Positions 1-64,000 of a DNA stretch of 64,000 nt are shown here, piece after piece; position 1 is the stretch's first letter, and each line of letters begins with the position of its first letter. Source of the DNA: Pedobacter heparinus DSM 2366 (GTDB lineage: Bacteria; Bacteroidota; Bacteroidia; Sphingobacteriales; Sphingobacteriaceae). The stretch covers positions 620,001 through 684,000 of the forward strand of contig NC_013061.1 of NCBI RefSeq assembly GCF_000023825.1. The letters run 5' to 3'. A program made the position numbers and the translations under genes. The notes beneath the pieces are model-generated. The model saw only the letters and a program-made list of their open reading frames with translations. It was not told the DNA's origin and did no database searches.

Positions 1-203
1 TTTCCTTTCAAATCTGCAGCAGGCTCAACTGCATGCCTCAATGCATATTGTTCCATAGCAATTTCAATGGCATCGATTTCCTGTTTTACTTCAGGATATT
101 TCGCTGCCATCGCTTCAACTTCATGTTGCTCCTGAACGGTTAATTGTCCAAGAACATAAAGTTCAAGAATGCCTGATTCGATATATGCTTTTCCTTCTTC
201 CAC
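1..203 (-). CDS. Anti-sigma factor, N-terminal part (runs off the window edge)
   Basis: Reading the minus strand from a GTG at 203-201 gives VEEGKAYIESGILELYVLGQ and then about 47 more residues before the edge. The opening (YIESGILELYVLG followed by TVQEQHEVEAM) is the usual N-terminal zinc-less anti-sigma start in Bacteroidota RskA-like proteins, which bind and hold an ECF sigma factor at the membrane. The start lies one base after the stop of the sigma gene, so the two are almost certainly co-transcribed and translationally coupled. The membrane segment and C-terminal domain are outside the window. The GTG start is inferred from the lack of an in-frame ATG near the junction. Confidence 0.8.
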   Translation of the reverse strand, partial: MEEGKAYIESGILELYVLGQLTVQEQHEVEAMAAKYPEVKQEIDAIEIAMEQYALRHAVEPAADLKG

Positions 204-204
204 C

Positions 205-756
205 TTAATTAAAATTCTTTCTTAATTCCATAATAGCCATCCGGATTCGTGTTTTTACGGTACCCAATGGCAAATTTAATTCTTCTGCCGCTTCTATATG
301 CGTATATCCCTTAAAATACACCATGTTCAAAACTGCATTAAACTCAGGTTTAAGTGCATTGACCATGTCTTTTACGCCCAAAGTATCTGCATTAAAAGTA
401 ACTTCTTTCTGCGCGTCAATGAAATCTACGTTATTTTCTATATCCTGGTTTTTACCAGCATTCTTAAAATCTTTTGAACGCAATTTATCGATGGATAAGT
501 TGCGGGTAATATTTAACATCCAGGTAAACAAACGTCCTTTTGTTGGATCGTAGCTATCAGCCGAATTCCAGATTTTTATGAATGCCTCTTGTAATAAGTC
601 TTCCGCTACTTCCGTTTGTACTATAATTCTGGATATAACGCCTAGTAATGCGCCTGAGTACATGTCGTACAGGGCTTGAATAGCAACAGTGTCGCGTCTT
701 TTTAGGGCGCTAACCAGCTCTTCTTCGGAGAGGGATATTTTTTTTGCTGTTGCCAA
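205..756 (-). CDS. ECF RNA polymerase sigma factor
   Basis: This is a 183-residue sigma-70 family protein of normal ECF length. Region 2 is visible around residues 25-90 (DLLQEAFIKIWN, then GRLFTWMLNITRNLSIDKLR), and region 4 sits near the C-terminus (VYFKGYTHIEAAEELNLPLGTVKTRIR), with the helix-turn-helix that reads the -35 element. It would direct RNA polymerase to a small regulon, probably envelope or stress genes. The neighbour downstream starts one base after its stop and looks like the cognate anti-sigma factor. The regulon cannot be read from the window. Confidence 0.9.
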   Translation of the reverse strand: MATAKKISLSEEELVSALKRRDTVAIQALYDMYSGALLGVISRIIVQTEVAEDLLQEAFIKIWNSADSYDPTKGRLFTWMLNITRNLSIDKLRSKDFKNAGKNQDIENNVDFIDAQKEVTFNADTLGVKDMVNALKPEFNAVLNMVYFKGYTHIEAAEELNLPLGTVKTRIRMAIMELRKNFN

Positions 757-806
757 TGATCTGCTAATATACAGAAAACAACAAAGAAAAAGTTAAAGTG
801 TTTTGG

Positions 807-1685
807 CTAAAAATTGAACAGGTGTTTTTCTGCGTGATAAGAGGAACGTACAAGCGGCCCGCTCTCAACATACCTTAACCCTTTGGCCAATCCGATTTCT
901 TTATATTTGGCAAACTGGTCAGGATGTATCCAGTCTACCACAGGGTGATGGTTACGTGTAGGTTGCAGGTATTGTCCGAGGGTTAAAATGTGTACTCCAT
1001 TGGCTACCAGATCGTCCATTGCTTCCAAAACATCTGCTTCAGTTTCACCTAGTCCAAGCATGATGCCAGTTTTGGTTCTTAACCCGAATTCAGATATGCG
1101 TTTCAGTGCTTCGAGGCTCCTGTCGTATTTGGCCTGGATACGTACCTGTTTGGTCAAACGTCTTACAGTTTCCACGTTGTGCGACATCACTTCCGGGCGT
1201 TCTTCTAAAACCCGGTAAAGGTTATCCCACTGACCTTTAAAATCAGGGATAAGGGTTTCCAACGTAGTTTCAGGACTTTCTCTTCTAATCGCCTGCAGGG
1301 TCTCGGCCCAGATGATGGATCCGCCGTCTTTTAGGTCGTCCCTGTCAACCGATGTAATTACACAGTGTTTTACCTGCATCAGCTTTACAGAGTTTGCTAC
1401 ACGATTGGGTTCATCAGTGTCAACTGCCAAAGGCCGGCCTGTGGCCACTGCACAGAAGGAACATGACCTGGTACAGATGTTGCCAAGAATCATGAATGTT
1501 GCTGTTCCTGCACCCCAACATTCGCCCATATTGGGGCAATTGCCGCTTTCACATATAGTGTGCAGCTTGTGGGTATCTACAAGGCTACGTACCTGTGCAT
1601 ATTCTTTGCCAACAGGAAGCTTTACTCTAAGCCAATCTGGTTTACGTTGTACTTGGTTTTCTGAAACAACCGGTAATGCGATCAT
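807..1685 (-). CDS. lipA: Lipoyl synthase LipA
   Basis: Radical SAM enzyme that inserts two sulfurs into protein-bound octanoyl groups to make lipoyl cofactors for pyruvate and 2-oxoglutarate dehydrogenases. Both iron-sulfur sites are visible: the auxiliary cluster cysteines C45, C50 and C56 ([12 protein letters not shown]) and the radical SAM triad C71, C75 and C78 (CTRSCSFC). The C-terminal RSSYHA serine that ligates the auxiliary cluster is present. The length of 292 residues fits the family. It is a monocistronic minus-strand gene downstream of a META-domain lipoprotein gene. Confidence 0.97.
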
Positions 1686-1755
1686 GGTACAAAGTTACGC
1701 AATACGGTTTGAATTTTATAAATATGAAATGTTTACCTGATGTAAACTTGATAAA

Positions 1756-2175
1756 CTACTTTTTTGTAAAGCGCATCAATGGCAGATCACCTTGCAGCAT
1801 AGTCAGTGTATTTTCTTTAACTTCATAGGCATTCACTTTTTTTAGCATATCTAAAAAAACCTTTTCCCCTCCGCCTTCACAGTACCGCATGGTCATTGGA
1901 CCTGGTTCAGCAATAGTCATTTTATTGCCATCGATGGTTAGTTTGCAGCTAAAACCGTTACAGCTGGTATTGCCATTGATCTCTTCGGGGTTCTCTTTAA
2001 AATTAATGATGGGCTTGGCGTTAGGATATAATCCGTTAAAGGCAATCCTTGGGCCGGTAATGTAATTTAGTTCCCACTGGCCGGTTAATTTTTGGGCCGA
2101 CTGGTCGTGTTTTCTCATGTTGCAGGCAGTTAATGCACTTACACTGAAGAGCATAACAAAGATGATTGTTTTCAT
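1756..2175 (-). CDS. META-domain (HslJ-like) lipoprotein
   Basis: A 139-residue exported protein. It starts with a lipoprotein signal ending in SALTAC, so Cys18 is the likely lipidated residue. The body resembles the META domain found in HslJ and related proteins: GQWELNYITG at the start, NGNTSCNGF in the middle and TMRYCEGGGEKVFLDML near the end. Such domains occur in envelope stress or motility-associated proteins, but the molecular role is unknown. It is followed by lipA on the same strand and divergent from the OsmC gene. Confidence 0.8.
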   Translation of the reverse strand: MKTIIFVMLFSVSALTACNMRKHDQSAQKLTGQWELNYITGPRIAFNGLYPNAKPIINFKENPEEINGNTSCNGFSCKLTIDGNKMTIAEPGPMTMRYCEGGGEKVFLDMLKKVNAYEVKENTLTMLQGDLPLMRFTKK

Positions 2176-2266
2176 AGTATTTGTTTATTCTTACTTAAAG
2201 TTAATAATTACCGCTATACTTTTTCATATAATGTTTGATTTGCATTGTATTGCTTAATTTTACAGC

Positions 2267-2671
2267 ATGAGCACTTCAAAAATAACTTATAATGGTGGTT
2301 TAAGAACCACGGCTGTACATCAGCGTTCCGGTAAGGAGATAATTACCGATGCACCGGTAGACAATAAAGGAAAAGGAGAAGCTTTTTCACCAACAGACCT
2401 TTTGGCTACATCGCTTGGAAACTGTATGCTGACCATCGTAGGGATTGCAGCTAATGAACATGACTTTAATATTGACGGCACTACTTGTGACATCACGAAG
2501 GTTATGGCGGAAAATCCACGAAGGGTAGCCGAAATTGTAGTTAATTTCCAATTTCCTGCAAATGATTATTCCAATAAGGATAAAAAAATCATTGAAAGGT
2601 CGGCAAATACCTGCCCTGTGATGTACAGTCTGCATCCTGACATTAAGAAAACGGTTACTTTTAATTATTAA
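2267..2671 (+). CDS. OsmC family protein (peroxide-related)
   Basis: A 134-residue OsmC/Ohr-fold protein. The family pattern is visible: an N-terminal strand pair (GGLRTTAVHQRSGKEI), the FSPTDLLATSLGNCMLTIVG helix with its conserved Cys, and the second conserved Cys in ANTCPVMYSLHP. These two thiols reduce organic hydroperoxides in the better studied members; the YhfA-like subgroup has no settled substrate. It stands alone, with a strong hairpin terminator directly downstream, and is divergent from the META lipoprotein gene. Confidence 0.9.
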   Translation: MSTSKITYNGGLRTTAVHQRSGKEIITDAPVDNKGKGEAFSPTDLLATSLGNCMLTIVGIAANEHDFNIDGTTCDITKVMAENPRRVAEIVVNFQFPANDYSNKDKKIIERSANTCPVMYSLHPDIKKTVTFNY

Positions 2672-2711
2672 TCCCAAATAACCGCCTGATAACCTTTCAG
2701 TAATTTTTTTG

Positions 2712-2750
2712 TTAACAACAGACATTTTTGTCTGTTGTTAAGATTTTTTT
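2712..2750 (+). terminator. Rho-independent terminator after the OsmC gene
   Basis: A perfect 12-base stem (TTAACAACAGAC at 2712-2723 paired with GTCTGTTGTTAA at 2730-2741), a six-base loop, and a T-run at 2744-2750. Confidence 0.9.
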
Positions 2751-2795
2751 GTTGAATTAAATTTGGAAAGCAAGAATAAATACTTTTATTTGTAA

Positions 2796-2809
2796 TGTAA
2801 ACGATTACA
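2796..2809. promoter_or_regulatory. LacI-type operator, distal copy upstream of susC
   Basis: The 14-mer TGTAAACGATTACA is a near-palindrome centred on CG, with one mismatch. It matches the sites at 2997-3018 and 9891-9902. It lies 205 bases (centre to centre) from the proximal site, compatible with looping by a tetrameric or paired LacI-family repressor. The likely ligand-responsive regulator is the LacI protein encoded at 9930. Confidence 0.7.
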
Positions 2810-2996
2810 ATTTTGTTTTTCGTTAACCTAACCAAATATAGTATGAAGACAAGAAGCGATAATGGGGCATACTACCCAGGTGCAATAAGTTGTACCATCC
2901 AAAAGAGCAGCAGTAATTTCCCTGAATTTATAATAAATCCAAGGGAATATGGTGATGCAGTAGAGAAAATGTATGAGTTTCTATTTTTTATCTACC

Positions 2997-3018
2997 AAAA
3001 TGTAATCGATTACATTTT
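2997..3018. promoter_or_regulatory. LacI-type operator, perfect 22-base palindrome
   Basis: The perfect palindrome consists of an AAAATGTAATC half and its mirror. The core GTAATCGATTAC is shared with the two other sites in this locus. Its right half (TTACATTT) resembles a -7 box of the Bacteroidota TANNTTTG type, so repressor binding could block the promoter of the susC operon that starts at 3244. Confidence 0.8.
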
Positions 3019-3028
3019 AGAGAAATGA

Positions 3029-3243
3029 TTTAATCTATATTGCTAAAGAGCAGTTTAAGTTAGGCTTATGAGCAAGCTAAACAACCAATAACCAAATATA
3101 AATCAGACTATGAGTAAAAAATTTCCGCCTTAGGGCCTTACATCAGTTGATGCAAATTGATGGCGAACCACCATATCTCTTAACGCAAATGCTAATGTTT
3201 TAAATCGCATAACCTATCTGGGTTATGGTATTACTTAATTAAA
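3029..3243 (+). other. Untranslated leader upstream of susC
   Basis: About 215 bases between the proximal operator and susC. I see no convincing gene. A very short reading frame at 3111-3134 (ATG followed by seven codons, last sense codons proline) is noted but cannot be judged. The presumed transcript leader is long, as is usual for susC-type genes. Confidence 0.4.
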
Positions 3244-6200
3244 ATGATTGAAGAAAATAATAAGCAGCTTTTTATAAAAGCTATACGCAAGCTGGCCCTG
3301 ATGATGGGTTTACTGATAACTGCCATGCAGCTGTATGCAGGTGTACGTGTTGAACCTGGTTTGGTTAATGGGCCTACAGTTCTTTTTGCGGATATAAAAG
3401 TGAGCGGACGCGTATCTGATGATAAAGGTTTAGGTCTGCCTGGTGTAAGTGTAAAGCTTAAAGGTACAAATACCGGAACGGTAACAGATGCAAAAGGGAA
3501 TTACAGTTTAATTGTACCGGATAATGGTATTTTGGTATTCAGTTTTACAGGTACCATAACCAAAGAGGTACAGGTTAATAACCAGAAAACTATTGATGTT
3601 AAACTGGCAGAAGATGTGAAAACATTAAATGAAACCGTAGTAATAGGCTATGGAACCCAGTCTAAAAAAGCAGTTACAGGTTCTGTGGCCTCTATTGGTT
3701 ACGATAAATTTAAAGACCGTTCTTATTCCAACGTTACCCAATCCCTTGCCGGACAGGTAGCAGGTGTAAACATCAGTCAGGGCCAGGGCGCACCCGGCGT
3801 AGCTCCAATCATCCGGATCCGGGGTGTAAGTTCGATTACCGCTGGTACCAACCCGCTTTTTGTAGTGGATGGTGTACCACTGGAAAATTTTAACCTCAAC
3901 CTGATCAATTCCCAGGACATTGCTTCAGTAGAAGTACTAAAGGATGCTTCCTCTGCAGCTATTTATGGATCAAGGGGTGCCAGTGGGGTTATCCTTGTTA
4001 CTACCAAAATGGGAAAATCGGGTAAGACTGACATCAATGTTAACCTGGAATACGGCAGCCAAAAAGTAGCGCGGATGATCGATATGATGGATGCCCAGCA
4101 ATGGATCCAATACTACATTCTGGCTAAAAACAACTCCTGGACGGATCTGGGGGGTGGCAGAAAGGCTTCTGACCCAAATAGCTTGAGGGGAAATGCTTCT
4201 ACGTATAAAATTCCTGAAGAATTTATCAATAGTCCGGAGCAGTTCGGGAAAGGTACAGACTGGCAGGACGTGATGTTTAGGGTGGCCCCGATGAAAAGCG
4301 GGCAGTTGTCCGTTTCTGGGGGTACAGACAAAACACAATTCCTCTTCTCGGCTTCTTATTTAGACCAGGATGCGGTACTCGACCAAAATTATTATAAGCG
4401 TTTATCCTTGCGCTCAAATGTAAAACACAATGTGTCTGACAAATTTACCCTTGGCATGAACCTGAGCTTTACCGGGATTTACGACCGTACTGACGGCACC
4501 CAGGGAAAAAGTGATGTAATTGGCTTAGCCCTGCAAAGCGACCCGTTTTTTCCATTGTACAATGAAAATGGAAATCTGGGAATGGCCGACCCTAACTCCA
4601 TCTGGAACCGCTACCTGCAATATAATCCGGTCAATTTATGGCACCCTTATGCCACCACCCGGTTTACCGATAAGCAAAATAAAGCCTTCAATACGCTGGC
4701 CATCGGTTATGCAGAATATAAAATACTCAATAACCTGAAGTTCCGCACCAGTTTAAACGGAAACCTGGGCAACAATCGGTACAACTATTACCTGATCAAA
4801 AACCAGGGATATGGGTTCAACCAATCGCTGACACCTTCTACAGGAACGGCATCCAGTGGCTACCTGCTCAACTGGTTAAATGAGAATACCCTGAACTACG
4901 ATCTGAAAGTTAAAGATCATACCTTCAATGTGCTTGCAGGGTATACCGTTCAGAAACAACACGATGAGTTCCAGTCGGCCACGGCAACCAATTTTCCTAA
5001 CGATCTGGTCCATACCTTAAATGCAGGCACTGTCACCTCCGGAACCTCTACCATCTCTGAATGGTCGATGATCAGTTACCTGGCTCGTTTGAATTACAAC
5101 TACAAAAACAGGTACTTTTTAACTTCCACTATCCGAAGAGATGGCAGTTCCCGTTTTGGTATCAACAACAAATGGGGTTATTTCCCATCGGTATCCGGTG
5201 CATGGATTGCATCTGACGAAAGTTTCCTGGCAAACATCAAAACAATTTCCTTATTAAAATTAAGGGCAAGTTACGGTGTGGCAGGTAACAACCAGATCCC
5301 CAATTATGGCTCGAGTAGTTTGCTTGGTCAGGGCAATTATGTTCAGGGTGATGCGCTTGCCAGTGGTCTGATTACCCTTAATATCAATAATAAAGACTTA
5401 AAATGGGAGAAAACGACCCAGCTGAACCTGGGGCTTGACCTTGGTCTCTTCAGCAACCGGTTGAACTTTTCGGCAGAGTACTACAAGTCCATTACCAAAG
5501 ACATGCTCTTGAATGTGCCTGTACCTGATATTTCTGGATTTGGAACACAACTTACCAATATTGGTAAGATGCAGAACGCAGGGGTAGAACTGAACGTCAA
5601 TACTAAAAATTTTACGGGTGACTTTAAATGGAGTACGGACTTTAATTTCTCCCATAATAAAAACAAGGTGCTTCAATTGGGGCCTAACAATGCGCCGATC
5701 TATTTTACAGATAATGAAACGATGGTAAAAACGGAAGTTGGACAGCCAATCTCAAATTTTTACGGCTATAAGTTCGATGGAGTATACCTCAACCAGGCGC
5801 AAATTAACAACAGCGTTCATGAAGCCAGTACCGTTCCGGGTGATCCGATCATACGGGATGTGAATGGCGATGGTAAAATAACAACCGACGACAGAACAGT
5901 TATCGGTAATTACCAGCCTAAGTTCACCGCGGGTATCGTCAATACCTTTTCTTATAAAGGAATAGAGTTATCCTTCATGTTCCAGGGATCTTATGGCGGA
6001 GAGATTGTGAACCAGAATTATAGGTTCCTGGGGTACTGGAACAGCGGCAGAAACCTTTATGCAAAAGTAAACAATTATTATAGATCCGAGGCTGAACCTG
6101 GCGATGGCGTCAACCCAAGGCCAACTATGGTCCGCAAAGCCTTTCAATCTGCATTCTCTACTTTATGGGTGGAAGATGCTTCTTACCTGAGGCTAAAGAA

Positions 6201-6483
6201 TATTAACGTTTCTTATGCCCTGCCGGAAAGGCTGTTAAAGGGTACCTCTCTAAAAACATTGCGTATTTACGCAAACGCAGACAATGTTTACTTATGGAGC
6301 AAGTACACGGGGTATGATCCGGAAAACACCACTTTCAGCGCCACCTCTTATTCTTCCAATGGTACGGCTGCCAATTCGGGTACAGTTTCCTCAGCAACCC
6401 CTCCGGGTGCACTGATCGGACTGGATTATGGTTCTTATCCGGTACCACGTGTGATTACAGTTGGCTTAAGGGCCAGTTTTTAA
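3244..6483 (+). CDS. SusC/RagA-family TonB-dependent outer-membrane transporter
   Basis: A 1079-residue outer-membrane glycan importer. An N-terminal signal (LALMMGLLITAMQLYA) is followed by a carboxypeptidase-regulatory-like beta domain (about residues 55-125: VSGRVSDDKGLGLPGVSVKLKG), then the plug with the family hallmark (about 150-250: PLFVVDGVPLENF, IASVEVLKDASSAAIYGSRGASGVILVTTK), then the 22-strand barrel. It is paired with SusD three bases downstream and heads the locus that includes the BNR-propeller protein. Two LacI-type operators lie upstream. The substrate is not readable from the sequence, but the enzymes downstream suggest an acidic sugar. Confidence 0.96.
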   Translation: MIEENNKQLFIKAIRKLALMMGLLITAMQLYAGVRVEPGLVNGPTVLFADIKVSGRVSDDKGLGLPGVSVKLKGTNTGTVTDAKGNYSLIVPDNGILVFSFTGTITKEVQVNNQKTIDVKLAEDVKTLNETVVIGYGTQSKKAVTGSVASIGYDKFKDRSYSNVTQSLAGQVAGVNISQGQGAPGVAPIIRIRGVSSITAGTNPLFVVDGVPLENFNLNLINSQDIASVEVLKDASSAAIYGSRGASGVILVTTKMGKSGKTDINVNLEYGSQKVARMIDMMDAQQWIQYYILAKNNSWTDLGGGRKASDPNSLRGNASTYKIPEEFINSPEQFGKGTDWQDVMFRVAPMKSGQLSVSGGTDKTQFLFSASYLDQDAVLDQNYYKRLSLRSNVKHNVSDKFTLGMNLSFTGIYDRTDGTQGKSDVIGLALQSDPFFPLYNENGNLGMADPNSIWNRYLQYNPVNLWHPYATTRFTDKQNKAFNTLAIGYAEYKILNNLKFRTSLNGNLGNNRYNYYLIKNQGYGFNQSLTPSTGTASSGYLLNWLNENTLNYDLKVKDHTFNVLAGYTVQKQHDEFQSATATNFPNDLVHTLNAGTVTSGTSTISEWSMISYLARLNYNYKNRYFLTSTIRRDGSSRFGINNKWGYFPSVSGAWIASDESFLANIKTISLLKLRASYGVAGNNQIPNYGSSSLLGQGNYVQGDALASGLITLNINNKDLKWEKTTQLNLGLDLGLFSNRLNFSAEYYKSITKDMLLNVPVPDISGFGTQLTNIGKMQNAGVELNVNTKNFTGDFKWSTDFNFSHNKNKVLQLGPNNAPIYFTDNETMVKTEVGQPISNFYGYKFDGVYLNQAQINNSVHEASTVPGDPIIRDVNGDGKITTDDRTVIGNYQPKFTAGIVNTFSYKGIELSFMFQGSYGGEIVNQNYRFLGYWNSGRNLYAKVNNYYRSEAEPGDGVNPRPTMVRKAFQSAFSTLWVEDASYLRLKNINVSYALPERLLKGTSLKTLRIYANADNVYLWSKYTGYDPENTTFSATSYSSNGTAANSGTVSSATPPGALIGLDYGSYPVPRVITVGLRASF

Positions 6484-6486
6484 TAA

Positions 6487-7938
6487 ATGGTTTTATCAAT
6501 TGAACATAAAATGAATGTCATGAATATCAAACATAAAATCCTGTTGATGGCCCTGGTGCTGCTATCTGCTTCGGGTTGTAAAAAGTCTTTTCTTGAATTG
6601 GCACCGGAATCCAATGCAAACGCCGAAACGTTCTACAAAACGAAAGCAGATATGGACCTTGCTGTAAATGCCGCCTATTCTACACTTTATAATGTCTATG
6701 ATCCTGAAGGTCCGGTATCCTATACTGCAGAAATGATGGGTGACAACACCACACTGTACATCATTGCCGGAAATCAGACAGATAAATTTGCATTTAAAGA
6801 TTACAACCTGCAAACCAACAATACGATGGTATACAGTTTCTGGAGGACCTATTATTCCTCTCTGTACAGCATCAACATTATTTTGAGTAAACTTGATGAT
6901 TCGGAGCTGACGGCGACAGAAAAGGAAAGTGTAAAAGCGCAGATGTCTTTTCTGAGGGGATTGTATTACTTCAATATGGTGCGTTTATGGGGAGATGTTC
7001 CCATCGTAACGAAACCGCTTTCAGTAGAAGAAACCTATAAGGTAGTCCGTTCGCCCAAAGCAGACGTGTATAAGTTGATTTTGGACGATCTGACTTTCGC
7101 TGCAGAAAAATTACCGCCGACTGCAGTTGGAAGAGCTACACAAGGCGCAGCTTTAACCGCTAAAGGAGAAGTTTACCTCACTTTAAACGATAAGGCCAAT
7201 GCAACAACGGCTTTAATGTCGGTATACACCAGCCAGAATTATAAGTTGCAGGGTACTTATGCCGCGGTATTTGGTCCGACAGTGAAAAATACTAAAGAAT
7301 CCATCTTTGAAATTCAATATCTTGGCGGGGCAAGCAGCATATCGACTGGTACCTACAGCAAATATTACCGCAATTATTCTCCAAATGTAAATGTATTTGG
7401 GTTTAGTGGGATTGGTATGAACCAGGTGACCGACGATCTGTACAATGAATATGAAACGGGCGATCCAAGACGTGAGCTCAGTATAACCCTGGGTTTTCAG
7501 AACGGGGCGGTATTCCAGGAACAGAAATATCCGATCAAATGGATAGATCCAACTGCGGTTAAAACAGATAACAATGTGCTGGCCAACAACAATTTCATGG
7601 TTTATCGCTTTGCAGATGTCTTGCTGATGCTTTCGGAAGCGACTGACGATCCGAAATACCTCAATGAAGTCAGGACAAGGGTAAACTTGCCTTTATTTGG
7701 AACGCCGGGTTATCCTTCTGCAAAATACCCTACACTGGCCCTCGCCATTGAACATGAAAGAAGGGTAGAGCTGGCCATTGAGTTTCACCGCTGGTTTGAC
7801 CTGAAAAGAACGGGTCGTGCGGTCGCTGTTTTAAGTGCAAAAGGAAAGCCGGTTACTGAGAAAAAGCTTTTATTGCCGATTCCGGAGACCGTTAGGTTGC
7901 AAAATGGAATTATTACACAGAACGACGGCTACAACTAA
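6487..7938 (+). CDS. SusD/RagB-family glycan-binding lipoprotein
   Basis: A surface lipoprotein of 483 residues that acts as the lid and glycan-binding subunit of the adjacent SusC. The signal ends in LLSASGC, so the mature protein starts at that Cys. The start is uncertain: an ATG at 6520 gives the tidiest signal peptide (MNIKHKILLMALVLLSASGC), while 6487 and 6511 are also in frame. SusD features include MSFLRGLYYFNMVRLWGDVPIV and the C-terminal HERRVELAIEFHRWFDLKRTG. It is co-transcribed with susC and the propeller gene. Confidence 0.94.
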   Translation: MVLSIEHKMNVMNIKHKILLMALVLLSASGCKKSFLELAPESNANAETFYKTKADMDLAVNAAYSTLYNVYDPEGPVSYTAEMMGDNTTLYIIAGNQTDKFAFKDYNLQTNNTMVYSFWRTYYSSLYSINIILSKLDDSELTATEKESVKAQMSFLRGLYYFNMVRLWGDVPIVTKPLSVEETYKVVRSPKADVYKLILDDLTFAAEKLPPTAVGRATQGAALTAKGEVYLTLNDKANATTALMSVYTSQNYKLQGTYAAVFGPTVKNTKESIFEIQYLGGASSISTGTYSKYYRNYSPNVNVFGFSGIGMNQVTDDLYNEYETGDPRRELSITLGFQNGAVFQEQKYPIKWIDPTAVKTDNNVLANNNFMVYRFADVLLMLSEATDDPKYLNEVRTRVNLPLFGTPGYPSAKYPTLALAIEHERRVELAIEFHRWFDLKRTGRAVAVLSAKGKPVTEKKLLLPIPETVRLQNGIITQNDGYN

Positions 7939-7951
7939 ACATCAATAAATC

Positions 7952-9796
7952 ATGAAGTCATCTTCCATTAAATTTTTAATTGCTGCTTTTATACTGCCCT
8001 GCAGTTTTGTAAATGCACAGGATACACTCAGATATACCGGAAAAACGATTGTTAATGTTGATTATCACCATGGTCAGCTTCCTCCGGCAGTTGGAGTCCA
8101 TAATATACAGGTGTTCCGGGCCGACCGCTCCAATCCGGACAAGGCCACTGGGTTAAACTGGACTTACAGTCACCAGCCCATGCTGGCTTACTGGAACAAT
8201 AAATTTTATCTGCAATACCTGAGTAATCCGGTTGGGGAGCATATCCCCCCCGGACAAACACTCCTGACCACTTCTTTGGATGGAAAAACCTGGGAAACAC
8301 CCAGGGTAATTTTTCCACCCTATAAAATAGCCGATGGTACCAGGAAAGCGGGGATTGATCAGGTGGCAAAAAACCTTACTTCGGTGATGCACCAGCGGAT
8401 GAGCTTTTTCTTATCCGGAAAAAAGCGTTTGCTGGCACTGGCTTACTATGGGATTTCTTTTAACCCTAAAGATAGCCCGAATGATGGAAACGGGATAGGC
8501 CGTGTAGTGCGGGAAATTTTACCGGATGGGAAATTCGGTCCGATTTACTTTATCAACTATAACCACCTGTACAGTGAAAAAAACACAAACTATCCCAATT
8601 ATAAACGTAGTAAGGATAAGGGCTTTGTTGCAGCCTGCAACGAGCTGCTGGGCAATGCTTTGATGGTGCAGCAATGGGCCGAAGAATCTGATGACAATGA
8701 TCCGCTGATTAAATTAAAGGGTGATTATAAGGCTTTTAGTTATTACCACCTGCCCGACAACAGGGTTGTTGGGCTTTGGAAAAATGGCTTGACCAGTATC
8801 AGCAAGGATGAAGGCAAAACCTGGGAATATAAACCTTTGAGGGCGCCTAAAGTGGTAAACAGTAATGCCAAGATCTGGGGGCAGCGTACCTCAGACGGAA
8901 AGTTTGTTACCGTATATAATCCATCAGAATTCAGGTGGCCGCTTGCCCTTTCTGTGAGTAATGAAGGGTTGAATTATGATGATTTACTGCTGGTGCATGG
9001 AGACATTACCGCCATGCGTTATGGCGGTTCATATAAGTCCTACGGCCCCCAGTATGTAAGGGGAATTGAGGAAGGTAACGGCGTGCCGCCGGATAAAAAA
9101 TTATGGGTTACCTATAGCGTTAATAAGGAAGATATCTGGGTATCTTCCATTCCCGTGCCAGTAAAAGCAAAGGCCGATCAGCAGGCAAATGAAGTGTTCA
9201 ATACCATGCCGGATGCTGAAGAACTTGTAAACTGGAATACCTATAGCCCCCTAAGAGCACCTGTAAAAATAGTTAAAATGCCCGACGGGAATAAAGGACT
9301 TTCTTTGGCTGATTTTGACCCTTTTGACTATGCCAAGGCAGAAAGAGTTATTCCTGCGTCCAAAAAACTGATTGCTGCCTTTTCAGTTATTCCGCAGCAA
9401 AATGACAATGGGCTGCTGAATATAGAATTTCAGGATGCCAGGGGAGCTGCTGGTATCAGGCTTTCTTTTGATGATAAGAAGGTCTTAAAGCTAAAGGCGG
9501 GTTATAGAGATAAGCACCTGATGAATTATGTGGCCGGACAGCGTTATGATATTGAGGTGAAACTGGATGTGGATACCAGATTGTATACCGTAACCGTAAA
9601 CGGGCAGCAAATGGGAAACAGCTTTTTGTTTGCACCATTGGAAAGTGTTTCCCGCATTGTTTTTAAAACTGGTGACGTGGTACGTTTTCCAGATGCGGAT
9701 ACGCCTACCGATCAGAATTATGATCTTCCGGATGCCGATGGCAAAACTAAACCTGCTGGTTTTTATATTCCATCCCTTCAAACAAAAACTTTTTAA
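7952..9796 (+). CDS. Secreted BNR/sialidase-like beta-propeller protein, possible glycan-cleaving enzyme
   Basis: A 614-residue exported protein (signal IAAFILPCSFVNAQ). The first ~400 residues look like a BNR-type propeller with two Asp-box repeats (SLDGKTWE and SKDEGKTWE). The remaining ~190 residues look like a jelly-roll domain (residues about 440-560). It lies third in the SusC/SusD operon, the usual place for the first extracellular or periplasmic enzyme. Propellers of this kind occur in sialidases and in rhamnosidase or rhamnose-glucuronate lyase families. I do not see a FRIP motif, so a true neuraminidase call is not supported. Function unassigned; likely acts on the imported glycan. 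Confidence 0.65.
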   Translation: MKSSSIKFLIAAFILPCSFVNAQDTLRYTGKTIVNVDYHHGQLPPAVGVHNIQVFRADRSNPDKATGLNWTYSHQPMLAYWNNKFYLQYLSNPVGEHIPPGQTLLTTSLDGKTWETPRVIFPPYKIADGTRKAGIDQVAKNLTSVMHQRMSFFLSGKKRLLALAYYGISFNPKDSPNDGNGIGRVVREILPDGKFGPIYFINYNHLYSEKNTNYPNYKRSKDKGFVAACNELLGNALMVQQWAEESDDNDPLIKLKGDYKAFSYYHLPDNRVVGLWKNGLTSISKDEGKTWEYKPLRAPKVVNSNAKIWGQRTSDGKFVTVYNPSEFRWPLALSVSNEGLNYDDLLLVHGDITAMRYGGSYKSYGPQYVRGIEEGNGVPPDKKLWVTYSVNKEDIWVSSIPVPVKAKADQQANEVFNTMPDAEELVNWNTYSPLRAPVKIVKMPDGNKGLSLADFDPFDYAKAERVIPASKKLIAAFSVIPQQNDNGLLNIEFQDARGAAGIRLSFDDKKVLKLKAGYRDKHLMNYVAGQRYDIEVKLDVDTRLYTVTVNGQQMGNSFLFAPLESVSRIVFKTGDVVRFPDADTPTDQNYDLPDADGKTKPAGFYIPSLQTKTF

Positions 9797-9890
9797 CTAT
9801 GTGCACCAGATGCTTTTAACATTGAAATACGTACACCTATCGGTTCTCCTGTCAAAATGTTTTTTAAAACAAACACCTGATTTTAGAAAA

Positions 9891-9902
9891 GTAAACGATT
9901 AC
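9891..9902. promoter_or_regulatory. LacI-type operator upstream of the lacI-family gene
   Basis: GTAAACGATTAC, the same core as at 2798-2807 and 2999-3016, placed 28 bases before the repressor start. The adjoining TTACATTTAG resembles a -7 box with one mismatch. This placement suggests autoregulation, and possibly control of the catabolic genes that follow lacI. Confidence 0.7.
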
Positions 9903-9929
9903 ATTTAGCATGTCTATAAAAAATATATT

Positions 9930-10946
9930 ATGTCAAGTCTAAAAAATGTAGCCGATCTGGCAGGTGTTTCTGTGGCCACTGTATCCAGGGTTTTAAATTC
10001 AGATGAAGTGGTTAAGTATGAGACTAAGGTGAAGGTGATGAATGCGATAAAAACACTGAAATATTCGCCCAATCGGGTTGCCCAGCGTTTGCGTACCACC
10101 AGGAAAAGCAGCAGGTTAATTGGTTTGCTAATCCCTGATATCCAAAACCCTTTTTATGTAGATGTGATCAGGGGGATAGAGGTTTTTGCTTATGCAAATA
10201 ATGCCGCTGTGGTGATTGGTAACTTCTCTCAGGATGAAAAAAAGGAAAAGCTCTACCTGGATATCCTAAAATCAGAATCGGTAGATGGTTTTATTGTAGC
10301 GCCTTCAAATGAAAAGGACATTTACATTAAAGAGCTGGTGAAAGATGGGTTCCCTGTTGTTTGCATTGACCGTGGGCTTAGCGATATTGAAGTTGACCTG
10401 GTGAAAGTGGATAACCAAAAGGGCGCCTTTAATGCCATTGAACATTTAATTAAATTACAACATACACGGATCGGGCACATTACGGGAAATCAGCTGATAC
10501 CGACAACAATGGAGCGTTTGGCAGGTTATGAACAGGCATTGAAGCAATACAACATTGCTATAGATCCTGAAATTATTGTAAGCAGGGAATCAGATTATGA
10601 AAGTGGTGCTGAGCTGGCCGCTTATCTGCTGGACCTGGAAAATCCCCCGACCGCTATTTTTACAGGGAATAACCTGCTCACACTGGGCGCTTTGGAAACC
10701 ATTAATAAAAGAGGTTTAAAAATTCCGGAGGATATAGCCATCATCGGATTTGATGATGTTTATTGGGCAAATTCTTTAAATCCGCCCCTCACGGCGGTCA
10801 GACAGCCGGGTTTTGAGATCGGCAAACGTGCAATGGAATTGCTGATCCAGAGGATTCTCTCGCCGGAGCGCGAAGTGGCCAGTATCATTTATAAAACGGA
10901 ACTCATGATCAGGAAATCCTGTGGAAGTAAAGAAAAACGACTGTAA
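9930..10946 (+). CDS. LacI-family transcriptional regulator
   Basis: A 338-residue repressor. The N-terminal helix-turn-helix and hinge helix are canonical (SLKNVADLAGVSVATVSRVLN, then YSPNRVAQRLRT). The rest is a periplasmic-binding-protein-like effector domain (about residues 62-330, starting LIGLLIPDIQNPFYVDVIRG and ending with PPLTAVRQPGFEIGKRAMELL). Three copies of a shared GTAANCGATTAC site in this locus, one just before its own start, are the obvious candidate operators. The effector is probably a sugar or sugar acid released by the catabolic genes downstream. Confidence 0.93.
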   Translation: MSSLKNVADLAGVSVATVSRVLNSDEVVKYETKVKVMNAIKTLKYSPNRVAQRLRTTRKSSRLIGLLIPDIQNPFYVDVIRGIEVFAYANNAAVVIGNFSQDEKKEKLYLDILKSESVDGFIVAPSNEKDIYIKELVKDGFPVVCIDRGLSDIEVDLVKVDNQKGAFNAIEHLIKLQHTRIGHITGNQLIPTTMERLAGYEQALKQYNIAIDPEIIVSRESDYESGAELAAYLLDLENPPTAIFTGNNLLTLGALETINKRGLKIPEDIAIIGFDDVYWANSLNPPLTAVRQPGFEIGKRAMELLIQRILSPEREVASIIYKTELMIRKSCGSKEKRL

Positions 10947-10968
10947 TATCAATAAGCAAAAATATAAT

Positions 10969-12120
10969 ATGCATCATACATCAGTAATAACATTGTTAAA
11001 TCCTAACAGACTGGTTTTTGGAACAAATTGTTTTGATCAGTTTATACAAGACTATCTGGAACTGGGCCTGAAAAGGCTATTTGTTTTAAGTTTCACTGGT
11101 CTGGAAGGGCAGCTGGCAAAGAAAATGGAAAAACTGGATGCTGCCGGAATAGTGATTAAACAAAATACTTCCATTGCCAAAGAGCCTTCTTTTGAGGATT
11201 TTGAGGAAATTCTGGAAGAAGCAAGGGCTTTTAAAGCGGACAGTGTAGTGGGAATAGGCGGGGGAAGCATATTGGATGTAGCTAAACTGGTAGCTGCACA
11301 ACTGTTAAACACACAAAGTACCACAACTGTTATAGGAAAAGGAAATCTGGCAGAAAGAGCAACCTATTTAGCCTGCATCCCTACCACATCGGGTACAGGA
11401 AGTGAGGTTTCGCCCAATGCCATCTTTGTAGATGCAAATGGAAATAAAGTTGGTGTAATCAGTCCTTTCTTAGTCCCTGACGCAGCTTATATTGATCCGG
11501 TACTAACTGTTTCTGTTCCGAAAGCGATTACGGCCGCAACCGGAATTGATGCCCTGACACATTGCCTGGAAGCTTATGCCAATAAATTTTCGCATCCGGT
11601 AACCGATTTGATTGCCCTGGAAGGGATAAGCTTAGTGGCTAAATACCTGAAAAGGGCATGTGATGACGGGACAGATCTTGAGGCAAGGTCGCAGGTTGCC
11701 CTGGGCAGCATGTACGGTGGAATGTGTCTGGGCCCGGTTAATACCGCTGCTGTTCATGCACTTGCTTATCCGCTCGGGGTGAAATTCCATATCAATCACG
11801 GCTTATCTATAGCGCTTTTACTCCCGGCAGTTATGGAGTTTACCCTTTCCGCTGCACCGGAACGCTATTCGGCGATCGCTATAGCACTCGGTGCTGAACC
11901 TAAAAGTACAGCCCTGGAAACGGCAAGAGCTGGGGTAGAGTTACTGAAAAGACTGATCCGGGACTGCGGTTTACCAGCTTCACTTGCTGAGGTAAATGTG
12001 CCGTTCAGCGCCATTGAGGCCATGGCTATAGATGCCGTTAAAATAGAGCGGCTACTGAAAAATAATTTAAGAGAAGTGGCATTGGAAGATGCAAAAGAAA
12101 TTTACAAATCGGCATTTTAA
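10969..12120 (+). CDS. Iron-containing alcohol dehydrogenase
   Basis: A 383-residue group III (Fe2+-dependent) alcohol dehydrogenase. The NAD-binding glycine stretch (VGIGGGSILDVAKLVAAQ) and the metal-binding region (TGIDALTHCLEAYANKFSHPVTD, later VHALAYPLG and FHINHG) are visible. I chose the ATG at 10969 because the longer frame would overlap lacI by 26 bases and adds residues not typical of the family. It begins a tightly packed set with the aldolase, the PdxA-like enzyme and the kinase, so it probably reduces or oxidises a short sugar-derived aldehyde or hydroxy acid. The substrate is unknown. Confidence 0.88.
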   Translation: MHHTSVITLLNPNRLVFGTNCFDQFIQDYLELGLKRLFVLSFTGLEGQLAKKMEKLDAAGIVIKQNTSIAKEPSFEDFEEILEEARAFKADSVVGIGGGSILDVAKLVAAQLLNTQSTTTVIGKGNLAERATYLACIPTTSGTGSEVSPNAIFVDANGNKVGVISPFLVPDAAYIDPVLTVSVPKAITAATGIDALTHCLEAYANKFSHPVTDLIALEGISLVAKYLKRACDDGTDLEARSQVALGSMYGGMCLGPVNTAAVHALAYPLGVKFHINHGLSIALLLPAVMEFTLSAAPERYSAIAIALGAEPKSTALETARAGVELLKRLIRDCGLPASLAEVNVPFSAIEAMAIDAVKIERLLKNNLREVALEDAKEIYKSAF

Positions 12121-13059
12121 ATGATGATGGAGAAAAAATTTAATGGAGTAGTGGTGCCTATGATCAGCCCATTTACACCAGCGTTTAAAGTTGATGTAGC
12201 AGCTGCAGCCAGGATAACCGAACATTTATCCAGCTATGGGGCACACCCGTTTTTATTGGGTACAACCGGAGAATCGGTTTCTATAGCGAAAGAGGAAAGG
12301 GCCAGGTTAGTTTCGGCTGTAGTGAAGGCTAACGCAGGAGCAAAAACAGTTTATGCAGGTATTTCGGGAAATTGCTTTTCGGAGGTAGTTGCCGAAGCAA
12401 AGCTGTTTACCGACCTTGGGGTGGATGCCCTGGTATCTACCATGCCCTCCTATTATCCGGTAGAGCCTGACCAGCAGTTGAGGTATTTTGAACAGCTGGC
12501 CGATGAGGTACCCCTGCCTTTGATCATTTATAACATTCCGGCCACTACACATCTGAGTATTCCGCTTGATGTGGTAGAACAATTGAGCCATCACCAAAAC
12601 ATATTGGGATTTAAAGATTCAGAAAAGGGCGAGGAACGTATGATTGATGCCATTTCCAGATGGAAAGACCGTCCTGATTTTGCTTACTTGCTAGGCTGGG
12701 CATTAAAATCGCAGCAAGCCCTGTTTTTAGGTGCTGATGGCATTGTGCCCAGTACTGGAAACCTGGCCCCCGGACTTTATCAATCTATTTTTGATGCGGC
12801 TGTAGCTGGGAATAAAGTACTGGCAACTGCTGCGCAGGTCAAAGCAGATTACCTGTCAGAAATTTATCAGAAAGACCGCGTATTAAGCAAGGCGCTCCCG
12901 GTACTCAAAATCATGATGTCTGCTTATTCACTTTGTGGAACAGCAATGTTGCCGCCTTTATATCAGTTGCCGGCCGAAGAAGAAAAGTCAATTGTAACCA
13001 GGATGAGGGCGGAGTTTGATCACTTAATTAATGTAAACACTAGTAATGAAAACGAATAA
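12121..13059 (+). CDS. DapA/NanA-family aldolase (class I, Schiff base)
   Basis: A 312-residue TIM-barrel lyase of the dihydrodipicolinate synthase/N-acetylneuraminate lyase family. The GTTGE motif (residues about 42-46), the catalytic Tyr137 (IIYNIPA) and the Schiff-base Lys165 (GFKDSEKG) are present. Members either condense pyruvate with an aldehyde or cleave 2-keto-3-deoxy acids to pyruvate and an aldehyde. The start follows the ADH stop immediately, and the 3' end overlaps the next gene by 14 bases. In this context it is most likely catabolic rather than the lysine-pathway DapA. Confidence 0.85.
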   Translation: MMMEKKFNGVVVPMISPFTPAFKVDVAAAARITEHLSSYGAHPFLLGTTGESVSIAKEERARLVSAVVKANAGAKTVYAGISGNCFSEVVAEAKLFTDLGVDALVSTMPSYYPVEPDQQLRYFEQLADEVPLPLIIYNIPATTHLSIPLDVVEQLSHHQNILGFKDSEKGEERMIDAISRWKDRPDFAYLLGWALKSQQALFLGADGIVPSTGNLAPGLYQSIFDAAVAGNKVLATAAQVKADYLSEIYQKDRVLSKALPVLKIMMSAYSLCGTAMLPPLYQLPAEEEKSIVTRMRAEFDHLINVNTSNENE

Positions 13060-14080
13060 TAAAAAACCTATTTTAGGTATAACGATGGGAGATCCCGCAA
13101 GTATTGGCCCTGAAGTAGCTGTAAAAGCGCTGGCTAATGCTGGTATATATGAAATCTGTAAGCCACTATTGGTGGGTGATGCAGAGATCTGTAAGGACGC
13201 GATCAGATTTTGCGGACTGGATCTGGTTGTCAACGCTGTAAAGGATGTTAAAGATGCAAAATTTGAGTTTGGCAGTATTGATGTATATGATCTTGAATAT
13301 GCAAGTGCCGATATTGTGACCGGACAAAATTCTGTTGCAGCAGGTGCTGCCGCTTTCAATACAGTAGTTAAAGTGATTGATCTGGCGATGAAGGGTTTGG
13401 TAGATGCTACGGTAACCGGACCGATCAATAAAGAATCTATTCATCTGGCAGGGCATAAATTTTCAGGGCATACCGAGATTTATGCACATTATACAGATAC
13501 GAAGAAATACGGGATGTTGCTGGTGGAAGATGACCTGAGGGTAATCCATGTGTCTACACACGTTTCCTTAAGACAGGCATGCGACCTGGTAAAAAAACAA
13601 AGAATACTGGATACCATTGAACTGATTGTTTCTGCCTGTCGGCAATTGGGCATCAGCAATCCTAAAATTGGGGTTGCCGGATTAAACCCGCATGCCAGCG
13701 ATGGCGGCCTGTTTGGCGAGGAAGAACAGCTGGAAATCATTCCGGCTATTGAGGAGGCAAGACGCAGAGGATATACGGTAGAAGGCCCGGTGCCCGCCGA
13801 TACGCTATTTCCTAAAGCCATAGGTGGCGTATATGATGGGATTGTAGCGATGTACCATGATCAGGGCCATATCCCTTTTAAAGTGGTTGGGTTTAACTGG
13901 GATAAGTCCGCCAGGCAAATGAAAAGTGTTAGGGGAGTAAACATTACCTTAGGGCTGCCTATCATAAGAACTTCAGTAGATCATGGTACAGCAATGGAAA
14001 TTGCCGGAAGGGGAATAGCCAGCGCCGACGCGATGAATTTAGCAATCGAGTATGCCGTTAACATGGTGCGTACCAAATAA
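13046..14080 (+). CDS. PdxA/PdxA2-type 4-hydroxythreonate-4-phosphate dehydrogenase
   Basis: A 344-residue metal-dependent, NAD-linked dehydrogenase/decarboxylase of the PdxA family. Family signatures include GITMGDPASIGPEVAVKAL at the start, VTGPINKESIHLAGHKFSGHTEIYA, NPHASDGGLFGEEE and MYHDQGHIPFKV, which supply the metal-binding histidines. The adjacent four-carbon-acid-sugar kinase is the diagnostic partner of the PdxA2 subgroup, which turns 4-phospho-threonate or -erythronate into dihydroxyacetone phosphate and CO2. Catabolism is therefore more likely than vitamin B6 synthesis. It overlaps the aldolase gene. Confidence 0.88.
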   Translation: MKTNNKKPILGITMGDPASIGPEVAVKALANAGIYEICKPLLVGDAEICKDAIRFCGLDLVVNAVKDVKDAKFEFGSIDVYDLEYASADIVTGQNSVAAGAAAFNTVVKVIDLAMKGLVDATVTGPINKESIHLAGHKFSGHTEIYAHYTDTKKYGMLLVEDDLRVIHVSTHVSLRQACDLVKKQRILDTIELIVSACRQLGISNPKIGVAGLNPHASDGGLFGEEEQLEIIPAIEEARRRGYTVEGPVPADTLFPKAIGGVYDGIVAMYHDQGHIPFKVVGFNWDKSARQMKSVRGVNITLGLPIIRTSVDHGTAMEIAGRGIASADAMNLAIEYAVNMVRTK

Positions 14081-14091
14081 AAAGAAAGTAT

Positions 14092-15258
14092 ATGATAGCA
14101 GTTATTGCGGATGATTTTACAGGAGCGGCAGAAATTGGGGGAATTGCTTTAAGACAGGGTTGGAATGCTATTATAGATACACGCGTACAAAAAGGCACGG
14201 AAACAGATATCCTGATCATTGCAACAAATACCAGGTCAAAACCTCCGCAGGAAGCAAGAAAAACCATTCGTGAGCTTACTTTACAGCTCCTCAGTCTTAG
14301 TCCGGAAATCATTTATAAAAAAATAGACTCCGTATTGAGGGGCAATGTAGGGGAAGAGCTTTTAGAGCAGATGGCTGTTTCCCAGAAAAGAAGGGCTTTA
14401 TTGATTCCGGCCAATCCATCTTTAAAACGTGTTATTAAAGATGGAATATACTATTATGAAGGGCTGCCTTTAAAAGACTCAACCTTTGCCCGCAATGTGA
14501 AACACCAGATTGGCTCTTCCAGGGTGATAGATCTGATGGGTGATGGGGCTGGTAAGGATACTGTTGTCATTTCAAGAGCTGAACTTATGCCAGACAAGGG
14601 CTTGATTATTGGCAATACTACTGATGAGGCCGACCTGGACCATTGGGCGGGCCGGGTTGATGAGGAAACCATAATGGCAGGCGGATCCAGTTTTTTCAAT
14701 GCGCTACTGAGAAAAATTAAAGTACATCCGTATACCGACCCTGCCGGTTTTGCATTTGGAAAGAAGGTAATTTATGTATGTGGAAGTGCTTTTCCATTGA
14801 GCAGAAGTGTAGTAGAGGATGCCCGTCAGGCAGGGCAATATGTTTCATACATGCCCTCAAGGATGTTTTGCAAGCCAGCAGAAAAATCGGCATACATGGC
14901 GCATTGGGAAAGAGAAATTCTAAAAGGGGTTCAGCAGTCGGGAACAGTGATAGTAGCCATTAATGTTATTGAAGAACCCAGGGTAGAAAATCTTTCGTCC
15001 GAGCTGGGAAAAACAATTGCAACAGTAATAGCCAATGTCATGCAAGGTGTTCAGCTGGAGGAACTGGTGATAGAAGGAGGGGCAACAGCATCTGCCATCA
15101 TAGAGAAACTGGAATACAGAAAATTTCATCCTACACAAGAACTGGCTCCTGGTGTGATCAGAATGAAGGTTGAAGAAAATAAAAGTTTACACCTAACAAT
15201 GAAACCTGGCAGCTACACCTGGCCATCTTCCATATGGAAGTATTCACATAAACCCTAA
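14092..15258 (+). CDS. Four-carbon acid sugar kinase (DUF1537/OtnK-DtnK family)
   Basis: A 388-residue kinase with the hallmark N-terminal IADDFTGA (residues 4-11), a central KKIDSVLRGNVGEEL stretch typical of the N-terminal domain, and a C-terminal nucleotide-binding domain with LVIEGGATASAIIEKL. Characterised members phosphorylate D-threonate, L-threonate or D-erythronate at C4, and the product feeds the PdxA2-type enzyme encoded just upstream. The two genes lie 11 bases apart. The exact stereoisomer cannot be told from the sequence. Confidence 0.88.
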   Translation: MIAVIADDFTGAAEIGGIALRQGWNAIIDTRVQKGTETDILIIATNTRSKPPQEARKTIRELTLQLLSLSPEIIYKKIDSVLRGNVGEELLEQMAVSQKRRALLIPANPSLKRVIKDGIYYYEGLPLKDSTFARNVKHQIGSSRVIDLMGDGAGKDTVVISRAELMPDKGLIIGNTTDEADLDHWAGRVDEETIMAGGSSFFNALLRKIKVHPYTDPAGFAFGKKVIYVCGSAFPLSRSVVEDARQAGQYVSYMPSRMFCKPAEKSAYMAHWEREILKGVQQSGTVIVAINVIEEPRVENLSSELGKTIATVIANVMQGVQLEELVIEGGATASAIIEKLEYRKFHPTQELAPGVIRMKVEENKSLHLTMKPGSYTWPSSIWKYSHKP

Positions 15259-15287
15259 TCAATAAAACCTTATAACCAAAACCAAGT

Positions 15288-16856
15288 ATGAACTCATCAC
15301 TGCATGTATTAGATTACATCATTATTATAGTATTTTTGATAGGAACGCTCGTGTTCGGACTGGTATTTGCCAGGGGACAGAAAACGACAAAAAATTATTT
15401 CCTTGCGAAAGGCAAGATCCCTTCCTGGGCAATAGGGATCTCGCTGCTCGCCACATTGATCAGCAGTGTAACATTCCTGGCTTACCCGGGTACGGGATAT
15501 TCTTCTAACTGGATCTTACTGGTTCAGGGCTTAATGGTACCTGTAGTGCTGCTTGGCGTAATCTGGTTTATTGTTCCCTTATACCGGAAAGTGATCAATT
15601 TGAGTACTTACGAATATTTTGAGCAGAGATTTGGTTCTTTTGCCCGATATTACAGTTCACTGGCCTTTGTGCTGAGGCAGTTTTCTGGTATGGGCACAGT
15701 TTTTTTTCTGCTTGCGGTGGCCTTAGGTAGTATGATCCATGTCAATACCGCTATAATTATTCTGGTTGTGGGGGCTATAATTATCATTGTCAATTTACTG
15801 GGAGGAATTGAGGCAGTAATCTGGCTGGATGTATTTCAGGGCTTTATGCTTTTTGCCAGCGGGATCATTTGCATCAGTATATTGCTCTTTTCTGTAGACG
15901 GAGGTCCGGCTGAAGTCTGGAAAATTGCTTCTGCTAACGGCAGAACAGGTTTTGGACCTTATGAATGGGACCTTACCAAATTGACTTTTCTGGTGATGGC
16001 TATAAACGGGGCTTTTTATGCGGTACAGAAGTACGCAACAGATCAGACGGTGGTGCAGCGTTACCTGACTGCAAAAACTGACCGGTCGGCCATCCGCGCA
16101 TCACTGCTGGGTATCTTGTTAACCGTTCCGGTATGGATCTTGTTTATGTTTATAGGAACTGCATTGTTTGTGTTTTATAAGCAAAACCCAATTCCGGCAG
16201 ATATAAGACCTGATGCTGTTTTCCCTTATTTTATTATGACCAAACTGCCAACAGGTGTCATAGGGTTAATTCTTTCCGCAATGATTTCTGCAGCCATCTG
16301 TAGTTTAAGCGCCGATCTGAATTCTCTTGCTGCAGTGGGGGTAGAAGACTATTATAAGAAATTAAGGCCCGGCAAAACAGATAAGGCTTATTTAAAGGCA
16401 TCGAAATATATTGTTGCCTTATCTGGGCTGATCTCTATAGGAATAGCCATGTTGTATCTGAATGCCGGAAATGAAGGGGTGCTGGGGATCGTATTTACGC
16501 TGTACGCCATATTTTCAGGCGGCATTGTAGGTATGTTTTTACTGGGTTTATTTAGTGCCAGGGCCAATAATCAAGGAATTACCATTGCCATTGTAGTCTG
16601 CATTCTTTTTACGGCATATGCATTTTTAACTTCTACAGAAATCGGAATTGGGGCAAATAAATCGCTGTTGTTAGATTTTGGTAAGTATAACTTTACACAC
16701 CATAAGCTGATGCTGGGTGTATACAGCCATCTCATCGTTATTGTTGTGGGTTATGTGGCCAGCTTATTTTTTCCAAAACCGGTTCTGGATACCAATTTGC
16801 TTTATAGTGGCTGGCTGGCGGTTAGACGGGAAGAAAGGGCAAGGGCAGACAAATAG
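15288..16856 (+). CDS. Sodium:solute symporter (SSS family)
   Basis: A 522-residue inner-membrane transporter with about 13-14 hydrophobic segments. The start (LDYIIIIVFLIGTLVFGLVFA, then KTTKNYFLAKGKIPSWAIGISLLATLISSVTFLAYPG) is typical of SSS sugar/sialate/organic-acid importers. It is the last gene of the catabolic set and would bring the released mono- or oligosaccharide or sugar acid into the cytoplasm using the sodium gradient. The convergent ytxJ-like gene starts right after its stop. Confidence 0.9.
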   Translation: MNSSLHVLDYIIIIVFLIGTLVFGLVFARGQKTTKNYFLAKGKIPSWAIGISLLATLISSVTFLAYPGTGYSSNWILLVQGLMVPVVLLGVIWFIVPLYRKVINLSTYEYFEQRFGSFARYYSSLAFVLRQFSGMGTVFFLLAVALGSMIHVNTAIIILVVGAIIIIVNLLGGIEAVIWLDVFQGFMLFASGIICISILLFSVDGGPAEVWKIASANGRTGFGPYEWDLTKLTFLVMAINGAFYAVQKYATDQTVVQRYLTAKTDRSAIRASLLGILLTVPVWILFMFIGTALFVFYKQNPIPADIRPDAVFPYFIMTKLPTGVIGLILSAMISAAICSLSADLNSLAAVGVEDYYKKLRPGKTDKAYLKASKYIVALSGLISIGIAMLYLNAGNEGVLGIVFTLYAIFSGGIVGMFLLGLFSARANNQGITIAIVVCILFTAYAFLTSTEIGIGANKSLLLDFGKYNFTHHKLMLGVYSHLIVIVVGYVASLFFPKPVLDTNLLYSGWLAVRREERARADK

Positions 16857-17192
16857 CTAATTGTTGTTGATCACTTCGGCAACTTCTTCTGCCGAGATAT
16901 CGCTGTGTGAAGCATCTAATATGCAGTCGCCGTTTTTCACCACCAGGATTTGCGGCGACTCATGCTGCACCTGGAAGGTATCAGCTATTTGTGCAGAAAT
17001 AGCCCGGTAGCTGATGAGGTCTAAAAAATAAAGCCTGGTATTTTCGGGGATAACAGACCAGTCCATTTCAAAGCGTCTTTTAGCCATTGAGCTTACGGAG
17101 CAACGCGTACTGTGCTTAAAAATTAAGCTGTATCCTTCTTGTTGCTGTATTTCGCTAACTTGTTCCGGATTAGTAATATTTTTCCACTGCAT
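16857..17192 (-). CDS. YtxJ-like thioredoxin-fold protein (bacillithiol system / DUF2847)
   Basis: A 111-residue cytoplasmic thioredoxin-fold protein. KHSTRCSVSSMAKRRFE places the single active-site Cys at residue 31, as in YtxJ proteins thought to act as monothiol bacilliredoxins. The C-terminal part (VQHESPQILVVKNGDCILDASHSDIS) carries the cis-proline region. I chose the ATG at 17192, preceded by GGATAAAG, because the longer frame would run through the separate small lipoprotein gene just upstream. It is convergent with the symporter gene. Confidence 0.85.
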   Translation of the reverse strand: MQWKNITNPEQVSEIQQQEGYSLIFKHSTRCSVSSMAKRRFEMDWSVIPENTRLYFLDLISYRAISAQIADTFQVQHESPQILVVKNGDCILDASHSDISAEEVAEVINNN

Positions 17193-17221
17193 CTTTATCC
17201 TGATTTTAGTAATTACCGGTT

Positions 17222-17344
17222 TTATCCCCTTCTTCTTTTGCCTTCCGGATACGAACTGTAAGCCGGGCAAATTTTGTTAGAACAGGCTTCCAAAATGGTT
17301 ATTGCAAAAAACACGCCAAGCAATAGTATTGCAACTTTTTTCAT
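17222..17344 (-). CDS. Small lipoprotein, 40 residues
   Basis: Reading the minus strand from the ATG at 17344 gives a 40-residue protein: a hydrophobic signal (KKVAILLLGVFFAITILEA), Cys21 at the lipobox, then a short tail SNKICPAYSSYPEGKRRRG. The pattern of a lipid-anchored Cys followed by CPAY and a basic end looks like the small lipoproteins that are common and unexplained in Bacteroidota. The next minus-strand gene (ytxJ-like) starts 29 bases downstream, so they may form one unit. Function unknown. Confidence 0.7.
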   Translation of the reverse strand: MKKVAILLLGVFFAITILEACSNKICPAYSSYPEGKRRRG

Positions 17345-17403
17345 TTGTTTATAATTGAATATGACTACTAATCTACAGTTTTTAATAAAAGAATCAAAGT
17401 TTG

Positions 17404-17895
17404 TTATACTGTAGCTAAAAGTTCTGCCATTTTTAATGCTGTAATGGCCGCTTCATCACCTTTATTTCCGTGTTTACCACCGGCCCTGTCTATCGCTTGC
17501 TGCTGGTCGTTGGTGGTCAGTACACCAAATATCACTGGCTTGCTGTGCTTAATACCAACATCGGTAATGCCATTGGCTACCGCATCACATATGAAATCGA
17601 AATGTTTGGTCTCACCTTGTATAACACATCCAAGACAGATTACTGCATCAAGATCTTTGTGTTTTTGTAAAAGAATTTCTGCAGCAGCAGTTAATTCAAA
17701 ACTGCCGGGTACAGGTACAGAAATGATGTTTTCTGCAGGTACCCCATGTTTAAGCAGGGTTTCCAGCGCACCCTTATAAAGGCTGCCGGTAATCTCAGCA
17801 TTCCATTCTGCTACGGCAATAGCAAATTTAAAAGTACTGCCATCAGGTACTGTAGTATGAGAAAAATCGGATAGGTTTTTTAATTGTGTTGCCAT
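17404..17895 (-). CDS. ribH: 6,7-dimethyl-8-ribityllumazine synthase (riboflavin synthase beta chain)
   Basis: A 163-residue lumazine synthase that condenses 5-amino-6-ribitylaminouracil with 3,4-dihydroxy-2-butanone 4-phosphate, the penultimate step of riboflavin synthesis. Hallmarks: AVAEWNAEIT near the N-terminus, VPVPGSFELTAAAE, the AVICLGCVIQGETKHFDFI active-site loop with its His, and the C-terminal GNKGDEAAITALKMAEL. It is a single gene, divergent from the peroxiredoxin gene. Confidence 0.97.
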   Translation of the reverse strand: MATQLKNLSDFSHTTVPDGSTFKFAIAVAEWNAEITGSLYKGALETLLKHGVPAENIISVPVPGSFELTAAAEILLQKHKDLDAVICLGCVIQGETKHFDFICDAVANGITDVGIKHSKPVIFGVLTTNDQQQAIDRAGGKHGNKGDEAAITALKMAELLATV

Positions 17896-18013
17896 GCCGC
17901 AAACTTAGGGAAAAATCAGTTAAACTACACTTTTGTTTGGATTTTGCTGTTAAACATTTTAAGCCTGGCGCTGTTATTAACGTGGTGATTTTGCCAACCT
18001 AAAAGAAAATTAA

Positions 18014-18475
18014 ATGCTGAAAAAAGGAGAGAGGGCACCAGATTTTACATTGTATGCCACACCCGATCAGAAAATTGTATTGAGTGAATTAAAAGGAAAA
18101 AATGTGATCCTTGCATTTTATCCGGCCGACTGGAGTCCGGTTTGCAGTGATCAGATGGCACTTTACAACGAAACCCTGAAATATTTTTCAAAACATGATG
18201 CGATGCTATTGGGTATATCTGTGGATAGTAAATGGTGCCACCTCGCTTTTTCACAGTCGAGAAACCTACATTTTCCGCTACTGGCTGATTTTGAACCTAA
18301 AGGTGAAGTGTCAAAAAAGTATGGGGTTTATGATGACGAAGAGGGAGAATGCAAAAGGGCATTATTTGTAATTGATAAGGAAGGAAGGATTGCCTGGAGC
18401 TATTTGTCACCCACTGCAATTAACCCAGGTGCTGACGGCATACTGGATGCACTTGAATCATTAAAGAAAAAATAA
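18014..18475 (+). CDS. Peroxiredoxin (AhpC/TSA, AhpE- or Bcp-like)
   Basis: A 153-residue thioredoxin-fold peroxidase. The peroxidatic Cys44 lies in FYPADWSPVCSDQM, a variant of the PxxxTxxC motif with Ser at the threonine position. The RALFVIDKEGRIAW strand near the C-terminus is typical. No obvious resolving Cys is present in the usual place, so it may be a 1-Cys enzyme recycled by thioredoxin or bacillithiol-type thiols. The DsbA-like gene starts one base after its stop, which suggests a joint role in thiol redox repair. Confidence 0.9.
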   Translation: MLKKGERAPDFTLYATPDQKIVLSELKGKNVILAFYPADWSPVCSDQMALYNETLKYFSKHDAMLLGISVDSKWCHLAFSQSRNLHFPLLADFEPKGEVSKKYGVYDDEEGECKRALFVIDKEGRIAWSYLSPTAINPGADGILDALESLKKK

Positions 18476-18476
18476 T

Positions 18477-18998
18477 ATGGGATCTTTATTAAAACCCCCG
18501 GTAGGGCCGGGTGATCATGTCATTGGTCATGCTGATGCTGCTGTAGAAATTGTAGAATATGGTGATTTCCAATGTCCGCATTGTGCTGCGGCACATCCGG
18601 TAACTAAAGAAATACTTAAAGTATTTGGTGACCAGGTCAGGTTTGTATTTAGAAATTTTCCTTTAGCTGAATCGCACAGATATGCAACAATCGCTGCTAT
18701 TGCTGCCGAAGCCGCAGGGCTGCAGCATAAATACTGGGAAATGCACGATATGATATTTGAACATCAGGCTTCATTAAGTTATGATAGTTTATTTGTGCTG
18801 GCCGGTAAGCTCGGTTTAAACCCCGAGCAGTTTGAAAGGGACCTGCAAAATGAGGCCCTGCGTGATAAAGTAGAATCAGATTTTGAAAGCGGTATCAGAA
18901 GTGGGGTGAACGGTACGCCTTCTTTTTTTGTAAATGGGAATAAGTTTGATGGCGCTGCCGGCGATCTGTTCGCTATGCTGAAAGAAAGCAGTAATTAG
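18477..18998 (+). CDS. DsbA-family thiol oxidoreductase
   Basis: A 173-residue thioredoxin-fold protein with the CPHC active site at residues 33-36 (EYGDFQCPHCAAAHP), an inserted helical domain, and the cis-proline region SGVNGTPSFFVNG. No signal peptide is visible, so it probably acts in the cytoplasm, unlike classical DsbA. It is co-transcribed with the peroxiredoxin gene (one base between stop and start). Confidence 0.92.
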   Translation: MGSLLKPPVGPGDHVIGHADAAVEIVEYGDFQCPHCAAAHPVTKEILKVFGDQVRFVFRNFPLAESHRYATIAAIAAEAAGLQHKYWEMHDMIFEHQASLSYDSLFVLAGKLGLNPEQFERDLQNEALRDKVESDFESGIRSGVNGTPSFFVNGNKFDGAAGDLFAMLKESSN

Positions 18999-19049
18999 TG
19001 CCCTGTAGGCATTTATAAAGCAGTTTTAACGATTGTTGAATATAAATAC

Positions 19050-19079
19050 TTGATTATCCGATAATTATATTTACATTTG
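19050..19079 (+). promoter_or_regulatory. Bacteroidota-type promoter of the cold-shock gene
   Basis: A TTG at 19050-19052, a 19-base spacer, and TACATTTG at 19072-19079. This matches the -33/-7 pattern of the Bacteroidota primary sigma factor and ends 17 bases before the start codon. Confidence 0.75.
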
Positions 19080-19096
19080 AGGATAAATTAAATACA

Positions 19097-19288
19097 ATGC
19101 AACAAGGAACAGTAAAATTTTTCAATGAAACAAAAGGTTTTGGATTTATCGTACCAGCTAATGGTGATAGCGAAATCTTTGTACACTCTTCAGGTTTAAT
19201 TGATAGCATTCGCGAGAATGATTCAGTTAGCTATGATGTTGAGCAAGGTAAAAAAGGCTTAAATGCCATCAATGTTAAGATCAGCTAA
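19097..19288 (+). CDS. Cold-shock protein (CspA family)
   Basis: A 63-residue single cold-shock domain. RNP1 (KGFGFIVP, with the FGFI core at residues 14-17) and RNP2 (EIFVHSSGL) are present. It binds single-stranded RNA and DNA and melts RNA structure. It is monocistronic, with a clear promoter and a strong bidirectional terminator. Confidence 0.96.
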   Translation: MQQGTVKFFNETKGFGFIVPANGDSEIFVHSSGLIDSIRENDSVSYDVEQGKKGLNAINVKIS

Positions 19289-19307
19289 TCAACTTATTTT
19301 ATAATTG

Positions 19308-19338
19308 AAAAAAGCATCCATTTTATGGATGCTTTTTT
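19308..19338. terminator. Bidirectional terminator between the cold-shock and sirtuin genes
   Basis: A 13-base perfect stem (AAAAAAGCATCCA at 19308-19320 with its complement at 19326-19338) and a five-base loop. A/T runs on both sides let it end the cold-shock transcript on the plus strand and the sirtuin transcript on the minus strand. Confidence 0.92.
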
Positions 19339-19340
19339 GT

Positions 19341-20024
19341 TTACGCCAGGTTCATCAGTTCCTTTACCATTTCTGGTACCCCTATGGTGGCCGCCTTCTC
19401 TATTCTTTTAAAATTGCCCTTTATCTGAGGGATATTTGGATCTACGGCGTATTTAAGCGCTGTGTCCGGTACATAATCTGTAAGCCCGGCAGCCGGATAA
19501 ACCACAAGAGAGGTTCCGATAACTGCAAAAATATCAGCTTTCGCACAAATTTTTGCAGCTGGCATCAGGTTAGGTACATTTTCTCCAAACCATACTACAT
19601 GGGGGCGTAATGGCATACCGTATTCACATACAGCTGAAGGTCCGATCTCCCAGCCCTCAATGGGATAGGTTACCGCCGAATCCACATCAGACTGTGAACG
19701 GGTGATGATCCCATGCAGGTGCAGTACATTTTCAGCACCGGCCCTTTCATGCAAATCATCTATATTCTGGGTAATGATGTGAACATTATATTTCGTTTGT
19801 AATAGAGTCAGTGCTTTATGTGCCGCATTTGGTTGCGCTTCTATTACAGATTTACGCCTTTCATTATAAAAACGTTGCACCAGTTCCGGATTGCGCTTCC
19901 ATGCTTCCGGAGTTGCAACATCTGCTATGTTGTATCCTTCCCACAAACCATCAGCATCCCTGAAAGTCTTTAGACCGCTTTCAGCGCTGATGCCCGCATC
20001 AGTTAGTATCACAACTCTTTTCAT
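19341..20024 (-). CDS. SIR2-family NAD-dependent deacylase, zinc-module-poor, with an altered GAG motif
   Basis: A 227-residue sirtuin. Present are QNIDDLHERAG, the catalytic His in LHLHGII, LRPHVVWFGENVP and the late VIGTSLVVYPAAGL. Two features stand out. The first glycine of the near-universal GAGIS motif is Asp9 here (LTDAGISAESG). The zinc ribbon is shortened to a loop with a single Cys, so a CxxC..CxxC site is absent. The zinc-less state is seen in some bacterial sirtuins; the Asp in the NAD-phosphate loop is unusual and could lower activity. It shares a bidirectional terminator with the cold-shock gene. Confidence 0.9.
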   Translation of the reverse strand: MKRVVILTDAGISAESGLKTFRDADGLWEGYNIADVATPEAWKRNPELVQRFYNERRKSVIEAQPNAAHKALTLLQTKYNVHIITQNIDDLHERAGAENVLHLHGIITRSQSDVDSAVTYPIEGWEIGPSAVCEYGMPLRPHVVWFGENVPNLMPAAKICAKADIFAVIGTSLVVYPAAGLTDYVPDTALKYAVDPNIPQIKGNFKRIEKAATIGVPEMVKELMNLA

Positions 20025-20052
20025 GCAAGTAGAAATGGTATGTTTCGTGCTT

Positions 20053-20295
20053 TTATTTTTGGTTATCCAGATAAATCGTTAGCAGGTGTTTTAAATAGAG
20101 TTCTGGTTTGGGCATTTTAACAACAGTTCCTATTACTTTATCCTGATTTTGTTTGATATAATTTGCCTTTATCTTACCCCAGTCCCGGGAATAGAGCTTA
20201 ATAAACATGGCTACAAAATCTTTATCTGTATAATCCTTAGGAAGTTCTTTTAATACCGCCTCAATTTTCTCTTCTTTTCTATTTAATACTGCCAT
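20053..20295 (-). CDS. Conserved hypothetical protein, 80 residues
   Basis: A small, charged, helical protein without signal or membrane segment. It reads KIEAVLKELPKDYTDKDFVAMFIKLYSRDWGKIKANYIKQN and then an ILYLKHLL-like hydrophobic end. It lies on the same strand as the sirtuin gene and ends 28 bases upstream of it, so they may be co-transcribed. I do not recognise a function; size and composition resemble small proteins conserved in Sphingobacteriales. Confidence 0.6.
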   Translation of the reverse strand: MAVLNRKEEKIEAVLKELPKDYTDKDFVAMFIKLYSRDWGKIKANYIKQNQDKVIGTVVKMPKPELYLKHLLTIYLDNQK

Positions 20296-20371
20296 CTGAT
20301 TTTAATTGCCGCTAAGTTATGGAATAATTCTCTTATACTTAGAACAGGCTGATGATCATGTTTACTGCAAA

Positions 20372-20409
20372 AAAAAGGCCCTGCATACAAACGTATACAG
20401 GGCCTTTTT
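20372..20409. terminator. Terminator downstream of the TPR gene
   Basis: AAAAAGGCCCTG at 20372-20383 pairs with CAGGGCCTTTTT at 20398-20409, with a 14-base loop that has a smaller stem inside. On the minus strand it follows the TPR membrane protein gene by 13 bases. Confidence 0.9.
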
Positions 20410-20421
20410 AAAGTGTCTCTT

Positions 20422-21093
20422 TTATTTTACCTGCGCAGCAGCACGTGCAATGTATTCATCTATCATTGCTGCTTCCTGACTTTCAGGATACTGTGTTTTT
20501 ATCTTGGTGTAAGCCTCTTCAGCCGATTTAAAATCCTTGTTATTTTCATAAACCAAACCTAGTTTTTTAAGAAACATTGGTGAAGTAAATTTATTGCTGG
20601 CTTTGTCGGCCGCTTTTTTATAATAAGTGGCTGCCTGCTTGAAATCTTTCAGCTCACTGTAAGCATCGCCCAAAAGTCCCAGTGCCAGCGGATCTGCAAC
20701 TACACTTCCGGTTTCCGAATATTTTCCTAAAACTTCAGTAGCTTTTTTATACTCACCTTTACGTAAATAAATACCGCCAAGATATAGATTGGCAAGATTT
20801 GCAGATTTGGTATTGTCATACTCATCAGCTATTTTTTCTAAACCCGGGTAACCACCTTCACCATTTATAGCCTTGTTGGCCAGTGAATCCGGACCACCAA
20901 TGTATTGTTCTGCCCTATACATTTTTGCAGAAGCTTCTTCAGCTCTGTTTTTAAGGTATACATTCTGGTACCAAAAGTAAATGGCTACCAATACAACAAC
21001 TGCACCTGCAATGAATAAAAGACTTTTCGAATTTTCTTCTAAAAAAGAGCCTTTTCTTACCGGTTGATTTATTTCTTTTTCTGCTACAGACAT
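20422..21093 (-). CDS. Membrane-anchored tetratricopeptide-repeat protein
   Basis: About 223 residues. One N-terminal transmembrane segment (SLLFIAGAVVVLVAIYFWYQNVYL, about residues 22-45) is followed by TPR-type helical repeats (residues about 90-200, for example ADPLALGLLGDAYSELKDFKQAATYYKKA and LGLVYENNKDFKSAEEAYTKI). The layout resembles YfgM-like proteins. I chose the ATG at 21093 (MSVAEKEIN) because the longer start adds nine residues outside the family pattern. It is divergent from recF. Confidence 0.85.
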   Translation of the reverse strand: MSVAEKEINQPVRKGSFLEENSKSLLFIAGAVVVLVAIYFWYQNVYLKNRAEEASAKMYRAEQYIGGPDSLANKAINGEGGYPGLEKIADEYDNTKSANLANLYLGGIYLRKGEYKKATEVLGKYSETGSVVADPLALGLLGDAYSELKDFKQAATYYKKAADKASNKFTSPMFLKKLGLVYENNKDFKSAEEAYTKIKTQYPESQEAAMIDEYIARAAAQVK

Positions 21094-21232
21094 TTTATTT
21101 AAAAAAATTAAGGATTGCAAAAATACGTTTTTACATCAAAGTATCAACCCCTTTTTTAAGTATTTAACTAAAATTAATGAACTGAGTGTGAATTCAATAA
21201 AAACAATTCATAGAATTCACAAAGCTAAACGG

Positions 21233-21240
21233 TAACTTTG
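21233..21240 (+). promoter_or_regulatory. Candidate -7 box for recF
   Basis: TAACTTTG matches TANNTTTG, 12 bases before the recF ATG. No good -33 element is visible at the right distance. Confidence 0.4.
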
Positions 21241-21252
21241 AGTATTGATACT

Positions 21253-22356
21253 ATGTGGTTAAAAAACATTACCCTTCTTAATTTTAAGAACTATACAGAT
21301 GCAAATGTTAGTTTTTCAAAAACAGTAAATGCTTTTGTAGGGGATAATGGAGCGGGTAAAACCAATTTACTCGATGCCATCCATTACCTTTGCCTGTGCA
21401 AAGGGTACTTTAATCCAATCGATACACAGCAGATCAAGGCGGGGCAGGACCTGTTTTTAATTCAGGGAGATTTTGATCGTCAGGAAAAAAATGAAAAGAT
21501 CACCTGCGGGGTAAAAAGAAATCAGAAGAAACAGTTTAAGCGAAATAAAAAAGAATACGACAAACTGGCCAATCATATCGGACTTTTTCCACTGGTCATG
21601 ATCTCGCCCTATGATACCAATATTATTATGGAGGGAAGTGAGGAAAGACGGCGTTTTATGGATAACGTGATTTCGCAGACTGATACAAATTACCTGGATG
21701 AACTGATTCTGTACAACCGACATTTGTTGAACCGGAACGCCCTGCTAAAACAAATAGCGGTAACCAGAAGTTATGATCCTACCTTGCTGGAAATCTATAA
21801 CGATCAGCTTGTGGCTTCAGGTTTAAAGATATATGCCAAACGGCAGCAGTTTATGATTGAATTTATTCCCTTGTTTGATAAATATTACCAGTTTTTAACA
21901 GAAGATCAGGAAAGGGTAAGTTTGCAATATCAGAGTCAGCTGAATGATGCTGCCTTTGAGCAATTGCTGCAGCAGTCTGTAGAAAAAGACAAGGTGCTGG
22001 AAAGAACGACTACGGGTATTCATAAGGATGAGCTGATATTTACCATTAGCGATATGGCGTTAAAGAAGTTTGGCTCACAGGGGCAACAAAAATCTTTTTT
22101 AATTGCACTGAAACTGGCGCAATATGCTTATCTTCAGAAATATAAAGGCTTTAAACCTTTGCTGTTGCTGGACGATATTTTTGATAAACTGGATGATAAG
22201 CGGATGCATAAACTGATGGAAATGGTATCACACCATGATTTTGGACAGATCTTTATAACAGATACGGGGAAGGAAAGGGTGCTGGCGGTATTTAATAAAA
22301 TTCAGGTACCGGTAACTTTGTTTGAAGTCAATAACGGGGCAATCAACCATGCGTAA
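21253..22356 (+). CDS. recF: DNA replication and repair protein RecF
   Basis: A 367-residue ABC-type ATPase that binds ssDNA-dsDNA junctions and helps RecOR load RecA. The start WLKNITLLNFKNY, the Walker A GDNGAGKTN (with LLDAIHYL), the signature-like KFGSQGQQKSFLIALKLAQ and the Walker B LLLLDDIFDKLD are all present. I chose the ATG at 21253 over the TTG at 21238 because it gives the canonical N-terminus. The DUF721 gene overlaps its 3' end by 8 bases, a common recF-DUF721 pair. Confidence 0.97.
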   Translation: MWLKNITLLNFKNYTDANVSFSKTVNAFVGDNGAGKTNLLDAIHYLCLCKGYFNPIDTQQIKAGQDLFLIQGDFDRQEKNEKITCGVKRNQKKQFKRNKKEYDKLANHIGLFPLVMISPYDTNIIMEGSEERRRFMDNVISQTDTNYLDELILYNRHLLNRNALLKQIAVTRSYDPTLLEIYNDQLVASGLKIYAKRQQFMIEFIPLFDKYYQFLTEDQERVSLQYQSQLNDAAFEQLLQQSVEKDKVLERTTTGIHKDELIFTISDMALKKFGSQGQQKSFLIALKLAQYAYLQKYKGFKPLLLLDDIFDKLDDKRMHKLMEMVSHHDFGQIFITDTGKERVLAVFNKIQVPVTLFEVNNGAINHA

Positions 22357-22639
22357 ACCTAATGACATTACACTTAAAGAGGGCATTGGCAAGCTGCTAA
22401 ATGTATATAAGCTTAAAGGTAAGTTTGATGAAACTTCTGTAGTGGCTTTATGGCCCGAACTTATGGGGAAAGCTATCGCAAACCGGACTACTCAAATCTA
22501 TGTTTCACAGAAAAAACTGTTTGTCAGGATCGAGTCCTCAGTGATCAAAAATGAGCTGTTAATGGTCAGATCCGGCATCATTCAAAAAATAAATGAACGT
22601 GCCGGATCAGAAGTGATTACAGATATTGTATTTCTTTAA
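22349..22639 (+). CDS. DUF721 (DciA-like) protein
   Basis: A 96-residue protein. RKPNDITLKEGIGKLLNVYKLKGKF, LWPELMGKAIANRT, and SSVIKNELLMVRSGIIQKINE are the family pattern. DciA proteins load the replicative helicase in bacteria without DnaC; the short Bacteroidota form next to recF is presumed to have a related role in replication. The start at 22349 overlaps recF. Confidence 0.85.
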   Translation: MRKPNDITLKEGIGKLLNVYKLKGKFDETSVVALWPELMGKAIANRTTQIYVSQKKLFVRIESSVIKNELLMVRSGIIQKINERAGSEVITDIVFL

Positions 22640-22646
22640 TAGTTGG

Positions 22647-22820
22647 CTATCCACCAAACACTTTACTGATCAGCCAGATAATAAGTGCCAGTACCAGGAC
22701 AACTACAATTACGCCTGTCCACATCCCAGCTTTAAAAATGCCCTCTATCAACTTGCAGCTCATCAGTGTCGTAGATAAAAAGGCAATGAATGCCAAAGGA
22801 AAATATTTTTTTGTTGTCAT
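22647..22820 (-). CDS. Small membrane protein, 57 residues
   Basis: Reading the minus strand from the ATG at 22820 gives 57 residues. The first hydrophobic run ends in LSTTLMSC, a possible lipobox with Cys22. After a short amphipathic stretch (KLIEGIFKAG) a second strong transmembrane segment follows (VIVVVLVLALIIWLI). Such proteins are frequent in Bacteroidota, and I do not know a function. It stands alone, convergent with the DUF721 gene. Confidence 0.7.
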   Translation of the reverse strand: MTTKKYFPLAFIAFLSTTLMSCKLIEGIFKAGMWTGVIVVVLVLALIIWLISKVFGG

Positions 22821-22870
22821 AGGTTTTATGTTTTTCTACAGTGTTTAACAAAAAACAATGACAATGGTTT

Positions 22871-23623
22871 TTATTCCGCTTGTTTTCCGTTTACCTTAAG
22901 CAATTCAATTTCGAATATCAGGGTGCTGTATGCAGGTATGTCATCCCCCATTGCACGTTCTCCGTAGGCCAGGTTATAAGGAATAAAGAACTTATATTTT
23001 GAACCTGTCTGCATCAATTGAACACCCTCCGTCCAGCCTGCAATTACTCCATTTAATGGTAATGAAAGTGGTTCTTTTCTATCATAAGAGCTGTCAAATT
23101 GTTTGCCGTTCAGCAGGGTTCCCCTGTAATTTACCAGTACGGTATCTGTAGCTTTAGGCCTGATGCCGGTACCCCTGTTGATGACCTGGTACTGCAAACC
23201 GCTCGGTGTAACCTGTACGCCGGCCTGTTGCTTGTTTTTTTCTAAAAAAGCTTTTCCTTCAGCAATGGTAGGGGCATTTTTTTGCCTGCTTACACTAACA
23301 AACAGGTTATTTATGGCGGCCTGCGACTTTTCTTTGCTGATTAGCGGGGTAGCCCCGCCAAAAGCATCTTTCAGGCCTTTGATCAGCAGGTCGTAATTAA
23401 GGCTGTTTAAACCATCGTTTTTCATACTGCTGGCCATGGTATTACCAAAAGCATAGCTGGCCGAATCTAAAGTGGATTTAAATACCAGGGTTGTTGAGTT
23501 ACTTTTTGCCGGTGCCTTGGCGGTTGTTGTCGTTTTTTTCGGACTTGTGTTTTTTGCTTTTGTTTGTGCATTTACAACAAATACGCAAAAAGGGAGCGCA
23601 AGTGTGATGATGATCTTCTTCAT
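22871..23623 (-). CDS. FKBP-type peptidyl-prolyl cis-trans isomerase, exported
   Basis: A 250-residue exported isomerase. Signal (IITLALPFCVFVVNAQ), a Thr/Lys-rich linker, an FKBP N-terminal dimerisation domain (about 45-130: SYAFGNTMASSMKNDGLN) and an FKBP catalytic domain (about 140-247: VLVNYRGTLLNGKQFDSSYDR, VIAGWTEGVQLM, IPYNLAYGERA). It would help fold periplasmic or outer-membrane proteins. The ndk gene follows on the same side of a terminator. Confidence 0.93.
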   Translation of the reverse strand: MKKIIITLALPFCVFVVNAQTKAKNTSPKKTTTTAKAPAKSNSTTLVFKSTLDSASYAFGNTMASSMKNDGLNSLNYDLLIKGLKDAFGGATPLISKEKSQAAINNLFVSVSRQKNAPTIAEGKAFLEKNKQQAGVQVTPSGLQYQVINRGTGIRPKATDTVLVNYRGTLLNGKQFDSSYDRKEPLSLPLNGVIAGWTEGVQLMQTGSKYKFFIPYNLAYGERAMGDDIPAYSTLIFEIELLKVNGKQAE

Positions 23624-23664
23624 TATATTTATTTGTTCTGGGTTGAAAGGTACAAACTTTAAAA

Positions 23665-23697
23665 AAAAATAAGCATCTTTTTGGGATGCTTATTTTT
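23665..23697. terminator. Terminator between ndk and the FKBP gene
   Basis: AAAAATAAGCATC at 23665-23677 pairs with GATGCTTATTTTT at 23685-23697 around a seven-base loop. It ends the ndk transcript on the minus strand, upstream of the FKBP gene. Confidence 0.9.
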
Positions 23698-23728
23698 AAT
23701 GGGTTAGTGACAATAATTGCGATAATGT

Positions 23729-24148
23729 TTAAAAACGTTCTGCAGCAGTAAAAAAGAAGTCTCCTTCAATTTGTGCATTTTCATCAGAATCTGAACCATG
23801 TACCGCATTTGCGTCGATGGATTTAGCATATTTCTGACGAATGGTACCTTCAGCGGCTTCAGCGGGATTGGTAGCACCGATCAGTTTTCTGAAATCTTCA
23901 ATTGCATTGTCCTTTTCAAGAATGGCAGCCACAATAGGACCCGATGACATGAAGCTTACCAGATCTGCATAAAAAGGGCGTTCCTTGTGAACAGCATAAA
24001 ATTCACCAGCATACTCTGGCGTTAATTTAGTGTACTTTAATGCAATTATCTTAAAGCCGGCAGTAGTAATGTCATTGATTATAGCACCAATATGGCCATT
24101 AGCAACAGCATCAGGCTTAATCATGGTAAATGTTCTGTTTGTACTCAT
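23729..24148 (-). CDS. ndk: Nucleoside diphosphate kinase
   Basis: A 139-residue Ndk that equilibrates NTP and NDP pools by a phospho-histidine. The start ([17 protein letters not shown]), the [11 protein letters not shown] region and the active-site NAVHGSDS loop with its His are all present. It is a single gene with a hairpin terminator, divergent from the NrnA-like gene. Confidence 0.98.
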
Positions 24149-24280
24149 CTTTTATATTAATTTTTGCAAAATTACGTTTTATACTGCTAATATTAAAGCT
24201 GGAAACCCAGATAATTGGGCCTGCCTTTAAATATAGATTTACAGGTTAAATATTATAAGCTTCAATTATCATTAAATTAC

Positions 24281-24288
24281 TAGCTTTG
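24281..24288 (+). promoter_or_regulatory. Candidate -7 box for the NrnA-like gene
   Basis: TAGCTTTG matches TANNTTTG, 11 bases before the ATG at 24300; the message would have a very short leader. A -33 element is not clear. Confidence 0.45.
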
Positions 24289-24299
24289 CACCGAAACTT

Positions 24300-25310
24300 A
24301 TGCTATCTATTTCAGAATTAAAATCTTTACTGGCCACGCCCCAGAAAATTGTAATTACGACACATCACAAACCTGATGGTGATGCGATGGGTTCGTCTTT
24401 GGGGTTATATGCCTATCTGATCCAGAAGGGACACCATGTTAAATTGATTACCCCAACAGACTATCCTTACTTTCTGCATTGGCTGCCAAATAATGCCGAT
24501 GTGCTTATTTATACAGAAGATCAGGAACAATCGGCAAGACTGGTAGAAGAAGCTGCAATTATTTTTTGTCTTGATTTTAATACCCTGTCAAGGATCAATG
24601 AGCTGGGTGAACTGGTGCGTGCTTCCAATGCTTTTAAAATCATGATAGACCATCACCTGGAACCTGAAGATTTTGACGATTACCGCCATTGGAGCATTAA
24701 CGCATGTGCTGCTGCCCAGCTGGTTTACGATTTTATTGTGAATGAACTGGGAGATGGGGCGATGATGAACAAAGACATTGCTACCTGTCTGTATACTGGT
24801 ATTATGACAGATTCGGGCTCATTCAGATTTGAATCTGCAAATGCTGCCGTATATCGCATCGCGGCCGATCTGATTGATCTCGGTGCAGAACACTGGAGAA
24901 TCCATCAGCTGGTATACGATAATGCAACAGAAAACCGTTTACGCTTTTTGGGTTATTGTTTAAGCGAGAAACTGGAAGTGCTGAGAGAGTTTAATACCGC
25001 GGTTATTACGGTTACAAAAGAAGAACTGAACAGGTACAAAATCGTAACCGGTGATACAGAAGGTATTGTAAATTATGCATTGTCAGTTAATGGTATTAAA
25101 TTGGCTGCATTTATTATTGAAAGAACTGATAAAGTTAAATTATCTTTGCGCTCCACAGGGGATTTCCCTGCGAACGAGATTTGTAAGAAATACTTTAACG
25201 GCGGAGGGCACAGAAATGCTGCCGGAGGTTTTTCGGATAAAAATTTAACAGATACTGTACAGGAGTTTAAAGCACTTTTGTCAGATTATAAAAATCAGTT
25301 ATTGCAATAA
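24300..25310 (+). CDS. DHH/DHHA1 phosphoesterase, NrnA-like (nanoRNase / pAp phosphatase)
   Basis: A 336-residue DHH superfamily enzyme. The metal-binding motifs are present: THHKPDGDAMGSSLGLY, CLDFNT, the DHH itself in MIDHHLEP, and GIMTDSGSFRFES. The C-terminal DHHA1 domain has the GGGHRNAAGG motif. NrnA degrades 2-5 nucleotide RNA fragments and 3'-phosphoadenosine 5'-phosphate. It precedes an FKBP lipoprotein gene by 49 bases. Confidence 0.93.
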   Translation: MLSISELKSLLATPQKIVITTHHKPDGDAMGSSLGLYAYLIQKGHHVKLITPTDYPYFLHWLPNNADVLIYTEDQEQSARLVEEAAIIFCLDFNTLSRINELGELVRASNAFKIMIDHHLEPEDFDDYRHWSINACAAAQLVYDFIVNELGDGAMMNKDIATCLYTGIMTDSGSFRFESANAAVYRIAADLIDLGAEHWRIHQLVYDNATENRLRFLGYCLSEKLEVLREFNTAVITVTKEELNRYKIVTGDTEGIVNYALSVNGIKLAAFIIERTDKVKLSLRSTGDFPANEICKKYFNGGGHRNAAGGFSDKNLTDTVQEFKALLSDYKNQLLQ

Positions 25311-25359
25311 AGAGTGACAATAAAAAGAAACATATAAAAAAAATAATTTAAAAAACCAC

Positions 25360-26370
25360 ATGAAGAAAGGTATAGTAATTCTCTTCGCAGCTGCACTTGG
25401 TTTAGCTGCCTGTAACAACTACAAAAAAGGTCCGGGTGGCCTTTCGTACATCATCCATAAAGATGGTGGTAACGCAAAAATTAAAGAAGGTGATATTGTT
25501 AAATTAAACTTTATCCAGAAAAGCGAAAAAGATTCCGTGATGTTTAACACTTGGGACATGGATCAGCCTCAGGTTTTTCCTGTTGCTAAAAAAGTGTATG
25601 CAGGTGATATGAACGATGTTTTAACCTTGTTTGGAGAGGGTGACAGTGCTACATTTAAACTGGATCTGGATACTATGGCCAAACATTCCGGTCAGCCAAA
25701 ACCTCCGGGCACAAAAGATAAGTTCATTGTGTTTACCATTAAAGTAGAAAAGGTATTGGCTAAAGCAGCCAATGAGGCAGATTCTACCTTCCAGAAAAAA
25801 GCAAGGGATTTCTTTGAAAAAGATTACAAAGCCAGCATTGAGAAAAAGAAAGGTGCTGAAGCCGGAAAGATCAAAAAATATATTGCCGACAATAACCTTA
25901 AAACAACCACTACGGCTTCTGGTTTACAATATGTGATCAGCAAACCGGGTGATGCTGTAAAGCCAGTTTTAGGTGATACCATGATGGTTAACTATACTGG
26001 TAAATTAACTACTAAAAAATCTGATGGTAAAGACAATATTTTTGATACCAGTGATGAAAAAGTAGCTAAAGAATCAGGTAAACACAATGCTATGGCTCAG
26101 TACGGTCCGCGTCCTATTACCCTTGGAAGAGCAATTCCGGGATTTGACGAAGGTTTACAGCTAATCGGTAAAGGTGGAAAAATCACCCTTATCATCCCTT
26201 CAAACCTGGCCTATGGCGAAGGTGGTATGCCTCAGGGTGGTATCAGTCCTTTTTCTCCGCTTGTATTTGAAGTAGAGTTAACTGACATCAAAAAACCTGT
26301 TGCGGCACCAGCAGCAGCTCCGGGAGCAACAATTTCTCCTGTTACCCCGGCCCCGGCTACAAAAAAATAA
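25360..26370 (+). CDS. FKBP-type isomerase lipoprotein with two FKBP-like domains
   Basis: A 336-residue lipoprotein (signal ends LGLAAC, Cys18). The first half (residues about 25-135) resembles a degenerate FKBP domain (DIVKLNFIQKSEKDSVMF, GEGDSATFKLDLD). The second (about 180-310) is a full FKBP domain (MMVNYTGKL, AIPGFDEGLQLIGKGGK, IPSNLAYGEGGMPQGGISPF). The tail is Ala/Pro rich. It is probably a periplasmic folding factor on the outer or inner membrane, and a strong terminator follows. Confidence 0.92.
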   Translation: MKKGIVILFAAALGLAACNNYKKGPGGLSYIIHKDGGNAKIKEGDIVKLNFIQKSEKDSVMFNTWDMDQPQVFPVAKKVYAGDMNDVLTLFGEGDSATFKLDLDTMAKHSGQPKPPGTKDKFIVFTIKVEKVLAKAANEADSTFQKKARDFFEKDYKASIEKKKGAEAGKIKKYIADNNLKTTTTASGLQYVISKPGDAVKPVLGDTMMVNYTGKLTTKKSDGKDNIFDTSDEKVAKESGKHNAMAQYGPRPITLGRAIPGFDEGLQLIGKGGKITLIIPSNLAYGEGGMPQGGISPFSPLVFEVELTDIKKPVAAPAAAPGATISPVTPAPATKK

Positions 26371-26407
26371 TCAAATAGCTCTGCCCCCGGCAGCAGATGA
26401 GGAAATA

Positions 26408-26441
26408 AAAAACCCTGCAGGCAAAAGCCCGCAGGGTTTTT
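26408..26441 (+). terminator. Terminator after the FKBP lipoprotein gene
   Basis: AAAAACCCTGC at 26408-26418 pairs with GCAGGGTTTTT at 26431-26441, followed by further T residues. Confidence 0.93.
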
Positions 26442-26480
26442 TTATTTGTTAAGCTCGGATGGTTTTTATTAACTTCGCCA

Positions 26481-27248
26481 ATGCTTTTAACAGATACCCA
26501 TACACATCTGTATTATGAAACAGATGAGGAAAAACTGAACCGGCTCATGCAGCGCTGTTTTGACAATCAGGTCGGACGGTTGTTTCTGCCAAATGTAGAT
26601 ACCGCCTCTATTGCCAAAATTGATGCGCTGGTACAGGAATTTCCACAAAATTGCTTTGCCATGGCAGGCCTGCATCCATGTGAGGTAAAGGAAGATTATG
26701 AAGATATTTTAGACGAGATCTGTCAAAGTATGGTAGATCGTGATATTTATGCCATTGGAGAGATCGGTATTGATCTTTACTGGGATAAAACTACACTGGC
26801 TTTTCAGCAGGCTGCTTTTCGTGAGCAGATCAAATGGGCTAAGGACCTGGAACTGCCTATTGTAATCCATTGCAGGGAAGCATTTGACGAGATCTTCGAA
26901 ATACTGGAGGAAGAAAAAGGAGAATTGCTGCGGGGAATTTTTCATTGTTTTACAGGAAACCTGGAGCAGGCCAATCAAGCCATCGCACTAGGGTTTTACC
27001 TGGGAATAGGTGGGGTGGTCACCTATAAAAAGGCCGGGTTAGATGAGGTATTAAAGCATGTACCCCTTAAAAATCTGGTTTTGGAAACCGATTCTCCATA
27101 TCTTGCACCGGCACCTTACAGGGGTAAACCCAATGAAAGCAGCTATCTTGTACATATTGCCCAAAAGCTTGCAGAAATATACGAAACCAGTATTGAAGAA
27201 ATTGCAGCAGTAACCACAGCCAATTCCATCAGTATTTTTAAAATTTAA
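26481..27248 (+). CDS. TatD-family metal-dependent hydrolase
   Basis: A 255-residue amidohydrolase-fold nuclease. The metal ligands are in TDTHTHLYY (start), GLHPCEVKEDY, AIGEIGIDLYW, PIVIHCREAFDE, GIFHCFTGN and LVLETDSPYLAP, all in the standard order. TatD proteins act as 3'-5' exonucleases in DNA repair or turnover. The asparaginase gene starts two bases after its stop. Confidence 0.95.
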   Translation: MLLTDTHTHLYYETDEEKLNRLMQRCFDNQVGRLFLPNVDTASIAKIDALVQEFPQNCFAMAGLHPCEVKEDYEDILDEICQSMVDRDIYAIGEIGIDLYWDKTTLAFQQAAFREQIKWAKDLELPIVIHCREAFDEIFEILEEEKGELLRGIFHCFTGNLEQANQAIALGFYLGIGGVVTYKKAGLDEVLKHVPLKNLVLETDSPYLAPAPYRGKPNESSYLVHIAQKLAEIYETSIEEIAAVTTANSISIFKI

Positions 27249-27250
27249 GA

Positions 27251-28270
27251 ATGACCAAAATACTCATCATATACACCGGCGGAACCATAGGTATGGTAAA
27301 TGATGCGGATACAGGCGCGCTGATCCCTTTCAATTTTAAGCAGATCCAGCAAAATGTACCGGAACTGGCAAGGCTAAACTATAACCTGGAGGTTTATTCT
27401 TTTGATCCAATAATGGATTCGTCGAACATGCACCCGGATATCTGGGCCGAAATGGCACAGCTGATCTTTACCAGATATGATGAGTTTGACGGATTTGTTA
27501 TCCTTCATGGTTCTGACACCATGGCGTTTACCGCCTCTGCACTTAGTTTTATGCTTCAAAACCTAAGTAAACCGGTAATTCTTACAGGTTCTCAGCTGCC
27601 TATCGGAGAAATCCGGACAGATGCCAAAGAGAACCTGATCACTGCACTTGAAATTGCTGCAACCAAAGAAAATGGTAAAGCAAAAATACCTGAGGTCTGC
27701 ATTTACTTTGATTCCCAGCTGTTCCGTGGCAACCGCTCTATTAAGTACAATTCTGAGAAGTTTGAAGCTTTCCGTTCGCCAAACTATCCGGTCCTGGCCG
27801 AAGCTGGTGTGCACCTCACTTTTTTTAACAACTATATACTACCCCAGCCAGAAAAGGAACTGCAGGTATTGTTGGATTTTAACTCCAATATTGGCGTTTT
27901 AAAAATGTATCCCGGCATTTCAGAACAGGCGGTAATGGCCATTACCCATTCTTCGGTTGATGCCATAGTTTTGGAAACTTTTGGTTCCGGAAATACCACT
28001 ACTGCCGAATGGTTCATTGCTTGTTTACAGGAAGCCATCACTAAGGGCAAAATCATAGTTGATATTTCTCAGTGCCAGCGGGGGTCGGTGGAACTGGGTA
28101 AATATGAAACCAGTAAAAAGCTGCAGGAAATGGGCGTAATAAGTGGTTATGATATGACCTTTGAAGCTACTGTTACCAAGTTGATGTACCTTTTGGCACA
28201 GGGCCATGGCAAAGATGAGGTGATTAAATTAATGGAGCAATCGTTACGTGGAGAGCTAACGCTGAGCTAA
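27251..28270 (+). CDS. ansA: Type I L-asparaginase
   Basis: A 339-residue cytoplasmic asparaginase. Catalytic threonines lie in IYTGGTIGM (residues 7-15) and in the ILHGSDTMAFTASALSFML loop. The C-terminal GSVELGKYETSKKLQEMG is typical of the type I enzymes. No signal peptide is seen. It follows the TatD gene closely and ends before a hairpin. Confidence 0.95.
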   Translation: MTKILIIYTGGTIGMVNDADTGALIPFNFKQIQQNVPELARLNYNLEVYSFDPIMDSSNMHPDIWAEMAQLIFTRYDEFDGFVILHGSDTMAFTASALSFMLQNLSKPVILTGSQLPIGEIRTDAKENLITALEIAATKENGKAKIPEVCIYFDSQLFRGNRSIKYNSEKFEAFRSPNYPVLAEAGVHLTFFNNYILPQPEKELQVLLDFNSNIGVLKMYPGISEQAVMAITHSSVDAIVLETFGSGNTTTAEWFIACLQEAITKGKIIVDISQCQRGSVELGKYETSKKLQEMGVISGYDMTFEATVTKLMYLLAQGHGKDEVIKLMEQSLRGELTLS

Positions 28271-28274
28271 AATA

Positions 28275-28307
28275 CTGATTTATGGCCATCAGAAAGCCAT
28301 AAATCAG
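28275..28307. terminator. Hairpin after ansA
   Basis: CTGATTTATGGC at 28275-28286 pairs perfectly with GCCATAAATCAG at 28296-28307 across a nine-base loop, with no T-run. It may work as a terminator or as an mRNA-stabilising hairpin. Confidence 0.6.
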
Positions 28308-28339
28308 ATGTCCGTATTCCTTAATACCCGAATTAAGCT

Positions 28340-28347
28340 TATTTTTG
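28340..28347 (+). promoter_or_regulatory. Candidate -7 box for the persulfide dioxygenase gene
   Basis: TATTTTTG matches TANNTTTG, 18 bases before the ATG at 28366. Confidence 0.4.
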
Positions 28348-28365
28348 TATTTCATAAGAAAACAG

Positions 28366-29781
28366 ATGAAAATAGAGCAAATTTATACCGGTTGTCTGGC
28401 AGAAGCTGCCTATTACATTGAGAGCAATGGCGAGGCTGCAATTATAGATCCTTTGCGTGAAGTAGGACCCTATCTGAAAAGGGCGGCAAAAGACAATGCG
28501 GTGATCCGGTATATTTTTGAAACTCATTTTCATGCTGATTTTGTTTCCGGCCATATAGACCTGGCCGAAAAATCTGGAGCTGAAATAGTATATGGCCCTA
28601 CTGCTAAAACCTCTTTTAAATCTCATATTGCCAAAGATGGAGAACAGTTTAAAATAGGCGAACTGACCATTACGGCTTTACATACTCCCGGGCACACGCC
28701 GGAATCAACTACTTATTTGCTTACTGATAAACATGATCGGCCTTATTGTATTTTTACGGGTGATACCCTGTTTATTGGTGATGTGGGGCGGCCAGACCTG
28801 GCCCAGCAGGGCAACCTGACTATGGAAGATATGGCGGCGACTTTATACGATTCTTTACAGCAAAAAATATTGACACTGCCGGATGAGGTGCTGGTTTATC
28901 CGGCACATGGCGCAGGTTCGGCATGTGGTAAAAGCATGAGTAAGGAAACGTTTGATACCCTTGGCCATCAAAAAGAAGTAAATTATGCATTAAAGGCAGG
29001 CAGCAAAGCCCAGTTTGTCAAAGAGGTTACAGATGGCATTTTGCCGCCGCCACAATATTTTGCCAAAAATGCAGCCATGAACAAGCATGGCTATGAAAGT
29101 GTAGATGATGTTTATGAAAAAGGGCTTAAGCCCTTAAATCCAGAGGAATTTGAGGCGCTTGCCAATTTAACCGGCGCCCTGATCCTGGATACCAGAGATC
29201 CGCAGGTATTTGCTAAGGCCTTTGTCCCATCTTCTATAAATATTGGTTTAAACGGGCAGTTTGCTCCATGGGTAGGTGCTTTGATCACTGATCTGCAACA
29301 GCCTTTATTACTGGTTTGTGAGGATGGAAAAGAAGAAGAAACCATTACCCGTTTGGCCAGGGTAGGGTACGACAATACCATCGGTTATTTAGCCGGAGGC
29401 ACTGCTGCCTGGCAAAAGGCAAATAAAGAGCTGGATACAGTTAAATCCATAACTGCAAATGAATTTGAGGCTATCGCAAACGAGGATCCATCGGTTCAGG
29501 TACTGGATGTAAGAAAGCCAGGGGAATATGAGTCGGAACACCTGGAAATGACCCTCACAAGGCCCCTGGATTACATTAACGACTGGACAAATGAGATTGA
29601 CCATGATAAAACTTATTACGTACACTGTGCCGGCGGTTACCGGTCAATGATTGCCGCCTCTATACTTAAAGCAAGAGGAATAGAGCAGGTGGTCGACATT
29701 GCCGGCGGATATGGTGCCCTCAAAAACACAGATTTGAAGCGTACAGATTTTGCCTGTCCCTCAAAAGCAATGAAACCTTAA
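28366..29781 (+). CDS. Persulfide dioxygenase-like MBL hydrolase fused to two rhodanese domains
   Basis: About 471 residues: an N-terminal metallo-beta-lactamase-fold domain (metal motif THFHADFVSGH, later TPGHTPESTTYLL, GDTLFIGDVGRPDL and PAHGAGSACG), then two rhodanese-like domains. The second has the active-site loop VHCAGGYRSM with Cys; the first has VCEDGKEEETI in the same place and is less canonical. Similar CstB-type proteins oxidise glutathione or bacillithiol persulfide to sulfite and move sulfane sulfur, so it likely detoxifies sulfide. I chose the ATG at 28366 for the canonical KIEQIYTGCLAEAAYYI start. It overlaps the convergent hydrolase gene by four bases. Confidence 0.9.
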   Translation: MKIEQIYTGCLAEAAYYIESNGEAAIIDPLREVGPYLKRAAKDNAVIRYIFETHFHADFVSGHIDLAEKSGAEIVYGPTAKTSFKSHIAKDGEQFKIGELTITALHTPGHTPESTTYLLTDKHDRPYCIFTGDTLFIGDVGRPDLAQQGNLTMEDMAATLYDSLQQKILTLPDEVLVYPAHGAGSACGKSMSKETFDTLGHQKEVNYALKAGSKAQFVKEVTDGILPPPQYFAKNAAMNKHGYESVDDVYEKGLKPLNPEEFEALANLTGALILDTRDPQVFAKAFVPSSINIGLNGQFAPWVGALITDLQQPLLLVCEDGKEEETITRLARVGYDNTIGYLAGGTAAWQKANKELDTVKSITANEFEAIANEDPSVQVLDVRKPGEYESEHLEMTLTRPLDYINDWTNEIDHDKTYYVHCAGGYRSMIAASILKARGIEQVVDIAGGYGALKNTDLKRTDFACPSKAMKP

Positions 29782-30770
29782 GGTTTTATCTTCAAGGTAT
29801 TGTGTACAAAGCCATCTATCGCCCCTTCTACCCCAGGGATATCTTTCGAGGTAATGTAAGAGCCTAAAACATGATCTCCTCCATTCGGGATAGCTACCTT
29901 TGTTTTTAATCGAGCAGGGGTGCCTAGCTGGTCGAACATCCAGAGTTCAGCACTTACCTTAACGGTTTTATCCTGCTCTTCTTCATTTTTATAATAATAC
30001 AATAACAATGTGGGCTGCTTTACTTTTTCAAAGGTTGCCTTGTTCATGCTGGTCTCTACCAGTTCCTGTAGCTGTACTGCCGACTCTAAACGGTAGCTGG
30101 TGTACCAGTATTTTGCATATTCGGGTTTTTTCTCTTCCGAAGTCCTTTCCTTGCCTCCAATTACTATCCTGGCAATCTGTAGCCCCCAGGGATTATTGAG
30201 CATAAAGGCCAGGTTGTCATTTATCCTGACATTGGGCGAGATCAGGATGAGGCTATATACCTCGGGATAAGTCGCTGCAAGCTTAAGCGCCAAAGTCCCC
30301 CCAGTAGATGTGCCTACAAGAATAACTTTTTTGCCTAGCTGTTTTCCTATTTCGTAGGCCTGTTTGGCACTTCCCCAAAGCCGGTCTGCTGTCGAATATT
30401 CCATTGCGGCAACGGTATCAATACCATGGTCGGCAAGTCGTGCAAGGTACAGGTTGGCATGAATGTTTTTGGCCAGGTGGTAGTGTACAGGGTTTCCTTC
30501 TTCCTTAGAAGCAGTATAACCGTGCAGATATACGACGGCATATTCAGATTGCTGTTTTAAGCTGCTGTCTGCCCAAACGATCTCGGCCTCATTACCTGGT
30601 TTTATTTTATGTTTCGACTCCAGTTGCCTGACATAATCGTCAAGCCGGGCAATTTCCGGAACAGCCGGAAGATCGGTATTGTAAATGGGGTGCTGTGGCC
30701 TTGGGCCTGATAAATAAATGATTGCGCCTATTAAAATGACTGCAATAAGAACCTTAAGTGCTTTTTTCAT
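29778..30770 (-). CDS. Alpha/beta hydrolase (serine), membrane-anchored
   Basis: A 330-residue protein. An N-terminal hydrophobic segment (LKVLIAVILIGAIIYLSG) acts as a signal anchor. The hydrolase core has AVVYLHGYTASKEEGNP, the nucleophile elbow VGTSTGGTLAL with Ser, and a C-terminal GGDHVLGS with the likely catalytic His. It is a carboxylesterase or monoacylglycerol-lipase type; the substrate is unknown. It is convergent with the persulfide dioxygenase gene. Confidence 0.88.
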   Translation of the reverse strand: MKKALKVLIAVILIGAIIYLSGPRPQHPIYNTDLPAVPEIARLDDYVRQLESKHKIKPGNEAEIVWADSSLKQQSEYAVVYLHGYTASKEEGNPVHYHLAKNIHANLYLARLADHGIDTVAAMEYSTADRLWGSAKQAYEIGKQLGKKVILVGTSTGGTLALKLAATYPEVYSLILISPNVRINDNLAFMLNNPWGLQIARIVIGGKERTSEEKKPEYAKYWYTSYRLESAVQLQELVETSMNKATFEKVKQPTLLLYYYKNEEEQDKTVKVSAELWMFDQLGTPARLKTKVAIPNGGDHVLGSYITSKDIPGVEGAIDGFVHNTLKIKP

Positions 30771-30813
30771 TTTAAACTTTTTACTAAAAGTACGCTTTTA
30801 AAGATATTTAATT

Positions 30814-30821
30814 TATGTTTG
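30814..30821 (+). promoter_or_regulatory. Candidate -7 box for the polyprenyl synthase gene
   Basis: TATGTTTG matches TANNTTTG, 22 bases before the ATG at 30844. A -33 TTG at the right spacing is not visible. Confidence 0.4.
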
Positions 30822-30843
30822 CACACATATTTTCGTAACCTGA

Positions 30844-31815
30844 ATGCCGGGAATAAATCAGATAAAACTACCAATAGCTGCAGACATAGCTGCCTTCGAA
30901 GAAAAATTCAAGGCCTCCATGCATAGTGATGCACCTTTGCTTGACCGGATTACCCATTATATTGTGAAGCGGAAAGGTAAGCAGGTCAGGCCAATGTTCG
31001 TTTTTTTTGCGGCTAAGCTTTGCGGTGGGATCATAGAATCGACCCATAGGGGAGCTGCACTTGTAGAACTGCTGCATACTGCCACACTTGTTCATGATGA
31101 TGTGGTAGACAATGCCTATGAACGCCGTGGCTTCTTTTCTATCAATGCCTTATGGAAAAACAAGATTGCGGTTTTAGTAGGAGATTACCTGCTGGCCAAG
31201 GGGTTATTACTTTCTGTTCATAATTCCGAATTCCGTTTACTGCAGATTGTTTCAGAAGCGGTAAAGCAAATGAGTGAAGGAGAGTTGTTGCAAATAGAAA
31301 AAGTCAGAAGAATGGACATTAGCGAAGAACTGTATTTTGATGTTATCCGTCAAAAAACGGCTTCCTTAATTGCTTCCTGCTGTGCATGTGGTGCTGCGTC
31401 TGCAGGTGCTGATGAAGCAACTATCGAGAAGATGAGGCTTTTTGGTGAAAAGGTAGGAATCGCTTTCCAGATTAAAGACGATACATTCGATTTCGGTACG
31501 GATGATGTAGGCAAGCCACTTGGGATTGACATCAAGGAAAAGAAAGTTACCCTCCCTTTGATCTATGCCTTGAACAGGGCAGAAAAGTCGGAGAAGAAAA
31601 GAATAATTAACCTGGTAAAGAATCATCAGGACGATCCTGTTAAAATACAGGAAATCATCGATTTTGTAAATGCCCGGCAAGGGGTGCACTATGCCAATGA
31701 AAAGATGATCCAGTACCAGCAGGAAGCTTTTGATATTCTGTACAGCTTTGAACCTGGTGATGCCAGGACTGGTCTTGAACAGTTGGTACGTTACACTACA
31801 GAGCGGAAAAAATAG
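30844..31815 (+). CDS. Trans-polyprenyl diphosphate synthase (IspB-like)
   Basis: A 323-residue class I prenyltransferase. The first aspartate-rich motif is VHDDVVDNAYERRG and the second is IKDDTFDFGTDD; the KGKQVRPMFVFFAA region binds isopentenyl diphosphate. It builds the long isoprenoid tail of menaquinone. It is the last clearly housekeeping gene before the AT-rich island. Confidence 0.93.
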   Translation: MPGINQIKLPIAADIAAFEEKFKASMHSDAPLLDRITHYIVKRKGKQVRPMFVFFAAKLCGGIIESTHRGAALVELLHTATLVHDDVVDNAYERRGFFSINALWKNKIAVLVGDYLLAKGLLLSVHNSEFRLLQIVSEAVKQMSEGELLQIEKVRRMDISEELYFDVIRQKTASLIASCCACGAASAGADEATIEKMRLFGEKVGIAFQIKDDTFDFGTDDVGKPLGIDIKEKKVTLPLIYALNRAEKSEKKRIINLVKNHQDDPVKIQEIIDFVNARQGVHYANEKMIQYQQEAFDILYSFEPGDARTGLEQLVRYTTERKK

Positions 31816-32519
31816 TAAACCTCAATACACTATTTTTTAACAGTTTTTGTAACTATTCAGGTTGTTGTTATAAGAAGTTCATAAGGAATTGGAAGCTAAA
31901 AAGCAATATCATCAAAATATTTCACAGAAAACATTTTTAAATATTATTGTAAACTTGAAACCTGTGAATTTATTCGTCTAAATAAAATTTTCATTTACTG
32001 GTACGATACAATCAAACCGACTCACTCCTTCAGAAACTACAGAAATATTTTTTTAAGTTGATGCCAAAAGTGAGTATTGGTTTATTCATAAATAGCATTT
32101 AATAAACGAGTAATTTCTAATATAGATATCTAGTCATTAGATATTAGTTAGTTGAAAATTTTCGAACCATTAAAAGACTTTCTGGCGTAGACGTTGACAT
32201 TAATTAACCTCCCAGATTTTGTTGAAAATCATATAGCATTATACTCTCTCCCGGCCCCGAATAAAAAAGCAACAGAAAGGAATGTTCTATCTTAAGACAT
32301 AAAGCCATTTTTTCCCGACACATATAGCTGAGATTTGATGACACGTCTCATTCTTTGTACATTTTGTCTCAAAACGTTGACAATGTTTCTTAACCATCTG
32401 ATATTTTAGTATGTTTAGCTAAACCAAATATCACTTAACATAAAGATATTCCTTTTTCTTAATCAGCACTCCATTTCTGTGAGTAGCTGTAGCAACGCTT
32501 TAACCCCCTCTTAAATATT
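31816..32519 (+). other. AT-rich 704-base region with the leader of the NusG-like gene
   Basis: I see no convincing gene on either strand. The region is strikingly AT-rich and lies between the polyprenyl synthase gene and the NusG-like gene. Its last ~55 bases contain the first copy of a repeated element (32466-32512). It probably holds the island promoter and a long 5' leader. No clear -33/-7 pair was found. Confidence 0.5.
32466..32512 (+). repeat. 47-base direct repeat, copy 1 (leader of the NusG-like gene)
   Basis: It begins GCACTCCATTTCTGTGAGTA and continues with GCTGTAGCAACGCTTT. The second copy at 33160-33206 matches at all but about seven aligned positions with two single-base gaps. 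It ends seven bases before the NusG-like start codon. GTAGC occurs as part of GAGTAGCTGTAGC, which recalls but does not match the ops element of RfaH systems. Confidence 0.85.
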
Positions 32520-33026
32520 ATGGAAAACGCTCAACAAGAAAAAAACTGGTATGTTGTGGTTACGTACCCGAATCTGGAAAGAAAAGCTCTTTTAAACTTA
32601 TTAAAAAACAATTTTATTGCCTTTTTACCCTTGCAAAAGGTGCAAAGAAAATGGAGTGACAGGAAAAAAACTATAGAAATTCCGTTGTTCCCTAATTATT
32701 TGTTTATCAACATAAATGAAAAAGACCGGTTCGAGGCGCTAGATATTTATGGAGTAAAACGCTATGTCACTTTCGGTGGTCGTCCGGCTTTTATTTCAGA
32801 AACAGACATATTAAATATTAAAAGAATTGTGGAGAGTGTTGATTTGTATATTGAGCACTCTTTAGTGAAAGGAGACGCGGTTAAAATAATTGGAGGGCCT
32901 TTTAAAGATATGATTGGGATTTTGTTTAAAAAAAGCGGTCAAGCCAGATTTGGAATCAGGGTAGAATCGATGAATCAAACACTTTCTATTGAAATATGTC
33001 ATACTTTAATTAGAAAGGTTTTTTAA
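32520..33026 (+). CDS. UpxY/NusG-family transcription antiterminator
   Basis: A 168-residue NusG paralogue. The NGN domain starts NWYVVVTYPNLERKALLNLL, continues through FLPLQKVQRKWSDRKKTIEIPLFPNYLFI, and is followed by a KOW region (KGDAVKIIGGPFKDMIGIL). Such specialised NusG paralogues (UpxY in Bacteroides capsule loci, TaA in polyketide clusters, LoaP) bind polymerase at an operon-leader element and stop premature termination in long biosynthetic operons. Here it heads the island, and the repeated element on both sides of it is the obvious candidate target site. Confidence 0.9.
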   Translation: MENAQQEKNWYVVVTYPNLERKALLNLLKNNFIAFLPLQKVQRKWSDRKKTIEIPLFPNYLFININEKDRFEALDIYGVKRYVTFGGRPAFISETDILNIKRIVESVDLYIEHSLVKGDAVKIIGGPFKDMIGILFKKSGQARFGIRVESMNQTLSIEICHTLIRKVF

Positions 33027-33159
33027 AATCTTGAGATAATAAATTTGTAAGCATTAATCAATAAAATAGTGTTGTTATACATTTTTTTAAAAATTGGTTT
33101 AATTAAAAAAAAATGTAAATAGCATATAAATAGTAAATTTATAATTAAACGCTTTAGTG

Positions 33160-33206
33160 GCACTCCATTCTGTGAGCAGCTTTAGCAACGCTTTTATCCA
33201 CTTCTT
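33160..33206 (+). repeat. 47-base direct repeat, copy 2 (leader of the first glycosyltransferase gene)
   Basis: It begins GCACTCCATTCTGTGAGCAG and continues CTTTAGCAACGCTTTTATCC. It aligns with the copy at 32466-32512, with TCTGTGAG in the first copy against CTGTGAG here. It lies 166 bases upstream of the glycosyltransferase start at 33372, just after the NusG-like gene. Confidence 0.85.
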
Positions 33207-33215
33207 TTTAAAATT

Positions 33216-33285
33216 GATAAACAGCTCTCATCCAAGAAAGCACGCATGTTGTTTGTGCGTTGCCGAATCTTGAGAAAAGAAATAT
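33216..33285 (+). pseudogene. Decayed 5' end of a second NusG-like gene
   Basis: Bases 33245-33283 (CATGTTGTTTGTGCGTTGCC, then GAATCTTGAGAAAAG) resemble the coding start of the NusG-like gene at 32552-32588 (TATGTTGTGGTTACGTACCC, then GAATCTGGAAAGAAAAG). One frame still reads HVVCALPNLEKRN against YVVVTYPNLERKA. It lies at the same distance after the repeated element as the real gene does after copy 1. It is therefore probably the remnant of a duplicated leader-plus-gene segment, not a working gene. Confidence 0.55.
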
Positions 33286-33371
33286 TCATTTTTGTTAAAT
33301 GTAGTTTAATTACATTTTAGTAGCAGAAGGAACGAAGAGATCTATTTTCAAAATATCTACATAAAGACAGT

Positions 33372-34703
33372 ATGACGCAGCCAACTTTAAATGAACAGCG
33401 ATGTCAAATCAGCATTGTATCTCCACTGCACCTAAATAGACTTGACTATAAAAGTAGCTACAATCACATGTTAGTCCTGATAGAAGGTCAATCGGAAAAC
33501 ATTGAGGTGAAAATTTGCAATAACCGTAAATTACGTATTAACCTGGATCACATTGGTATGCAATATGTGGTAAAATATTATGTCTTTCTATCTTTAGGCG
33601 ATCAGTTTAAAGCTGAAGATCTATTTAAAAAGATAACGCACTTTTTGAACCAGCCGGTTCATGAAATTATCTTATTATTACCTTATCTTTTAGCACCATC
33701 CGAAAATTTTAGGATAGATAGTAACGTACGTTCGTTTATAATCTCGAAAAAAGTATTCGACAGTAAGATTTTCTCGTTGATTAATCCTGCCAGATTTATT
33801 TATGAAATGGTAAATTTCTATCTCAATTCGCCGCAAAGCAACAACATTGAAATTGTGCAGGTTGGTAAGCCCGAGCCTCTTTCTGAAGTTAATGAAAATG
33901 GTATTTCAACCGAAATAAATGAGTCTTCTGTGCAGATTACTCATAAAGGACCGTTAAAGCTTTTAAAGCGGTGCCTGACCCATTTAGATAAGACAAAAAT
34001 GCTCCCTCAAAAAGTGGAAATATGTTTTGATGACAATTCTTACAAAAGGTTAGATCTTAAGCAGTTTAAAAACATTATTGATAACACAACGCTGTACAAA
34101 AACTCGCCTTTGGCAGTAGGCCCATTTCTGGCCAGACAGTACATGGTAGAACAATCAGCCAATGAATATATTTATCTCCTGGATTCTGATGACATATCTG
34201 TACCATCGCGTTTCAGTAAACTAATGCTGGAGCTTAAAGAAAGAAATTTAGACCTTTTAGGTTCTCACGAACTAAGAATTGATCAGATCGGTAAGAAACT
34301 GGTTATTGCCAGATTTCCACTTAACGTAAATTATGCCTTAGCTAAAAGATCCTTCCATCCCATGTTACATGGCACCTGTATCATGACAAAAGCCGGGTTC
34401 CTGAAAACGGGCGGATATTCAACAGAAGGAAAGTTTGGTTATGATACACAGTTCCTGTTAAGGGCAGGTTTTTTTCTTAAAATCGGCAATGTGGACGACT
34501 TTCTTTATCTAAGGTTCCAACGCCCCAACTCCCTCACTACTGCTAAGAAGACGATGTATGGAACCAAACGGAGAAAATTTATGGGCTGGCGGTGGCAGGT
34601 CGATTTTAACCTGGTTTGTTCGGGAAAATTAAATCTATCCGATTCATCTTTACGTGAAAGAAAGCATGACTTCAATTTTAAAATAGATGAAATTACCAAA
34701 TAA
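33372..34703 (+). CDS. Two-domain protein with a C-terminal GT2 glycosyltransferase
   Basis: 443 residues. The N-terminal ~185 residues are not recognised. From about residue 195 a GT-A glycosyltransferase domain is readable: VQITHKGPLKLLKRCLTHL, EICFDDNS, FLARQYMVEQSANEYIYLLDSDDISVPSRFSKLM (the DSDD gives the metal-binding DxD), then a FLKTGGYSTEGKFGYDTQFLLRAG acceptor loop. The start follows the second repeat element. The next gene overlaps it by 17 bases. It probably transfers a sugar to a peptide, lipid or glycan acceptor; the unexplained N-terminal domain could recognise that acceptor. Confidence 0.75.
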   Translation: MTQPTLNEQRCQISIVSPLHLNRLDYKSSYNHMLVLIEGQSENIEVKICNNRKLRINLDHIGMQYVVKYYVFLSLGDQFKAEDLFKKITHFLNQPVHEIILLLPYLLAPSENFRIDSNVRSFIISKKVFDSKIFSLINPARFIYEMVNFYLNSPQSNNIEIVQVGKPEPLSEVNENGISTEINESSVQITHKGPLKLLKRCLTHLDKTKMLPQKVEICFDDNSYKRLDLKQFKNIIDNTTLYKNSPLAVGPFLARQYMVEQSANEYIYLLDSDDISVPSRFSKLMLELKERNLDLLGSHELRIDQIGKKLVIARFPLNVNYALAKRSFHPMLHGTCIMTKAGFLKTGGYSTEGKFGYDTQFLLRAGFFLKIGNVDDFLYLRFQRPNSLTTAKKTMYGTKRRKFMGWRWQVDFNLVCSGKLNLSDSSLRERKHDFNFKIDEITK

Positions 34704-35265
34704 AAAGGATATCCGGTTAAGCATAGTAAACCAGAAAAAAATTTACGCTTTCCTGTCCAAAACAATTTATAATGAACTGATCGAATACGGCGTGGAGGAG
34801 GAGTATACCTTCCCGTTTTTATTGTATCTCCATTGGACTGTGATAAAAAAATATACTGACGTATCCAGAAACACCATTATTTATAATACGGAAAAAATCC
34901 TCCATAAACTCCAAAACACAATTGAGGCTGAAAAAGAAATATATAACCAAGAACTGACTGATTTTATTGAGACTCTTTTTGCAGATAATTCAGAAATTTT
35001 AATCTCTATATATCAAGATGTCTGTGAAACAGACTCGCCACCGATATGGCTGCAGGAATGGCAGAACCTTTGCGAGTTTTGCTATACTACAAAGTCCCAA
35101 AGACTAATATGTCTAAGCTTATTGAAAATAGTCAATGAATGTTTAAATATGCCGCATCATAAAACAAATATTTCGCTCAACATTCTACTCAAAATCGAAA
35201 AAAACAAGCAGGACATGATGTGCCCGGATCGCCAGGTCGGTTATATTTTAGGTAATTATGGATAA
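34687..35265 (+). CDS. Short SpaB_C-like protein (truncated lantibiotic-dehydratase C-domain family)
   Basis: 192 residues, helical, no signal peptide. By eye it aligns with the C-terminal two-thirds of the 292-residue protein at 50318. NSEILISIYQDVCET matches NQDILLEIVRDIWEP, WLQEWQNLCEF matches WMEVWEAACKN, and SLLKIVNECLNMPHHKTNISLNIL matches LLSNLVYEQIGFMHNKNSVRLSLK. The N-terminal part containing the GGDHIKL strand is missing, so it may be a shortened or decayed member. It overlaps the upstream glycosyltransferase and the aminotransferase downstream, so it is surely in one operon. The call rests on one remote alignment. Confidence 0.45.
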   Translation: MKLPNKKDIRLSIVNQKKIYAFLSKTIYNELIEYGVEEEYTFPFLLYLHWTVIKKYTDVSRNTIIYNTEKILHKLQNTIEAEKEIYNQELTDFIETLFADNSEILISIYQDVCETDSPPIWLQEWQNLCEFCYTTKSQRLICLSLLKIVNECLNMPHHKTNISLNILLKIEKNKQDMMCPDRQVGYILGNYG

Positions 35266-36385
35266 CATACAAATGGTTGATCTTAAAGGTCAGTACCTGA
35301 AGATTAAAGATGAGGTCGATATGGCTTTATTGCAGGCCGTTGAACGATCGATTTTTATTAACGGTGCAGAAGTAAAGATGTTTTCTGACAGTCTGAAGTC
35401 TTTTTGCAGAGCGGAGCATGTGGTGACATGTGCTAACGGCACCGACGCACTTCAAATAGCGATGATGGCTTTAGGGTTTAAGCCGGGAGATGAAATTATT
35501 GTGCCAACATTCAATTATGTTTCGTCTGTTGAAGTAATTGCATTACTGGGACTGGTACCCCGGTTTATTGATGTTCGGGAAGATACTTTTAATATCGATG
35601 ATCAGCAGCTAGAGGCAGTTATTTCTCCAAGAACGGTAGGCATTGTTGTCACCCACCTTTATGGACAATGCTGTAATATGACAGCAATCATGGAGATTGC
35701 CAGACATTACAAGCTGAAGGTAATCGAAGATACCGCTCAGGCGTTGGGTGCTGAATACATTCCTGCAGACGGGAAAAGGACGTTTGCCGGCACAATAGCA
35801 GATATCGGTACAACTTCTTTTTTTCCATCAAAAAATCTGGGATGTTTTGGAGATGGCGGAGCAATTTTTACAAACGATGAGGCGCTGGCTCAGCGCATCT
35901 ACATGATTGCCAATCACGGACAGGGGCAAAAGTATCTCCACGATTATGTCGGTGTTAATTCCAGGCTAGACACTATTCAGGCTGCGGTACTAGGCGTGAA
36001 AATAAAATACTTGAATGAATATACGGTTGTGCGACAAGAAGTGGCGGCAAAATATGATGAATTGGAAAACATAGATGGATTAACAATACCAGCAAGAGCC
36101 GGTTATTCTTCACATGTATTTAATCAATATACCTGCCGGATAGCTGACGGAAAAAGGGATAAGCTGAAAGCTTATTTAACGGGAAATGGTATTCCATCTA
36201 TGATTTATTACCCGATGCCTATGCATTTGCAAAACGCTTATATCACTTATAATAGTACAGGCAGAATCTTTCCTGTAGCTGAAAAATTATGTAAGGAAGT
36301 AATATCACTACCAATACATACAGAGATGACAATGGAAAAGCTAGAGTATATCGTTGAACACATCAGGACATTTTTCAAAAAATGA
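35258..36385 (+). CDS. DegT/DnrJ/EryC1/StrS-type sugar aminotransferase (WbpE-like)
   Basis: A 375-residue PLP-dependent aminotransferase acting on nucleotide sugars. The PLP-phosphate site (CANGTDALQIAMMALG), EDTAQALGAEY, and the PLP lysine in FFPSKNLGCFGDGGAIFTND are all present, and the C-terminal acidic-sugar region is intact. It closely resembles the WbpE/WlbC group, which put an amino group on C3 of a UDP-sugar. The acetyltransferase and the Gfo/Idh/MocA gene next to it complete the usual set. It overlaps the gene upstream by eight bases and the acetyltransferase by four. Confidence 0.93.
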   Translation: MDNIQMVDLKGQYLKIKDEVDMALLQAVERSIFINGAEVKMFSDSLKSFCRAEHVVTCANGTDALQIAMMALGFKPGDEIIVPTFNYVSSVEVIALLGLVPRFIDVREDTFNIDDQQLEAVISPRTVGIVVTHLYGQCCNMTAIMEIARHYKLKVIEDTAQALGAEYIPADGKRTFAGTIADIGTTSFFPSKNLGCFGDGGAIFTNDEALAQRIYMIANHGQGQKYLHDYVGVNSRLDTIQAAVLGVKIKYLNEYTVVRQEVAAKYDELENIDGLTIPARAGYSSHVFNQYTCRIADGKRDKLKAYLTGNGIPSMIYYPMPMHLQNAYITYNSTGRIFPVAEKLCKEVISLPIHTEMTMEKLEYIVEHIRTFFKK

Positions 36386-36963
36386 GTTTAAAAAAATATT
36401 ATTGTCATCCTACAGCAATTGTAGATGAGGGTGCCATTATTGGTGATGATGTGAAGATCTGGCATTTCTCTCATATTATGCGGGATGCAAAAATTGGTAG
36501 TCGTTGTAATATCGGGCAGAATGTAATGATTGCAAGCCAGGTAGTTTTAGGTCAGAATGTAAAGGTTCAAAATAATGTATCTATTTATGAAGGTGTGATA
36601 TGTGAAGATGATGTTTTTCTGGGGCCTTCTATGGTTTTTACCAATGTAATTAATCCTCGTAGCGCCGTTAACAGAAGAGGTAAGTATTTAAGAACACATG
36701 TTGGAAAAGGAGCAAGTATTGGAGCCAATGCAACAATTGTTTGCGGCCATGATATTGGTAGTTATGCGTTAATTGGAGCGGGGGCTGTGATTATCAAACC
36801 AGTGTTACCCTATGCCTTAGTGGTTGGAAACCCGGCTAAACAAATAGGTTGGGTAAGTGAATACGGTCATCGGTTGATTTTTGATGAAGGATTTAAAGCC
36901 ATTTGTCCGGAAACTCAACAGCAATATGAATTGAAAGGTAATCTTATCATCAAGATCAGCTAA
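36382..36963 (+). CDS. Hexapeptide-repeat N-acetyltransferase (WbpD-like)
   Basis: 193 residues with left-handed beta-helix repeats throughout (for example IVDEGAIIGDDVKIWHFSHI, IGSRCNIGQNVMIA, VGKGASIGANATIVCGHDIG, YALIGAGAVI). It closely resembles WbpD/WlbB enzymes, which acetylate the 3-amino group of a UDP-2-acetamido-3-amino uronate. The RHAT-like segment NPRSAVNRRGKYLRTHV is typical. It is translationally coupled to the aminotransferase (four-base overlap) and to the oxidoreductase (one-base overlap). Confidence 0.9.
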   Translation: MSLKKYYCHPTAIVDEGAIIGDDVKIWHFSHIMRDAKIGSRCNIGQNVMIASQVVLGQNVKVQNNVSIYEGVICEDDVFLGPSMVFTNVINPRSAVNRRGKYLRTHVGKGASIGANATIVCGHDIGSYALIGAGAVIIKPVLPYALVVGNPAKQIGWVSEYGHRLIFDEGFKAICPETQQQYELKGNLIIKIS

Positions 36964-37979
36964 TGGCACATATAAGCTCAAAAGTAAAATTTGCAGTTAT
37001 CGGTTTTGGCTATATAGGAATGCGGCATGCAAATACCATTTTAAGTAACGAAAGTTGCGAATTGGTCGCTTTGATTGATGTTAAACAGCAGGATCCTCTG
37101 GCGATTGAGAAATATGATGTGCCTTTTTTCTTTTCTTTAGATGCCTTTTTTGATTCCGAAATTCAGGCAGACGTCATAACTATTGCCTCGCCAAATGGAT
37201 TGCATGCAGAGCATGCAATGAAATGCTTAAATAGAGGAAAGCATGTCGTTGTGGAAAAGCCGATGGCATTAAACAAATCTGATGCGGAAAAAATGATCTC
37301 CACTGCGCTTAGTGTAAACCGCCAGATCTTTGTCGTGATGCAGAACCGGTATGCTCCTCCTGTTACCTGGATTAAGGGATTACTTGAAAAAGAGCAGCTG
37401 GGAAAAATTTACCTGGTCCAGGTAAATTGCTTTTGGAACAGAGACGAACGATACTATAAAGCTGGCGGATGGCATGGTAAACAGGATATGGACGGTGGCC
37501 CTCTTTTTACGCAATTTTCACATTTTATAGATATCATCTATTGGCTTTTTGGTGACATCATTAATATTCAGGGCAGATTTAAAGATTATAACCATCAAAC
37601 ACTTACCGAGTTTGAAGATAGTGGCTTTGTGAGCTTCGATTTTATAAATGGAGGCATGGGAACCTTAAATTATTCAACTGCTGTTTGGAACCAGAACCTG
37701 GAAAGTTCCATGACAATTATTGCAGCAAACGGATCTATAAAGATTGGTGGTCAATACATGGATAAGGTCGAAATCTGCAATGTAAAGGGTTATGAAATGC
37801 CAGAGAATGATCATGGGGCCTCCAAGGGTTCAGTGGCTAATCACCAGTATGTGATCAGGAATGTGGTGGATGTACTAAACGGACGGGCTTCAATTGCAAC
37901 CAATGCATTGGAAGGGCTGAAGGTTGTGGATATCATTGAACGGATTTACAATTGCAAAATTCACATTTATAATCAATAG
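36963..37979 (+). CDS. Gfo/Idh/MocA-family sugar dehydrogenase (WbpB-like)
   Basis: A 338-residue NAD-dependent oxidoreductase. The Rossmann start VKFAVIGFGYIGMRHANTIL, the EKPMALN catalytic lysine motif (VVVEKPM) and the GGPLFTQFSHFIDIIYWLFGD region (with the active-site His) are clear. WbpB/WlbA enzymes oxidise C3 of UDP-GlcNAcA before transamination, so with the two preceding genes this would make a UDP-2,3-diacetamido sugar. No WbpA-type 6-dehydrogenase is visible nearby, so the uronate would have to come from elsewhere. Its stop is followed in the same frame by the remnant at 37980. Confidence 0.9.
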   Translation: MAHISSKVKFAVIGFGYIGMRHANTILSNESCELVALIDVKQQDPLAIEKYDVPFFFSLDAFFDSEIQADVITIASPNGLHAEHAMKCLNRGKHVVVEKPMALNKSDAEKMISTALSVNRQIFVVMQNRYAPPVTWIKGLLEKEQLGKIYLVQVNCFWNRDERYYKAGGWHGKQDMDGGPLFTQFSHFIDIIYWLFGDIINIQGRFKDYNHQTLTEFEDSGFVSFDFINGGMGTLNYSTAVWNQNLESSMTIIAANGSIKIGGQYMDKVEICNVKGYEMPENDHGASKGSVANHQYVIRNVVDVLNGRASIATNALEGLKVVDIIERIYNCKIHIYNQ

Positions 37980-38174
37980 TGGGTTTATATATTGGAGCCA
38001 CACCTCCTTAATGAAATCCCGGAAAATACATTTTTCCATGTGACGCATTTAATTGAGAAAATCAAAATCAGAACAGGGAAACTTGGTGCATTTCTGATAA
38101 GCGAAAAATCCTGGACGGACATCGGAGGATGGGATTTTTATTCCAAATTTCTAAACAATAACATATTGATCTAA
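37980..38174 (+). pseudogene. C-terminal remnant of a sugar nucleotidyltransferase
   Basis: The frame directly continuing after the oxidoreductase stop reads WVYILEPHLLNEIPENTFFH, then a stretch ending KSWTDIGGWDFYSKF. This is the C-terminal pattern of NTP_transferase-type sugar nucleotidylyltransferases (G-Y-[IL]-EP...W-x-DIG-x-x-x-Y). There is no start, no catalytic N-terminal domain and no room for one. It is best read as a decayed gene end, left by a deletion that joined it to the oxidoreductase. The TTG at 37992 is a formal start only. Confidence 0.7.
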
Positions 38175-38243
38175 ATAGCTAGCTATATAGTTGCCCCGGA
38201 TGCCGAAAAGGGTTTAGAGTAGGCAAAACTTAGACAGAAAACA

Positions 38244-38519
38244 ATGAAAAAATTAAGATTAAACAAGAGTTTTATTTCGAATCTTACCAGGGATGAAGCA
38301 GGTAAGATTATGGGAGGGAATGACGCAACCTGGGAGGAATGCTCGGACAGGTGTTCTGATTATTGTACGACTCCTACTTACGGTGATGACGCCACTTGTT
38401 ATACTGCAGGGGCTGGATGTCCAGGAACCGGCAGCTATGGCTGTGCTACCGACAACGGATGTCAGTCAGACCTATGTCCGGATTCATTACAAATGACCGA
38501 ATGCGGCCCGATTTGCTAA
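38244..38519 (+). CDS. lanA: Class I lanthipeptide precursor, Cys-rich, double-Gly leader
   Basis: 91 residues. The 25-residue leader (KKLRLNKSFISNLTRDE..., ending MGG) has the LxLNK...I..L pattern of Bacteroidota GG-leader precursors. The core is 66 residues with 10 Cys (33, 37, 41, 52, 59, 67, 73, 78, 87, 91) and 14 Ser/Thr, and it ends on Cys. The spacing C3-x-C3-x at the start (ECSDRCSDYC) and repeated Thr/Ser-Gly stretches would support many lanthionine rings. Neighbours encode LanC, a split LanB and a C39 exporter, so the call is strong. An inverted repeat follows. A poor -7 box (TATAGTTG at 38186) lies upstream. Confidence 0.92.
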   Translation: MKKLRLNKSFISNLTRDEAGKIMGGNDATWEECSDRCSDYCTTPTYGDDATCYTAGAGCPGTGSYGCATDNGCQSDLCPDSLQMTECGPIC

Positions 38520-38529
38520 TCATGTGAGC

Positions 38530-38557
38530 GAAGTAAATACCTCAGGGTATTTACTTC
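38530..38557 (+). terminator. Perfect hairpin after the precursor gene
   Basis: GAAGTAAATACC at 38530-38541 pairs perfectly with GGTATTTACTTC at 38546-38557, loop TCAG, ten bases after the precursor stop. No T-run follows. As an attenuator or stabilising hairpin it could keep precursor mRNA in excess over the downstream enzyme genes. Confidence 0.75.
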
Positions 38558-38604
38558 CTAAAATTATTGTAAATTCATTTTATTAGCTTTTTCAGATCAA
38601 AACT

Positions 38605-38612
38605 TACATTTG
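38605..38612 (+). promoter_or_regulatory. Candidate -7 box upstream of the receptor-like gene
   Basis: TACATTTG matches TANNTTTG, 35 bases before the ATG at 38648. A TTAG at 38583-38586 lies at about the -33 position but is imperfect. It may supply a separate promoter for the modification and export genes, downstream of the precursor hairpin. Confidence 0.4.
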
Positions 38613-38647
38613 ATATTAATCATAGGTTTATTAAATACGAATACATC

Positions 38648-41119
38648 ATGAAACAGCTTATCTTCGTTCTATTATCTGTAGTCACAGCACTATCTGCGAA
38701 AGCTCAGGAGAATGATCATGGCGCTGAGCAATTAAAAAAGCAGCTATCCCTTTTCTTAACCCATCACCCATCCAGCAATCTTTATCTGCAACTGGATAAG
38801 AACATTTATTCACCCGAAGAAACCATCTGGTTCAAGGCGTACCTGCTCTCTGATACCGTTACTGCCAACAAAGTATTATATGTGCGCATTACCGACGAGG
38901 ATAAAGAAATAGTGCTCAACGCCCAGTTTCCCATGTACGATATCCGCTCGCATGGCGATATTCAGCTGCGCAGCAATCTGGAAGAGGGCAAATACACCCT
39001 TTATGCCTATACCGACCGAATGATCAGCTATGGAGATACGAATGTGTTTGTGCAGCGCATTCAGATTAAAAAGATGACCGGCAAGAAACTGGAAGCCGAG
39101 GCCCAGGTAAGCGACACCACCCAACTGGTAAGAGGCGGTAAGGTGCAAGTGGTGACTGTTATCCGTGAAAGCGGCAAACCGGCAAAAAACGTTAAAGGCG
39201 AATACGAGCTGCTTGCAGGAGAAAAAGCCATTAAATACGGCAGGTTGAGTACCAATTTGTTTGGCGAAGCCTTTATCAATTTCACTTACCCGGAACTAAA
39301 AGACAATCAGTCGCTGAAAATCAATATGCTCTTTTGCCGGGATAATGATTACGCCGAGCTGTCGCTGAATCTGCCCCATGAAGGCAATCCGCTGAAAGTA
39401 AGTATTTATCCCGAAGGCGGACAGCTACTGGCTGGTGTCAGCGGCAAAGTAGCCATCGAAGTACTGGATATCCATCAGAATCCGATACCTACCGAACTGC
39501 TGGTAAAAAACGCGGGTCGACTTATAGCCAAATTAAGAACCAATAAACAGGGAATCGCTACCCTGAGCCTGAAGCCTGAGCTTGGTGCCACTTATACTGT
39601 AGAAACAGCAGGCAAAAAGAAGCAAACAATTGCCTTTCCAGAAATTATAAAACCCGCAGGCTATAGCCTAAAGCTGCACAGGAATAAAGAAGAGATAGAA
39701 GTAACGGTCTACAATAAAAACAAAGCAGGCAATGCCTTACTGGTACTTCGCTCAGCAAAAGAAGTGCTGTGGAGTCAATCCTTAAAGATTCCACCGGACG
39801 ACTCGGTAAAAGTCACTATACCGGCAGCAGGTTTCCCCAAAAATATCCTGAGCCTGGCGGTACTTGACGGGGAGAATAAACCGCAGACAGAGCGTCTCTT
39901 TCTGAATAAAGCCCAGGAAGATTATAGGGTAAGCATCAGCACCGACCGGAAAGATTACGGCCTTCAAAAGAAAGTGACAGTTACTGTAAAGATATCCGAT
40001 ACCCGGGGTAATCCCGTTGTGGCTAATCTTGCAGTAGGAGCTACGGAAAAGAACCGGATCGACAGCGCGGGTTACCGGACCATTTTACAGTCCTGGTATT
40101 ACCATCCCTTTGAGCATGCCAGCAGGAACAGGTTGCTGTCGGCCAAATCAGCAAACGAGACGGACGCTTTACTGATGGCAAACACCTGGGGCAACAACCA
40201 GTGGAAAACCATCAGTGATTACCAGCCCACAAGCCCTCCATTGCGCCTGGATAATACAGATGCTGCAATTGGAATGGTGATACCGACCGGTAAGAAGGAG
40301 ATAGAGGAGATTGACATCAAATCCACCGATATTAATTTCTCTCTAGCGGAGTTAAACAAAAGAAATATTCTCCAAACCAGGCGATTTACCATTAAACTCG
40401 ATAAAAATAGGATGTTTATGATACCGGCTTCTGAACTGTTGTCCCGTAAAGGGAAAGAATGGATGTTGGATATATACAAAGTAATAAAACCTGCTCCCCA
40501 GGTCAATTTTGAGGTGCAATGGAAGGATCATGATATCCATTATGATAACATTGTAGTAAAAGGAAGATCACTATTCGTGCCGGAAATTGTAACCTTTTTT
40601 TCGAGGCTCAAAAATCCTGGGGTATCTGATTTCAAAATGAACGGGATAAACCAATTAGCAGAAGTTACTGTAGGGGGTAAAGATGAGATAATCAGAAAGA
40701 GGCTAAAAGATAAATGTGCAGATTGGGTGTGTGGATACAATAACATTAATTGTTCAAGACATCCCACAGGTACCAAACCAGTAAAGGGCCAAACTTATTT
40801 TAAAAGGTCTAAAGGCATAGTGAACCTAGTCACCAATATAGGTTGCGACAACTACAGAGATGTCAGTTATATCAAAAATATCACCATTCCGGAGGAGTTT
40901 TATTTGCCCGATTATGATAGTGCACCATTTGGAAAATTCGATCCCCGTTCCACTATTTACTGGAACCCTAATTTGGTTACCGATGCAAACGGAACGGCAA
41001 CATTTAGTTTTTTTACCTCAGACATTATGGGCGAATTTGAGATCATAGCCCAAGGACTGGAAGTAAATACTTTTACACCGTTAATGGGGAAAGGAAATTT
41101 TAAAGTTGCTGGTCAATGA
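38648..41119 (+). CDS. Exported MG2/TonB-plug-like receptor protein of lanthipeptide loci
   Basis: 823 residues with a signal peptide (FVLLSVVTALSAKA). An MG2-like beta region begins at about residue 40 (LYLQLDKNIYSPEETIWFKAYLL, the hallmark of macroglobulin-like domains), then several Ig-like modules. A plug-like QLAEVTVGG stretch follows, and a Cys-rich insertion with C690, C695 and C702. The end (FDPRSTIYWNPNLVTDANGT) is shared with a large Bacteroidota envelope family. It lies between precursor and LanC, so it may act in product passage, sensing or self-protection. The precise function is not known. Confidence 0.7.
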   Translation: MKQLIFVLLSVVTALSAKAQENDHGAEQLKKQLSLFLTHHPSSNLYLQLDKNIYSPEETIWFKAYLLSDTVTANKVLYVRITDEDKEIVLNAQFPMYDIRSHGDIQLRSNLEEGKYTLYAYTDRMISYGDTNVFVQRIQIKKMTGKKLEAEAQVSDTTQLVRGGKVQVVTVIRESGKPAKNVKGEYELLAGEKAIKYGRLSTNLFGEAFINFTYPELKDNQSLKINMLFCRDNDYAELSLNLPHEGNPLKVSIYPEGGQLLAGVSGKVAIEVLDIHQNPIPTELLVKNAGRLIAKLRTNKQGIATLSLKPELGATYTVETAGKKKQTIAFPEIIKPAGYSLKLHRNKEEIEVTVYNKNKAGNALLVLRSAKEVLWSQSLKIPPDDSVKVTIPAAGFPKNILSLAVLDGENKPQTERLFLNKAQEDYRVSISTDRKDYGLQKKVTVTVKISDTRGNPVVANLAVGATEKNRIDSAGYRTILQSWYYHPFEHASRNRLLSAKSANETDALLMANTWGNNQWKTISDYQPTSPPLRLDNTDAAIGMVIPTGKKEIEEIDIKSTDINFSLAELNKRNILQTRRFTIKLDKNRMFMIPASELLSRKGKEWMLDIYKVIKPAPQVNFEVQWKDHDIHYDNIVVKGRSLFVPEIVTFFSRLKNPGVSDFKMNGINQLAEVTVGGKDEIIRKRLKDKCADWVCGYNNINCSRHPTGTKPVKGQTYFKRSKGIVNLVTNIGCDNYRDVSYIKNITIPEEFYLPDYDSAPFGKFDPRSTIYWNPNLVTDANGTATFSFFTSDIMGEFEIIAQGLEVNTFTPLMGKGNFKVAGQ

Positions 41120-41152
41120 TTTTAAAAAAACATACTTAATAATAGATACGGA

Positions 41153-42382
41153 ATGAATAACAGGAAATGGGAACCCCTATTTAAAAAAGGAGAAAAGCAA
41201 TTGGGGGTAATTATCAATGTGCTTGAAAATACAGTATTTGAGAAAAGCTACTCCTTGTTAGGAATTGGAAGTACAGGAGCGGCCATTTTACTATATTATT
41301 ATTGGCTGTATTCGAAAGATGATAAATACCTTGAAAAAGCGAATGCCATTATCCTGAAAAATTTTGAATTATTACCCCACAGCACACATATTCATAGTTT
41401 ATGTAGTGGCACTGCAGGATTTAATTGGGCCGTAAATCACTTAATCAGTAATGGGCTTATTGAGGGAGATAGCAATGAATTATTTTCTGAAGACGATCCT
41501 TTTTTATATTCGGTAATGAAAAAGGATATCAACGAAGGCAAGTATGATTTTCTTCATAATGCCTTAGGTATTGGCCTGTACTTTTTAAATCGAAACACCA
41601 CTCAGTCACTGGCTTATTTAGAATCGTTGATTTCAAGTCTCGAAAAAAGTGCTGAAACAGACATTAAAGGAATAAAATGGCGATCATTAGTTAACCAGGA
41701 AGGACCAAAAGAAAAAAAAGAAGTTTATAATCTGAGCTTATCTCATGGTATGGCAAGTATCATTGCTTTTTTGAGTAAAGCATGCCAGGCTGATATATTC
41801 AGGGAAAAAACAAAAGATTTACTTTGCAGGGCAACCACTTTTATTTTAAGCCATAAGCGGGATGCTCCGGATCCAGAATATGGTTCATACTTCCCTTCTA
41901 CTATTTCTGTGAATGGAGATCCACCCATTAGCGCTAGTAGGCTGGCATGGTGTTATGGTGATCTTGGGCTTGGCTATGCTTTATGGCAGGCTTCAAAAAT
42001 TATACAAAATACTGAATGGGAACGTCTGGCTTTAGACGTATTAGTACATACTACTATCCGAAAGGATGTTGTTAAAGAACGTGTCAACGATGCAGGGATT
42101 TGCCATGGGGCTGCCGGCATTGCCCATATTTATAACCGTCTTTATCAACACACGGGCATCAGCCATTTTAAAGATGCTGCCATCTATTGGCTTGAAGATG
42201 TGCTAAACAAAGCTGTTTTTACTGATGGGCTGGCAGGCTATAAATCATGGCATCCACCTCAATATGGAGGATGGAAAACTAGTGTAGGATTACTGGAGGG
42301 TATTTCAGGAATCGGCTTAGTGCTTCTTGCAGCGGTGAGCGATATAGAACCTAAGTGGGACGAATGTTTATTATTGAGTTAA
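41153..42382 (+). CDS. lanC: LanC-like lanthionine cyclase
   Basis: A 409-residue LanC-family protein with the alpha-toroid pattern of SLLGIGSTGAAILLYYYW, LCSGTAGFNWAV, LSLSHGMASIIAFL, LLEGISGIGLVLL. The zinc ligands are in WCYGDLGLGYAL (C267) and ICHGAAG (C317, H318), as in NisC. It would add Cys thiols to dehydroalanine or dehydrobutyrine to close lanthionine rings. The LanB_N gene starts directly after its stop (TAA then ATG). Confidence 0.93.
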   Translation: MNNRKWEPLFKKGEKQLGVIINVLENTVFEKSYSLLGIGSTGAAILLYYYWLYSKDDKYLEKANAIILKNFELLPHSTHIHSLCSGTAGFNWAVNHLISNGLIEGDSNELFSEDDPFLYSVMKKDINEGKYDFLHNALGIGLYFLNRNTTQSLAYLESLISSLEKSAETDIKGIKWRSLVNQEGPKEKKEVYNLSLSHGMASIIAFLSKACQADIFREKTKDLLCRATTFILSHKRDAPDPEYGSYFPSTISVNGDPPISASRLAWCYGDLGLGYALWQASKIIQNTEWERLALDVLVHTTIRKDVVKERVNDAGICHGAAGIAHIYNRLYQHTGISHFKDAAIYWLEDVLNKAVFTDGLAGYKSWHPPQYGGWKTSVGLLEGISGIGLVLLAAVSDIEPKWDECLLLS

Positions 42383-44656
42383 ATGAAAAAAACGAATCCT
42401 TACCTGCCCTTTGAGCAGTTTGTTTATAGAAGTCCGCTTTTACCGTTCAATACATTTATTCAACACCTGACCGAAATTTCTGCTTCGGAAGAGCGCTTCA
42501 AAAACCTGTTATCCAATAAAATAATCTGGGAAGCTATTTATTTGGCCTCTCCGGTGCTTTTTGAAGAGCTGCTGAAATACTTACAGAAAGGTTTACCGGA
42601 TAAAAAAGAGGAGGAACGGATCAAATATTCTATGGTTCGTTACCTTGGCCGGATGTCTACAAGATGTACCCCATTTGGGCTGTTTGCAGGCTGTTCGGTG
42701 GGCCGCTTCAATGAACAAACAACTATTGCATTAAATAAAACAGAACAGTACCAGCGCCATACCCGCTTAGATATGACTTACCTGTGCGCCCTGGCACAGG
42801 AGCTGGCCGGTTCGCCGGAAGTAAAACCATACTTCCGCTATTTCAGCAATACCAGTATTTACAGATTTGGCGACAAAATCAGGTATGTTGAATATTTCTA
42901 CCGGAGTACGAGGCGAATTCATAGAATTTCGGCTGTAGATTATTCGGAATATCTTGACAAGATTTTGCGCGAAGCTTCCCAGGGAAGAAAAATAAACGAA
43001 CTGGCTGAATTAATAGTAGATGATGAGATCAGCATGGAAGACGCTTCAGCGTTTATTGACGAACTTATCAATTCTCAGTTGCTGGTGAACGAAATGGAAC
43101 CCTCGGTTACCGGAAAGGAATTTCTTTATCAGGCCATTCAGAAATTCGAAGAAATAGAAAAAACTATTCCGGGCAAAAAAGAATATATATCCGGTTCGCT
43201 TCAGCTATTAAAACAGGTTAGCAAGGTATTGGAAGATATAGATAAGAACGTTATTGGTAATACACTTCATCTTTACGGCGATATAACTTCAGAAATAAAA
43301 AGATTTAAAACCACGTTTGAACCTAAGTACCTGTTCCAGACGGATATGATTAAACCCGCCGATACATCGTTCCTGGGAAGAGATGTAATTGATGATCTGA
43401 AGGGAGCCATCGAATTTTTTAATAAAATTACAGCTAAGCCCGGGGAAACAAATTTGTCGAAATTTCGGGAGGCTTTCCGGGATCGGTACGAAGACAGGGA
43501 AATGCCTTTGCTACAGGTGCTGGATAATGAGGCCGGTATCGGGTACACTCAAGCTGGAAGTACAGGCGATATTAACCCACTGGTGGATGATTTAATGATT
43601 CCCCAGCCAGGTAGCAGTAATGGCAATAAAGTTATATGGAGTGGGTTACAATCTATATTGCTTAAAAAGTATATAGAGGCAAAAACAACAAATCAATATA
43701 CTATTGAGCTGTCAGACAAAGAGTTCGAACATTTAACGACCCAATGGAACGACTTACCGCTAACTATATCTGCTATGTTCCGGATAGTACAGGACGATAA
43801 GAATGGCAGGACAGTTTATATGAAAACAGCAGGAGGATCGAGCGCCGCCAATCTTTTGGGCCGCTTTTGCTATGCCGATAAACGGATTGAAGAACATGTA
43901 CTGGATATTACGCAGAAGGAAGAGGAGCTTAACCCCGATGTCATATTTGCTGAAATCGCGCATCTGCCCGAATCACGTACCGGGAATATTTTATTGCGCC
44001 CGGTTTTACGTCCGTACGAAATTCCGTATCTCGCCAAACCGGGAGTCGAAAAGGATTATCAAATTGCTTTGTCTGACTTAATGGTTTCTGTACGAAATGG
44101 CAGAATTCTGCTTCGTTCAAAGCGTTTGAATAAAGAAATAATACCACGACTGAGCAGCGCGCATAATTATAGCTTTAAAGCCATGCCGGTATATCATTTT
44201 TTATGCGACATGCAGGTACAAAATGGCCGCTCTGCTGTAGGATTTAACTGGGGAACTCTGGCGAATGAACACAATTGGTTACCCAGGGTAAAATATAATA
44301 ATATCATTTTTTCGGTAGCAAGGTGGACCATAAAACGCGAGGAAATTAAAGTCTTTATAGAAACAAAAGATGACCAGGTTTTAGTGGAATCAGTTACTGC
44401 ATGGCGACTGCCATTGCAAATACCAAAGCATGTGGTGTTGGACGATGGCGACAATGAACTCTTTGTTGATTTAACCAATGCGCTAAGTGTCAGGACTTTA
44501 TTTTCTGTTGTTAAAAAGCGAAATTCTTTCTTATTGGAAGAGTTTCTTTTTAACCCTGAGACAGCGGTAGTTAAAGGTGAAGAAGGGGTTTTTACCAATG
44601 AATTTATTGTATCTTTTTATAAGGAGAAACAAAATAACATCAATAATTATGGATAA
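42383..44656 (+). CDS. lanB: Lantibiotic dehydratase, N-terminal (glutamylation) half of a split LanB
   Basis: 757 residues of the LanB N-terminal type, with the family motif RMSTRCTPFGLFAG at residues 90-103 and RLDMTYLCALAQEL after it. It carries the tRNA-Glu-dependent glutamylation half of the enzyme but not the C-terminal elimination domain, which is a separate gene immediately downstream. The same two-gene arrangement is known from Bacteroidota lanthipeptides such as the pinensins. It starts right after the LanC stop and overlaps the SpaB_C gene by eight bases. Confidence 0.93.
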   Translation: MKKTNPYLPFEQFVYRSPLLPFNTFIQHLTEISASEERFKNLLSNKIIWEAIYLASPVLFEELLKYLQKGLPDKKEEERIKYSMVRYLGRMSTRCTPFGLFAGCSVGRFNEQTTIALNKTEQYQRHTRLDMTYLCALAQELAGSPEVKPYFRYFSNTSIYRFGDKIRYVEYFYRSTRRIHRISAVDYSEYLDKILREASQGRKINELAELIVDDEISMEDASAFIDELINSQLLVNEMEPSVTGKEFLYQAIQKFEEIEKTIPGKKEYISGSLQLLKQVSKVLEDIDKNVIGNTLHLYGDITSEIKRFKTTFEPKYLFQTDMIKPADTSFLGRDVIDDLKGAIEFFNKITAKPGETNLSKFREAFRDRYEDREMPLLQVLDNEAGIGYTQAGSTGDINPLVDDLMIPQPGSSNGNKVIWSGLQSILLKKYIEAKTTNQYTIELSDKEFEHLTTQWNDLPLTISAMFRIVQDDKNGRTVYMKTAGGSSAANLLGRFCYADKRIEEHVLDITQKEEELNPDVIFAEIAHLPESRTGNILLRPVLRPYEIPYLAKPGVEKDYQIALSDLMVSVRNGRILLRSKRLNKEIIPRLSSAHNYSFKAMPVYHFLCDMQVQNGRSAVGFNWGTLANEHNWLPRVKYNNIIFSVARWTIKREEIKVFIETKDDQVLVESVTAWRLPLQIPKHVVLDDGDNELFVDLTNALSVRTLFSVVKKRNSFLLEEFLFNPETAVVKGEEGVFTNEFIVSFYKEKQNNINNYG

Positions 44657-45602
44657 GGGGATAAAAAGGACATTTATACCAGGGGATAAATGGATTTATT
44701 TTAAATTGTATACCGGGTATAAAACAGCAGATAACATTTTAAGTAAAACATTACCGGCTATTATCTCTCAGCTAAATACCGAAAATGTGTTAGATAAATG
44801 GTTCTTTATCCGTTATTCTGATCCTAAATTTCATTTGCGGCTGCGGTTCTGCTTAAAGGATGCAAAAAACATTTCCTCTGTAATCTCCCTGTTTAACCGG
44901 GAAATGAGCCCTTACATTGATGAAGATCTGATATGGAAAGTGCAGATAGACACTTATCAGCGGGAACTGGAACGTTACGGTACAACAACCATGGAACATT
45001 CCGAATCTATGTTTCATTTTGATAGTGAAGCAATACTTAGCATACTTAGTATACTTAGTATCCCTGAATATAATGAATCCGATCAACAACGATGGCTGCT
45101 GGCATTAAAAATACTCGATGCCCTGCTCTTTGATTTTGAACTCGGCATGGACCAAAAAATTGCATTATTAACTGAGTTAAGCGAAGATTTTAAAAAAGAG
45201 ATGGGATTTACCATAAAAGGATATAAACTGCAATTGGATAAAAAATTCAGGACTCATCGTAAATTAATAGAAGAAATAATGGGCACACCCGAACAAGCAT
45301 CATGGGCAATCCCTTTAATGGAAATTATCAGACAAAGATCCTTAAAAGTAAAGCCAATTGCCGGGACATTGTTGCAAATGGAAATGAATCAGAAATTAGA
45401 AGTTTCGTTACATAGTTTATTGAGAAGTTATATTCATATGACGATCAATCGCTTGTTCAGGTCAAAGCAACGTGTATATGAGCTGGTTATTTATGATATG
45501 CTGGAAAGATATTATTCTTCTTTAAAAGCAAGAAGCAAAAATACTGCAGGCAAAATGCACCGGGCTTCCATTGAGGCATTACCACAGGTTGTGATAACTT
45601 AA
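44649..45602 (+). CDS. SpaB_C-type (elimination) half of the split LanB / thiopeptide-type biosynthesis protein
   Basis: 317 residues. The start WIYFKLYTGYKTADNILSKTLPAI and the signature WFFIRYSDPKFHLRLRF are the SpaB_C/thiopeptide-type domain. In a full LanB this domain removes glutamate from the activated Ser/Thr to leave dehydroamino acids. I chose the ATG at 44649; the longer frame starts on a GTG inside the LanB_N gene and adds residues without family support. It overlaps LanB_N by eight bases. A short direct repeat (ATACTTAGC / ATACTTAGT) at 45033-45061 lies inside it. Confidence 0.9.
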   Translation: MDKGIKRTFIPGDKWIYFKLYTGYKTADNILSKTLPAIISQLNTENVLDKWFFIRYSDPKFHLRLRFCLKDAKNISSVISLFNREMSPYIDEDLIWKVQIDTYQRELERYGTTTMEHSESMFHFDSEAILSILSILSIPEYNESDQQRWLLALKILDALLFDFELGMDQKIALLTELSEDFKKEMGFTIKGYKLQLDKKFRTHRKLIEEIMGTPEQASWAIPLMEIIRQRSLKVKPIAGTLLQMEMNQKLEVSLHSLLRSYIHMTINRLFRSKQRVYELVIYDMLERYYSSLKARSKNTAGKMHRASIEALPQVVIT

Positions 45603-45669
45603 GTCGCTGTAACGATCGTATAAAATAAATAAATTAAAGCAGCAATTTTACAATTCTAATAATACTAAA

Positions 45670-47847
45670 TTGAAGTTTCCTCATTACAAACAGCACGACA
45701 AAATGGACTGCGGCCCTACCTGTTTACGTATGGTTGCAAAATATTATGGACGAAACTATAGCCTTCGGCGTTTAAGAGAGCTTTGCCAGATTAACCGAGA
45801 AGGAGTTTCTTTGCTGGGAATCAGCGAAGCAGCAGAAAAGGTCGGTTTCCGCTCTTCCGGTGTTAAAATAGATCTGGAACAATTAAAAGAGGCCGAATTG
45901 CCATGTATCTTGCACTGGCGCCAGAATCATTTTGTAGTGCTTTACCGGATAGAAAAGGGGATTTATTATGTAGCTGATCCGGCTAAAGCATTGATTTCCT
46001 ATACCGAAAAAGAATTTACCAGAAACTGGGTAAGCAATAAAGAACTTTACGATGGGATAGCGCTGTTTATTTCTCCTACACCTAAATTTTATGAAGAAGA
46101 GGGAGAAAAAAACAGAGGGCTTAGCTGGTCATTCCTGTTGCGGTACCGCTATGCTTACAGCCGCCTGATTGTTCAGCTATTTTTTGGTTTAGGTATTGGC
46201 AGTATCTTGCAATTAATCACTCCCTTTTTAATGCAATCTGTAGTTGATATCGGTATCAACACCCGGAATATTAACTTTATTTACCTTATTCTGATTGCCC
46301 AGGTGATGCTTTTTTTAGGGAGTGCCAGTGTTAATTTTATTCGTTCCTGGATCATGTTACACATGACCACCCGCATCAATGTGTCCATATTAACAGACTT
46401 CCTCACCAAGCTGATGCGGCTGCCCATGAATTTTTTTGATACAAAAATGACAGGCGATATTATGCAGCGGATGGGCGACCATAAGCGGATAGAAGGTTTT
46501 TTAACCGGTACTACTTTAAATACTTTGTTCTCTTTCGTTAACCTCATTGTATTTGGAGTTGTATTGGCTTATTACAATACTGGTATCCTGCTTATCTTCC
46601 TGATCAGCACCTCTTTGTATGCTGCATGGATACTCCTTTTTATGAAACGCCGCCGTGAACTGGACTTTAAGCGTTTTGATAACTCGTCTAAGAATCAAAG
46701 CAATATGATCGAGTTAATTGGCGGTATACAGGAAATTAAACTTCATAATTGCGAACAGCAGAAACGCTGGCAGTGGGAAAGCATCCAGGCTACTATGTTT
46801 AAAGTCAGTATTAAGAGTCTGGCATTGAGTCAGTACCAGCAGGCCGGGTCGATGTTTATTAACCAGGCAAAAAACATACTTATTTCCTTTATAAGTGCCA
46901 AAGCCGTTATCGACGGTCACCTCTCACTTGGAGGCATGATGGCTGTGCAATATATGGTTGGGCAGTTAAATAGTCCGATAGAACAATTCTTAGGATTGAT
47001 CCAGAGCTTTCAGGATGCTAAGATCAGCCTTGAGCGATTAAATGAAGTTCATCAGATGGAAGATGAAGAATCTACTAATAAGCACTGGAACCAGGCGCTT
47101 CCAACAGATAGAAGTATCCGGATTGCCAATCTAACATTTCGTTACCCGGGGGCAGGTAATGAGCCTGTTCTGGAAAAGATTAATTTAGATATTCCCCAAG
47201 GTAAAACCACTGCCATTGTGGGGATGAGCGGGAGCGGTAAAACTACCATATTGAAGCTACTCATGCGTTTTTATGAACCGGAAAAAGGGGAGATAGAAAT
47301 AGGCACTGCCAAATTAAGTCAACTTAGCTTTAAAGTATGGCGGAACCATTGTGGAATGGTAATGCAGGATGGTTTTATTTTTTCGGATAGCATAGCGAAT
47401 AATATTGGCGTAAGCGATGAATATCCTGACCTCGATAAACTTCAGCATGCAATTAAAATAGCTAATATTGAGGAATTTGTGGATAGCCTGCCGCTTGGGC
47501 TCAATACCAAGATTGGTTCCGGTGGGAATGGCATCAGCCAGGGACAAAAACAACGGATACTCATAGCCCGGGCAGTATACAAGGATCCGGAATATATTTT
47601 CTTTGACGAAGCCACCAATTCGCTTGATGCTAATAATGAACGGGTGATTATGGATAATCTGCAGGACTTTTTTGCCGGAAAAACCGTAGTTGTGGTAGCG
47701 CACCGCTTAAGTACAGTTAAAAATGCCGATAACATTGTTGTACTGGATAAGGGCAGGATAATTGAGCAGGGAACCCATGCTGAATTATCACTGCTTAAGG
47801 GCGAGTACTTCGGACTTGTTAAAAATCAATTAGAACTGGCAATGTAG
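45670..47847 (+). CDS. lanT: Peptidase-containing ABC exporter (C39, LanT/bacteriocin type)
   Basis: 725 residues: C39 double-glycine peptidase (residues 1-130; Cys14 in DCGPTC, His87 in RQNHFVVLY, Asp103), six-helix membrane domain, and ATPase (Walker A GMSGSGKTT, signature ISQGQKQR, Walker B YIFFDEAT, switch His VVVAHRLST). The signature is ISQGQ, not LSGGQ. It would cut the precursor after GG and export the core. The start is a TTG at 45670; no ATG gives a better C39 start. HlyD follows after 63 bases. Confidence 0.95.
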   Translation: MKFPHYKQHDKMDCGPTCLRMVAKYYGRNYSLRRLRELCQINREGVSLLGISEAAEKVGFRSSGVKIDLEQLKEAELPCILHWRQNHFVVLYRIEKGIYYVADPAKALISYTEKEFTRNWVSNKELYDGIALFISPTPKFYEEEGEKNRGLSWSFLLRYRYAYSRLIVQLFFGLGIGSILQLITPFLMQSVVDIGINTRNINFIYLILIAQVMLFLGSASVNFIRSWIMLHMTTRINVSILTDFLTKLMRLPMNFFDTKMTGDIMQRMGDHKRIEGFLTGTTLNTLFSFVNLIVFGVVLAYYNTGILLIFLISTSLYAAWILLFMKRRRELDFKRFDNSSKNQSNMIELIGGIQEIKLHNCEQQKRWQWESIQATMFKVSIKSLALSQYQQAGSMFINQAKNILISFISAKAVIDGHLSLGGMMAVQYMVGQLNSPIEQFLGLIQSFQDAKISLERLNEVHQMEDEESTNKHWNQALPTDRSIRIANLTFRYPGAGNEPVLEKINLDIPQGKTTAIVGMSGSGKTTILKLLMRFYEPEKGEIEIGTAKLSQLSFKVWRNHCGMVMQDGFIFSDSIANNIGVSDEYPDLDKLQHAIKIANIEEFVDSLPLGLNTKIGSGGNGISQGQKQRILIARAVYKDPEYIFFDEATNSLDANNERVIMDNLQDFFAGKTVVVVAHRLSTVKNADNIVVLDKGRIIEQGTHAELSLLKGEYFGLVKNQLELAM

Positions 47848-47910
47848 ACGCGGATACATTTAAGGCCGGAGCATATTGATTCACAATGATTAAAATTCAA
47901 TAAATAAATT

Positions 47911-49200
47911 ATGCCAATTCTATATCAGGAGCCCGAACAGTGCCATTCTGAAGAAATGCAGGATATTATCTCAAAACCCCCAGCCTGGCTTTTAAGATGG
48001 GGGCTTTCAGTAATTTTTGCTGTTTTAATATTAATGATTAGTTTATCGGCACTGATAAAGTACCCTGATATAGTAAAAACACAGCTAAAAATAACTTCTG
48101 CCAATGCTCCTAAATCGGTTATAAGTAAAATTTCCGGTCAATTGGTTAAAGTAACGGTTCAAGAGAATCAGGCTGTCATAACAGATCAGCCGCTTGCTTA
48201 TATTGAAAGTACGGCAAGCCATGAGCAGGTCCTCCAATTATTGGATGAATTGAAAAACTTGCAAGCCAATCTGTCTGAAGGGATGATTCCGCTAAAATTA
48301 TTAGCTACTCCAAAAAATGTATTCTTAGGAGAATTGCAGAATGCATACCAAAGTTTTTATCAATCGTTTTTAATGTATCAATCTTCCATTGCAAATGGAT
48401 TTTATTTGAAAAAGAAAGTGTTTTTACAAAAAGATCTCTTGTCGATCCTTGATCAAAAAGAACAATTGCTGGTACAACAAAAGCTTCAGGAAAAAGACTA
48501 TGAATTGGGAAAGAAGGAATTTGAAATGCACCAAAAGCTTTTTGAACAAAAAGTAGAAGCCCCAATGGAATTGAAACGGGAGGAGAGTAAATTTATAGCT
48601 AAAAGATATCCGCTTCAACAAACCGAATCGGCATTGCTTTCCAATAGCATCATCTATTCTGCTAAGGAAAAGGAGATTATGGAACTGGAGAACCTGATCA
48701 GCGAAGAAAAATTAAAGTTTATTCAAGCGCTGAATAATTTTATAAGCAATATAGAAGATTGGAAGAAAAAATATGTTCTTACAGCACCACAACCCGGTAA
48801 AGTAGCCTTTTTGGGGATAGTACAAGAAAAGGAGTTTTTAAATGCCGGGCAGGAAGTACTATATATCAACCCGGGCAGCACTGATTTTTTCGGCGAGATA
48901 CATATACCGCAATATAAAATGGGAAAGGTATATAAAGACCAGGAAGTGCTGATTAAATTAAAAAGCTATCCCTTTGAAGAGTATGGAATAATCCGGGGAA
49001 ACATCCAATCTATAGCTGATATACCTTATAAAGACAGTGTTTTTGTTTCGAGAGTAAGTATTAGCAACAAAGGCATGTCTGGCCTTAAGAGAAACATCCG
49101 GTTAAAAAATGGCATGATAGCAGATGCCGAGATCATTACAGAAGACGCCACTTTATTAAAAAGATTAATACATAATATCATTAAGATCATTAACAAGTAA
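47911..49200 (+). CDS. HlyD-family membrane fusion protein
   Basis: 429 residues. One N-terminal membrane segment (LLRWGLSVIFAVLILMISLSALI, about residues 27-49), a biotinyl-lipoyl-like fold (NAPKSVISKISGQLVKVTVQENQAV), then long coiled coils (about residues 105-265), a second lipoyl-like half (LTAPQPGKVAFLG) and a C-terminal beta barrel. It links the exporter to an outer-membrane factor, which is not encoded here. The GT2 gene start overlaps its stop by one base. Confidence 0.92.
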   Translation: MPILYQEPEQCHSEEMQDIISKPPAWLLRWGLSVIFAVLILMISLSALIKYPDIVKTQLKITSANAPKSVISKISGQLVKVTVQENQAVITDQPLAYIESTASHEQVLQLLDELKNLQANLSEGMIPLKLLATPKNVFLGELQNAYQSFYQSFLMYQSSIANGFYLKKKVFLQKDLLSILDQKEQLLVQQKLQEKDYELGKKEFEMHQKLFEQKVEAPMELKREESKFIAKRYPLQQTESALLSNSIIYSAKEKEIMELENLISEEKLKFIQALNNFISNIEDWKKKYVLTAPQPGKVAFLGIVQEKEFLNAGQEVLYINPGSTDFFGEIHIPQYKMGKVYKDQEVLIKLKSYPFEEYGIIRGNIQSIADIPYKDSVFVSRVSISNKGMSGLKRNIRLKNGMIADAEIITEDATLLKRLIHNIIKIINK

Positions 49201-50315
49201 TGAGGGACTATAAAATATCATTTTGTACCGTCTGTATGAACAGGCTGCACCATCTGAAACAAACACTACCTGTTAATTTGCTTGATAACCAAGCTTACCT
49301 CAACCTGGAGTTTATACTACTGGATTATAATTCTTCTGACGGACTTGAGCATTGGGTTAAAAAAAATATGCAGGAACACCTTGAAAGCGGAAGGCTTGTT
49401 TATTACAAAACCTGTACACCTATGCACTTTAACAGAAGTCATTCCCGTAACCTGGCTTATAAATTGGCTGATGGCGATTTAATTTGTAACATAGATGCTG
49501 ATAACTACACGGGAGATGGCTTTGCCGCTTATATAAATGAGGAATTTAAAAAGAACGAGAATATATTTCTGACTACGCTTAACTCCATTGAAGCCAGAGG
49601 GAAAGATGTATTGGGAAGGATGTGTGTCAAAAAAAGTGACTTCTATAAGATTGGAGGATATGACGAACGAATGGTTTATTACGGTTTTGAAGATTATGAT
49701 TTTGCAAACCGATTGGAGTTCAATAATGTCAGAAGGACCTTCATAACAGGTGATCAGGATTATTTCAGGGCTATTACCCATTCCAATACGGAAAGGCTCT
49801 CAAATGAGTATGCATATGGAAATCTGACAACCTTATTGGTTAATTATCTTAGTCCCTGCAGTACAGATTTTTTATTCTTGTTTAGTAACAAAGAATATAG
49901 GAGAAATATTATTATTGATCCTAAGGCTTACCCATTTTCTGAACCCTTATCAGAATTTCAGAAATCTCAAATAAGGTATCCGCAATCAACTTTAAACGCT
50001 TTGTGGCTGGAAGGAGAATGGAGTGGGGATGAAAGCGAAATAAATTTGAAAAGTAAAGAAGGGATTCAAGAACGATTATCCTTTAACGAAGAAAGAAAAT
50101 GTTTTATTTCTGATTTATGTACCGAAGCATCAGACTTTTATAAGATTCTTAATCCGATGTTTATACAGCAAGCCATTATGTTTTACAGTCAATTCACTAA
50201 CAGAGTAATCATGCATCAAAATAAAATAGAAAGGCGGATTATTGTGAATGGGCTTAGATTTGGTAATGACGTAGTCTATAAAAATTTCGATGATCAAACA
50301 CCTATCACTACCTAA
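49200..50315 (+). CDS. GT2 (GT27-like) glycosyltransferase
   Basis: 371 residues. GT-A motifs: ISFCTVCMNRLHHLKQTLPVN, FILLDYNSSDGLEHWV, CNIDADNYTGDGF (DxD at DAD) and the acceptor/metal loop GGYDERMVYYGFEDYDFANRLE, as in GT27-type and galactosyltransferase C-domain proteins. A ~110-residue C-terminal extension (after residue ~260) is not recognised. No signal peptide: cytoplasmic. It is translationally coupled to HlyD (one-base overlap) and followed after two bases by a SpaB_C-like gene, so it belongs to the lanthipeptide operon. Acceptor unknown; a peptide is possible. Confidence 0.85.
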   Translation: MRDYKISFCTVCMNRLHHLKQTLPVNLLDNQAYLNLEFILLDYNSSDGLEHWVKKNMQEHLESGRLVYYKTCTPMHFNRSHSRNLAYKLADGDLICNIDADNYTGDGFAAYINEEFKKNENIFLTTLNSIEARGKDVLGRMCVKKSDFYKIGGYDERMVYYGFEDYDFANRLEFNNVRRTFITGDQDYFRAITHSNTERLSNEYAYGNLTTLLVNYLSPCSTDFLFLFSNKEYRRNIIIDPKAYPFSEPLSEFQKSQIRYPQSTLNALWLEGEWSGDESEINLKSKEGIQERLSFNEERKCFISDLCTEASDFYKILNPMFIQQAIMFYSQFTNRVIMHQNKIERRIIVNGLRFGNDVVYKNFDDQTPITT

Positions 50316-50317
50316 TT

Positions 50318-51196
50318 ATGGATGTATTGCAAGAAGCTGTTATCGTAGCTGCTATTTATTATAACCGATCATCCTGGCATGAGCTGATTAAATTTATAAA
50401 CCCTCTTTTAAAGGAAGCACATAAAAATGGGATCCTTGATACTTATTATATAAATTTTGGCCTTAATGGAGGAGACCATATAAAGCTTATTCTGAAGCCT
50501 TCAGGCAATGGAAATGAATTTGAGAAAGAAACCGGCTTGTTGATTAAACAGTTTCTATTAGGCAATCCTTCTGAAACAAGGGGCATTGAGTATCCGCTCA
50601 ATACCTTTTTCATGGACCATCCTAATAATTCAGTCAGGTTTTATCAAACCAACGAGTCTACTTTTTTCAATTCAATTGCGTATAAAGATTCGGAAGATAT
50701 GCGATGGCAAATATCACAAGCTTTACTGGAAGCATTTGGGAGTGAGGAAATTGATTTAGCAAGTATTTATACATTTATAAGCTATATGCAAATTGGGATT
50801 CTTAAAGCTGCTTATCCGGACATCAAACTAGCACAAGCTAAATCTACCGACCTGATCTGCTACTTGAATGAGCTCAAAGATTTAGAAGAAGTTGAAACAG
50901 ATATTAGAGGGGAAAAAGACAATCAGTATTTTAAACAACTGTTTGAAGAAAATCAGGATATTTTGCTTGAAATTGTAAGAGATATATGGGAACCTGGTGG
51001 CGCTGATTCCGAATTAAAATGGATGGAAGTCTGGGAGGCTGCTTGTAAAAACTTTTTAACAGGGGTAGACTTTAAATCTTCCTTTATTTTGTTAAGCAAT
51101 CTTGTCTATGAACAAATAGGTTTTATGCACAATAAAAATTCAGTTCGGTTGTCACTAAAGCTTATATCTGCATCGTTTCGGACCGGTGGCCGGTAG
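50318..51196 (+). CDS. Stand-alone SpaB_C-like (thiopeptide-type bacteriocin biosynthesis) protein
   Basis: 292 residues. The N-terminal YYNRSSWHELIKFINPLLKE, DTYYINFGLNGGDHIKLILKP corresponds to the WxFxRY...DPxxHLRLR region of SpaB_C, with GGDHIKL in place of DPKFHLRLR. The C-terminal helical half aligns with the short protein at 34687. A split LanB needs only one such domain, already supplied at 44649, so this is an extra copy. Related stand-alone domains in other RiPP systems do elimination, pyridine formation or amino-acid addition. Which one applies here is open. Confidence 0.7.
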   Translation: MDVLQEAVIVAAIYYNRSSWHELIKFINPLLKEAHKNGILDTYYINFGLNGGDHIKLILKPSGNGNEFEKETGLLIKQFLLGNPSETRGIEYPLNTFFMDHPNNSVRFYQTNESTFFNSIAYKDSEDMRWQISQALLEAFGSEEIDLASIYTFISYMQIGILKAAYPDIKLAQAKSTDLICYLNELKDLEEVETDIRGEKDNQYFKQLFEENQDILLEIVRDIWEPGGADSELKWMEVWEAACKNFLTGVDFKSSFILLSNLVYEQIGFMHNKNSVRLSLKLISASFRTGGR

Positions 51197-51270
51197 AAAG
51201 TATTTTACAATAAAGTAATGAAAGAGTTTAATGAAATTTTATAATTCAGGTTAAAATAAAATCATCAAAT

Positions 51271-52389
51271 ATGCAGTTATTAGTTATTGGCGATGCCTTT
51301 AGTCCATACACAGTTGCCTTTTCCCGTTTCTTGAAACAGCATTCCCCAATAATCACGATTGATATTATTAATACTCGCCATAATGTATCAGATATTGACC
51401 TGACGGACCATATCCGGGGCGCCTATGATCAATTTTATCCAGGTCAGTCCATCAGTGCTATAACTAGCCAGATAAATGAAAAAATATGCCAATACGATGT
51501 TATTTGCCTGCATGGTTTTTGGGATGTAGTTTTATCCATTTATGAAAGGCTAAACCATAAAGATCTATTTACGGTAGGCGTGATATGGGGATCCGATTTT
51601 TATCGAAGAAATCATGATACGATGCCTCTGTCCGGCATATTTGACCGGTGCGATCGTGTTCTGGTGCAGACAGATGAAATGGAAGCGGATCTCCTAAAAG
51701 TTTATCCCCTTCTTCCGAAAAAAATACGCAAGTGTCTGTTTGGTATTGAGCCGCTAGAAAGTTTGACGGCTATGAGCGGTATATCTTCTGCAAAGGCTAA
51801 GCGTTCTCTTGGCTTGGCGTCAGACTCTTTTGTTTTAACATGTGGATATAATGCCAGTCCTTTTCAAAATCATACAGCAATCATTGATCAGCTGACTGCC
51901 ATAATATCAAGGCTACCGGCGAACCATGTTTTAATTTTCCCCTTTACCTATCAAAAAGATACGCGCTATATGTCTCTTATTGAAAATGTAATGAAGAAAT
52001 CACCACTTACTTATTATTTTATTGAGGACTTTATGGATAGTGAGCAAGTAAGCTTATTATGTTTAGCTACTGATATTTTCATTCAGGTTCAAACAACCGA
52101 TGCATTATCTGCTTCAATGCGCGAGCACCTGTTTGCAAAAAGCATTGTAATTACTGGAGGGTGGCTTCCATACCAGATTTTAGTACGAAATGGTTTTTAT
52201 TTTGAAACGATTGATGAACTGAATTCTTTAGGAACGACGATTACCGGCATTTTAGATAATTATACCGAAGTGAAACGAAAAGTTGAATTATACAATACGC
52301 CTGATAAATTTGAACAGTACAGATGGCCTAAAGTTATCCAACCGTGGTATGAAGCCTTTTTGGAATATCAAACGGAGAAACGGGATTAG
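51271..52389 (+). CDS. GT-B glycosyltransferase (GT4-like)
   Basis: A 372-residue two-Rossmann-fold glycosyltransferase. The N-terminal domain starts QLLVIGDAFSPYTVAFSRFLKQH, with VICLHGFWDVVLS, VGVIWGSDFYRR and FDRCDRVLVQTDEME. The C-terminal domain has LTCGYNASPFQNH, NHVLIFPFTY and the donor-binding part TDIFIQVQTTDALSASMREHLFAKSIVITGG. It is the last intact gene of the island and starts 75 bases after the SpaB_C-like gene. It probably adds a sugar in the same pathway as the upstream GT2. Confidence 0.8.
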   Translation: MQLLVIGDAFSPYTVAFSRFLKQHSPIITIDIINTRHNVSDIDLTDHIRGAYDQFYPGQSISAITSQINEKICQYDVICLHGFWDVVLSIYERLNHKDLFTVGVIWGSDFYRRNHDTMPLSGIFDRCDRVLVQTDEMEADLLKVYPLLPKKIRKCLFGIEPLESLTAMSGISSAKAKRSLGLASDSFVLTCGYNASPFQNHTAIIDQLTAIISRLPANHVLIFPFTYQKDTRYMSLIENVMKKSPLTYYFIEDFMDSEQVSLLCLATDIFIQVQTTDALSASMREHLFAKSIVITGGWLPYQILVRNGFYFETIDELNSLGTTITGILDNYTEVKRKVELYNTPDKFEQYRWPKVIQPWYEAFLEYQTEKRD

Positions 52390-52412
52390 TATGTGTATCA
52401 AATTAATCGGTT

Positions 52413-52630
52413 ATGTTTAGCATCATTACACCACTTCATAATAACGCTTCAACACTGTTAGAACACTCTATTCTTTAAAGAACCAATATTATCAAAATTG
52501 GGAGTGGATTATTATCGATAACTATTCGGAAAATAGCGGCTTAGTACTTGATCGTGACCTTTCACATGCTGATAAAAGGATCAGCATATACCAAAATAGT
52601 GTAAGAAATGGTGCTTGTGTGAAACTTTAA
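52413..52630 (+). pseudogene. Decayed N-terminal part of a GT2 glycosyltransferase
   Basis: From the ATG at 52413 the frame reads MFSIITPLHNNASTLLEHSIL, then a stop at 52476. From 52481 a shifted frame continues NQYYQNWEWIIIDNYSENSG, with LVLDRDL..RISIYQNS, then a stop at 52628. Together these give the standard GT2 N-terminus (SIITPLHN..TLLE...NQxYQNWEWIIxDNxSxD). A one-base shift breaks the gene, and its 3' part is replaced by the DeoR remnant, so it is dead. Confidence 0.8.
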
Positions 52631-52760
52631 TGCCCATACTTTGCAGGCTCTTCTGGTCTGTTCAGGAATACCGCTGTCTGAAGATGTAATCCACTTCTTC
52701 TAGCCACCAATTCTTCCGACCATGCTTACCGAATTTGGTAGAGTTGGCAAAGAGAAGGGG
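52621..52760 (-). pseudogene. Decayed 3' end of a DeoR-family regulator
   Basis: The plus-strand sequence 52621-52760 aligns base for base with 60738-60878, the 3' end of the intact deoR gene, for example TAATGCCCATACTTTGCAGG against TAATGCCCATGCTTTGCAGG. On the minus strand ANSTKFGKHG.., EEVDYI, SGIPEQTR and SLQSMGIKV can be read, but in more than one frame. At least two indels break the frame. It is the leftover of a paralogous regulator gene at the edge of the island. Confidence 0.85.
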
Positions 52761-52841
52761 CTCCTTCGCAGTAGCCCCCCAAACTGGATAATTTTAGTGT
52801 TAACATGCCCAATTAGCCGTTGATAGTTAAAAAGCAGTTAA

Positions 52842-53738
52842 CTACCGAACGATCTCGATCCGTAATTCCTCCTGCATCGTCTTTACCACGTTATTAATGG
52901 TGTACTCATACGACAATAAAAAGACATTGAATTTTCGGCCAAAGGATTCTTCAATCCTAAATACATTGGGATATCTTGCATCACCATTAATTTGCTTCAC
53001 CTTTATATCCTTATATGGTTTAATAGTGACACTTTTGTCAGCTGCCACTTCTAGTACGATGGAAGTCTTATTGATCATGGGTTCTGTACTTTCAAATGAT
53101 TCCGTTCCGGCAATTACGCGAACACTATTTGCCGATAAAGGGAACAGCTTCTTATTACCCGCTGTTACCATTCCGTTTACCAGGCCAGTCATGGAATAAA
53201 AAGTATTTTGTGCCTGAGAAGCATAATCGTTCTTGATGAGCACCTGGTAAAGAATCGTGGTTTTCTTCGAGTTGATCTCAACTCCAGGGCCAGCTGTAGC
53301 TTTTAATCCGATAAAATAAGTCGAATCCGGTGATAGGCCGTCTGGGCGCAGCTTAACCATGGTCCTTCCGGTACGGTCTCCGGCTTTGATCTGGATTTTT
53401 GGATCTAAGATTTCATATTTGTTCCGGGGCAGCAGTTTTGCATATAATTTGGTGTCAAAATCAAAAAGAGACCGGTTATAAAAATCCAGCTGCGTAAGGT
53501 CGTCTTCCAATTGGATCACCAGGTCCTTTGTAGATGCATGTGTCCCTCCTGCAGAAGCTGCGATATATCCGGTTACTTCATTGCCTGTCAATGGAACGAT
53601 TTCCTGAAAGGTATTGTAATAGCTGCTACTGATCAAAGCAACATCATTTTTGTACATTTCCTTTTCGAACAATTCATTGTCTTTGCACGAAGAGAGCACG
53701 GTAGCGAGTGCGAGCATCGTTATATACTTTTGTTTCAT
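52842..53738 (-). CDS. BT_3987/DUF4361-type surface lipoprotein
   Basis: 298 residues. A lipoprotein signal ending LATVLSSC (Cys17), then an N-terminal domain with LFEKEMYKNDVALISSSYYN, a DUF1735-like Ig region (ASTKDLVIQLEDD, DRTGRTMVKL, DSTYFIGLKAT) and a DUF4361-like C-terminal part. These proteins sit on the cell surface next to SusC/SusD and bind glycans or glycoproteins. It is the last gene of the minus-strand IPT/NHL-SusC-SusD operon, starting 22 bases after the SusD stop. Confidence 0.75.
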   Translation of the reverse strand: MKQKYITMLALATVLSSCKDNELFEKEMYKNDVALISSSYYNTFQEIVPLTGNEVTGYIAASAGGTHASTKDLVIQLEDDLTQLDFYNRSLFDFDTKLYAKLLPRNKYEILDPKIQIKAGDRTGRTMVKLRPDGLSPDSTYFIGLKATAGPGVEINSKKTTILYQVLIKNDYASQAQNTFYSMTGLVNGMVTAGNKKLFPLSANSVRVIAGTESFESTEPMINKTSIVLEVAADKSVTIKPYKDIKVKQINGDARYPNVFRIEESFGRKFNVFLLSYEYTINNVVKTMQEELRIEIVR

Positions 53739-53760
53739 CTTTTTATATTTATAATTTAAC

Positions 53761-55782
53761 CTAATAGCCCGGATTCTGATCTAAAGAAGGTAACCTTCTC
53801 ATTTCGGCACGTGGTATGGGTACAAAAACGGCTTTTTTGTCTACTACACGTGTCATAAATGACGATGTTCCCGGTATAACACGTTGGTAATAGGCATCTT
53901 TGGTAGCGCCATCCGGATTCATACCGCGCATAGGTTCGCGTTCTGTTTCTTCATAAATGCCCCAGCGACGTACATCATAATAGCGTCTGTTCTCCCACAG
54001 CAGCTCTACCATGCGTTCACGTTCAATCTGTTTTTGAACTAGCGCAGCAGTACTGATTTGGGTGGCGCTCAATCCAGGCAGCCCGGCACGATAGCGAACG
54101 AGATTAAAGGCACCCTTTATCTCTTCCTGGTTTCTGGATAGGGTATATTCTTTATCCCCAAGCTTTACCGTGTGACTACCTGTCAAATTATTAAGTGCCT
54201 CGGCATAGGATAAGAGTATCTCCGCATAGCGGATGATGGAGTAAGCTTTTTTGATGTGACGTGCACCTGTACCTGAAAAAGCATCCATCGGGTGATTGAA
54301 TTTTTTGATCACGTAGCCCGTGATCGGGTAGTTGGGTGAAGTAGCAGCCACTCCGCCACGACCATCGGGGGCCTGGTAGTAGTATTTGGCAGTATAGTTG
54401 TTGATGGTCGTACTGGACTGTGCCTGCCATACGGCCTCGTTAAATCCAATAGATGCATAAAAACGCATTTCGCGGTTAGCATACATATTGTAAACTCCGG
54501 AATTGAGTGGATATCCTGAAAAATTTTTGGCCTGTGTAGTATAGCCTGTTTCTGAATAATACCCATTGCTGGTGGCCTCTTCTTTGGTACGGCCGTCGGC
54601 CATCAGATAGGCATCAACCACTTTCTGTGTAACGCAGAAACGCCCCCAGCCACCGAGAGAAGGCGGCATAGAGCCCTGACTGATGGTTGTTACCATATAA
54701 CCTGTATTTCTGCCCCAGATGATCTCTTTATTAATTTCAGCAACAGCCTCGCCATTAAAAATATCCGAATAGGATCTTAACGGATCTATTCCTCCTGCTC
54801 CATTTGGATAATCAAGATAGAAATTTGGATCCGAATTGACTCCGGCAGGAAGCGCAGGGGTTTTGTCATCTTTCACTGCGGTATATAACCTGTACTGACC
54901 AAGATCCATCACGCGCTTGGCTGCGGCTGCAGCTACTGCCCATCTTGCTTCATTATATTGCTGTGATACGTAATTGACATTATCGGTTTTGCGTTTCCAG
55001 TTGCCAAAATAAGAACTGGCTACCGGTCCGCCATTAAACAGCGGACTTGCATGGATCAGCCGCAGGCGGGCAATCAAAGCAAGTGCAGCTCCTTTACTCG
55101 GGCGGCCAAAATCCAGTAGCGAAACTTCTGCAGGCATAAGCATTGCTGCTTTTTCAAGCTCATCGCAGGTGTAGTCCATCGTTTCATCATAGGTCGCTCT
55201 GGGACGGTCATAATATTCAAGGGATTCATTGGTGTTGATCACTTCATCACCCAGCAGGATCGCAGGACCATAATCTACTAAAATGTTGTAGTAAGCATAT
55301 GCACGGATAAAACGCGTGTATCCTTCAATCCTGAGCCGATCTAAATTGCTCATGCCCTTAGGGCGATCAAGGTTTTGCAGGACACTGTTACATTTACGGA
55401 TAATCTTGTAGTATTTTGCCCATTGATTTAAGTTAGGGTTGCTGTCTCCATAGAAATCTGAAGTAATGCGTCCGGTGGCAAAATCCATTCCATAATACAC
55501 ATTGCTCGAGCCACCTCCGGTAAGCCCGTTCAAGGCTTCATCGGTTGCCATAGGGCCAGGTGTATAACCAAAGCGAATGGTATTTGATTCATCTGGAAAC
55601 ATGGCCGCTGCACCCCACATATAAGCTTCCATATTTCGAGGGTTGGCAAAAGCGGAATCGATGTTAAATTCATCGTCAAAATATTCATCGATATTTAGGT
55701 ACTTCTTACAGGATGTTGTCATCGCAATCAACTGGATGATGACCGCTACGAATGCTAATCTTTTTATGATTGACGTTTTCAT
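53761..55782 (-). CDS. SusD/RagB-family glycan-binding lipoprotein
   Basis: A 673-residue lipoprotein. Signal ending MTTSC (Cys25). SusD features: AYMWGAAAMFPD, RFIRAYAYYNILVDYGPAIL, ALALIARLRLIHASPLF, and the C-terminal ERERMVELLWENRRYYDVRRWG. It is longer than the average SusD (about 500-600 residues). It pairs with the SusC encoded 21 bases upstream and would bind the glycan over the transporter. Confidence 0.94.
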   Translation of the reverse strand: MKTSIIKRLAFVAVIIQLIAMTTSCKKYLNIDEYFDDEFNIDSAFANPRNMEAYMWGAAAMFPDESNTIRFGYTPGPMATDEALNGLTGGGSSNVYYGMDFATGRITSDFYGDSNPNLNQWAKYYKIIRKCNSVLQNLDRPKGMSNLDRLRIEGYTRFIRAYAYYNILVDYGPAILLGDEVINTNESLEYYDRPRATYDETMDYTCDELEKAAMLMPAEVSLLDFGRPSKGAALALIARLRLIHASPLFNGGPVASSYFGNWKRKTDNVNYVSQQYNEARWAVAAAAAKRVMDLGQYRLYTAVKDDKTPALPAGVNSDPNFYLDYPNGAGGIDPLRSYSDIFNGEAVAEINKEIIWGRNTGYMVTTISQGSMPPSLGGWGRFCVTQKVVDAYLMADGRTKEEATSNGYYSETGYTTQAKNFSGYPLNSGVYNMYANREMRFYASIGFNEAVWQAQSSTTINNYTAKYYYQAPDGRGGVAATSPNYPITGYVIKKFNHPMDAFSGTGARHIKKAYSIIRYAEILLSYAEALNNLTGSHTVKLGDKEYTLSRNQEEIKGAFNLVRYRAGLPGLSATQISTAALVQKQIERERMVELLWENRRYYDVRRWGIYEETEREPMRGMNPDGATKDAYYQRVIPGTSSFMTRVVDKKAVFVPIPRAEMRRLPSLDQNPGY

Positions 55783-55803
55783 ATCATTAATTTCTTGTTT
55801 GTA

Positions 55804-58800
55804 TTAAAAATTGACGTACACTTGAAAGGAATAGGTTGTTGGTATCGGGTATTTACGCCCGTTCCAGGCGGCTTGTTCCGGGTCATAAAGCTTAACATTA
55901 TCCCATATGTATAAGTTATTGCCCACAAATTGCAGGTCCATAGACTTAATTCCAAGGCGTTTCAGGATCGATGGATTAATGTTATAATTCAACGTAATTT
56001 CCTCCAGGCGTATATAGCGCGCATCTCCCTGCCAGAAGGACGACAACTGGCTGTTGTTGGTGTTATTCCCGTATTGCAGGCGTGGGTAGCGGGCATTTGG
56101 GTTTTCGGCCAATGCAGGGTCTATTCCGTTTGCCAGGGCATAATCCCTCGGGATCCAGCGGTTTTTAGGATCGGCAGCCAGGCTGAGTACGTTGCCCAGG
56201 TTACCATTAAAGAATGGCATATAACCCATTCCGTTAGTTACCGTTACATTGTTTATTGTGGTTGGCTGTCCTACATAGAAAAAGGATGTTTTTCCTGTTC
56301 CTTTAAACAATACACCTAATGTCAGCTTTTTATAGCGGAACTCGCCGCCCATGCCAAACATCATCAAAGGATAGTTGCTGTGGGTTAAAGGAACCATGTC
56401 CAGTTTGTCGATGATGCCATCACCGTTTACATCCTTGTATTTGATGTCGCCAGGCAGTACATCTCCAAACGTTTGTTTAGGGCTATATTTGATGTCGTCT
56501 TCGTCTTTAAAAAGTCCCAGCGACTGGTAGCCTCTTATAGAATTATAAGGGAAACCATTGTACTCCAGGTAAGGATATTCCAGGTAAGCTTGTTCCCAGT
56601 TCTGTACTAGGTTTTTGGAATAGGTGAAGTTACCTCTTAAGGTAAAACCTATGTCTTTGGAAAGATTGCCAGTATAGCTGATGTTTCCATCTATTCCGGA
56701 ACTTTTCATGCGGCCCACATTGGCGAAAGGATTGGAAATGACGCCCACGTAATCAGGAACCTGTACCCTTTGTTGAAAAATACCGTTACGCTGATCTTTG
56801 AAAAAGTCTACCACAAAATCTACTTTACTATCAAAGAGCTTACCTTCAATACCTAAATTGGATTTAATCGCTTTTTCCCAGGCCAGGTTATCTGCACCAA
56901 TCCTTGTCTCATTAATTGTCTCGATATCGGGCACGCCCCATACCGTGCCATTACCCTGGTTAGCCTTGGTCAGGTAAGGGAAACGGATAGTTGAAATCCG
57001 GTCGTTACCCACCGTACCGTAGGAAGCCCTGATCTTAAAATAATTAAGCCATGGTGCGGCTTCTTTTACAAATTTGTAGCCAGTAGGTACCCATCCCAGG
57101 GCTATTGACGGGAAAAAACCATATTGCCTGCCGGGCTGGAAGTTCTCAGAACCGGTATAGCCAAAATTGACATCTAAAAGGTAAGTGTCCCGGAAACCAT
57201 AGGTCAACCTGCTCGATACACCCTGATAACGTAAGGGGATGGCGTCCAGGTTACTGGTCGCGTCTTCGGTATCTTTGGCATCGCTAATGTAGTAATAGAC
57301 CAGTGCGGAGGTCCTGTGGTCACTGTTGAATACTTTATCATAATTGATAACAGATTCAAAGTGGTATTTACGGTATTGACGGGTAGATCTGGTGTAACTC
57401 GCTTTTTGTTCTTGTACGGTTTGCAAAGTAATGAGCGAGCCATCGTAGGCCCGTCCTAAGGCATTATAAAGCGCTGGCTGTACACGCCTACGCTCGCTAA
57501 AGTAACTGTATAGATCGTAAGCTCCCTGAACCCGGAATTTAAGTCCCTCCAATACACTGGAAAGGTCTTGGTTTAGGGCTAATGTGGTTTTGCCTTTATA
57601 CACCTCATCTGAAGCCTTACCTGTGCGGTTGATCATGACATAAGGCGATGACTGCTCTCCACCTCCCAGGCCTGGAAGCAGGCCATTGGAATATCGTGTA
57701 GGGATGGTCACCGGGGTAAGTACGGATTGTGCTCCCCATATGTAATCTGTATTTGCTAACCCAGGCTGAGCCAGTTTAGATAGAAACCCATCAGAACCCA
57801 GGAAAATTTTAGTGGTCTTGGTCAGGTTAACATCCAGATTGATCCGGTAATTATAGGTATTAAAACCCACATTAGAACTGTATTGGCTATTTTTGTCTAC
57901 TTTGTAAGCTGCACTTTCACTTTTGCCGCCAAGGCTAAGGAAATAGCGTGCAACCTCAGACCCACCACGGCCACTCATGTAATAGCTCTGGCGCCAGGAA
58001 GTCTTATTGAGAATTTCATCCTGCCAATCTACATCTGGATACATATCCGGATCCAGTCCATCGCGGATAATACCTAATTCCGTTTGATTGTACAAAGGAC
58101 TCTGCCCACGGACCAAACTTGCTTCATTCGCCAGCTGTGCATAATCATACGCACGCAGATATTCTGGTAAGCGGTTGAGACTGGATAAAGTGGTATTGGC
58201 GCGTGCGGTGAGCTGCATGCGGTCTACCTGACCGCGCTTAGTGGTAACCAATACTACCCCATTGGCTCCCCTAACGCCATACACTGCGGTAGCTGATGCA
58301 TCCTTAAGGATCGAAAAACTTTCCACATCCGCCGGATCAATGGTATTCAGGTCGCCCTCCAAACCATCGATGAGCACCAATGCACTACTGTTGGCTCCAA
58401 ATGTACCGATACCACGTACCCAAAACTCAGAAATGTTCTTTCCTGGTTCACCACTGCCTAATCTGGAGATTACACCGGCTGCCCTTCCGCCAAGAAGGTT
58501 TGCAATCGATGGTGCAGGGGATTGAAGGTCCTTAACATCTACCGTTGTGATGGCTCCAACCGAACTTATCTTCCGTTGTACATTTCCCAGTCCAACTACC
58601 ATTACTTCCTCCAGGGCCTCGTTATTGTCTTTAAGTACTATGGTTAAATTCTTTTTTGTTTCGACAGCAACATGTTCTGCATTTTTAAAGCCGATATAGC
58701 TAAATGCGACTTTATCGCCATACGAGACCTGAATGCTGAATTTTCCTTCATTATTGGTAGCGGTACCGGCTGAGGGCCGATCTTTAATGTAAACAGATAC

Positions 58801-58935
58801 CGCTGGGATAGCTGCTCCCTTTTCATCGGTAACAATACCGGCAATGGTGAGTAACTGCTTGGTTTCCTGTGCATGTAATGTCGTCAGGGACAGACACAGC
58901 GACAGCAAGCACAAAATTCTAAAAGTCTTTGTCAT
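55804..58935 (-). CDS. SusC/RagA-family TonB-dependent transporter
   Basis: 1043 residues. Signal (LCLLSLCLSLTTLHA), a carboxypeptidase-like domain (residues about 28-105: IAGIVTDEKGAAIPAVSVYIKD), the plug (about 115-230: LVLIDGLEGDLNTIDPADVESFSILKDASATAVYGVRGANGVVLVTTKRG) and the barrel. It is the transporter partner of the SusD protein. The operon contains no glycoside hydrolase, so the enzymes that release its substrate must lie elsewhere. Confidence 0.96.
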   Translation of the reverse strand: MTKTFRILCLLSLCLSLTTLHAQETKQLLTIAGIVTDEKGAAIPAVSVYIKDRPSAGTATNNEGKFSIQVSYGDKVAFSYIGFKNAEHVAVETKKNLTIVLKDNNEALEEVMVVGLGNVQRKISSVGAITTVDVKDLQSPAPSIANLLGGRAAGVISRLGSGEPGKNISEFWVRGIGTFGANSSALVLIDGLEGDLNTIDPADVESFSILKDASATAVYGVRGANGVVLVTTKRGQVDRMQLTARANTTLSSLNRLPEYLRAYDYAQLANEASLVRGQSPLYNQTELGIIRDGLDPDMYPDVDWQDEILNKTSWRQSYYMSGRGGSEVARYFLSLGGKSESAAYKVDKNSQYSSNVGFNTYNYRINLDVNLTKTTKIFLGSDGFLSKLAQPGLANTDYIWGAQSVLTPVTIPTRYSNGLLPGLGGGEQSSPYVMINRTGKASDEVYKGKTTLALNQDLSSVLEGLKFRVQGAYDLYSYFSERRRVQPALYNALGRAYDGSLITLQTVQEQKASYTRSTRQYRKYHFESVINYDKVFNSDHRTSALVYYYISDAKDTEDATSNLDAIPLRYQGVSSRLTYGFRDTYLLDVNFGYTGSENFQPGRQYGFFPSIALGWVPTGYKFVKEAAPWLNYFKIRASYGTVGNDRISTIRFPYLTKANQGNGTVWGVPDIETINETRIGADNLAWEKAIKSNLGIEGKLFDSKVDFVVDFFKDQRNGIFQQRVQVPDYVGVISNPFANVGRMKSSGIDGNISYTGNLSKDIGFTLRGNFTYSKNLVQNWEQAYLEYPYLEYNGFPYNSIRGYQSLGLFKDEDDIKYSPKQTFGDVLPGDIKYKDVNGDGIIDKLDMVPLTHSNYPLMMFGMGGEFRYKKLTLGVLFKGTGKTSFFYVGQPTTINNVTVTNGMGYMPFFNGNLGNVLSLAADPKNRWIPRDYALANGIDPALAENPNARYPRLQYGNNTNNSQLSSFWQGDARYIRLEEITLNYNINPSILKRLGIKSMDLQFVGNNLYIWDNVKLYDPEQAAWNGRKYPIPTTYSFQVYVNF

Positions 58936-59039
58936 CTTATATGTGTATTATACTTAATATGTTCTAATGGGATAGTTTAAAGCACATTATTTCTGCCTTT
59001 AAGCAAAAGCTCATGAATAGGATAAATGCTTTGTAGTGA

Positions 59040-60401
59040 TTATTCAATAACTAATTTGCGTATCCTGGCGTTACTCCAGTCTGCAATATAAATGTCACCT
59101 TGCTCATTGACAGCCACTCCCCAGGGTTGGTTAAATAGAGATTCTACCGGTCCGCCATCTTTATAGCCTGATTTGCCCGGTTGGCCTGCTACCGTTGTTA
59201 CGATATTATCAGCCGATACCATACGGATACAATGGTTGCCATAGTCTGCAACAAACATGTTTCCGCTGTTGTCAAACTTAATCTCTTTAGGATCGTTGAA
59301 CAGTGCGTCTGCCAACGGCCCATCGCGGAAGGCACTACCTCCAGGGGCATTGAGGCGTTTAAAGCCGCCTGATCCATTAGGGTCACGAAGATCCAGTACC
59401 ATAATACCTTGTCTGAAATTGGTCGGTGTGGCATTGGTAGTGAGCGTGATGTACAGGAGCCATGGTTTTACTGGATTAATGGCCTGACCATACTGCGATC
59501 CATAAGGTCCCTGGTGAACAATTTTTGCTTCGAATGTCTGAGGATTTATTTTGGCAACCTTTCCATCTCTGTATCTCGTGTAAAGATACCCATCATACGG
59601 ACAATAAGTCACGAAGTTTTTGTACAGATCCGCAGTAACAATGGAATTATAATCTGCCGTAGAGTATTTGATGTTACGCTGACGCGGGTACCAGGCCTCC
59701 CTGGGGTCGAATGTAAAAATAACCTCCTTTGTAGACTCATGAGCGGCTGTTAGCATACCAGTAACACGATCCACAGTTAAGCCGTTGGCATATAAGATCC
59801 GACCGGCAGCGACCGACTCGATCAGTGGAGTAACTATATTTTGCTTTTCATTTATCCTGGCTACACCAAATGTAGCCGGATTGCCACCATCCCGCCAGGA
59901 CATAAATATATTTCCCTCGGCATCCAGTTCCAGGTATTTACCATAAACTTCAGCTTCAGAGAGCGTTCCGGGTTTAAAGTTTTTTTGCCCGTTACCCGTA
60001 ACTGTGCTTACCTGAGCCTGAATATGGTAAGTAAAAGTGTCTTTATAAACAACCGAGTCAGTACCCACAACCACAGAAATCTTAGGATTATCACCTGGAA
60101 GCCGGGGTACAATGGCATAGATCCGGTTACCACTTGACGAGATAACTGAAGCTTTTGCATGGTTAAAATAGACTTTGATTTTACTTGGGTCATTTCCAAA
60201 GTTTTCCCCGTCTAAAAGTATTTTATCGCGCGCTCCTCCCTCATTCGGAGAAAAAGAGGAGAGTACAACGGGCTTTGAAGAATCATAGGTTTTACTAGGG
60301 CCTTCCTTTTCGCTTTTACAGGAAACAAAACAACAGGAACTGAAGCATACCCATAGGAAGGCGGCAAAACACCTATCCATACTCTTTCGGTAGTTTTTCA
60401 T
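59040..60401 (-). CDS. IPT/TIG plus NHL-repeat surface lipoprotein
   Basis: 453 residues. A signal rich in Cys with a lipobox near CFVSC, an IPT/TIG Ig-like domain (residues about 45-135: VVLSSFSPNEGGARDKILLDGENFG), then an NHL-type propeller (about 140-450; SGNMFVADYGNHCIRMV, YIADWSNARIRKL). Such proteins open many SusC/SusD operons and are thought to bind glycans at the cell surface. It is the first gene of the minus-strand operon; the 326-base upstream region carries a 20-base palindrome. Confidence 0.85.
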   Translation of the reverse strand: MKNYRKSMDRCFAAFLWVCFSSCCFVSCKSEKEGPSKTYDSSKPVVLSSFSPNEGGARDKILLDGENFGNDPSKIKVYFNHAKASVISSSGNRIYAIVPRLPGDNPKISVVVGTDSVVYKDTFTYHIQAQVSTVTGNGQKNFKPGTLSEAEVYGKYLELDAEGNIFMSWRDGGNPATFGVARINEKQNIVTPLIESVAAGRILYANGLTVDRVTGMLTAAHESTKEVIFTFDPREAWYPRQRNIKYSTADYNSIVTADLYKNFVTYCPYDGYLYTRYRDGKVAKINPQTFEAKIVHQGPYGSQYGQAINPVKPWLLYITLTTNATPTNFRQGIMVLDLRDPNGSGGFKRLNAPGGSAFRDGPLADALFNDPKEIKFDNSGNMFVADYGNHCIRMVSADNIVTTVAGQPGKSGYKDGGPVESLFNQPWGVAVNEQGDIYIADWSNARIRKLVIE

Positions 60402-60727
60402 TTAAAAAGGTTTAAATTTGGTTAGTATTTGGTTTATTGAAATCGAATATATTAAATAAAAAACAATAAAACGAAATAAAAGAAAAGAAAAAAAGGTTTT
60501 AAACGTCATAATTAGTAATTTGATCAGATAAGAATAGTACAAAGTAAAGGCTTTGTAATTATCTTAATATTAAGATAAAATCAACTTACAAATTGAAAAT
60601 TGCGGGGTAAGAGAATATGATGACAGTAGTTGTCGAATGAAAAAACTATGGTCAGCTTAGTAAATTACTGATAGTTCGCGTTTTATAGGAAAAGTAAATT
60701 GTGTGCAAGCTAAAATTGCATTAACCA
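60402..60727 (-). other. Regulatory region upstream of the IPT/NHL-SusCD operon
   Basis: 326 bases without a gene. They contain TACAAAG/CTTTGTA inverted halves (60538-60544, 60551-60557), the 20-base palindrome at 60559-60578, and AAAACGAAATAA near 60469-60480. No clean promoter pair was found; TACTTTG on the minus strand is one base short of the TANNTTTG pattern. Confidence 0.5.
60559..60578. promoter_or_regulatory. 20-base perfect palindrome, candidate operator
   Basis: TTATCTTAATATTAAGATAA reads the same on both strands. A 13-base half (AATATTAAGATAA) recurs at 61510-61522 just upstream of deoR. The likeliest binder is the DeoR regulator, but this is inferred from position only. Confidence 0.5.
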
Positions 60728-61492
60728 TTAAATAATAGAAACCTTAATGCCCATGCTTTGCAGGTTTTTCCTGGTCTGCTCGGGGATGCCACTATCTGTA
60801 ATGATATGATCTACTTCTTCAATGCCGCATATTCTTCCGAAGCCACGTTTTCCGAATTTGGTAGAGTCGGCAAGTACAATTATTTTTTGAGAGGAATCTA
60901 TCATCTGCCTGTTTAAGTGAGCCTCATAGGCATTTGTTGTCGTTAATCCAAATTCCAGATCAATGCCGTCAACACCCAGGTATAATTTGCTGCAAAAAAC
61001 ATTGCCCAATACATTATCGGAATAAGGGCCTGCAACAGAAGAAGAGCTTTTCCTCAACAGGCCTCCCAGCTGGATGATCTCAATATCATTGTGGTGCAGC
61101 AATTCGAGGGCAACATTTAATGCAGAGGTAATAACAGTTAAATTTCCTTTGGGTTTGATGCAGCGCGCCATGGCCAGAACCGTTGTTCCCGATGCGATGA
61201 TAATGGAATCATTTTCTTCAATCAGTTCAGCAGCCATTGTGCCAATCTTCATCTTTTCTGCCGATTGCAGATGTTCTTTTTCATTTACAGGTTTATCAAC
61301 CGTATAAGGGTTGTTTAGTGTGGCTCCTCCATGGGTCCTGAACAAGAGGTTCTTGTCTTCGAGTAGTTTCAGGTCCTTCCGGATGGTAACCGACGAAACT
61401 TTTAACTTTTTACAAAGTGACTGTACATCAATAGTGCCGTCTGTTTGAATTTTGTTTAATATATATTGGTGTCGTTCAGCTATGTTAATCAT
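60728..61492 (-). CDS. DeoR/GlpR-family transcriptional repressor
   Basis: 254 residues. The N-terminal HTH is standard (RHQYILNKIQTDGTIDVQSLCKKLKVSSVTIRKDLKLLEDKN, then RTHGGAT), and the C-terminal sugar-phosphate sensing domain has NDSIIIASGTTVLAMA and DSTKFGKRGFG. DeoR regulators respond to phosphorylated sugars. It is divergent from glpD, so it may respond to glycerol 3-phosphate. It also sits next to the SusCD operon. A decayed copy of its 3' end lies at 52621-52760. Confidence 0.93.
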   Translation of the reverse strand: MINIAERHQYILNKIQTDGTIDVQSLCKKLKVSSVTIRKDLKLLEDKNLLFRTHGGATLNNPYTVDKPVNEKEHLQSAEKMKIGTMAAELIEENDSIIIASGTTVLAMARCIKPKGNLTVITSALNVALELLHHNDIEIIQLGGLLRKSSSSVAGPYSDNVLGNVFCSKLYLGVDGIDLEFGLTTTNAYEAHLNRQMIDSSQKIIVLADSTKFGKRGFGRICGIEEVDHIITDSGIPEQTRKNLQSMGIKVSII

Positions 61493-61509
61493 TTATCGAT
61501 ATATATGGC

Positions 61510-61522
61510 AATATTAAGATAA
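61510..61522. promoter_or_regulatory. 13-base half-site upstream of deoR
   Basis: AATATTAAGATAA is identical to one half of the palindrome at 60566-60578 and lies 18 bases upstream of the deoR start. It may be an autoregulatory site. Confidence 0.4.
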
Positions 61523-61610
61523 ACATAATTTTTAAATTACGTTTTCAACAAACTTAATGCTAAAAAATAAATTTCCCAATTTGTTTTTTATAATAAAATA
61601 CTTTTTTTAG

Positions 61611-61643
61611 TTTCGTTTAGGTATATTTGTCCTGTAAACGAAA
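61611..61643. promoter_or_regulatory. Inverted repeat around the glpD -7 box
   Basis: TTTCGTTTA (61611-61619) and its exact complement TAAACGAAA (61635-61643) flank the -7 box TATATTTG at 61622-61629. A second overlapping repeat, GTAAAC..GTTTAC, spans 61634-61649. TTTCG is part of the known GlpR/DeoR operator style, so binding here would block glpD expression. Confidence 0.55.
61622..61629 (+). promoter_or_regulatory. -7 promoter box of glpD
   Basis: TATATTTG fits TANNTTTG, 54 bases before the glpD ATG at 61684. No clear TTG lies at the -33 position. Confidence 0.55.
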
Positions 61644-61683
61644 GTTTACGAAATATCAGTATTTTAAATTGAAAACAAACGAA

Positions 61684-63294
61684 ATGGTGTTTAGTCGCGA
61701 ATCATTCATAAAGCAGGTAGAAGAACGGAACAGTTGGGATGTGATAGTTGTTGGCGGTGGTGCTACAGGGTTAGGAACCGCTGTGGATGCGGCAAGCAGG
61801 GGTTACAGTACTTTGTTGCTGGAACAGTCGGATTTTGCAAAAGGAACCTCCAGCCGTAGTACAAAATTGGTGCATGGCGGGGTAAGATATTTGGCTCAGG
61901 GAGATGTTGCGCTGGTTTATGAGGCATTGCACGAACGTGGTTTGCTGTTAAAAAATGCACCTCACCTGGTTAAAGACCAGGAGTTTATCATTCCTGTTTA
62001 TTCCTGGTTGTCTAAATATAAATACCTGATCGGCTTAAAACTTTACGACTTGCTGGCGGGGAAAAGCGGTTTTAAAAAATCTTCCTTTTTATCAGCGGAT
62101 AAAGTATTAAAAGCAATACCTGGATTAAAACCTGATGGCTTGATTGGTGGGGTGAGTTATAGCGACGGACAATTTGATGATGCCCGCTTGGCTTTAAATC
62201 TGGCGCAGACGGCTGCCGAATATGGCGGGGTGTTACTGAACTATGCGAAGGTTACCGGGTTAACGAAAGAAAACGAAAACATTAGCGGACTAAGTTTTGT
62301 AGATACCGAGACCAATAAAAGCTATACCCTGAAAGCGAAAGTAGTGGTCAATGCTACCGGAGTATTTGTAGATGAGATCCTGAAAATGGATGTTCCCTCA
62401 GGAAGAGCAATCGTCCGTCCAAGCCAGGGTGCCCATGTTGTTTTAGATCCTTCATTTTTGAAAGGGGACAGCGCCCTGATGATTCCAAAAACACCGGATG
62501 GAAGGGTCTTGTTTGCTGTGCCATGGCACGGAAAAGTATTGGTAGGAACAACAGATACCCCATTAAATGAGCATAGCCTGGAGCCAAGGCCCTTGGATGA
62601 AGAGATAGAGTTTATATTGACAACGGCAGGCAAATACCTGACAAAAGAACCTTCAAGAAAGGATGTATTGGCTGCATTTGCAGGTTTAAGGCCATTAGCT
62701 GCCCCGGGTAAGGATACCGATAGTACGAAGGAAATCTCCAGAAGCCATAAGCTCATCATCAGCAAATCAGGAATGATTACGATTACCGGGGGCAAATGGA
62801 CCACTTATCGTAAAATGGCTATGGATGTAGTAGATAAAGCTATTGAATTGGGCAAGCTACAGGCAAAAAAATGTATTACCCAGAATGTTAAAATCCATGG
62901 TTATGTTGCTAAAATGCAAACCGGAGATCTGGGCTTATACGGTGCTGATGCTGCTGGTATACTGGAGCTGATAAGCCTACAGCCTGAACTTGGCGCCCGT
63001 TTGCATCCTGATTACAAATATCTGCAAGCTGAAGTGATCTGGATGGTTAGAAATGAAATGTCACGTACGATTGAAGATGTGCTTTCGCGAAGGATGCGTC
63101 TGTTATTCCTGGATGCGAAAGGGGCTTTAATACTTGCTCCGGCTGTTGCACAGGTAATGGCTGCCGAATTGCAAAAAAATGAGGCCTGGGTGAAAGAACA
63201 GATTGAAGCCTTTACTGTGCTGGTAAAACAATATTTGTTGTACGCACCCGGAAAGGAAACTGATAATGTTCATCAGGTGAAAGTTACGGCCTAA
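61684..63294 (+). CDS. glpD: Glycerol-3-phosphate dehydrogenase, FAD-dependent
   Basis: About 536 residues. FAD-binding DVIVVGGGATGLGTAVDAASRGY, then EQSDFAKGTSSRSTKLVHGGVRYL (a hallmark of GlpD), YSDGQFDDARL, PKTPDGRVLFAVPWHGKVLVGTTDTPL, and a C-terminal helical domain with ARLHPDYKYLQAEVIWMVRNEM. It oxidises glycerol 3-phosphate to dihydroxyacetone phosphate and passes electrons to quinone. I chose the ATG at 61684 because the frame before it lacks family residues. It is divergent from deoR. Confidence 0.96.
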   Translation: MVFSRESFIKQVEERNSWDVIVVGGGATGLGTAVDAASRGYSTLLLEQSDFAKGTSSRSTKLVHGGVRYLAQGDVALVYEALHERGLLLKNAPHLVKDQEFIIPVYSWLSKYKYLIGLKLYDLLAGKSGFKKSSFLSADKVLKAIPGLKPDGLIGGVSYSDGQFDDARLALNLAQTAAEYGGVLLNYAKVTGLTKENENISGLSFVDTETNKSYTLKAKVVVNATGVFVDEILKMDVPSGRAIVRPSQGAHVVLDPSFLKGDSALMIPKTPDGRVLFAVPWHGKVLVGTTDTPLNEHSLEPRPLDEEIEFILTTAGKYLTKEPSRKDVLAAFAGLRPLAAPGKDTDSTKEISRSHKLIISKSGMITITGGKWTTYRKMAMDVVDKAIELGKLQAKKCITQNVKIHGYVAKMQTGDLGLYGADAAGILELISLQPELGARLHPDYKYLQAEVIWMVRNEMSRTIEDVLSRRMRLLFLDAKGALILAPAVAQVMAAELQKNEAWVKEQIEAFTVLVKQYLLYAPGKETDNVHQVKVTA

Positions 63295-63329
63295 CTTAAT
63301 GAATGCTTAACATAAACTTAAAACTACAA

Positions 63330-63356
63330 CCTTGATATTTGCAGCAAATCAAGGAG
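63330..63356 (+). promoter_or_regulatory. Hairpin that may cover a strong Shine-Dalgarno sequence
   Basis: CCTTGAT at 63330-63336 pairs with ATCAAGG at 63348-63354, helped by TTG/CAA inside. The right arm overlaps AAGGAG at 63351-63356, eight bases before the ATG at 63364. AAGGAG is unusually strong for Bacteroidota, and the hairpin could mask it. Confidence 0.45.
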
Positions 63357-63363
63357 AATCGAA

Positions 63364-63405
63364 ATGAAACGAAATGCTGCAAAACAAAAAGAACTAACCA
63401 AATAA
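63364..63405 (+). other. Possible 13-residue leader peptide upstream of a susC-like gene
   Basis: A 13-codon frame (KRNAAKQKELTK after Met) follows AAGGAG at the best spacing and ends in a double stop. It may be a leader peptide for the SusC gene that starts at 63571. It is too short to be judged by content. The remaining ~165 bases before susC hold nothing I recognise. Confidence 0.3.
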
Positions 63406-63570
63406 TAAAATCTGATGAAGGAATATTCCTGTATATCATTTAATTGTACCCAATCGGCTATTCAGAGCTGCTGGGAGGTTTTTTCTGTGCTAAGAAAAAG
63501 AAGTCATCATGTCGAAAAGCATAAACAAAAATATTGCAACTAAAGGGGGAACACCAAATTAATTAAGATT

Positions 63571-64000
63571 ATGAACAAAAAATCTACTCACAATGTGCAA
63601 TTCAAAAAACCACTCACCTACCTTGCTTATGCATTGGTAATGGTTTTTATGCAATTGCCGCAAATGCTCAAGGCAGGAACAGTACCTGTTGTAGCGAACC
63701 TGTTTTGGCAGGAAATAGTTACTGTAAAAGGAACGGTCAAAGATGCAAAGGATGGCGGTGGGCTACCTGGCGTTACCATTTCAGATGGGCAGAGAAAAGT
63801 GCTCGGCGTAACCGATGGTAACGGTGCATTCACTATTAAAGTAGCAAAAGGGACTGAAATCTTGTTTAGTATGTTGGGCTATACCCAGGTTAAACGAACA
63901 GTTACCATGGCTACCATAACAATGGCCGTCAATATGAACAGCTCAAGTGCAGATCTGGATGAGGTAGTTGTTACTGCATTAGGAATCAAACGTGAAGAAA
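63571..64000 (+). CDS. SusC/RagA-family TonB-dependent transporter, N-terminal part (runs off the window)
   Basis: The first ~143 residues only. A signal (LAYALVMVFMQLPQMLKA), a carboxypeptidase-like domain (residues about 50-120: VTVKGTVKDAKDGGGLPGVTIS, then LFSMLGYTQVKRTV) and the junction to the plug (ADLDEVVVTALGIKREE) are visible. It is a third SusC-type transporter in the window, plus-strand, downstream of glpD. Its partner genes lie outside. Confidence 0.93.
   Translation, partial: MNKKSTHNVQFKKPLTYLAYALVMVFMQLPQMLKAGTVPVVANLFWQEIVTVKGTVKDAKDGGGLPGVTISDGQRKVLGVTDGNGAFTIKVAKGTEILFSMLGYTQVKRTVTMATITMAVNMNSSSADLDEVVVTALGIKREE

Follow-up and report, generated by a model that had tools for sequence, protein, structure and literature searches.

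Genes for UpxY-family NusG paralogues are often accompanied across a bacterial class by a short, strand-specific DNA element that is present in operon leaders. The window, a stretch of 64,000 nt from Pedobacter heparinus DSM 2366, contains a repeated sequence whose first copy is likely to be an ops-like recruitment site of this kind, whose non-template strand would be read by the UpxY protein encoded just 3' of it while the polymerase pauses, in the way that RfaH reads ops and that is reported for Bacteroides UpxY. The original prediction had proposed the repeat as the recruitment site of the neighbouring antiterminator. This remains the best reading, and it draws its support from the class-wide, strand-specific tie of such elements to UpxY, not from the presence of two copies. 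The features concerned are listed below.

32466 to 32512, plus strand: repeat copy 1, in the leader of the UpxY-like gene, read directly
32478 to 32502, plus strand: core of copy 1, a candidate recruitment site, consisting of TGTGA (32478-32482), an 8-nt spacer, AGC-AAC-GCT (32491-32499) and TTA (32500-32502)
32520 to 33026, plus strand: gene for a UpxY-family NusG paralogue of 168 aa (NF033644, 123 bits against a curated cut-off of 100; PF02357)
33160 to 33206, plus strand: repeat copy 2, 82% identical to copy 1, probably a duplication product of doubtful activity
33171 to 33195, plus strand: core of copy 2, TGTGAGCAGCTTT-AGC-AAC-GCT-TTT
33207 to 33371, plus strand: decayed relic of the 5' part of a UpxY-like gene, aligning to about 32512-32690, with frameshifts and stops
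33372 to 52389, plus strand: presumed target operon, from Pfam scans, with the operon structure predicted from gene spacing

The window protein is thus a member of NF033644, and the RfaH, LoaP and NusG models all scored under their cut-offs on it. A second UpxY gene is located at about 4.68 Mb in the same genome; its product is 33% identical to the window UpxY, and it has its own canonical site with a GAA loop. According to the Pfam matches, the presumed target operon carries glycosyltransferases, sugar-amino genes, a LanC-like gene (41153), a split LanB (42383/44577), a C39-type ABC exporter (45670) and HlyD (47911), a content consistent with a roughly 19-kb cluster of the class I lanthipeptide type with sugar genes within it. 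A 91-aa ORF at 38244-38519 in the cluster is a candidate precursor peptide. The promoter and terminator scan gave results at chance level.

The coordinates of the two copies were confirmed, whereas their description as near-identical was generous: 41 of 50 aligned columns are identical over the whole element (82%), with indels, and 30 of 35 in the gapless core (86%). Allowing up to three mismatches to the 23-mer core, no third site was found in the window, where shuffling gave an expectation of 0, or in the 5.17-Mb genome, so that the repeat as such is not a product of chance. The pattern TGTGA-N7..10-AGC-NNN-GCT-NT likewise matched nothing in this genome beyond the two copies. The 165 nt between copy 2 and the glycosyltransferase gene were found to align with the start of the UpxY gene better than any of 500 shuffles did, reading HVVCALPNLEKRN against WYVVVTYPNLERK of the intact gene. 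Since this relic lies directly 3' of copy 2, the duplicated unit comprised the leader and the gene start rather than the element alone, and the pair represents a tandem duplication, not two independent sites. Copy 2 thus probably arose when leader and upxY were duplicated in tandem, the second gene having decayed, and the two copies, once offered as support for function, do not count as independent evidence of it. In addition, copy 2 departs from conserved positions, lacking both the conserved T and the R+1 base.

The presence of the relic raises the question of whether the whole repeat is a mere by-product of the duplication of leader and upxY start, without function. The AAC loop, unique to the window, and the weak PWM support for the window copies (both below) agree with such an origin, which accounts well for copy 2 but not for copy 1. 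We consider it unlikely, because the element is better preserved between the copies than the relic (82% against 59% identity, Fisher p=0.004) and because its layout and place match those of UpxY-linked sites in relatives. The excess in identity, which comes from one pair and could also reflect gene conversion or chance, hints at constraint on the element. Copy 1 as a recruitment site is accordingly best judged against the elements of other genomes.

The element family was discovered when the leaders of the genus's UpxY genes were read in a common orientation. In them the sequence ATGTGACTGARRGGGCGAAGCTGTG is nearly invariant and is usually situated shortly 3' of upxY, ahead of the next gene, or elsewhere 12-272 nt 5' of upxY. 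The canonical element of the class is TGTGACTGAnnnGGC-GAA-GCT-GTG, with GGCGAAGCTGTG as its 12-mer and TGTGACTGAnnnGGCGAAGCTGTG as its fuller form. Pattern searches returned 62 matches against 2 for the reversed pattern in 99 genomes of the genus, and 40 against 4 for the control in 295 genomes of the class. A UpxY gene was found within 1.5 kb of 37 of the 59 fetched sites, on the same strand in every case (37/37). When the neighbourhoods of 50 class UpxY genes were scanned with a relaxed motif, it occurred on the coding strand at 26 and on the opposite strand at one; near 20 core nusG genes it was absent. Furthermore, UpxY was detected over the cut-off in 48 of 149 class genomes, and a strict motif, TGKGASTNNNNNRGCGRAGCYNTR, was present in 28 of these 48 and in 0 of the 101 UpxY-negative genomes (Fisher p=1.1e-17); the reversed motif, used as a control, was present in none of the 149. 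The 28 genomes span 24 genera, related lineages among which are not independent events. At about half of the UpxY loci examined, a recognisable element nearby was missing. Other UpxY-linked leaders, which the original prediction had singled out as the place where the idea could fail, thus do carry the element family, and its co-occurrence with UpxY, its leader position and the strand rule together make a UpxY recruitment site the best reading. Two loci with UpxY and the element belong to records titled as a Bacteroides fragilis MAG (L137) and an uncultured Shewanella (L115), names that look doubtful.

Within the family, TGTGA is the most constant part, and the loop is GAA in 64 and GGA in 6 of 78 sites. 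The ends resemble a pause signal, with Y at -1 in 72 of 73 sites and R at +1 in 71 of 73, and the outer stem pair is always pairable, being A:T in 11 of 11 cases and otherwise G:C or G:T (p about 0.03, a weak covariation). The constancy of TGTGA, a half-site of CRP-like regulators, together with the location of sites at operon starts, might be expected of a double-stranded operator bound by an ordinary regulator. We regard such an operator as extremely unlikely: an inverted second half-site is missing, the orientation always tracks the operon, the element's presence depends on UpxY in the genome, and many sites occupy the gap between upxY and the gene that follows it on the same strand. The CRP type in particular was rejected on account of the asymmetry and the strand rule.

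The strand rule was also seen where upxY diverges from the neighbouring operon, as at two loci (L066, G182) in which the element lies on the operon's strand, and it is recruitment of UpxY to the transcribed operon that these arrangements favour. Strict sites were divided between those adjoining a UpxY gene (15/33) and those not adjoining one (18/33, some distances on draft contigs not being measurable), and in two genomes a site lies more than 1 Mb from upxY on the same contig. G192 and G224 have four and three sites, respectively, each with one distant UpxY gene, which suggests small RfaH-like regulons. Distant sites are followed first by surface-polysaccharide genes, encoding UDP-sugar dehydrogenases, Wza-type export proteins, NeuB, GDP-mannose dehydratase, UDP-galactopyranose mutase and ABC-2 exporters. 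Often the gene that comes first after such a site encodes a protein of 175-204 aa that weakly resembles the PaaX-like (winged-helix) type (L264, L263, L271). Elsewhere, a UpxY gene and a GAA-loop element are followed by phage-tail-sheath-like and baseplate-like genes (L291, 6593-11962), in the same order in L292 and L293, which may represent a contractile-injection-type operon.

A quick tree placed the window UpxY in a clade of 13 (SH-aLRT 91). The sites of this clade have the form TGTGA-N8/9-AGC-(GAA, GGA or AGA)-GCT, with GGC-GAA-GCC in L065 instead. L207 and L223 have TGTGAGTAG and the 8-nt spacing in common with copy 1. In the clade members G091 and G094, the site is located about 200 nt before an NRPS gene and 3-6 kb away from upxY. 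Genus relatives in the clade (L287-L290) have UpxY beside NRPS operons encoding 2100-3950-aa proteins, with the element in the leader. The relatives' operons are not all lanthipeptide clusters, as had been supposed, and the other window genes have no homologues there. No element was found beside the genes of three close relatives of the window UpxY (L273, L278, L279).

Both window copies fit the arrangement of a TGTGA box, 7-9 nt, RGC-NNN-GCY, the operon strand and proximity to upxY, and the layout of copy 1 is that of 71 UpxY-linked elements outside the window. Their loop is AAC in both copies and not of the GNA type; after GCY, the TTA of copy 1 fits the pause-like Y-1/R+1 end, and the TTT of copy 2 does not. 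With a PWM built from the 71 outside sites, copy 1 was the best match in the 64 kb, yet in 23 of 60 shuffles of the window a site scored as high (in 17 of 100 when the loop was omitted), and copy 2 scored poorly and failed. A similar pattern arose in the two intergenic regions at shuffle frequencies of 1.5e-4 and 5e-5, the pattern having been framed after seeing the copies. An AAC loop was not found adjoining any other UpxY gene examined, so that the architecture, rather than the exact AAC version, is the general feature, and on this point the original prediction was not supported. Local alignment of the 47-mer to the relatives' loci yielded background only, because nothing but the architecture is common to them. 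The sole other AGCAACGCTTT site in the relatives' genomes searched, TGTGACGAGTAGAACAGCAACGCTTT at G091:C32:78181-78206, may be due to chance. Taken together, the clade layout, the spacing, the PWM rank and the unique AAC loop indicate that copy 1 is a probable diverged site, its core being probably a diverged form of the class-wide element, and that copy 2 is a probable relic.

If copy 1 is active with its AAC variant, RNA polymerase would pause near its GCT-TTA end, where the exposed non-template strand would present a tiny AGC-AAC-GCT loop and the TGTGA box would lie in the duplex just upstream of the transcription bubble. In the ops register, the TGTGACTGA box falls at about -24 to -16, that is, in the duplex behind the bubble; the three-pair DNA stem is weak by calculation. 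UpxY would bind at copy 1 and may remain on the polymerase as an antiterminator through the roughly 19-kb lanthipeptide-type operon, and the canonical TGTGACTGAnnnGGCGAAGCTGTG would serve UpxY proteins class-wide in the same manner, in cis and in trans. Strand specificity and a leader position would equally be expected of a structure in the leader RNA to which the UpxY complex binds, in the style proposed for LoaP and its hairpin, and the ever-pairable R:Y outer stem pair could be taken in its favour. Such a structure appears very unlikely, since the leader RNA folds no better than shuffles, only three pairs are available, conservation lies in the sequence, including the loop, rather than in structure, and the ends resemble a pause signal. 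The RNA folding proposed in the original prediction as a check accordingly gave no signal, with energies like those of shuffles. For the DNA element, we tentatively put forward a class-wide code, for which the odds seem somewhat less than even: UpxY would read the three-base loop (GAA, GGA, AGA, AAC) together with the TGTGA box behind the bubble, one genome would insulate its two antiterminators by different loops, the second UpxY using GAA and the window UpxY AAC, and many of these proteins would act in trans on one to four operons, as RfaH does.

How specialised NusG paralogues except RfaH locate their operons is an open question according to reviews (PMC7593976, PMC7819879). The question becomes directly testable in many cultured environmental species with a sequence that can be searched for and that predicts, for each genome, the targets of UpxY in cis and in trans. 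Searching with it also yields a list of long operons, of polysaccharide, NRPS and lanthipeptide type, as candidates for dependence on UpxY, and differences in the loop from one UpxY to another within a genome could account for their avoiding each other's operons. JUMPstart is a leader box that ends in ops and precedes polysaccharide operons; its upstream part is unlike the one described here. Rfam covariance models gave no match over the gathering score on the window and 10 canonical loci. Open-access literature searched for the 12-mer, Pedobacter NusG, JUMPstart in Bacteroidetes and ops-like sites contained nothing relevant, the sites of Saba et al. 2024 being outside this comparison.

Among known systems, LoaP and TaA resemble the window clade in being NusG paralogues devoted to natural-product operons. 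LoaP requires a hairpin in the RNA (PMC12691694), whereas the leader here has no stable RNA hairpin and the LoaP model scored under its cut-off. In Bacteroides, too, UpxY proteins act on leaders of long operons, with several of them having separate targets in one genome, and leader sites are reported for them (Chatzidaki-Livanis 2009 and Saba et al. 2024, cited by PMC7819879 and PMC12691694). They are also reported to contact upstream duplex DNA (Saba et al. 2024, cited by PMC12691694). Compared with these, as the citing papers describe them, the present elements reach NRPS and lanthipeptide-type operons, and many sites are far from upxY. In E. coli, the non-template strand of ops, GGCGGTAGCGTG, forms a loop closed by C3:G8 that is read by RfaH at a pause (Zuber et al. 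2018, PMC5995543). The canonical element likewise has twelve bases with the ends GGCG...GTG, a small loop closed by a C:G pair and pause-like flanks (Y-1, R+1), and it stands in leaders of long surface-polysaccharide operons, where one factor would act in cis or in trans. The element family differs in its loops (GAA, GGA, AGA or AAC against GGTA of ops), in an extra conserved TGTGACTGA box upstream, and in its factor, which is of the UpxY family and under the RfaH cut-off. The earlier statement that the repeat is not ops is literally true of the window core, which contains no GGCGGTAGCGTG-like sequence and is less ops-like than the canonical form, but is misleading, as the canonical GGCGAAGCTGTG shares the layout of ops. 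That a transcribed DNA element can recruit a NusG paralogue is already known as a kind of mechanism, and what appears to be new is the sequence itself, its exclusive co-occurrence with UpxY across the class, the distant sites, the NRPS and lanthipeptide-type operons as targets, and the window's variant loop.

Follow-up and report, generated by a model that had tools for sequence, protein, structure and literature searches.

Class I lanthipeptides with split LanB enzymes and GG/LxLxK leaders were described from Bacteroidetes in 2020 (Walker et al., PMC7268733). According to the parts of that paper drawn on here, split LanBs are reported from thiopeptides as well as from several class I clusters, and the Bacteroidetes clusters with LxLxKx5L/GG leaders encode a C39 exporter together with LanB and LanC, some of them with a split LanB and some with an extra elimination-domain homologue. 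The pinensins of Chitinophaga pinensis are likewise made with a split LanB and a LanC (PMC7268733, same parts). For the stand-alone elimination-domain proteins of lanthipeptide clusters, these parts propose an unknown modification and report fusions to PIMT methyltransferases; a partnership with glycosyltransferases or an occurrence independent of LanB is not described in them. The locus analysed here lies in a 64,000-nucleotide stretch of DNA from Pedobacter heparinus DSM 2366 (the window). With the Bacteroidetes clusters it has in common the GG site, the C39 exporter, LanB/LanC, the split LanB, the extra elimination-domain homologue and probably the leader type, and with the pinensins the phylum, split LanB and LanC; compared with the pinensins, its core is 66 amino acids long with 10 Cys. 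A class I cluster with a split LanB and a GG leader is an already known kind. The most interesting part of the locus is the pair formed by a glycosyltransferase (GT_B) and a diverged SpaB_C-fold protein (SpaBl), together with the sugar genes upstream.

Judged from its sequence, the region 38244-51196 holds a cluster for a class I lanthipeptide of the Bacteroidota type, as the original prediction held. The LanB, LanC, C39-ABC and HlyD proteins match curated families far above chance, each named gene was found where it had been placed, and LanB and LanC fell into lanthipeptide families (PF04738, PF14028 and PF05147). All features given here are on the forward (+) strand. The precursor gene lanA (38244..38519) encodes 91 amino acids, with the leader MKKLRLNKSFISNLTRDEAGKIMGG followed after GG by a 66-amino-acid core containing 10 Cys and 14 Ser/Thr by residue count. 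A GG-leader, Cys-rich precursor had been predicted; the Cys content agrees, while both NCBIfam leader models remain below their curated cutoffs (lant_leader_L1b, E 7.6e-5, 22.7 bits against 27; lant_leader_L1a, 17.9 bits against 22). That the precursor is real finds support in a homologous precursor, which occupies the same position in a near-orthologous cluster of Sphingobacterium corticibacterium (L031). The core had been said to resemble no named lanthipeptide; its relative in S. corticibacterium is itself uncharacterised, and a precursor-only search over 99 relatives gave just weak matches driven by the leader.

Analysis of the modification genes revealed a LanC cyclase (41153..42382; PF05147, E 2.7e-42) with the zinc ligands C267, C317 and H318 exactly as predicted and flanking motifs that align with the solved LanC 8byk; tblastn of LanC against plasmids found none but distant matches (23-29% identity). 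LanB is encoded by two overlapping genes, again in agreement with the prediction. The glutamylation half (42383..44656; Lant_dehydr_N PF04738, E 1e-172; MadB 9g04, E 2.6e-41) keeps the motif RMSTRCTPFGLFAG at residue 90, and the elimination half, SpaB_C (44649..45602; Lant_dehydr_C PF14028, E 1.3e-70; TIGR03891, E 1.2e-78), retains HLRLRF, ERYG and IHMTINR, that is, motifs of the HxRxR, ERYG and IHxxxNR class. The overlap is 8 nt with ATG 44649, the likelier start of the second half, whose reading frame is also open from GTG 44577. The split had been taken as a hallmark of pinensin-like systems. It is not diagnostic of them, since the same kind of glycosyltransferase gene stands beside split LanBs (the window, L031, L063, L069 and L082) and fused ones (L018, L026, L039, L050, L056, L073 and L086). 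Export is represented by a C39-peptidase ABC exporter of the PCAT type (45670..47847; PF03412, E 7e-38, with PF00664 and PF00005), 81% identical to its P. cryoconitis homologue, and by an HlyD-type adaptor (47911..49200; PF13437, E 3e-17). An exported MG2-domain protein (38648..41119; PF01835, E 6e-8) is a conserved member of the cluster, since in L031 a homologue of 47% identity is flanked by lanA and lanC; it may serve as an immunity protein or surface receptor.

The open reading frames at 49200-51196 and the upstream sugar genes had been left uninterpreted. The first, GT_B (49200..50315), is a GT-A-fold glycosyltransferase (PF10111, E 6.7e-12; PF02709, E 4e-8), in whose family alignment DAD (99-101) is invariant and EDxD conserved; its predicted model (pLDDT 95.7) matches the folds of K4CP, heparosan synthase and GalNAc-T. 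SpaBl (50318..51196) matches PF14028 below the cutoff (E 0.016), and hhalign gave 94.7% for SpaBl against true SpaB_C. A PDB sequence search with SpaBl found no relative; its kinship came from the predicted fold, an AlphaFold model of pLDDT 89 for which all 12 entries at Z 15.6-17.9 have the LanB/aza-cyclase fold. The eliminase motifs vary little or not at all among 17 true SpaB_C proteins but are lost in 56 SpaBl proteins; in the window and in this 56-sequence family the second Arg and ERYG are replaced (HIKLIL and PNNSV). The residues conserved in SpaBl (G52, W20, P84, N103/N104 and W239) fit a presenting or a catalytic role alike. The HlyD, GT_B and SpaBl genes overlap or stand 2 bp apart.

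Searches from both partners revealed that they occur together. Among the other Pedobacter loci that were found with SpaBl and were long enough to judge, all 10 of 10 have a GT_B homologue within 20 kb, in 8 of 10 within 60 bp. Starting from GT_B, SpaBl was found in 57 of 80 Bacteroidota loci (62 of 80 with a larger profile), and the two genes lie on the same strand no more than 150 bp apart in 45 of the 80. A C39 exporter is present in 44/57 loci with SpaBl and 8/23 without (Fisher p 6e-4). Dozens of Bacteroidota loci that have C39 exporters and GG-leader substrates carry the pair, mostly as neighbours, and LanB is missing from most of these loci. Pedobacter sp. ok626 and P. psychroterrae have GT/SpaBl loci yet neither PF04738 nor LanC in 99% complete genomes; LanC is absent from all five SpaBl genomes checked. 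In the glycosyltransferase tree, modules with and without LanB are intermixed (nine changes, at least three of them forced). Natural fusions were also found: a single 814-amino-acid protein joins a SpaB_C-like part to GT11 and Glyco_transf_7C, another joins a glycosyltransferase (PF03407) to a SpaB_C-like C-terminal half and, in one case, GH18 is joined to such a half. SpaBl is rare; a profile search of a phylum sample matched 3 of 395 genomes, too sparse for rates, namely its own and two weak partial matches that fall inside LanB-sized frames of 939-940 amino acids. Some putative GG-leader substrates are about 250 amino acids long; no Pfam family matched them, so their toxin-like nature is an impression from motifs.

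The predicted interval 38244-51196 proved too short, the likely operon set extending from UpxY (32520) to the end of a glycosyltransferase gene (52389). This final gene of the run, GT_C (51271..52389), is GT4-like by a weak match (PF13439, E 0.03). At the other edge are an UpxY-family transcription antiterminator (32520..33026; NF033644, 123 bits, cutoff 100), a GT2-type glycosyltransferase, GT_A (33372..34703; PF00535, E 1.3e-5), whose homologue in L036 (44% identity) adjoins a GT_B/SpaB_C-like pair, and a 192-amino-acid protein consisting of a SpaB_C-like C-terminal half alone (34687..35265; profile positions 127-282, E 1.6e-11; 25% identity to SpaBl). A 35-nt element precedes both UpxY (32475..32509) and GT_A (33168..33202, 86% identical to the first copy). 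Across the whole genome of 5.17 Mb, a search allowing up to three mismatches found its 22-nt core at just these two sites, and the element is a candidate UpxY recognition or leader element. Three sugar genes follow: a DegT/WbpE-like aminotransferase (35258..36385; PF01041, E 5e-103; WbpE 3nyu, E 4e-91), a WlbB/WbpD-like hexapeptide N-acetyltransferase (36382..36963; 3mqg, which we take to be WlbB, E 1e-61) and a WlbA/WbpB-like Gfo/Idh/MocA dehydrogenase (36963..37979; 3q2i, E 4e-53, and 3q2k, E 3e-49, both presumably WlbA). By sequence the trio resembles the WlbA/B/C pathway to UDP-GlcNAc3NAcA.

Overall, our analysis suggests, at a probability of about 60%, that the product of the locus is a class I lanthipeptide bearing a sugar as well, attached through GT_B and a leader-presenting SpaBl. 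By analogy with the biochemistry of these families, the core Ser/Thr would be glutamylated by the 42383-44656 protein and converted to Dha/Dhb by the elimination half (44649-45602), LanC would close these on Cys to give up to 10 thioethers, and the C39 domain would cleave after GG and export the product. Comparative genomics suggests that GT_B and SpaBl put a sugar on the leader-bearing precursor, SpaBl acting as a subunit of the LanB-elimination fold that would bind the GG leader and offer the peptide to GT_B. The peptide is probably sugar-coated in addition to its rings because the pair recurs across Bacteroidota, even in organisms that make no rings. GT_B and SpaBl probably form a Bacteroidota module of their own, mostly acting on non-lanthipeptide GG substrates and here joined to lanthionine formation. 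The WlbA/B/C-like genes could supply UDP-2,3-diacetamido-2,3-dideoxyglucuronate as one donor; extension of the glycan by GT_A and GT_C is the least certain step.

Alternatively, the product may be a plain class I lanthipeptide, untouched by the glycosyltransferases, SpaBl and the sugar genes, which would belong to an adjacent surface-polysaccharide locus; we consider this unlikely. In its favour, the genes upstream include an UpxY antiterminator and WlbA/B/C-like enzymes, both typical of polysaccharide loci. The sugar trio and UpxY may indeed belong to a neighbouring locus of that kind, since neither is found in the L031 operon, a gap of 264 bp precedes lanA and the G+C of 32520-35265 is lower. 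For the pair itself the evidence points the other way: its genes are packed against HlyD, it tracks C39 exporters and GG substrates phylum-wide, and inside the L031 operon the glycosyltransferase and SpaBl have SpaB_C on one side and the exporter on the other, free of intervening polysaccharide genes, a synteny that led us to reject GT_B as an unrelated polysaccharide gene. To our knowledge, no LanB-fold protein has a role in polysaccharide synthesis.

It is less probable still that the dehydrated peptide is the substrate of SpaBl as a second enzyme, working as eliminase or as [4+2] aza-cyclase, as raised for stand-alone elimination-domain proteins in the parts of PMC7268733 drawn on here. The predicted fold is that of the TbtD/PbtD aza-cyclases and LanB eliminases, and the window has a LanB as a source of Dha. 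Loss of HxRxR, ERYG and IHxxxNR, however, led us to reject a second eliminase, the partner of SpaBl is a glycosyltransferase even in fusions, and the two Pedobacter genomes without PF04738 have no LanB in the same cell from which an aza-cyclase could draw Dha. SpaBl could instead hold a catalytic role of its own. There is a very slight chance that it works with GT_B by Ser/Thr glycosylation and then elimination or transfer of the sugar, yielding dehydro-amino acids independently of LanB, because an elimination fold beside a possibly Ser/Thr-activating enzyme recalls LanB glutamate addition-elimination, yet the eliminase residues are lost and the five genomes checked have no LanC to use Dha.

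Returning to SpaBl as a presenter of peptides, its pairing and fusion with glycosyltransferases and its presence in LanB-less genomes would give stand-alone elimination-domain proteins a concrete role as partners of a peptide glycosyltransferase. We see somewhat less than an even chance for the broader proposal that, with GT_B and SpaBl as its founding pair, there is an undescribed glyco-RiPP system in Bacteroidota, whose peptide presenter, and fusion domain for glycosyltransferases, arose from a LanB-elimination fold lacking eliminase residues, and that the window holds a natural hybrid of it with class I lanthipeptide synthesis that makes a glycosylated product. If the partner role is right, the pair would flag a wide range of glycosylated peptides and proteins that are secreted in a phylum underexplored for RiPPs, and offer a ready-made tool to glycosylate GG-leader peptides, including lanthipeptides. 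A literature search that covered few subscription journals found no glycosylated class I lanthipeptide from Bacteroidota and no link between SpaB_C/PF14028 and glycosyltransferases.

Comparison with known systems places SpaBl nearest in predicted fold to the TbtD/PbtD aza-cyclases and LanB elimination domains (Z up to 17.9), and among these solved relatives TbtD (5wa4) binds a leader peptide. SpaBl differs from them by an identity of 8-13%, the loss of the eliminase motifs, a glycosyltransferase partner and its occurrence without any LanB. The LanB-less SpaBl loci are similar to glycocins of the sublancin type in their GG-leader Cys-rich peptides, C39 exporter and GT2-type glycosyltransferase, but differ in their LanB-fold partner, HlyD adaptor and putative substrates that include proteins of about 250 amino acids. 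NAI-112 is a class III lanthipeptide. The predicted product of the window would share the combination of lanthionine and sugar with NAI-112 and with cacaoidin, which belongs to class V (PMC8068269).

The class I lanthipeptide cluster of the original prediction is real, and its enzyme and transport genes were all matched in Pfam/NCBIfam scans with very low E-values. On the forward strand these are LanC (41153-42382), the glutamylation half LanB_N (42383-44656), the elimination half SpaB_C (44577/44649-45602), the C39-ABC exporter (45670-47847) and HlyD (47911-49200), and the zinc ligands claimed for LanC (C267, C317, H318) are all present. The glutamylation half retains the R-S-R-TPFGLFAG motif; the elimination half retains HxRxR, ERYG and IHxxxNR motifs that are alignable with NisB and MadB. 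The precursor gene lanA (38244-38519) encodes a 25-aa leader, followed by a core of 66 aa that contains 10 Cys and 14 Ser/Thr; the leader belongs to a type already known from class I lanthipeptides of Bacteroidetes and scores under the curated cutoff of lant_leader_L1b.

Analysis of the diverged SpaB_C-like protein SpaBl (50318-51196) predicts an elimination-domain fold: all 12 top matches to its model (pLDDT 89) are LanB elimination domains and thiopeptide aza-cyclases (Z 15.6-17.9), the next match falling to Z 7.6. Profile comparison with true SpaB_C (94.7%) agrees with the fold match, and several proteins of the family score above or close to the PF14028 cutoff. The motifs of true eliminases have been lost, and a PNN(S/T) motif occurs where ERYG would be. 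The glycosyltransferase GT_B (49200-50315) has a GT-A fold (pLDDT 95.7) and an invariant DAD motif; its best structural matches are chondroitin/heparosan polymerases and polypeptide GalNAc-transferases. Natural fusions of SpaB_C-like domains to glycosyltransferases were found in two layouts, SpaB_C-like with GT11 and GT7C, and a PF03407 glycosyltransferase with the C-half. A fusion of glycosyl hydrolase 18 to the C-half, found once, near a GT_B/SpaBl pair (L078 6550-8367, MAG Bacteroidia bacterium), is possibly a glycopeptide-trimming enzyme.

Among 145 Pedobacter genomes, the window's genome included, a SpaBl-only query gave 10 other loci of judgeable length; all 10 carry a GT_B homologue, in eight at ≤60 bp from SpaBl. 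A GT_B query of public genomes returned 80 loci, almost all of them in Bacteroidota and spread over many families of that phylum, with SpaBl in 57 by the first profile and in 62 by a larger one; in 45 of the 57 the two genes are on the same strand ≤150 bp apart, SpaBl lying directly downstream in 42. The C39 exporter is present in 44/57 loci with SpaBl vs 8/23 without (p 6e-4). LanB is also present in only nine of the 57 within the locus stretch fetched. Two Pedobacter genomes with a pair locus (both 99% complete) lack LanB genome-wide, and LanC is absent from all five such genomes tested. Loci with and without LanB are mixed in the glycosyltransferase tree, which was built quickly and leaves many of its branchings open; it gives nine changes, at least three of them forced by well-supported branches. 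LanC-like genes lie near GT_B/SpaBl in Bacteroides rodentium (L071 12182-12916) and Ulvibacterium marinum (L061 12335-13549), with LanB undetected in these 20-kb stretches. Extra LanB_N relatives (frames of ~880-970 aa; match weak or in two pieces) occur in many Pedobacter genomes (G009, G110, G047, G004, G123, G172, G030); they resemble conserved paralogues that may serve something other than lanthipeptide synthesis.

From established LanB, LanC and C39 biochemistry, LanB would dehydrate the precursor, LanC would cyclise it, and the C39 exporter would cut the leader and export the product. Based on the pairing, the fusions, the LanB independence and the SpaB_C fold, which in TbtD binds the leader peptide (PDB 5wa4, entry title), we infer that GT_B with SpaBl would glycosylate the leader-bearing peptide. 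The candidate substrates encoded beside the pair carry GG leaders; some are rich in Cys, and others are ~250 aa long, with variable ends and with linkers rich in Gly, Tyr and Ser. The ~250-aa proteins (L021 8150-10581; L022 6938-7693; L023 11498-12226; L024 15057-15821; L025 9669-10439) adjoin GT_B/SpaBl and a C39 exporter, show SGGYGGYGG-type linkers with variable C-terminal ends, and have no clear Pfam family; their layout recalls interbacterial polymorphic toxins.

A forward-strand gene run extends from the UpxY antiterminator (32520) to a GT4-like gene (52389). Within it, the GT2-type glycosyltransferase GT_A (33372-34703), a half-size SpaB_C-like protein and three sugar genes (35258-37979) overlap one another by 1-17 bp. 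The sugar genes match entries for solved structures of WbpE (E 4e-91), WlbB (1e-61) and WlbA (4e-53), and their product is presumably UDP-2,3-diacetamido-2,3-dideoxyglucuronate of the Wlb/Wbp pathway; genes for the first step, sugar-nucleotide 6-dehydrogenases, are elsewhere in the P. heparinus genome. A 35-nt element precedes both UpxY (32475-32509) and GT_A (33168-33202) in copies 86% identical, and its core has no further occurrence in the whole genome, which suggests a UpxY-controlled transcript. The repeat is a candidate target of the antiterminator. After a 264-bp gap follow lanA, the MG2 protein gene (38648-41119), lanC, the lanB halves, exporter, HlyD, GT_B and SpaBl, mostly spaced by 0-130 bp. 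A 60-aa open frame at 37992-38174, which contains FLISEKSWTDIGGWDFYSKFLNN and is without a match in Pfam, resembles a sugar nucleotidyltransferase tail and is possibly a gene remnant between the sugar genes and lanA.

An orthologous cluster with a homologous precursor in Sphingobacterium corticibacterium (L031) contains lanA, MG2, lanC, lanB_N, spaB_C, GT_B, SpaBl, exporter and HlyD, and is without the sugar trio. Judged by this gene content, MG2, GT_B and SpaBl are part of the lanthipeptide cluster; the trio is an optional or local addition. MG2-like proteins also occur in the LanB-less SpaBl loci L080 and L084, so the MG2 protein of the window, which has a Cys-rich stretch (KDKCADWVCGYNNINCSRHPTG), may act with the exported peptides as an immunity protein or a surface partner.

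The cluster as originally predicted is a further member of an already described kind, since PMC7268733 describes, for Bacteroidetes or class I clusters generally, LxLxKx5L/GG leaders in class I lanthipeptides, LanBs that are split, and additional proteins of the elimination-domain type. That paper gives no settled role for the extra elimination domain and reports fusions to PIMT methyltransferases. Because neither the glycosyltransferase partnership nor the LanB-independent occurrence of the SpaB_C-like domain was found in the open-licence literature searched, the locus of the window is set apart as a variant of this known kind.
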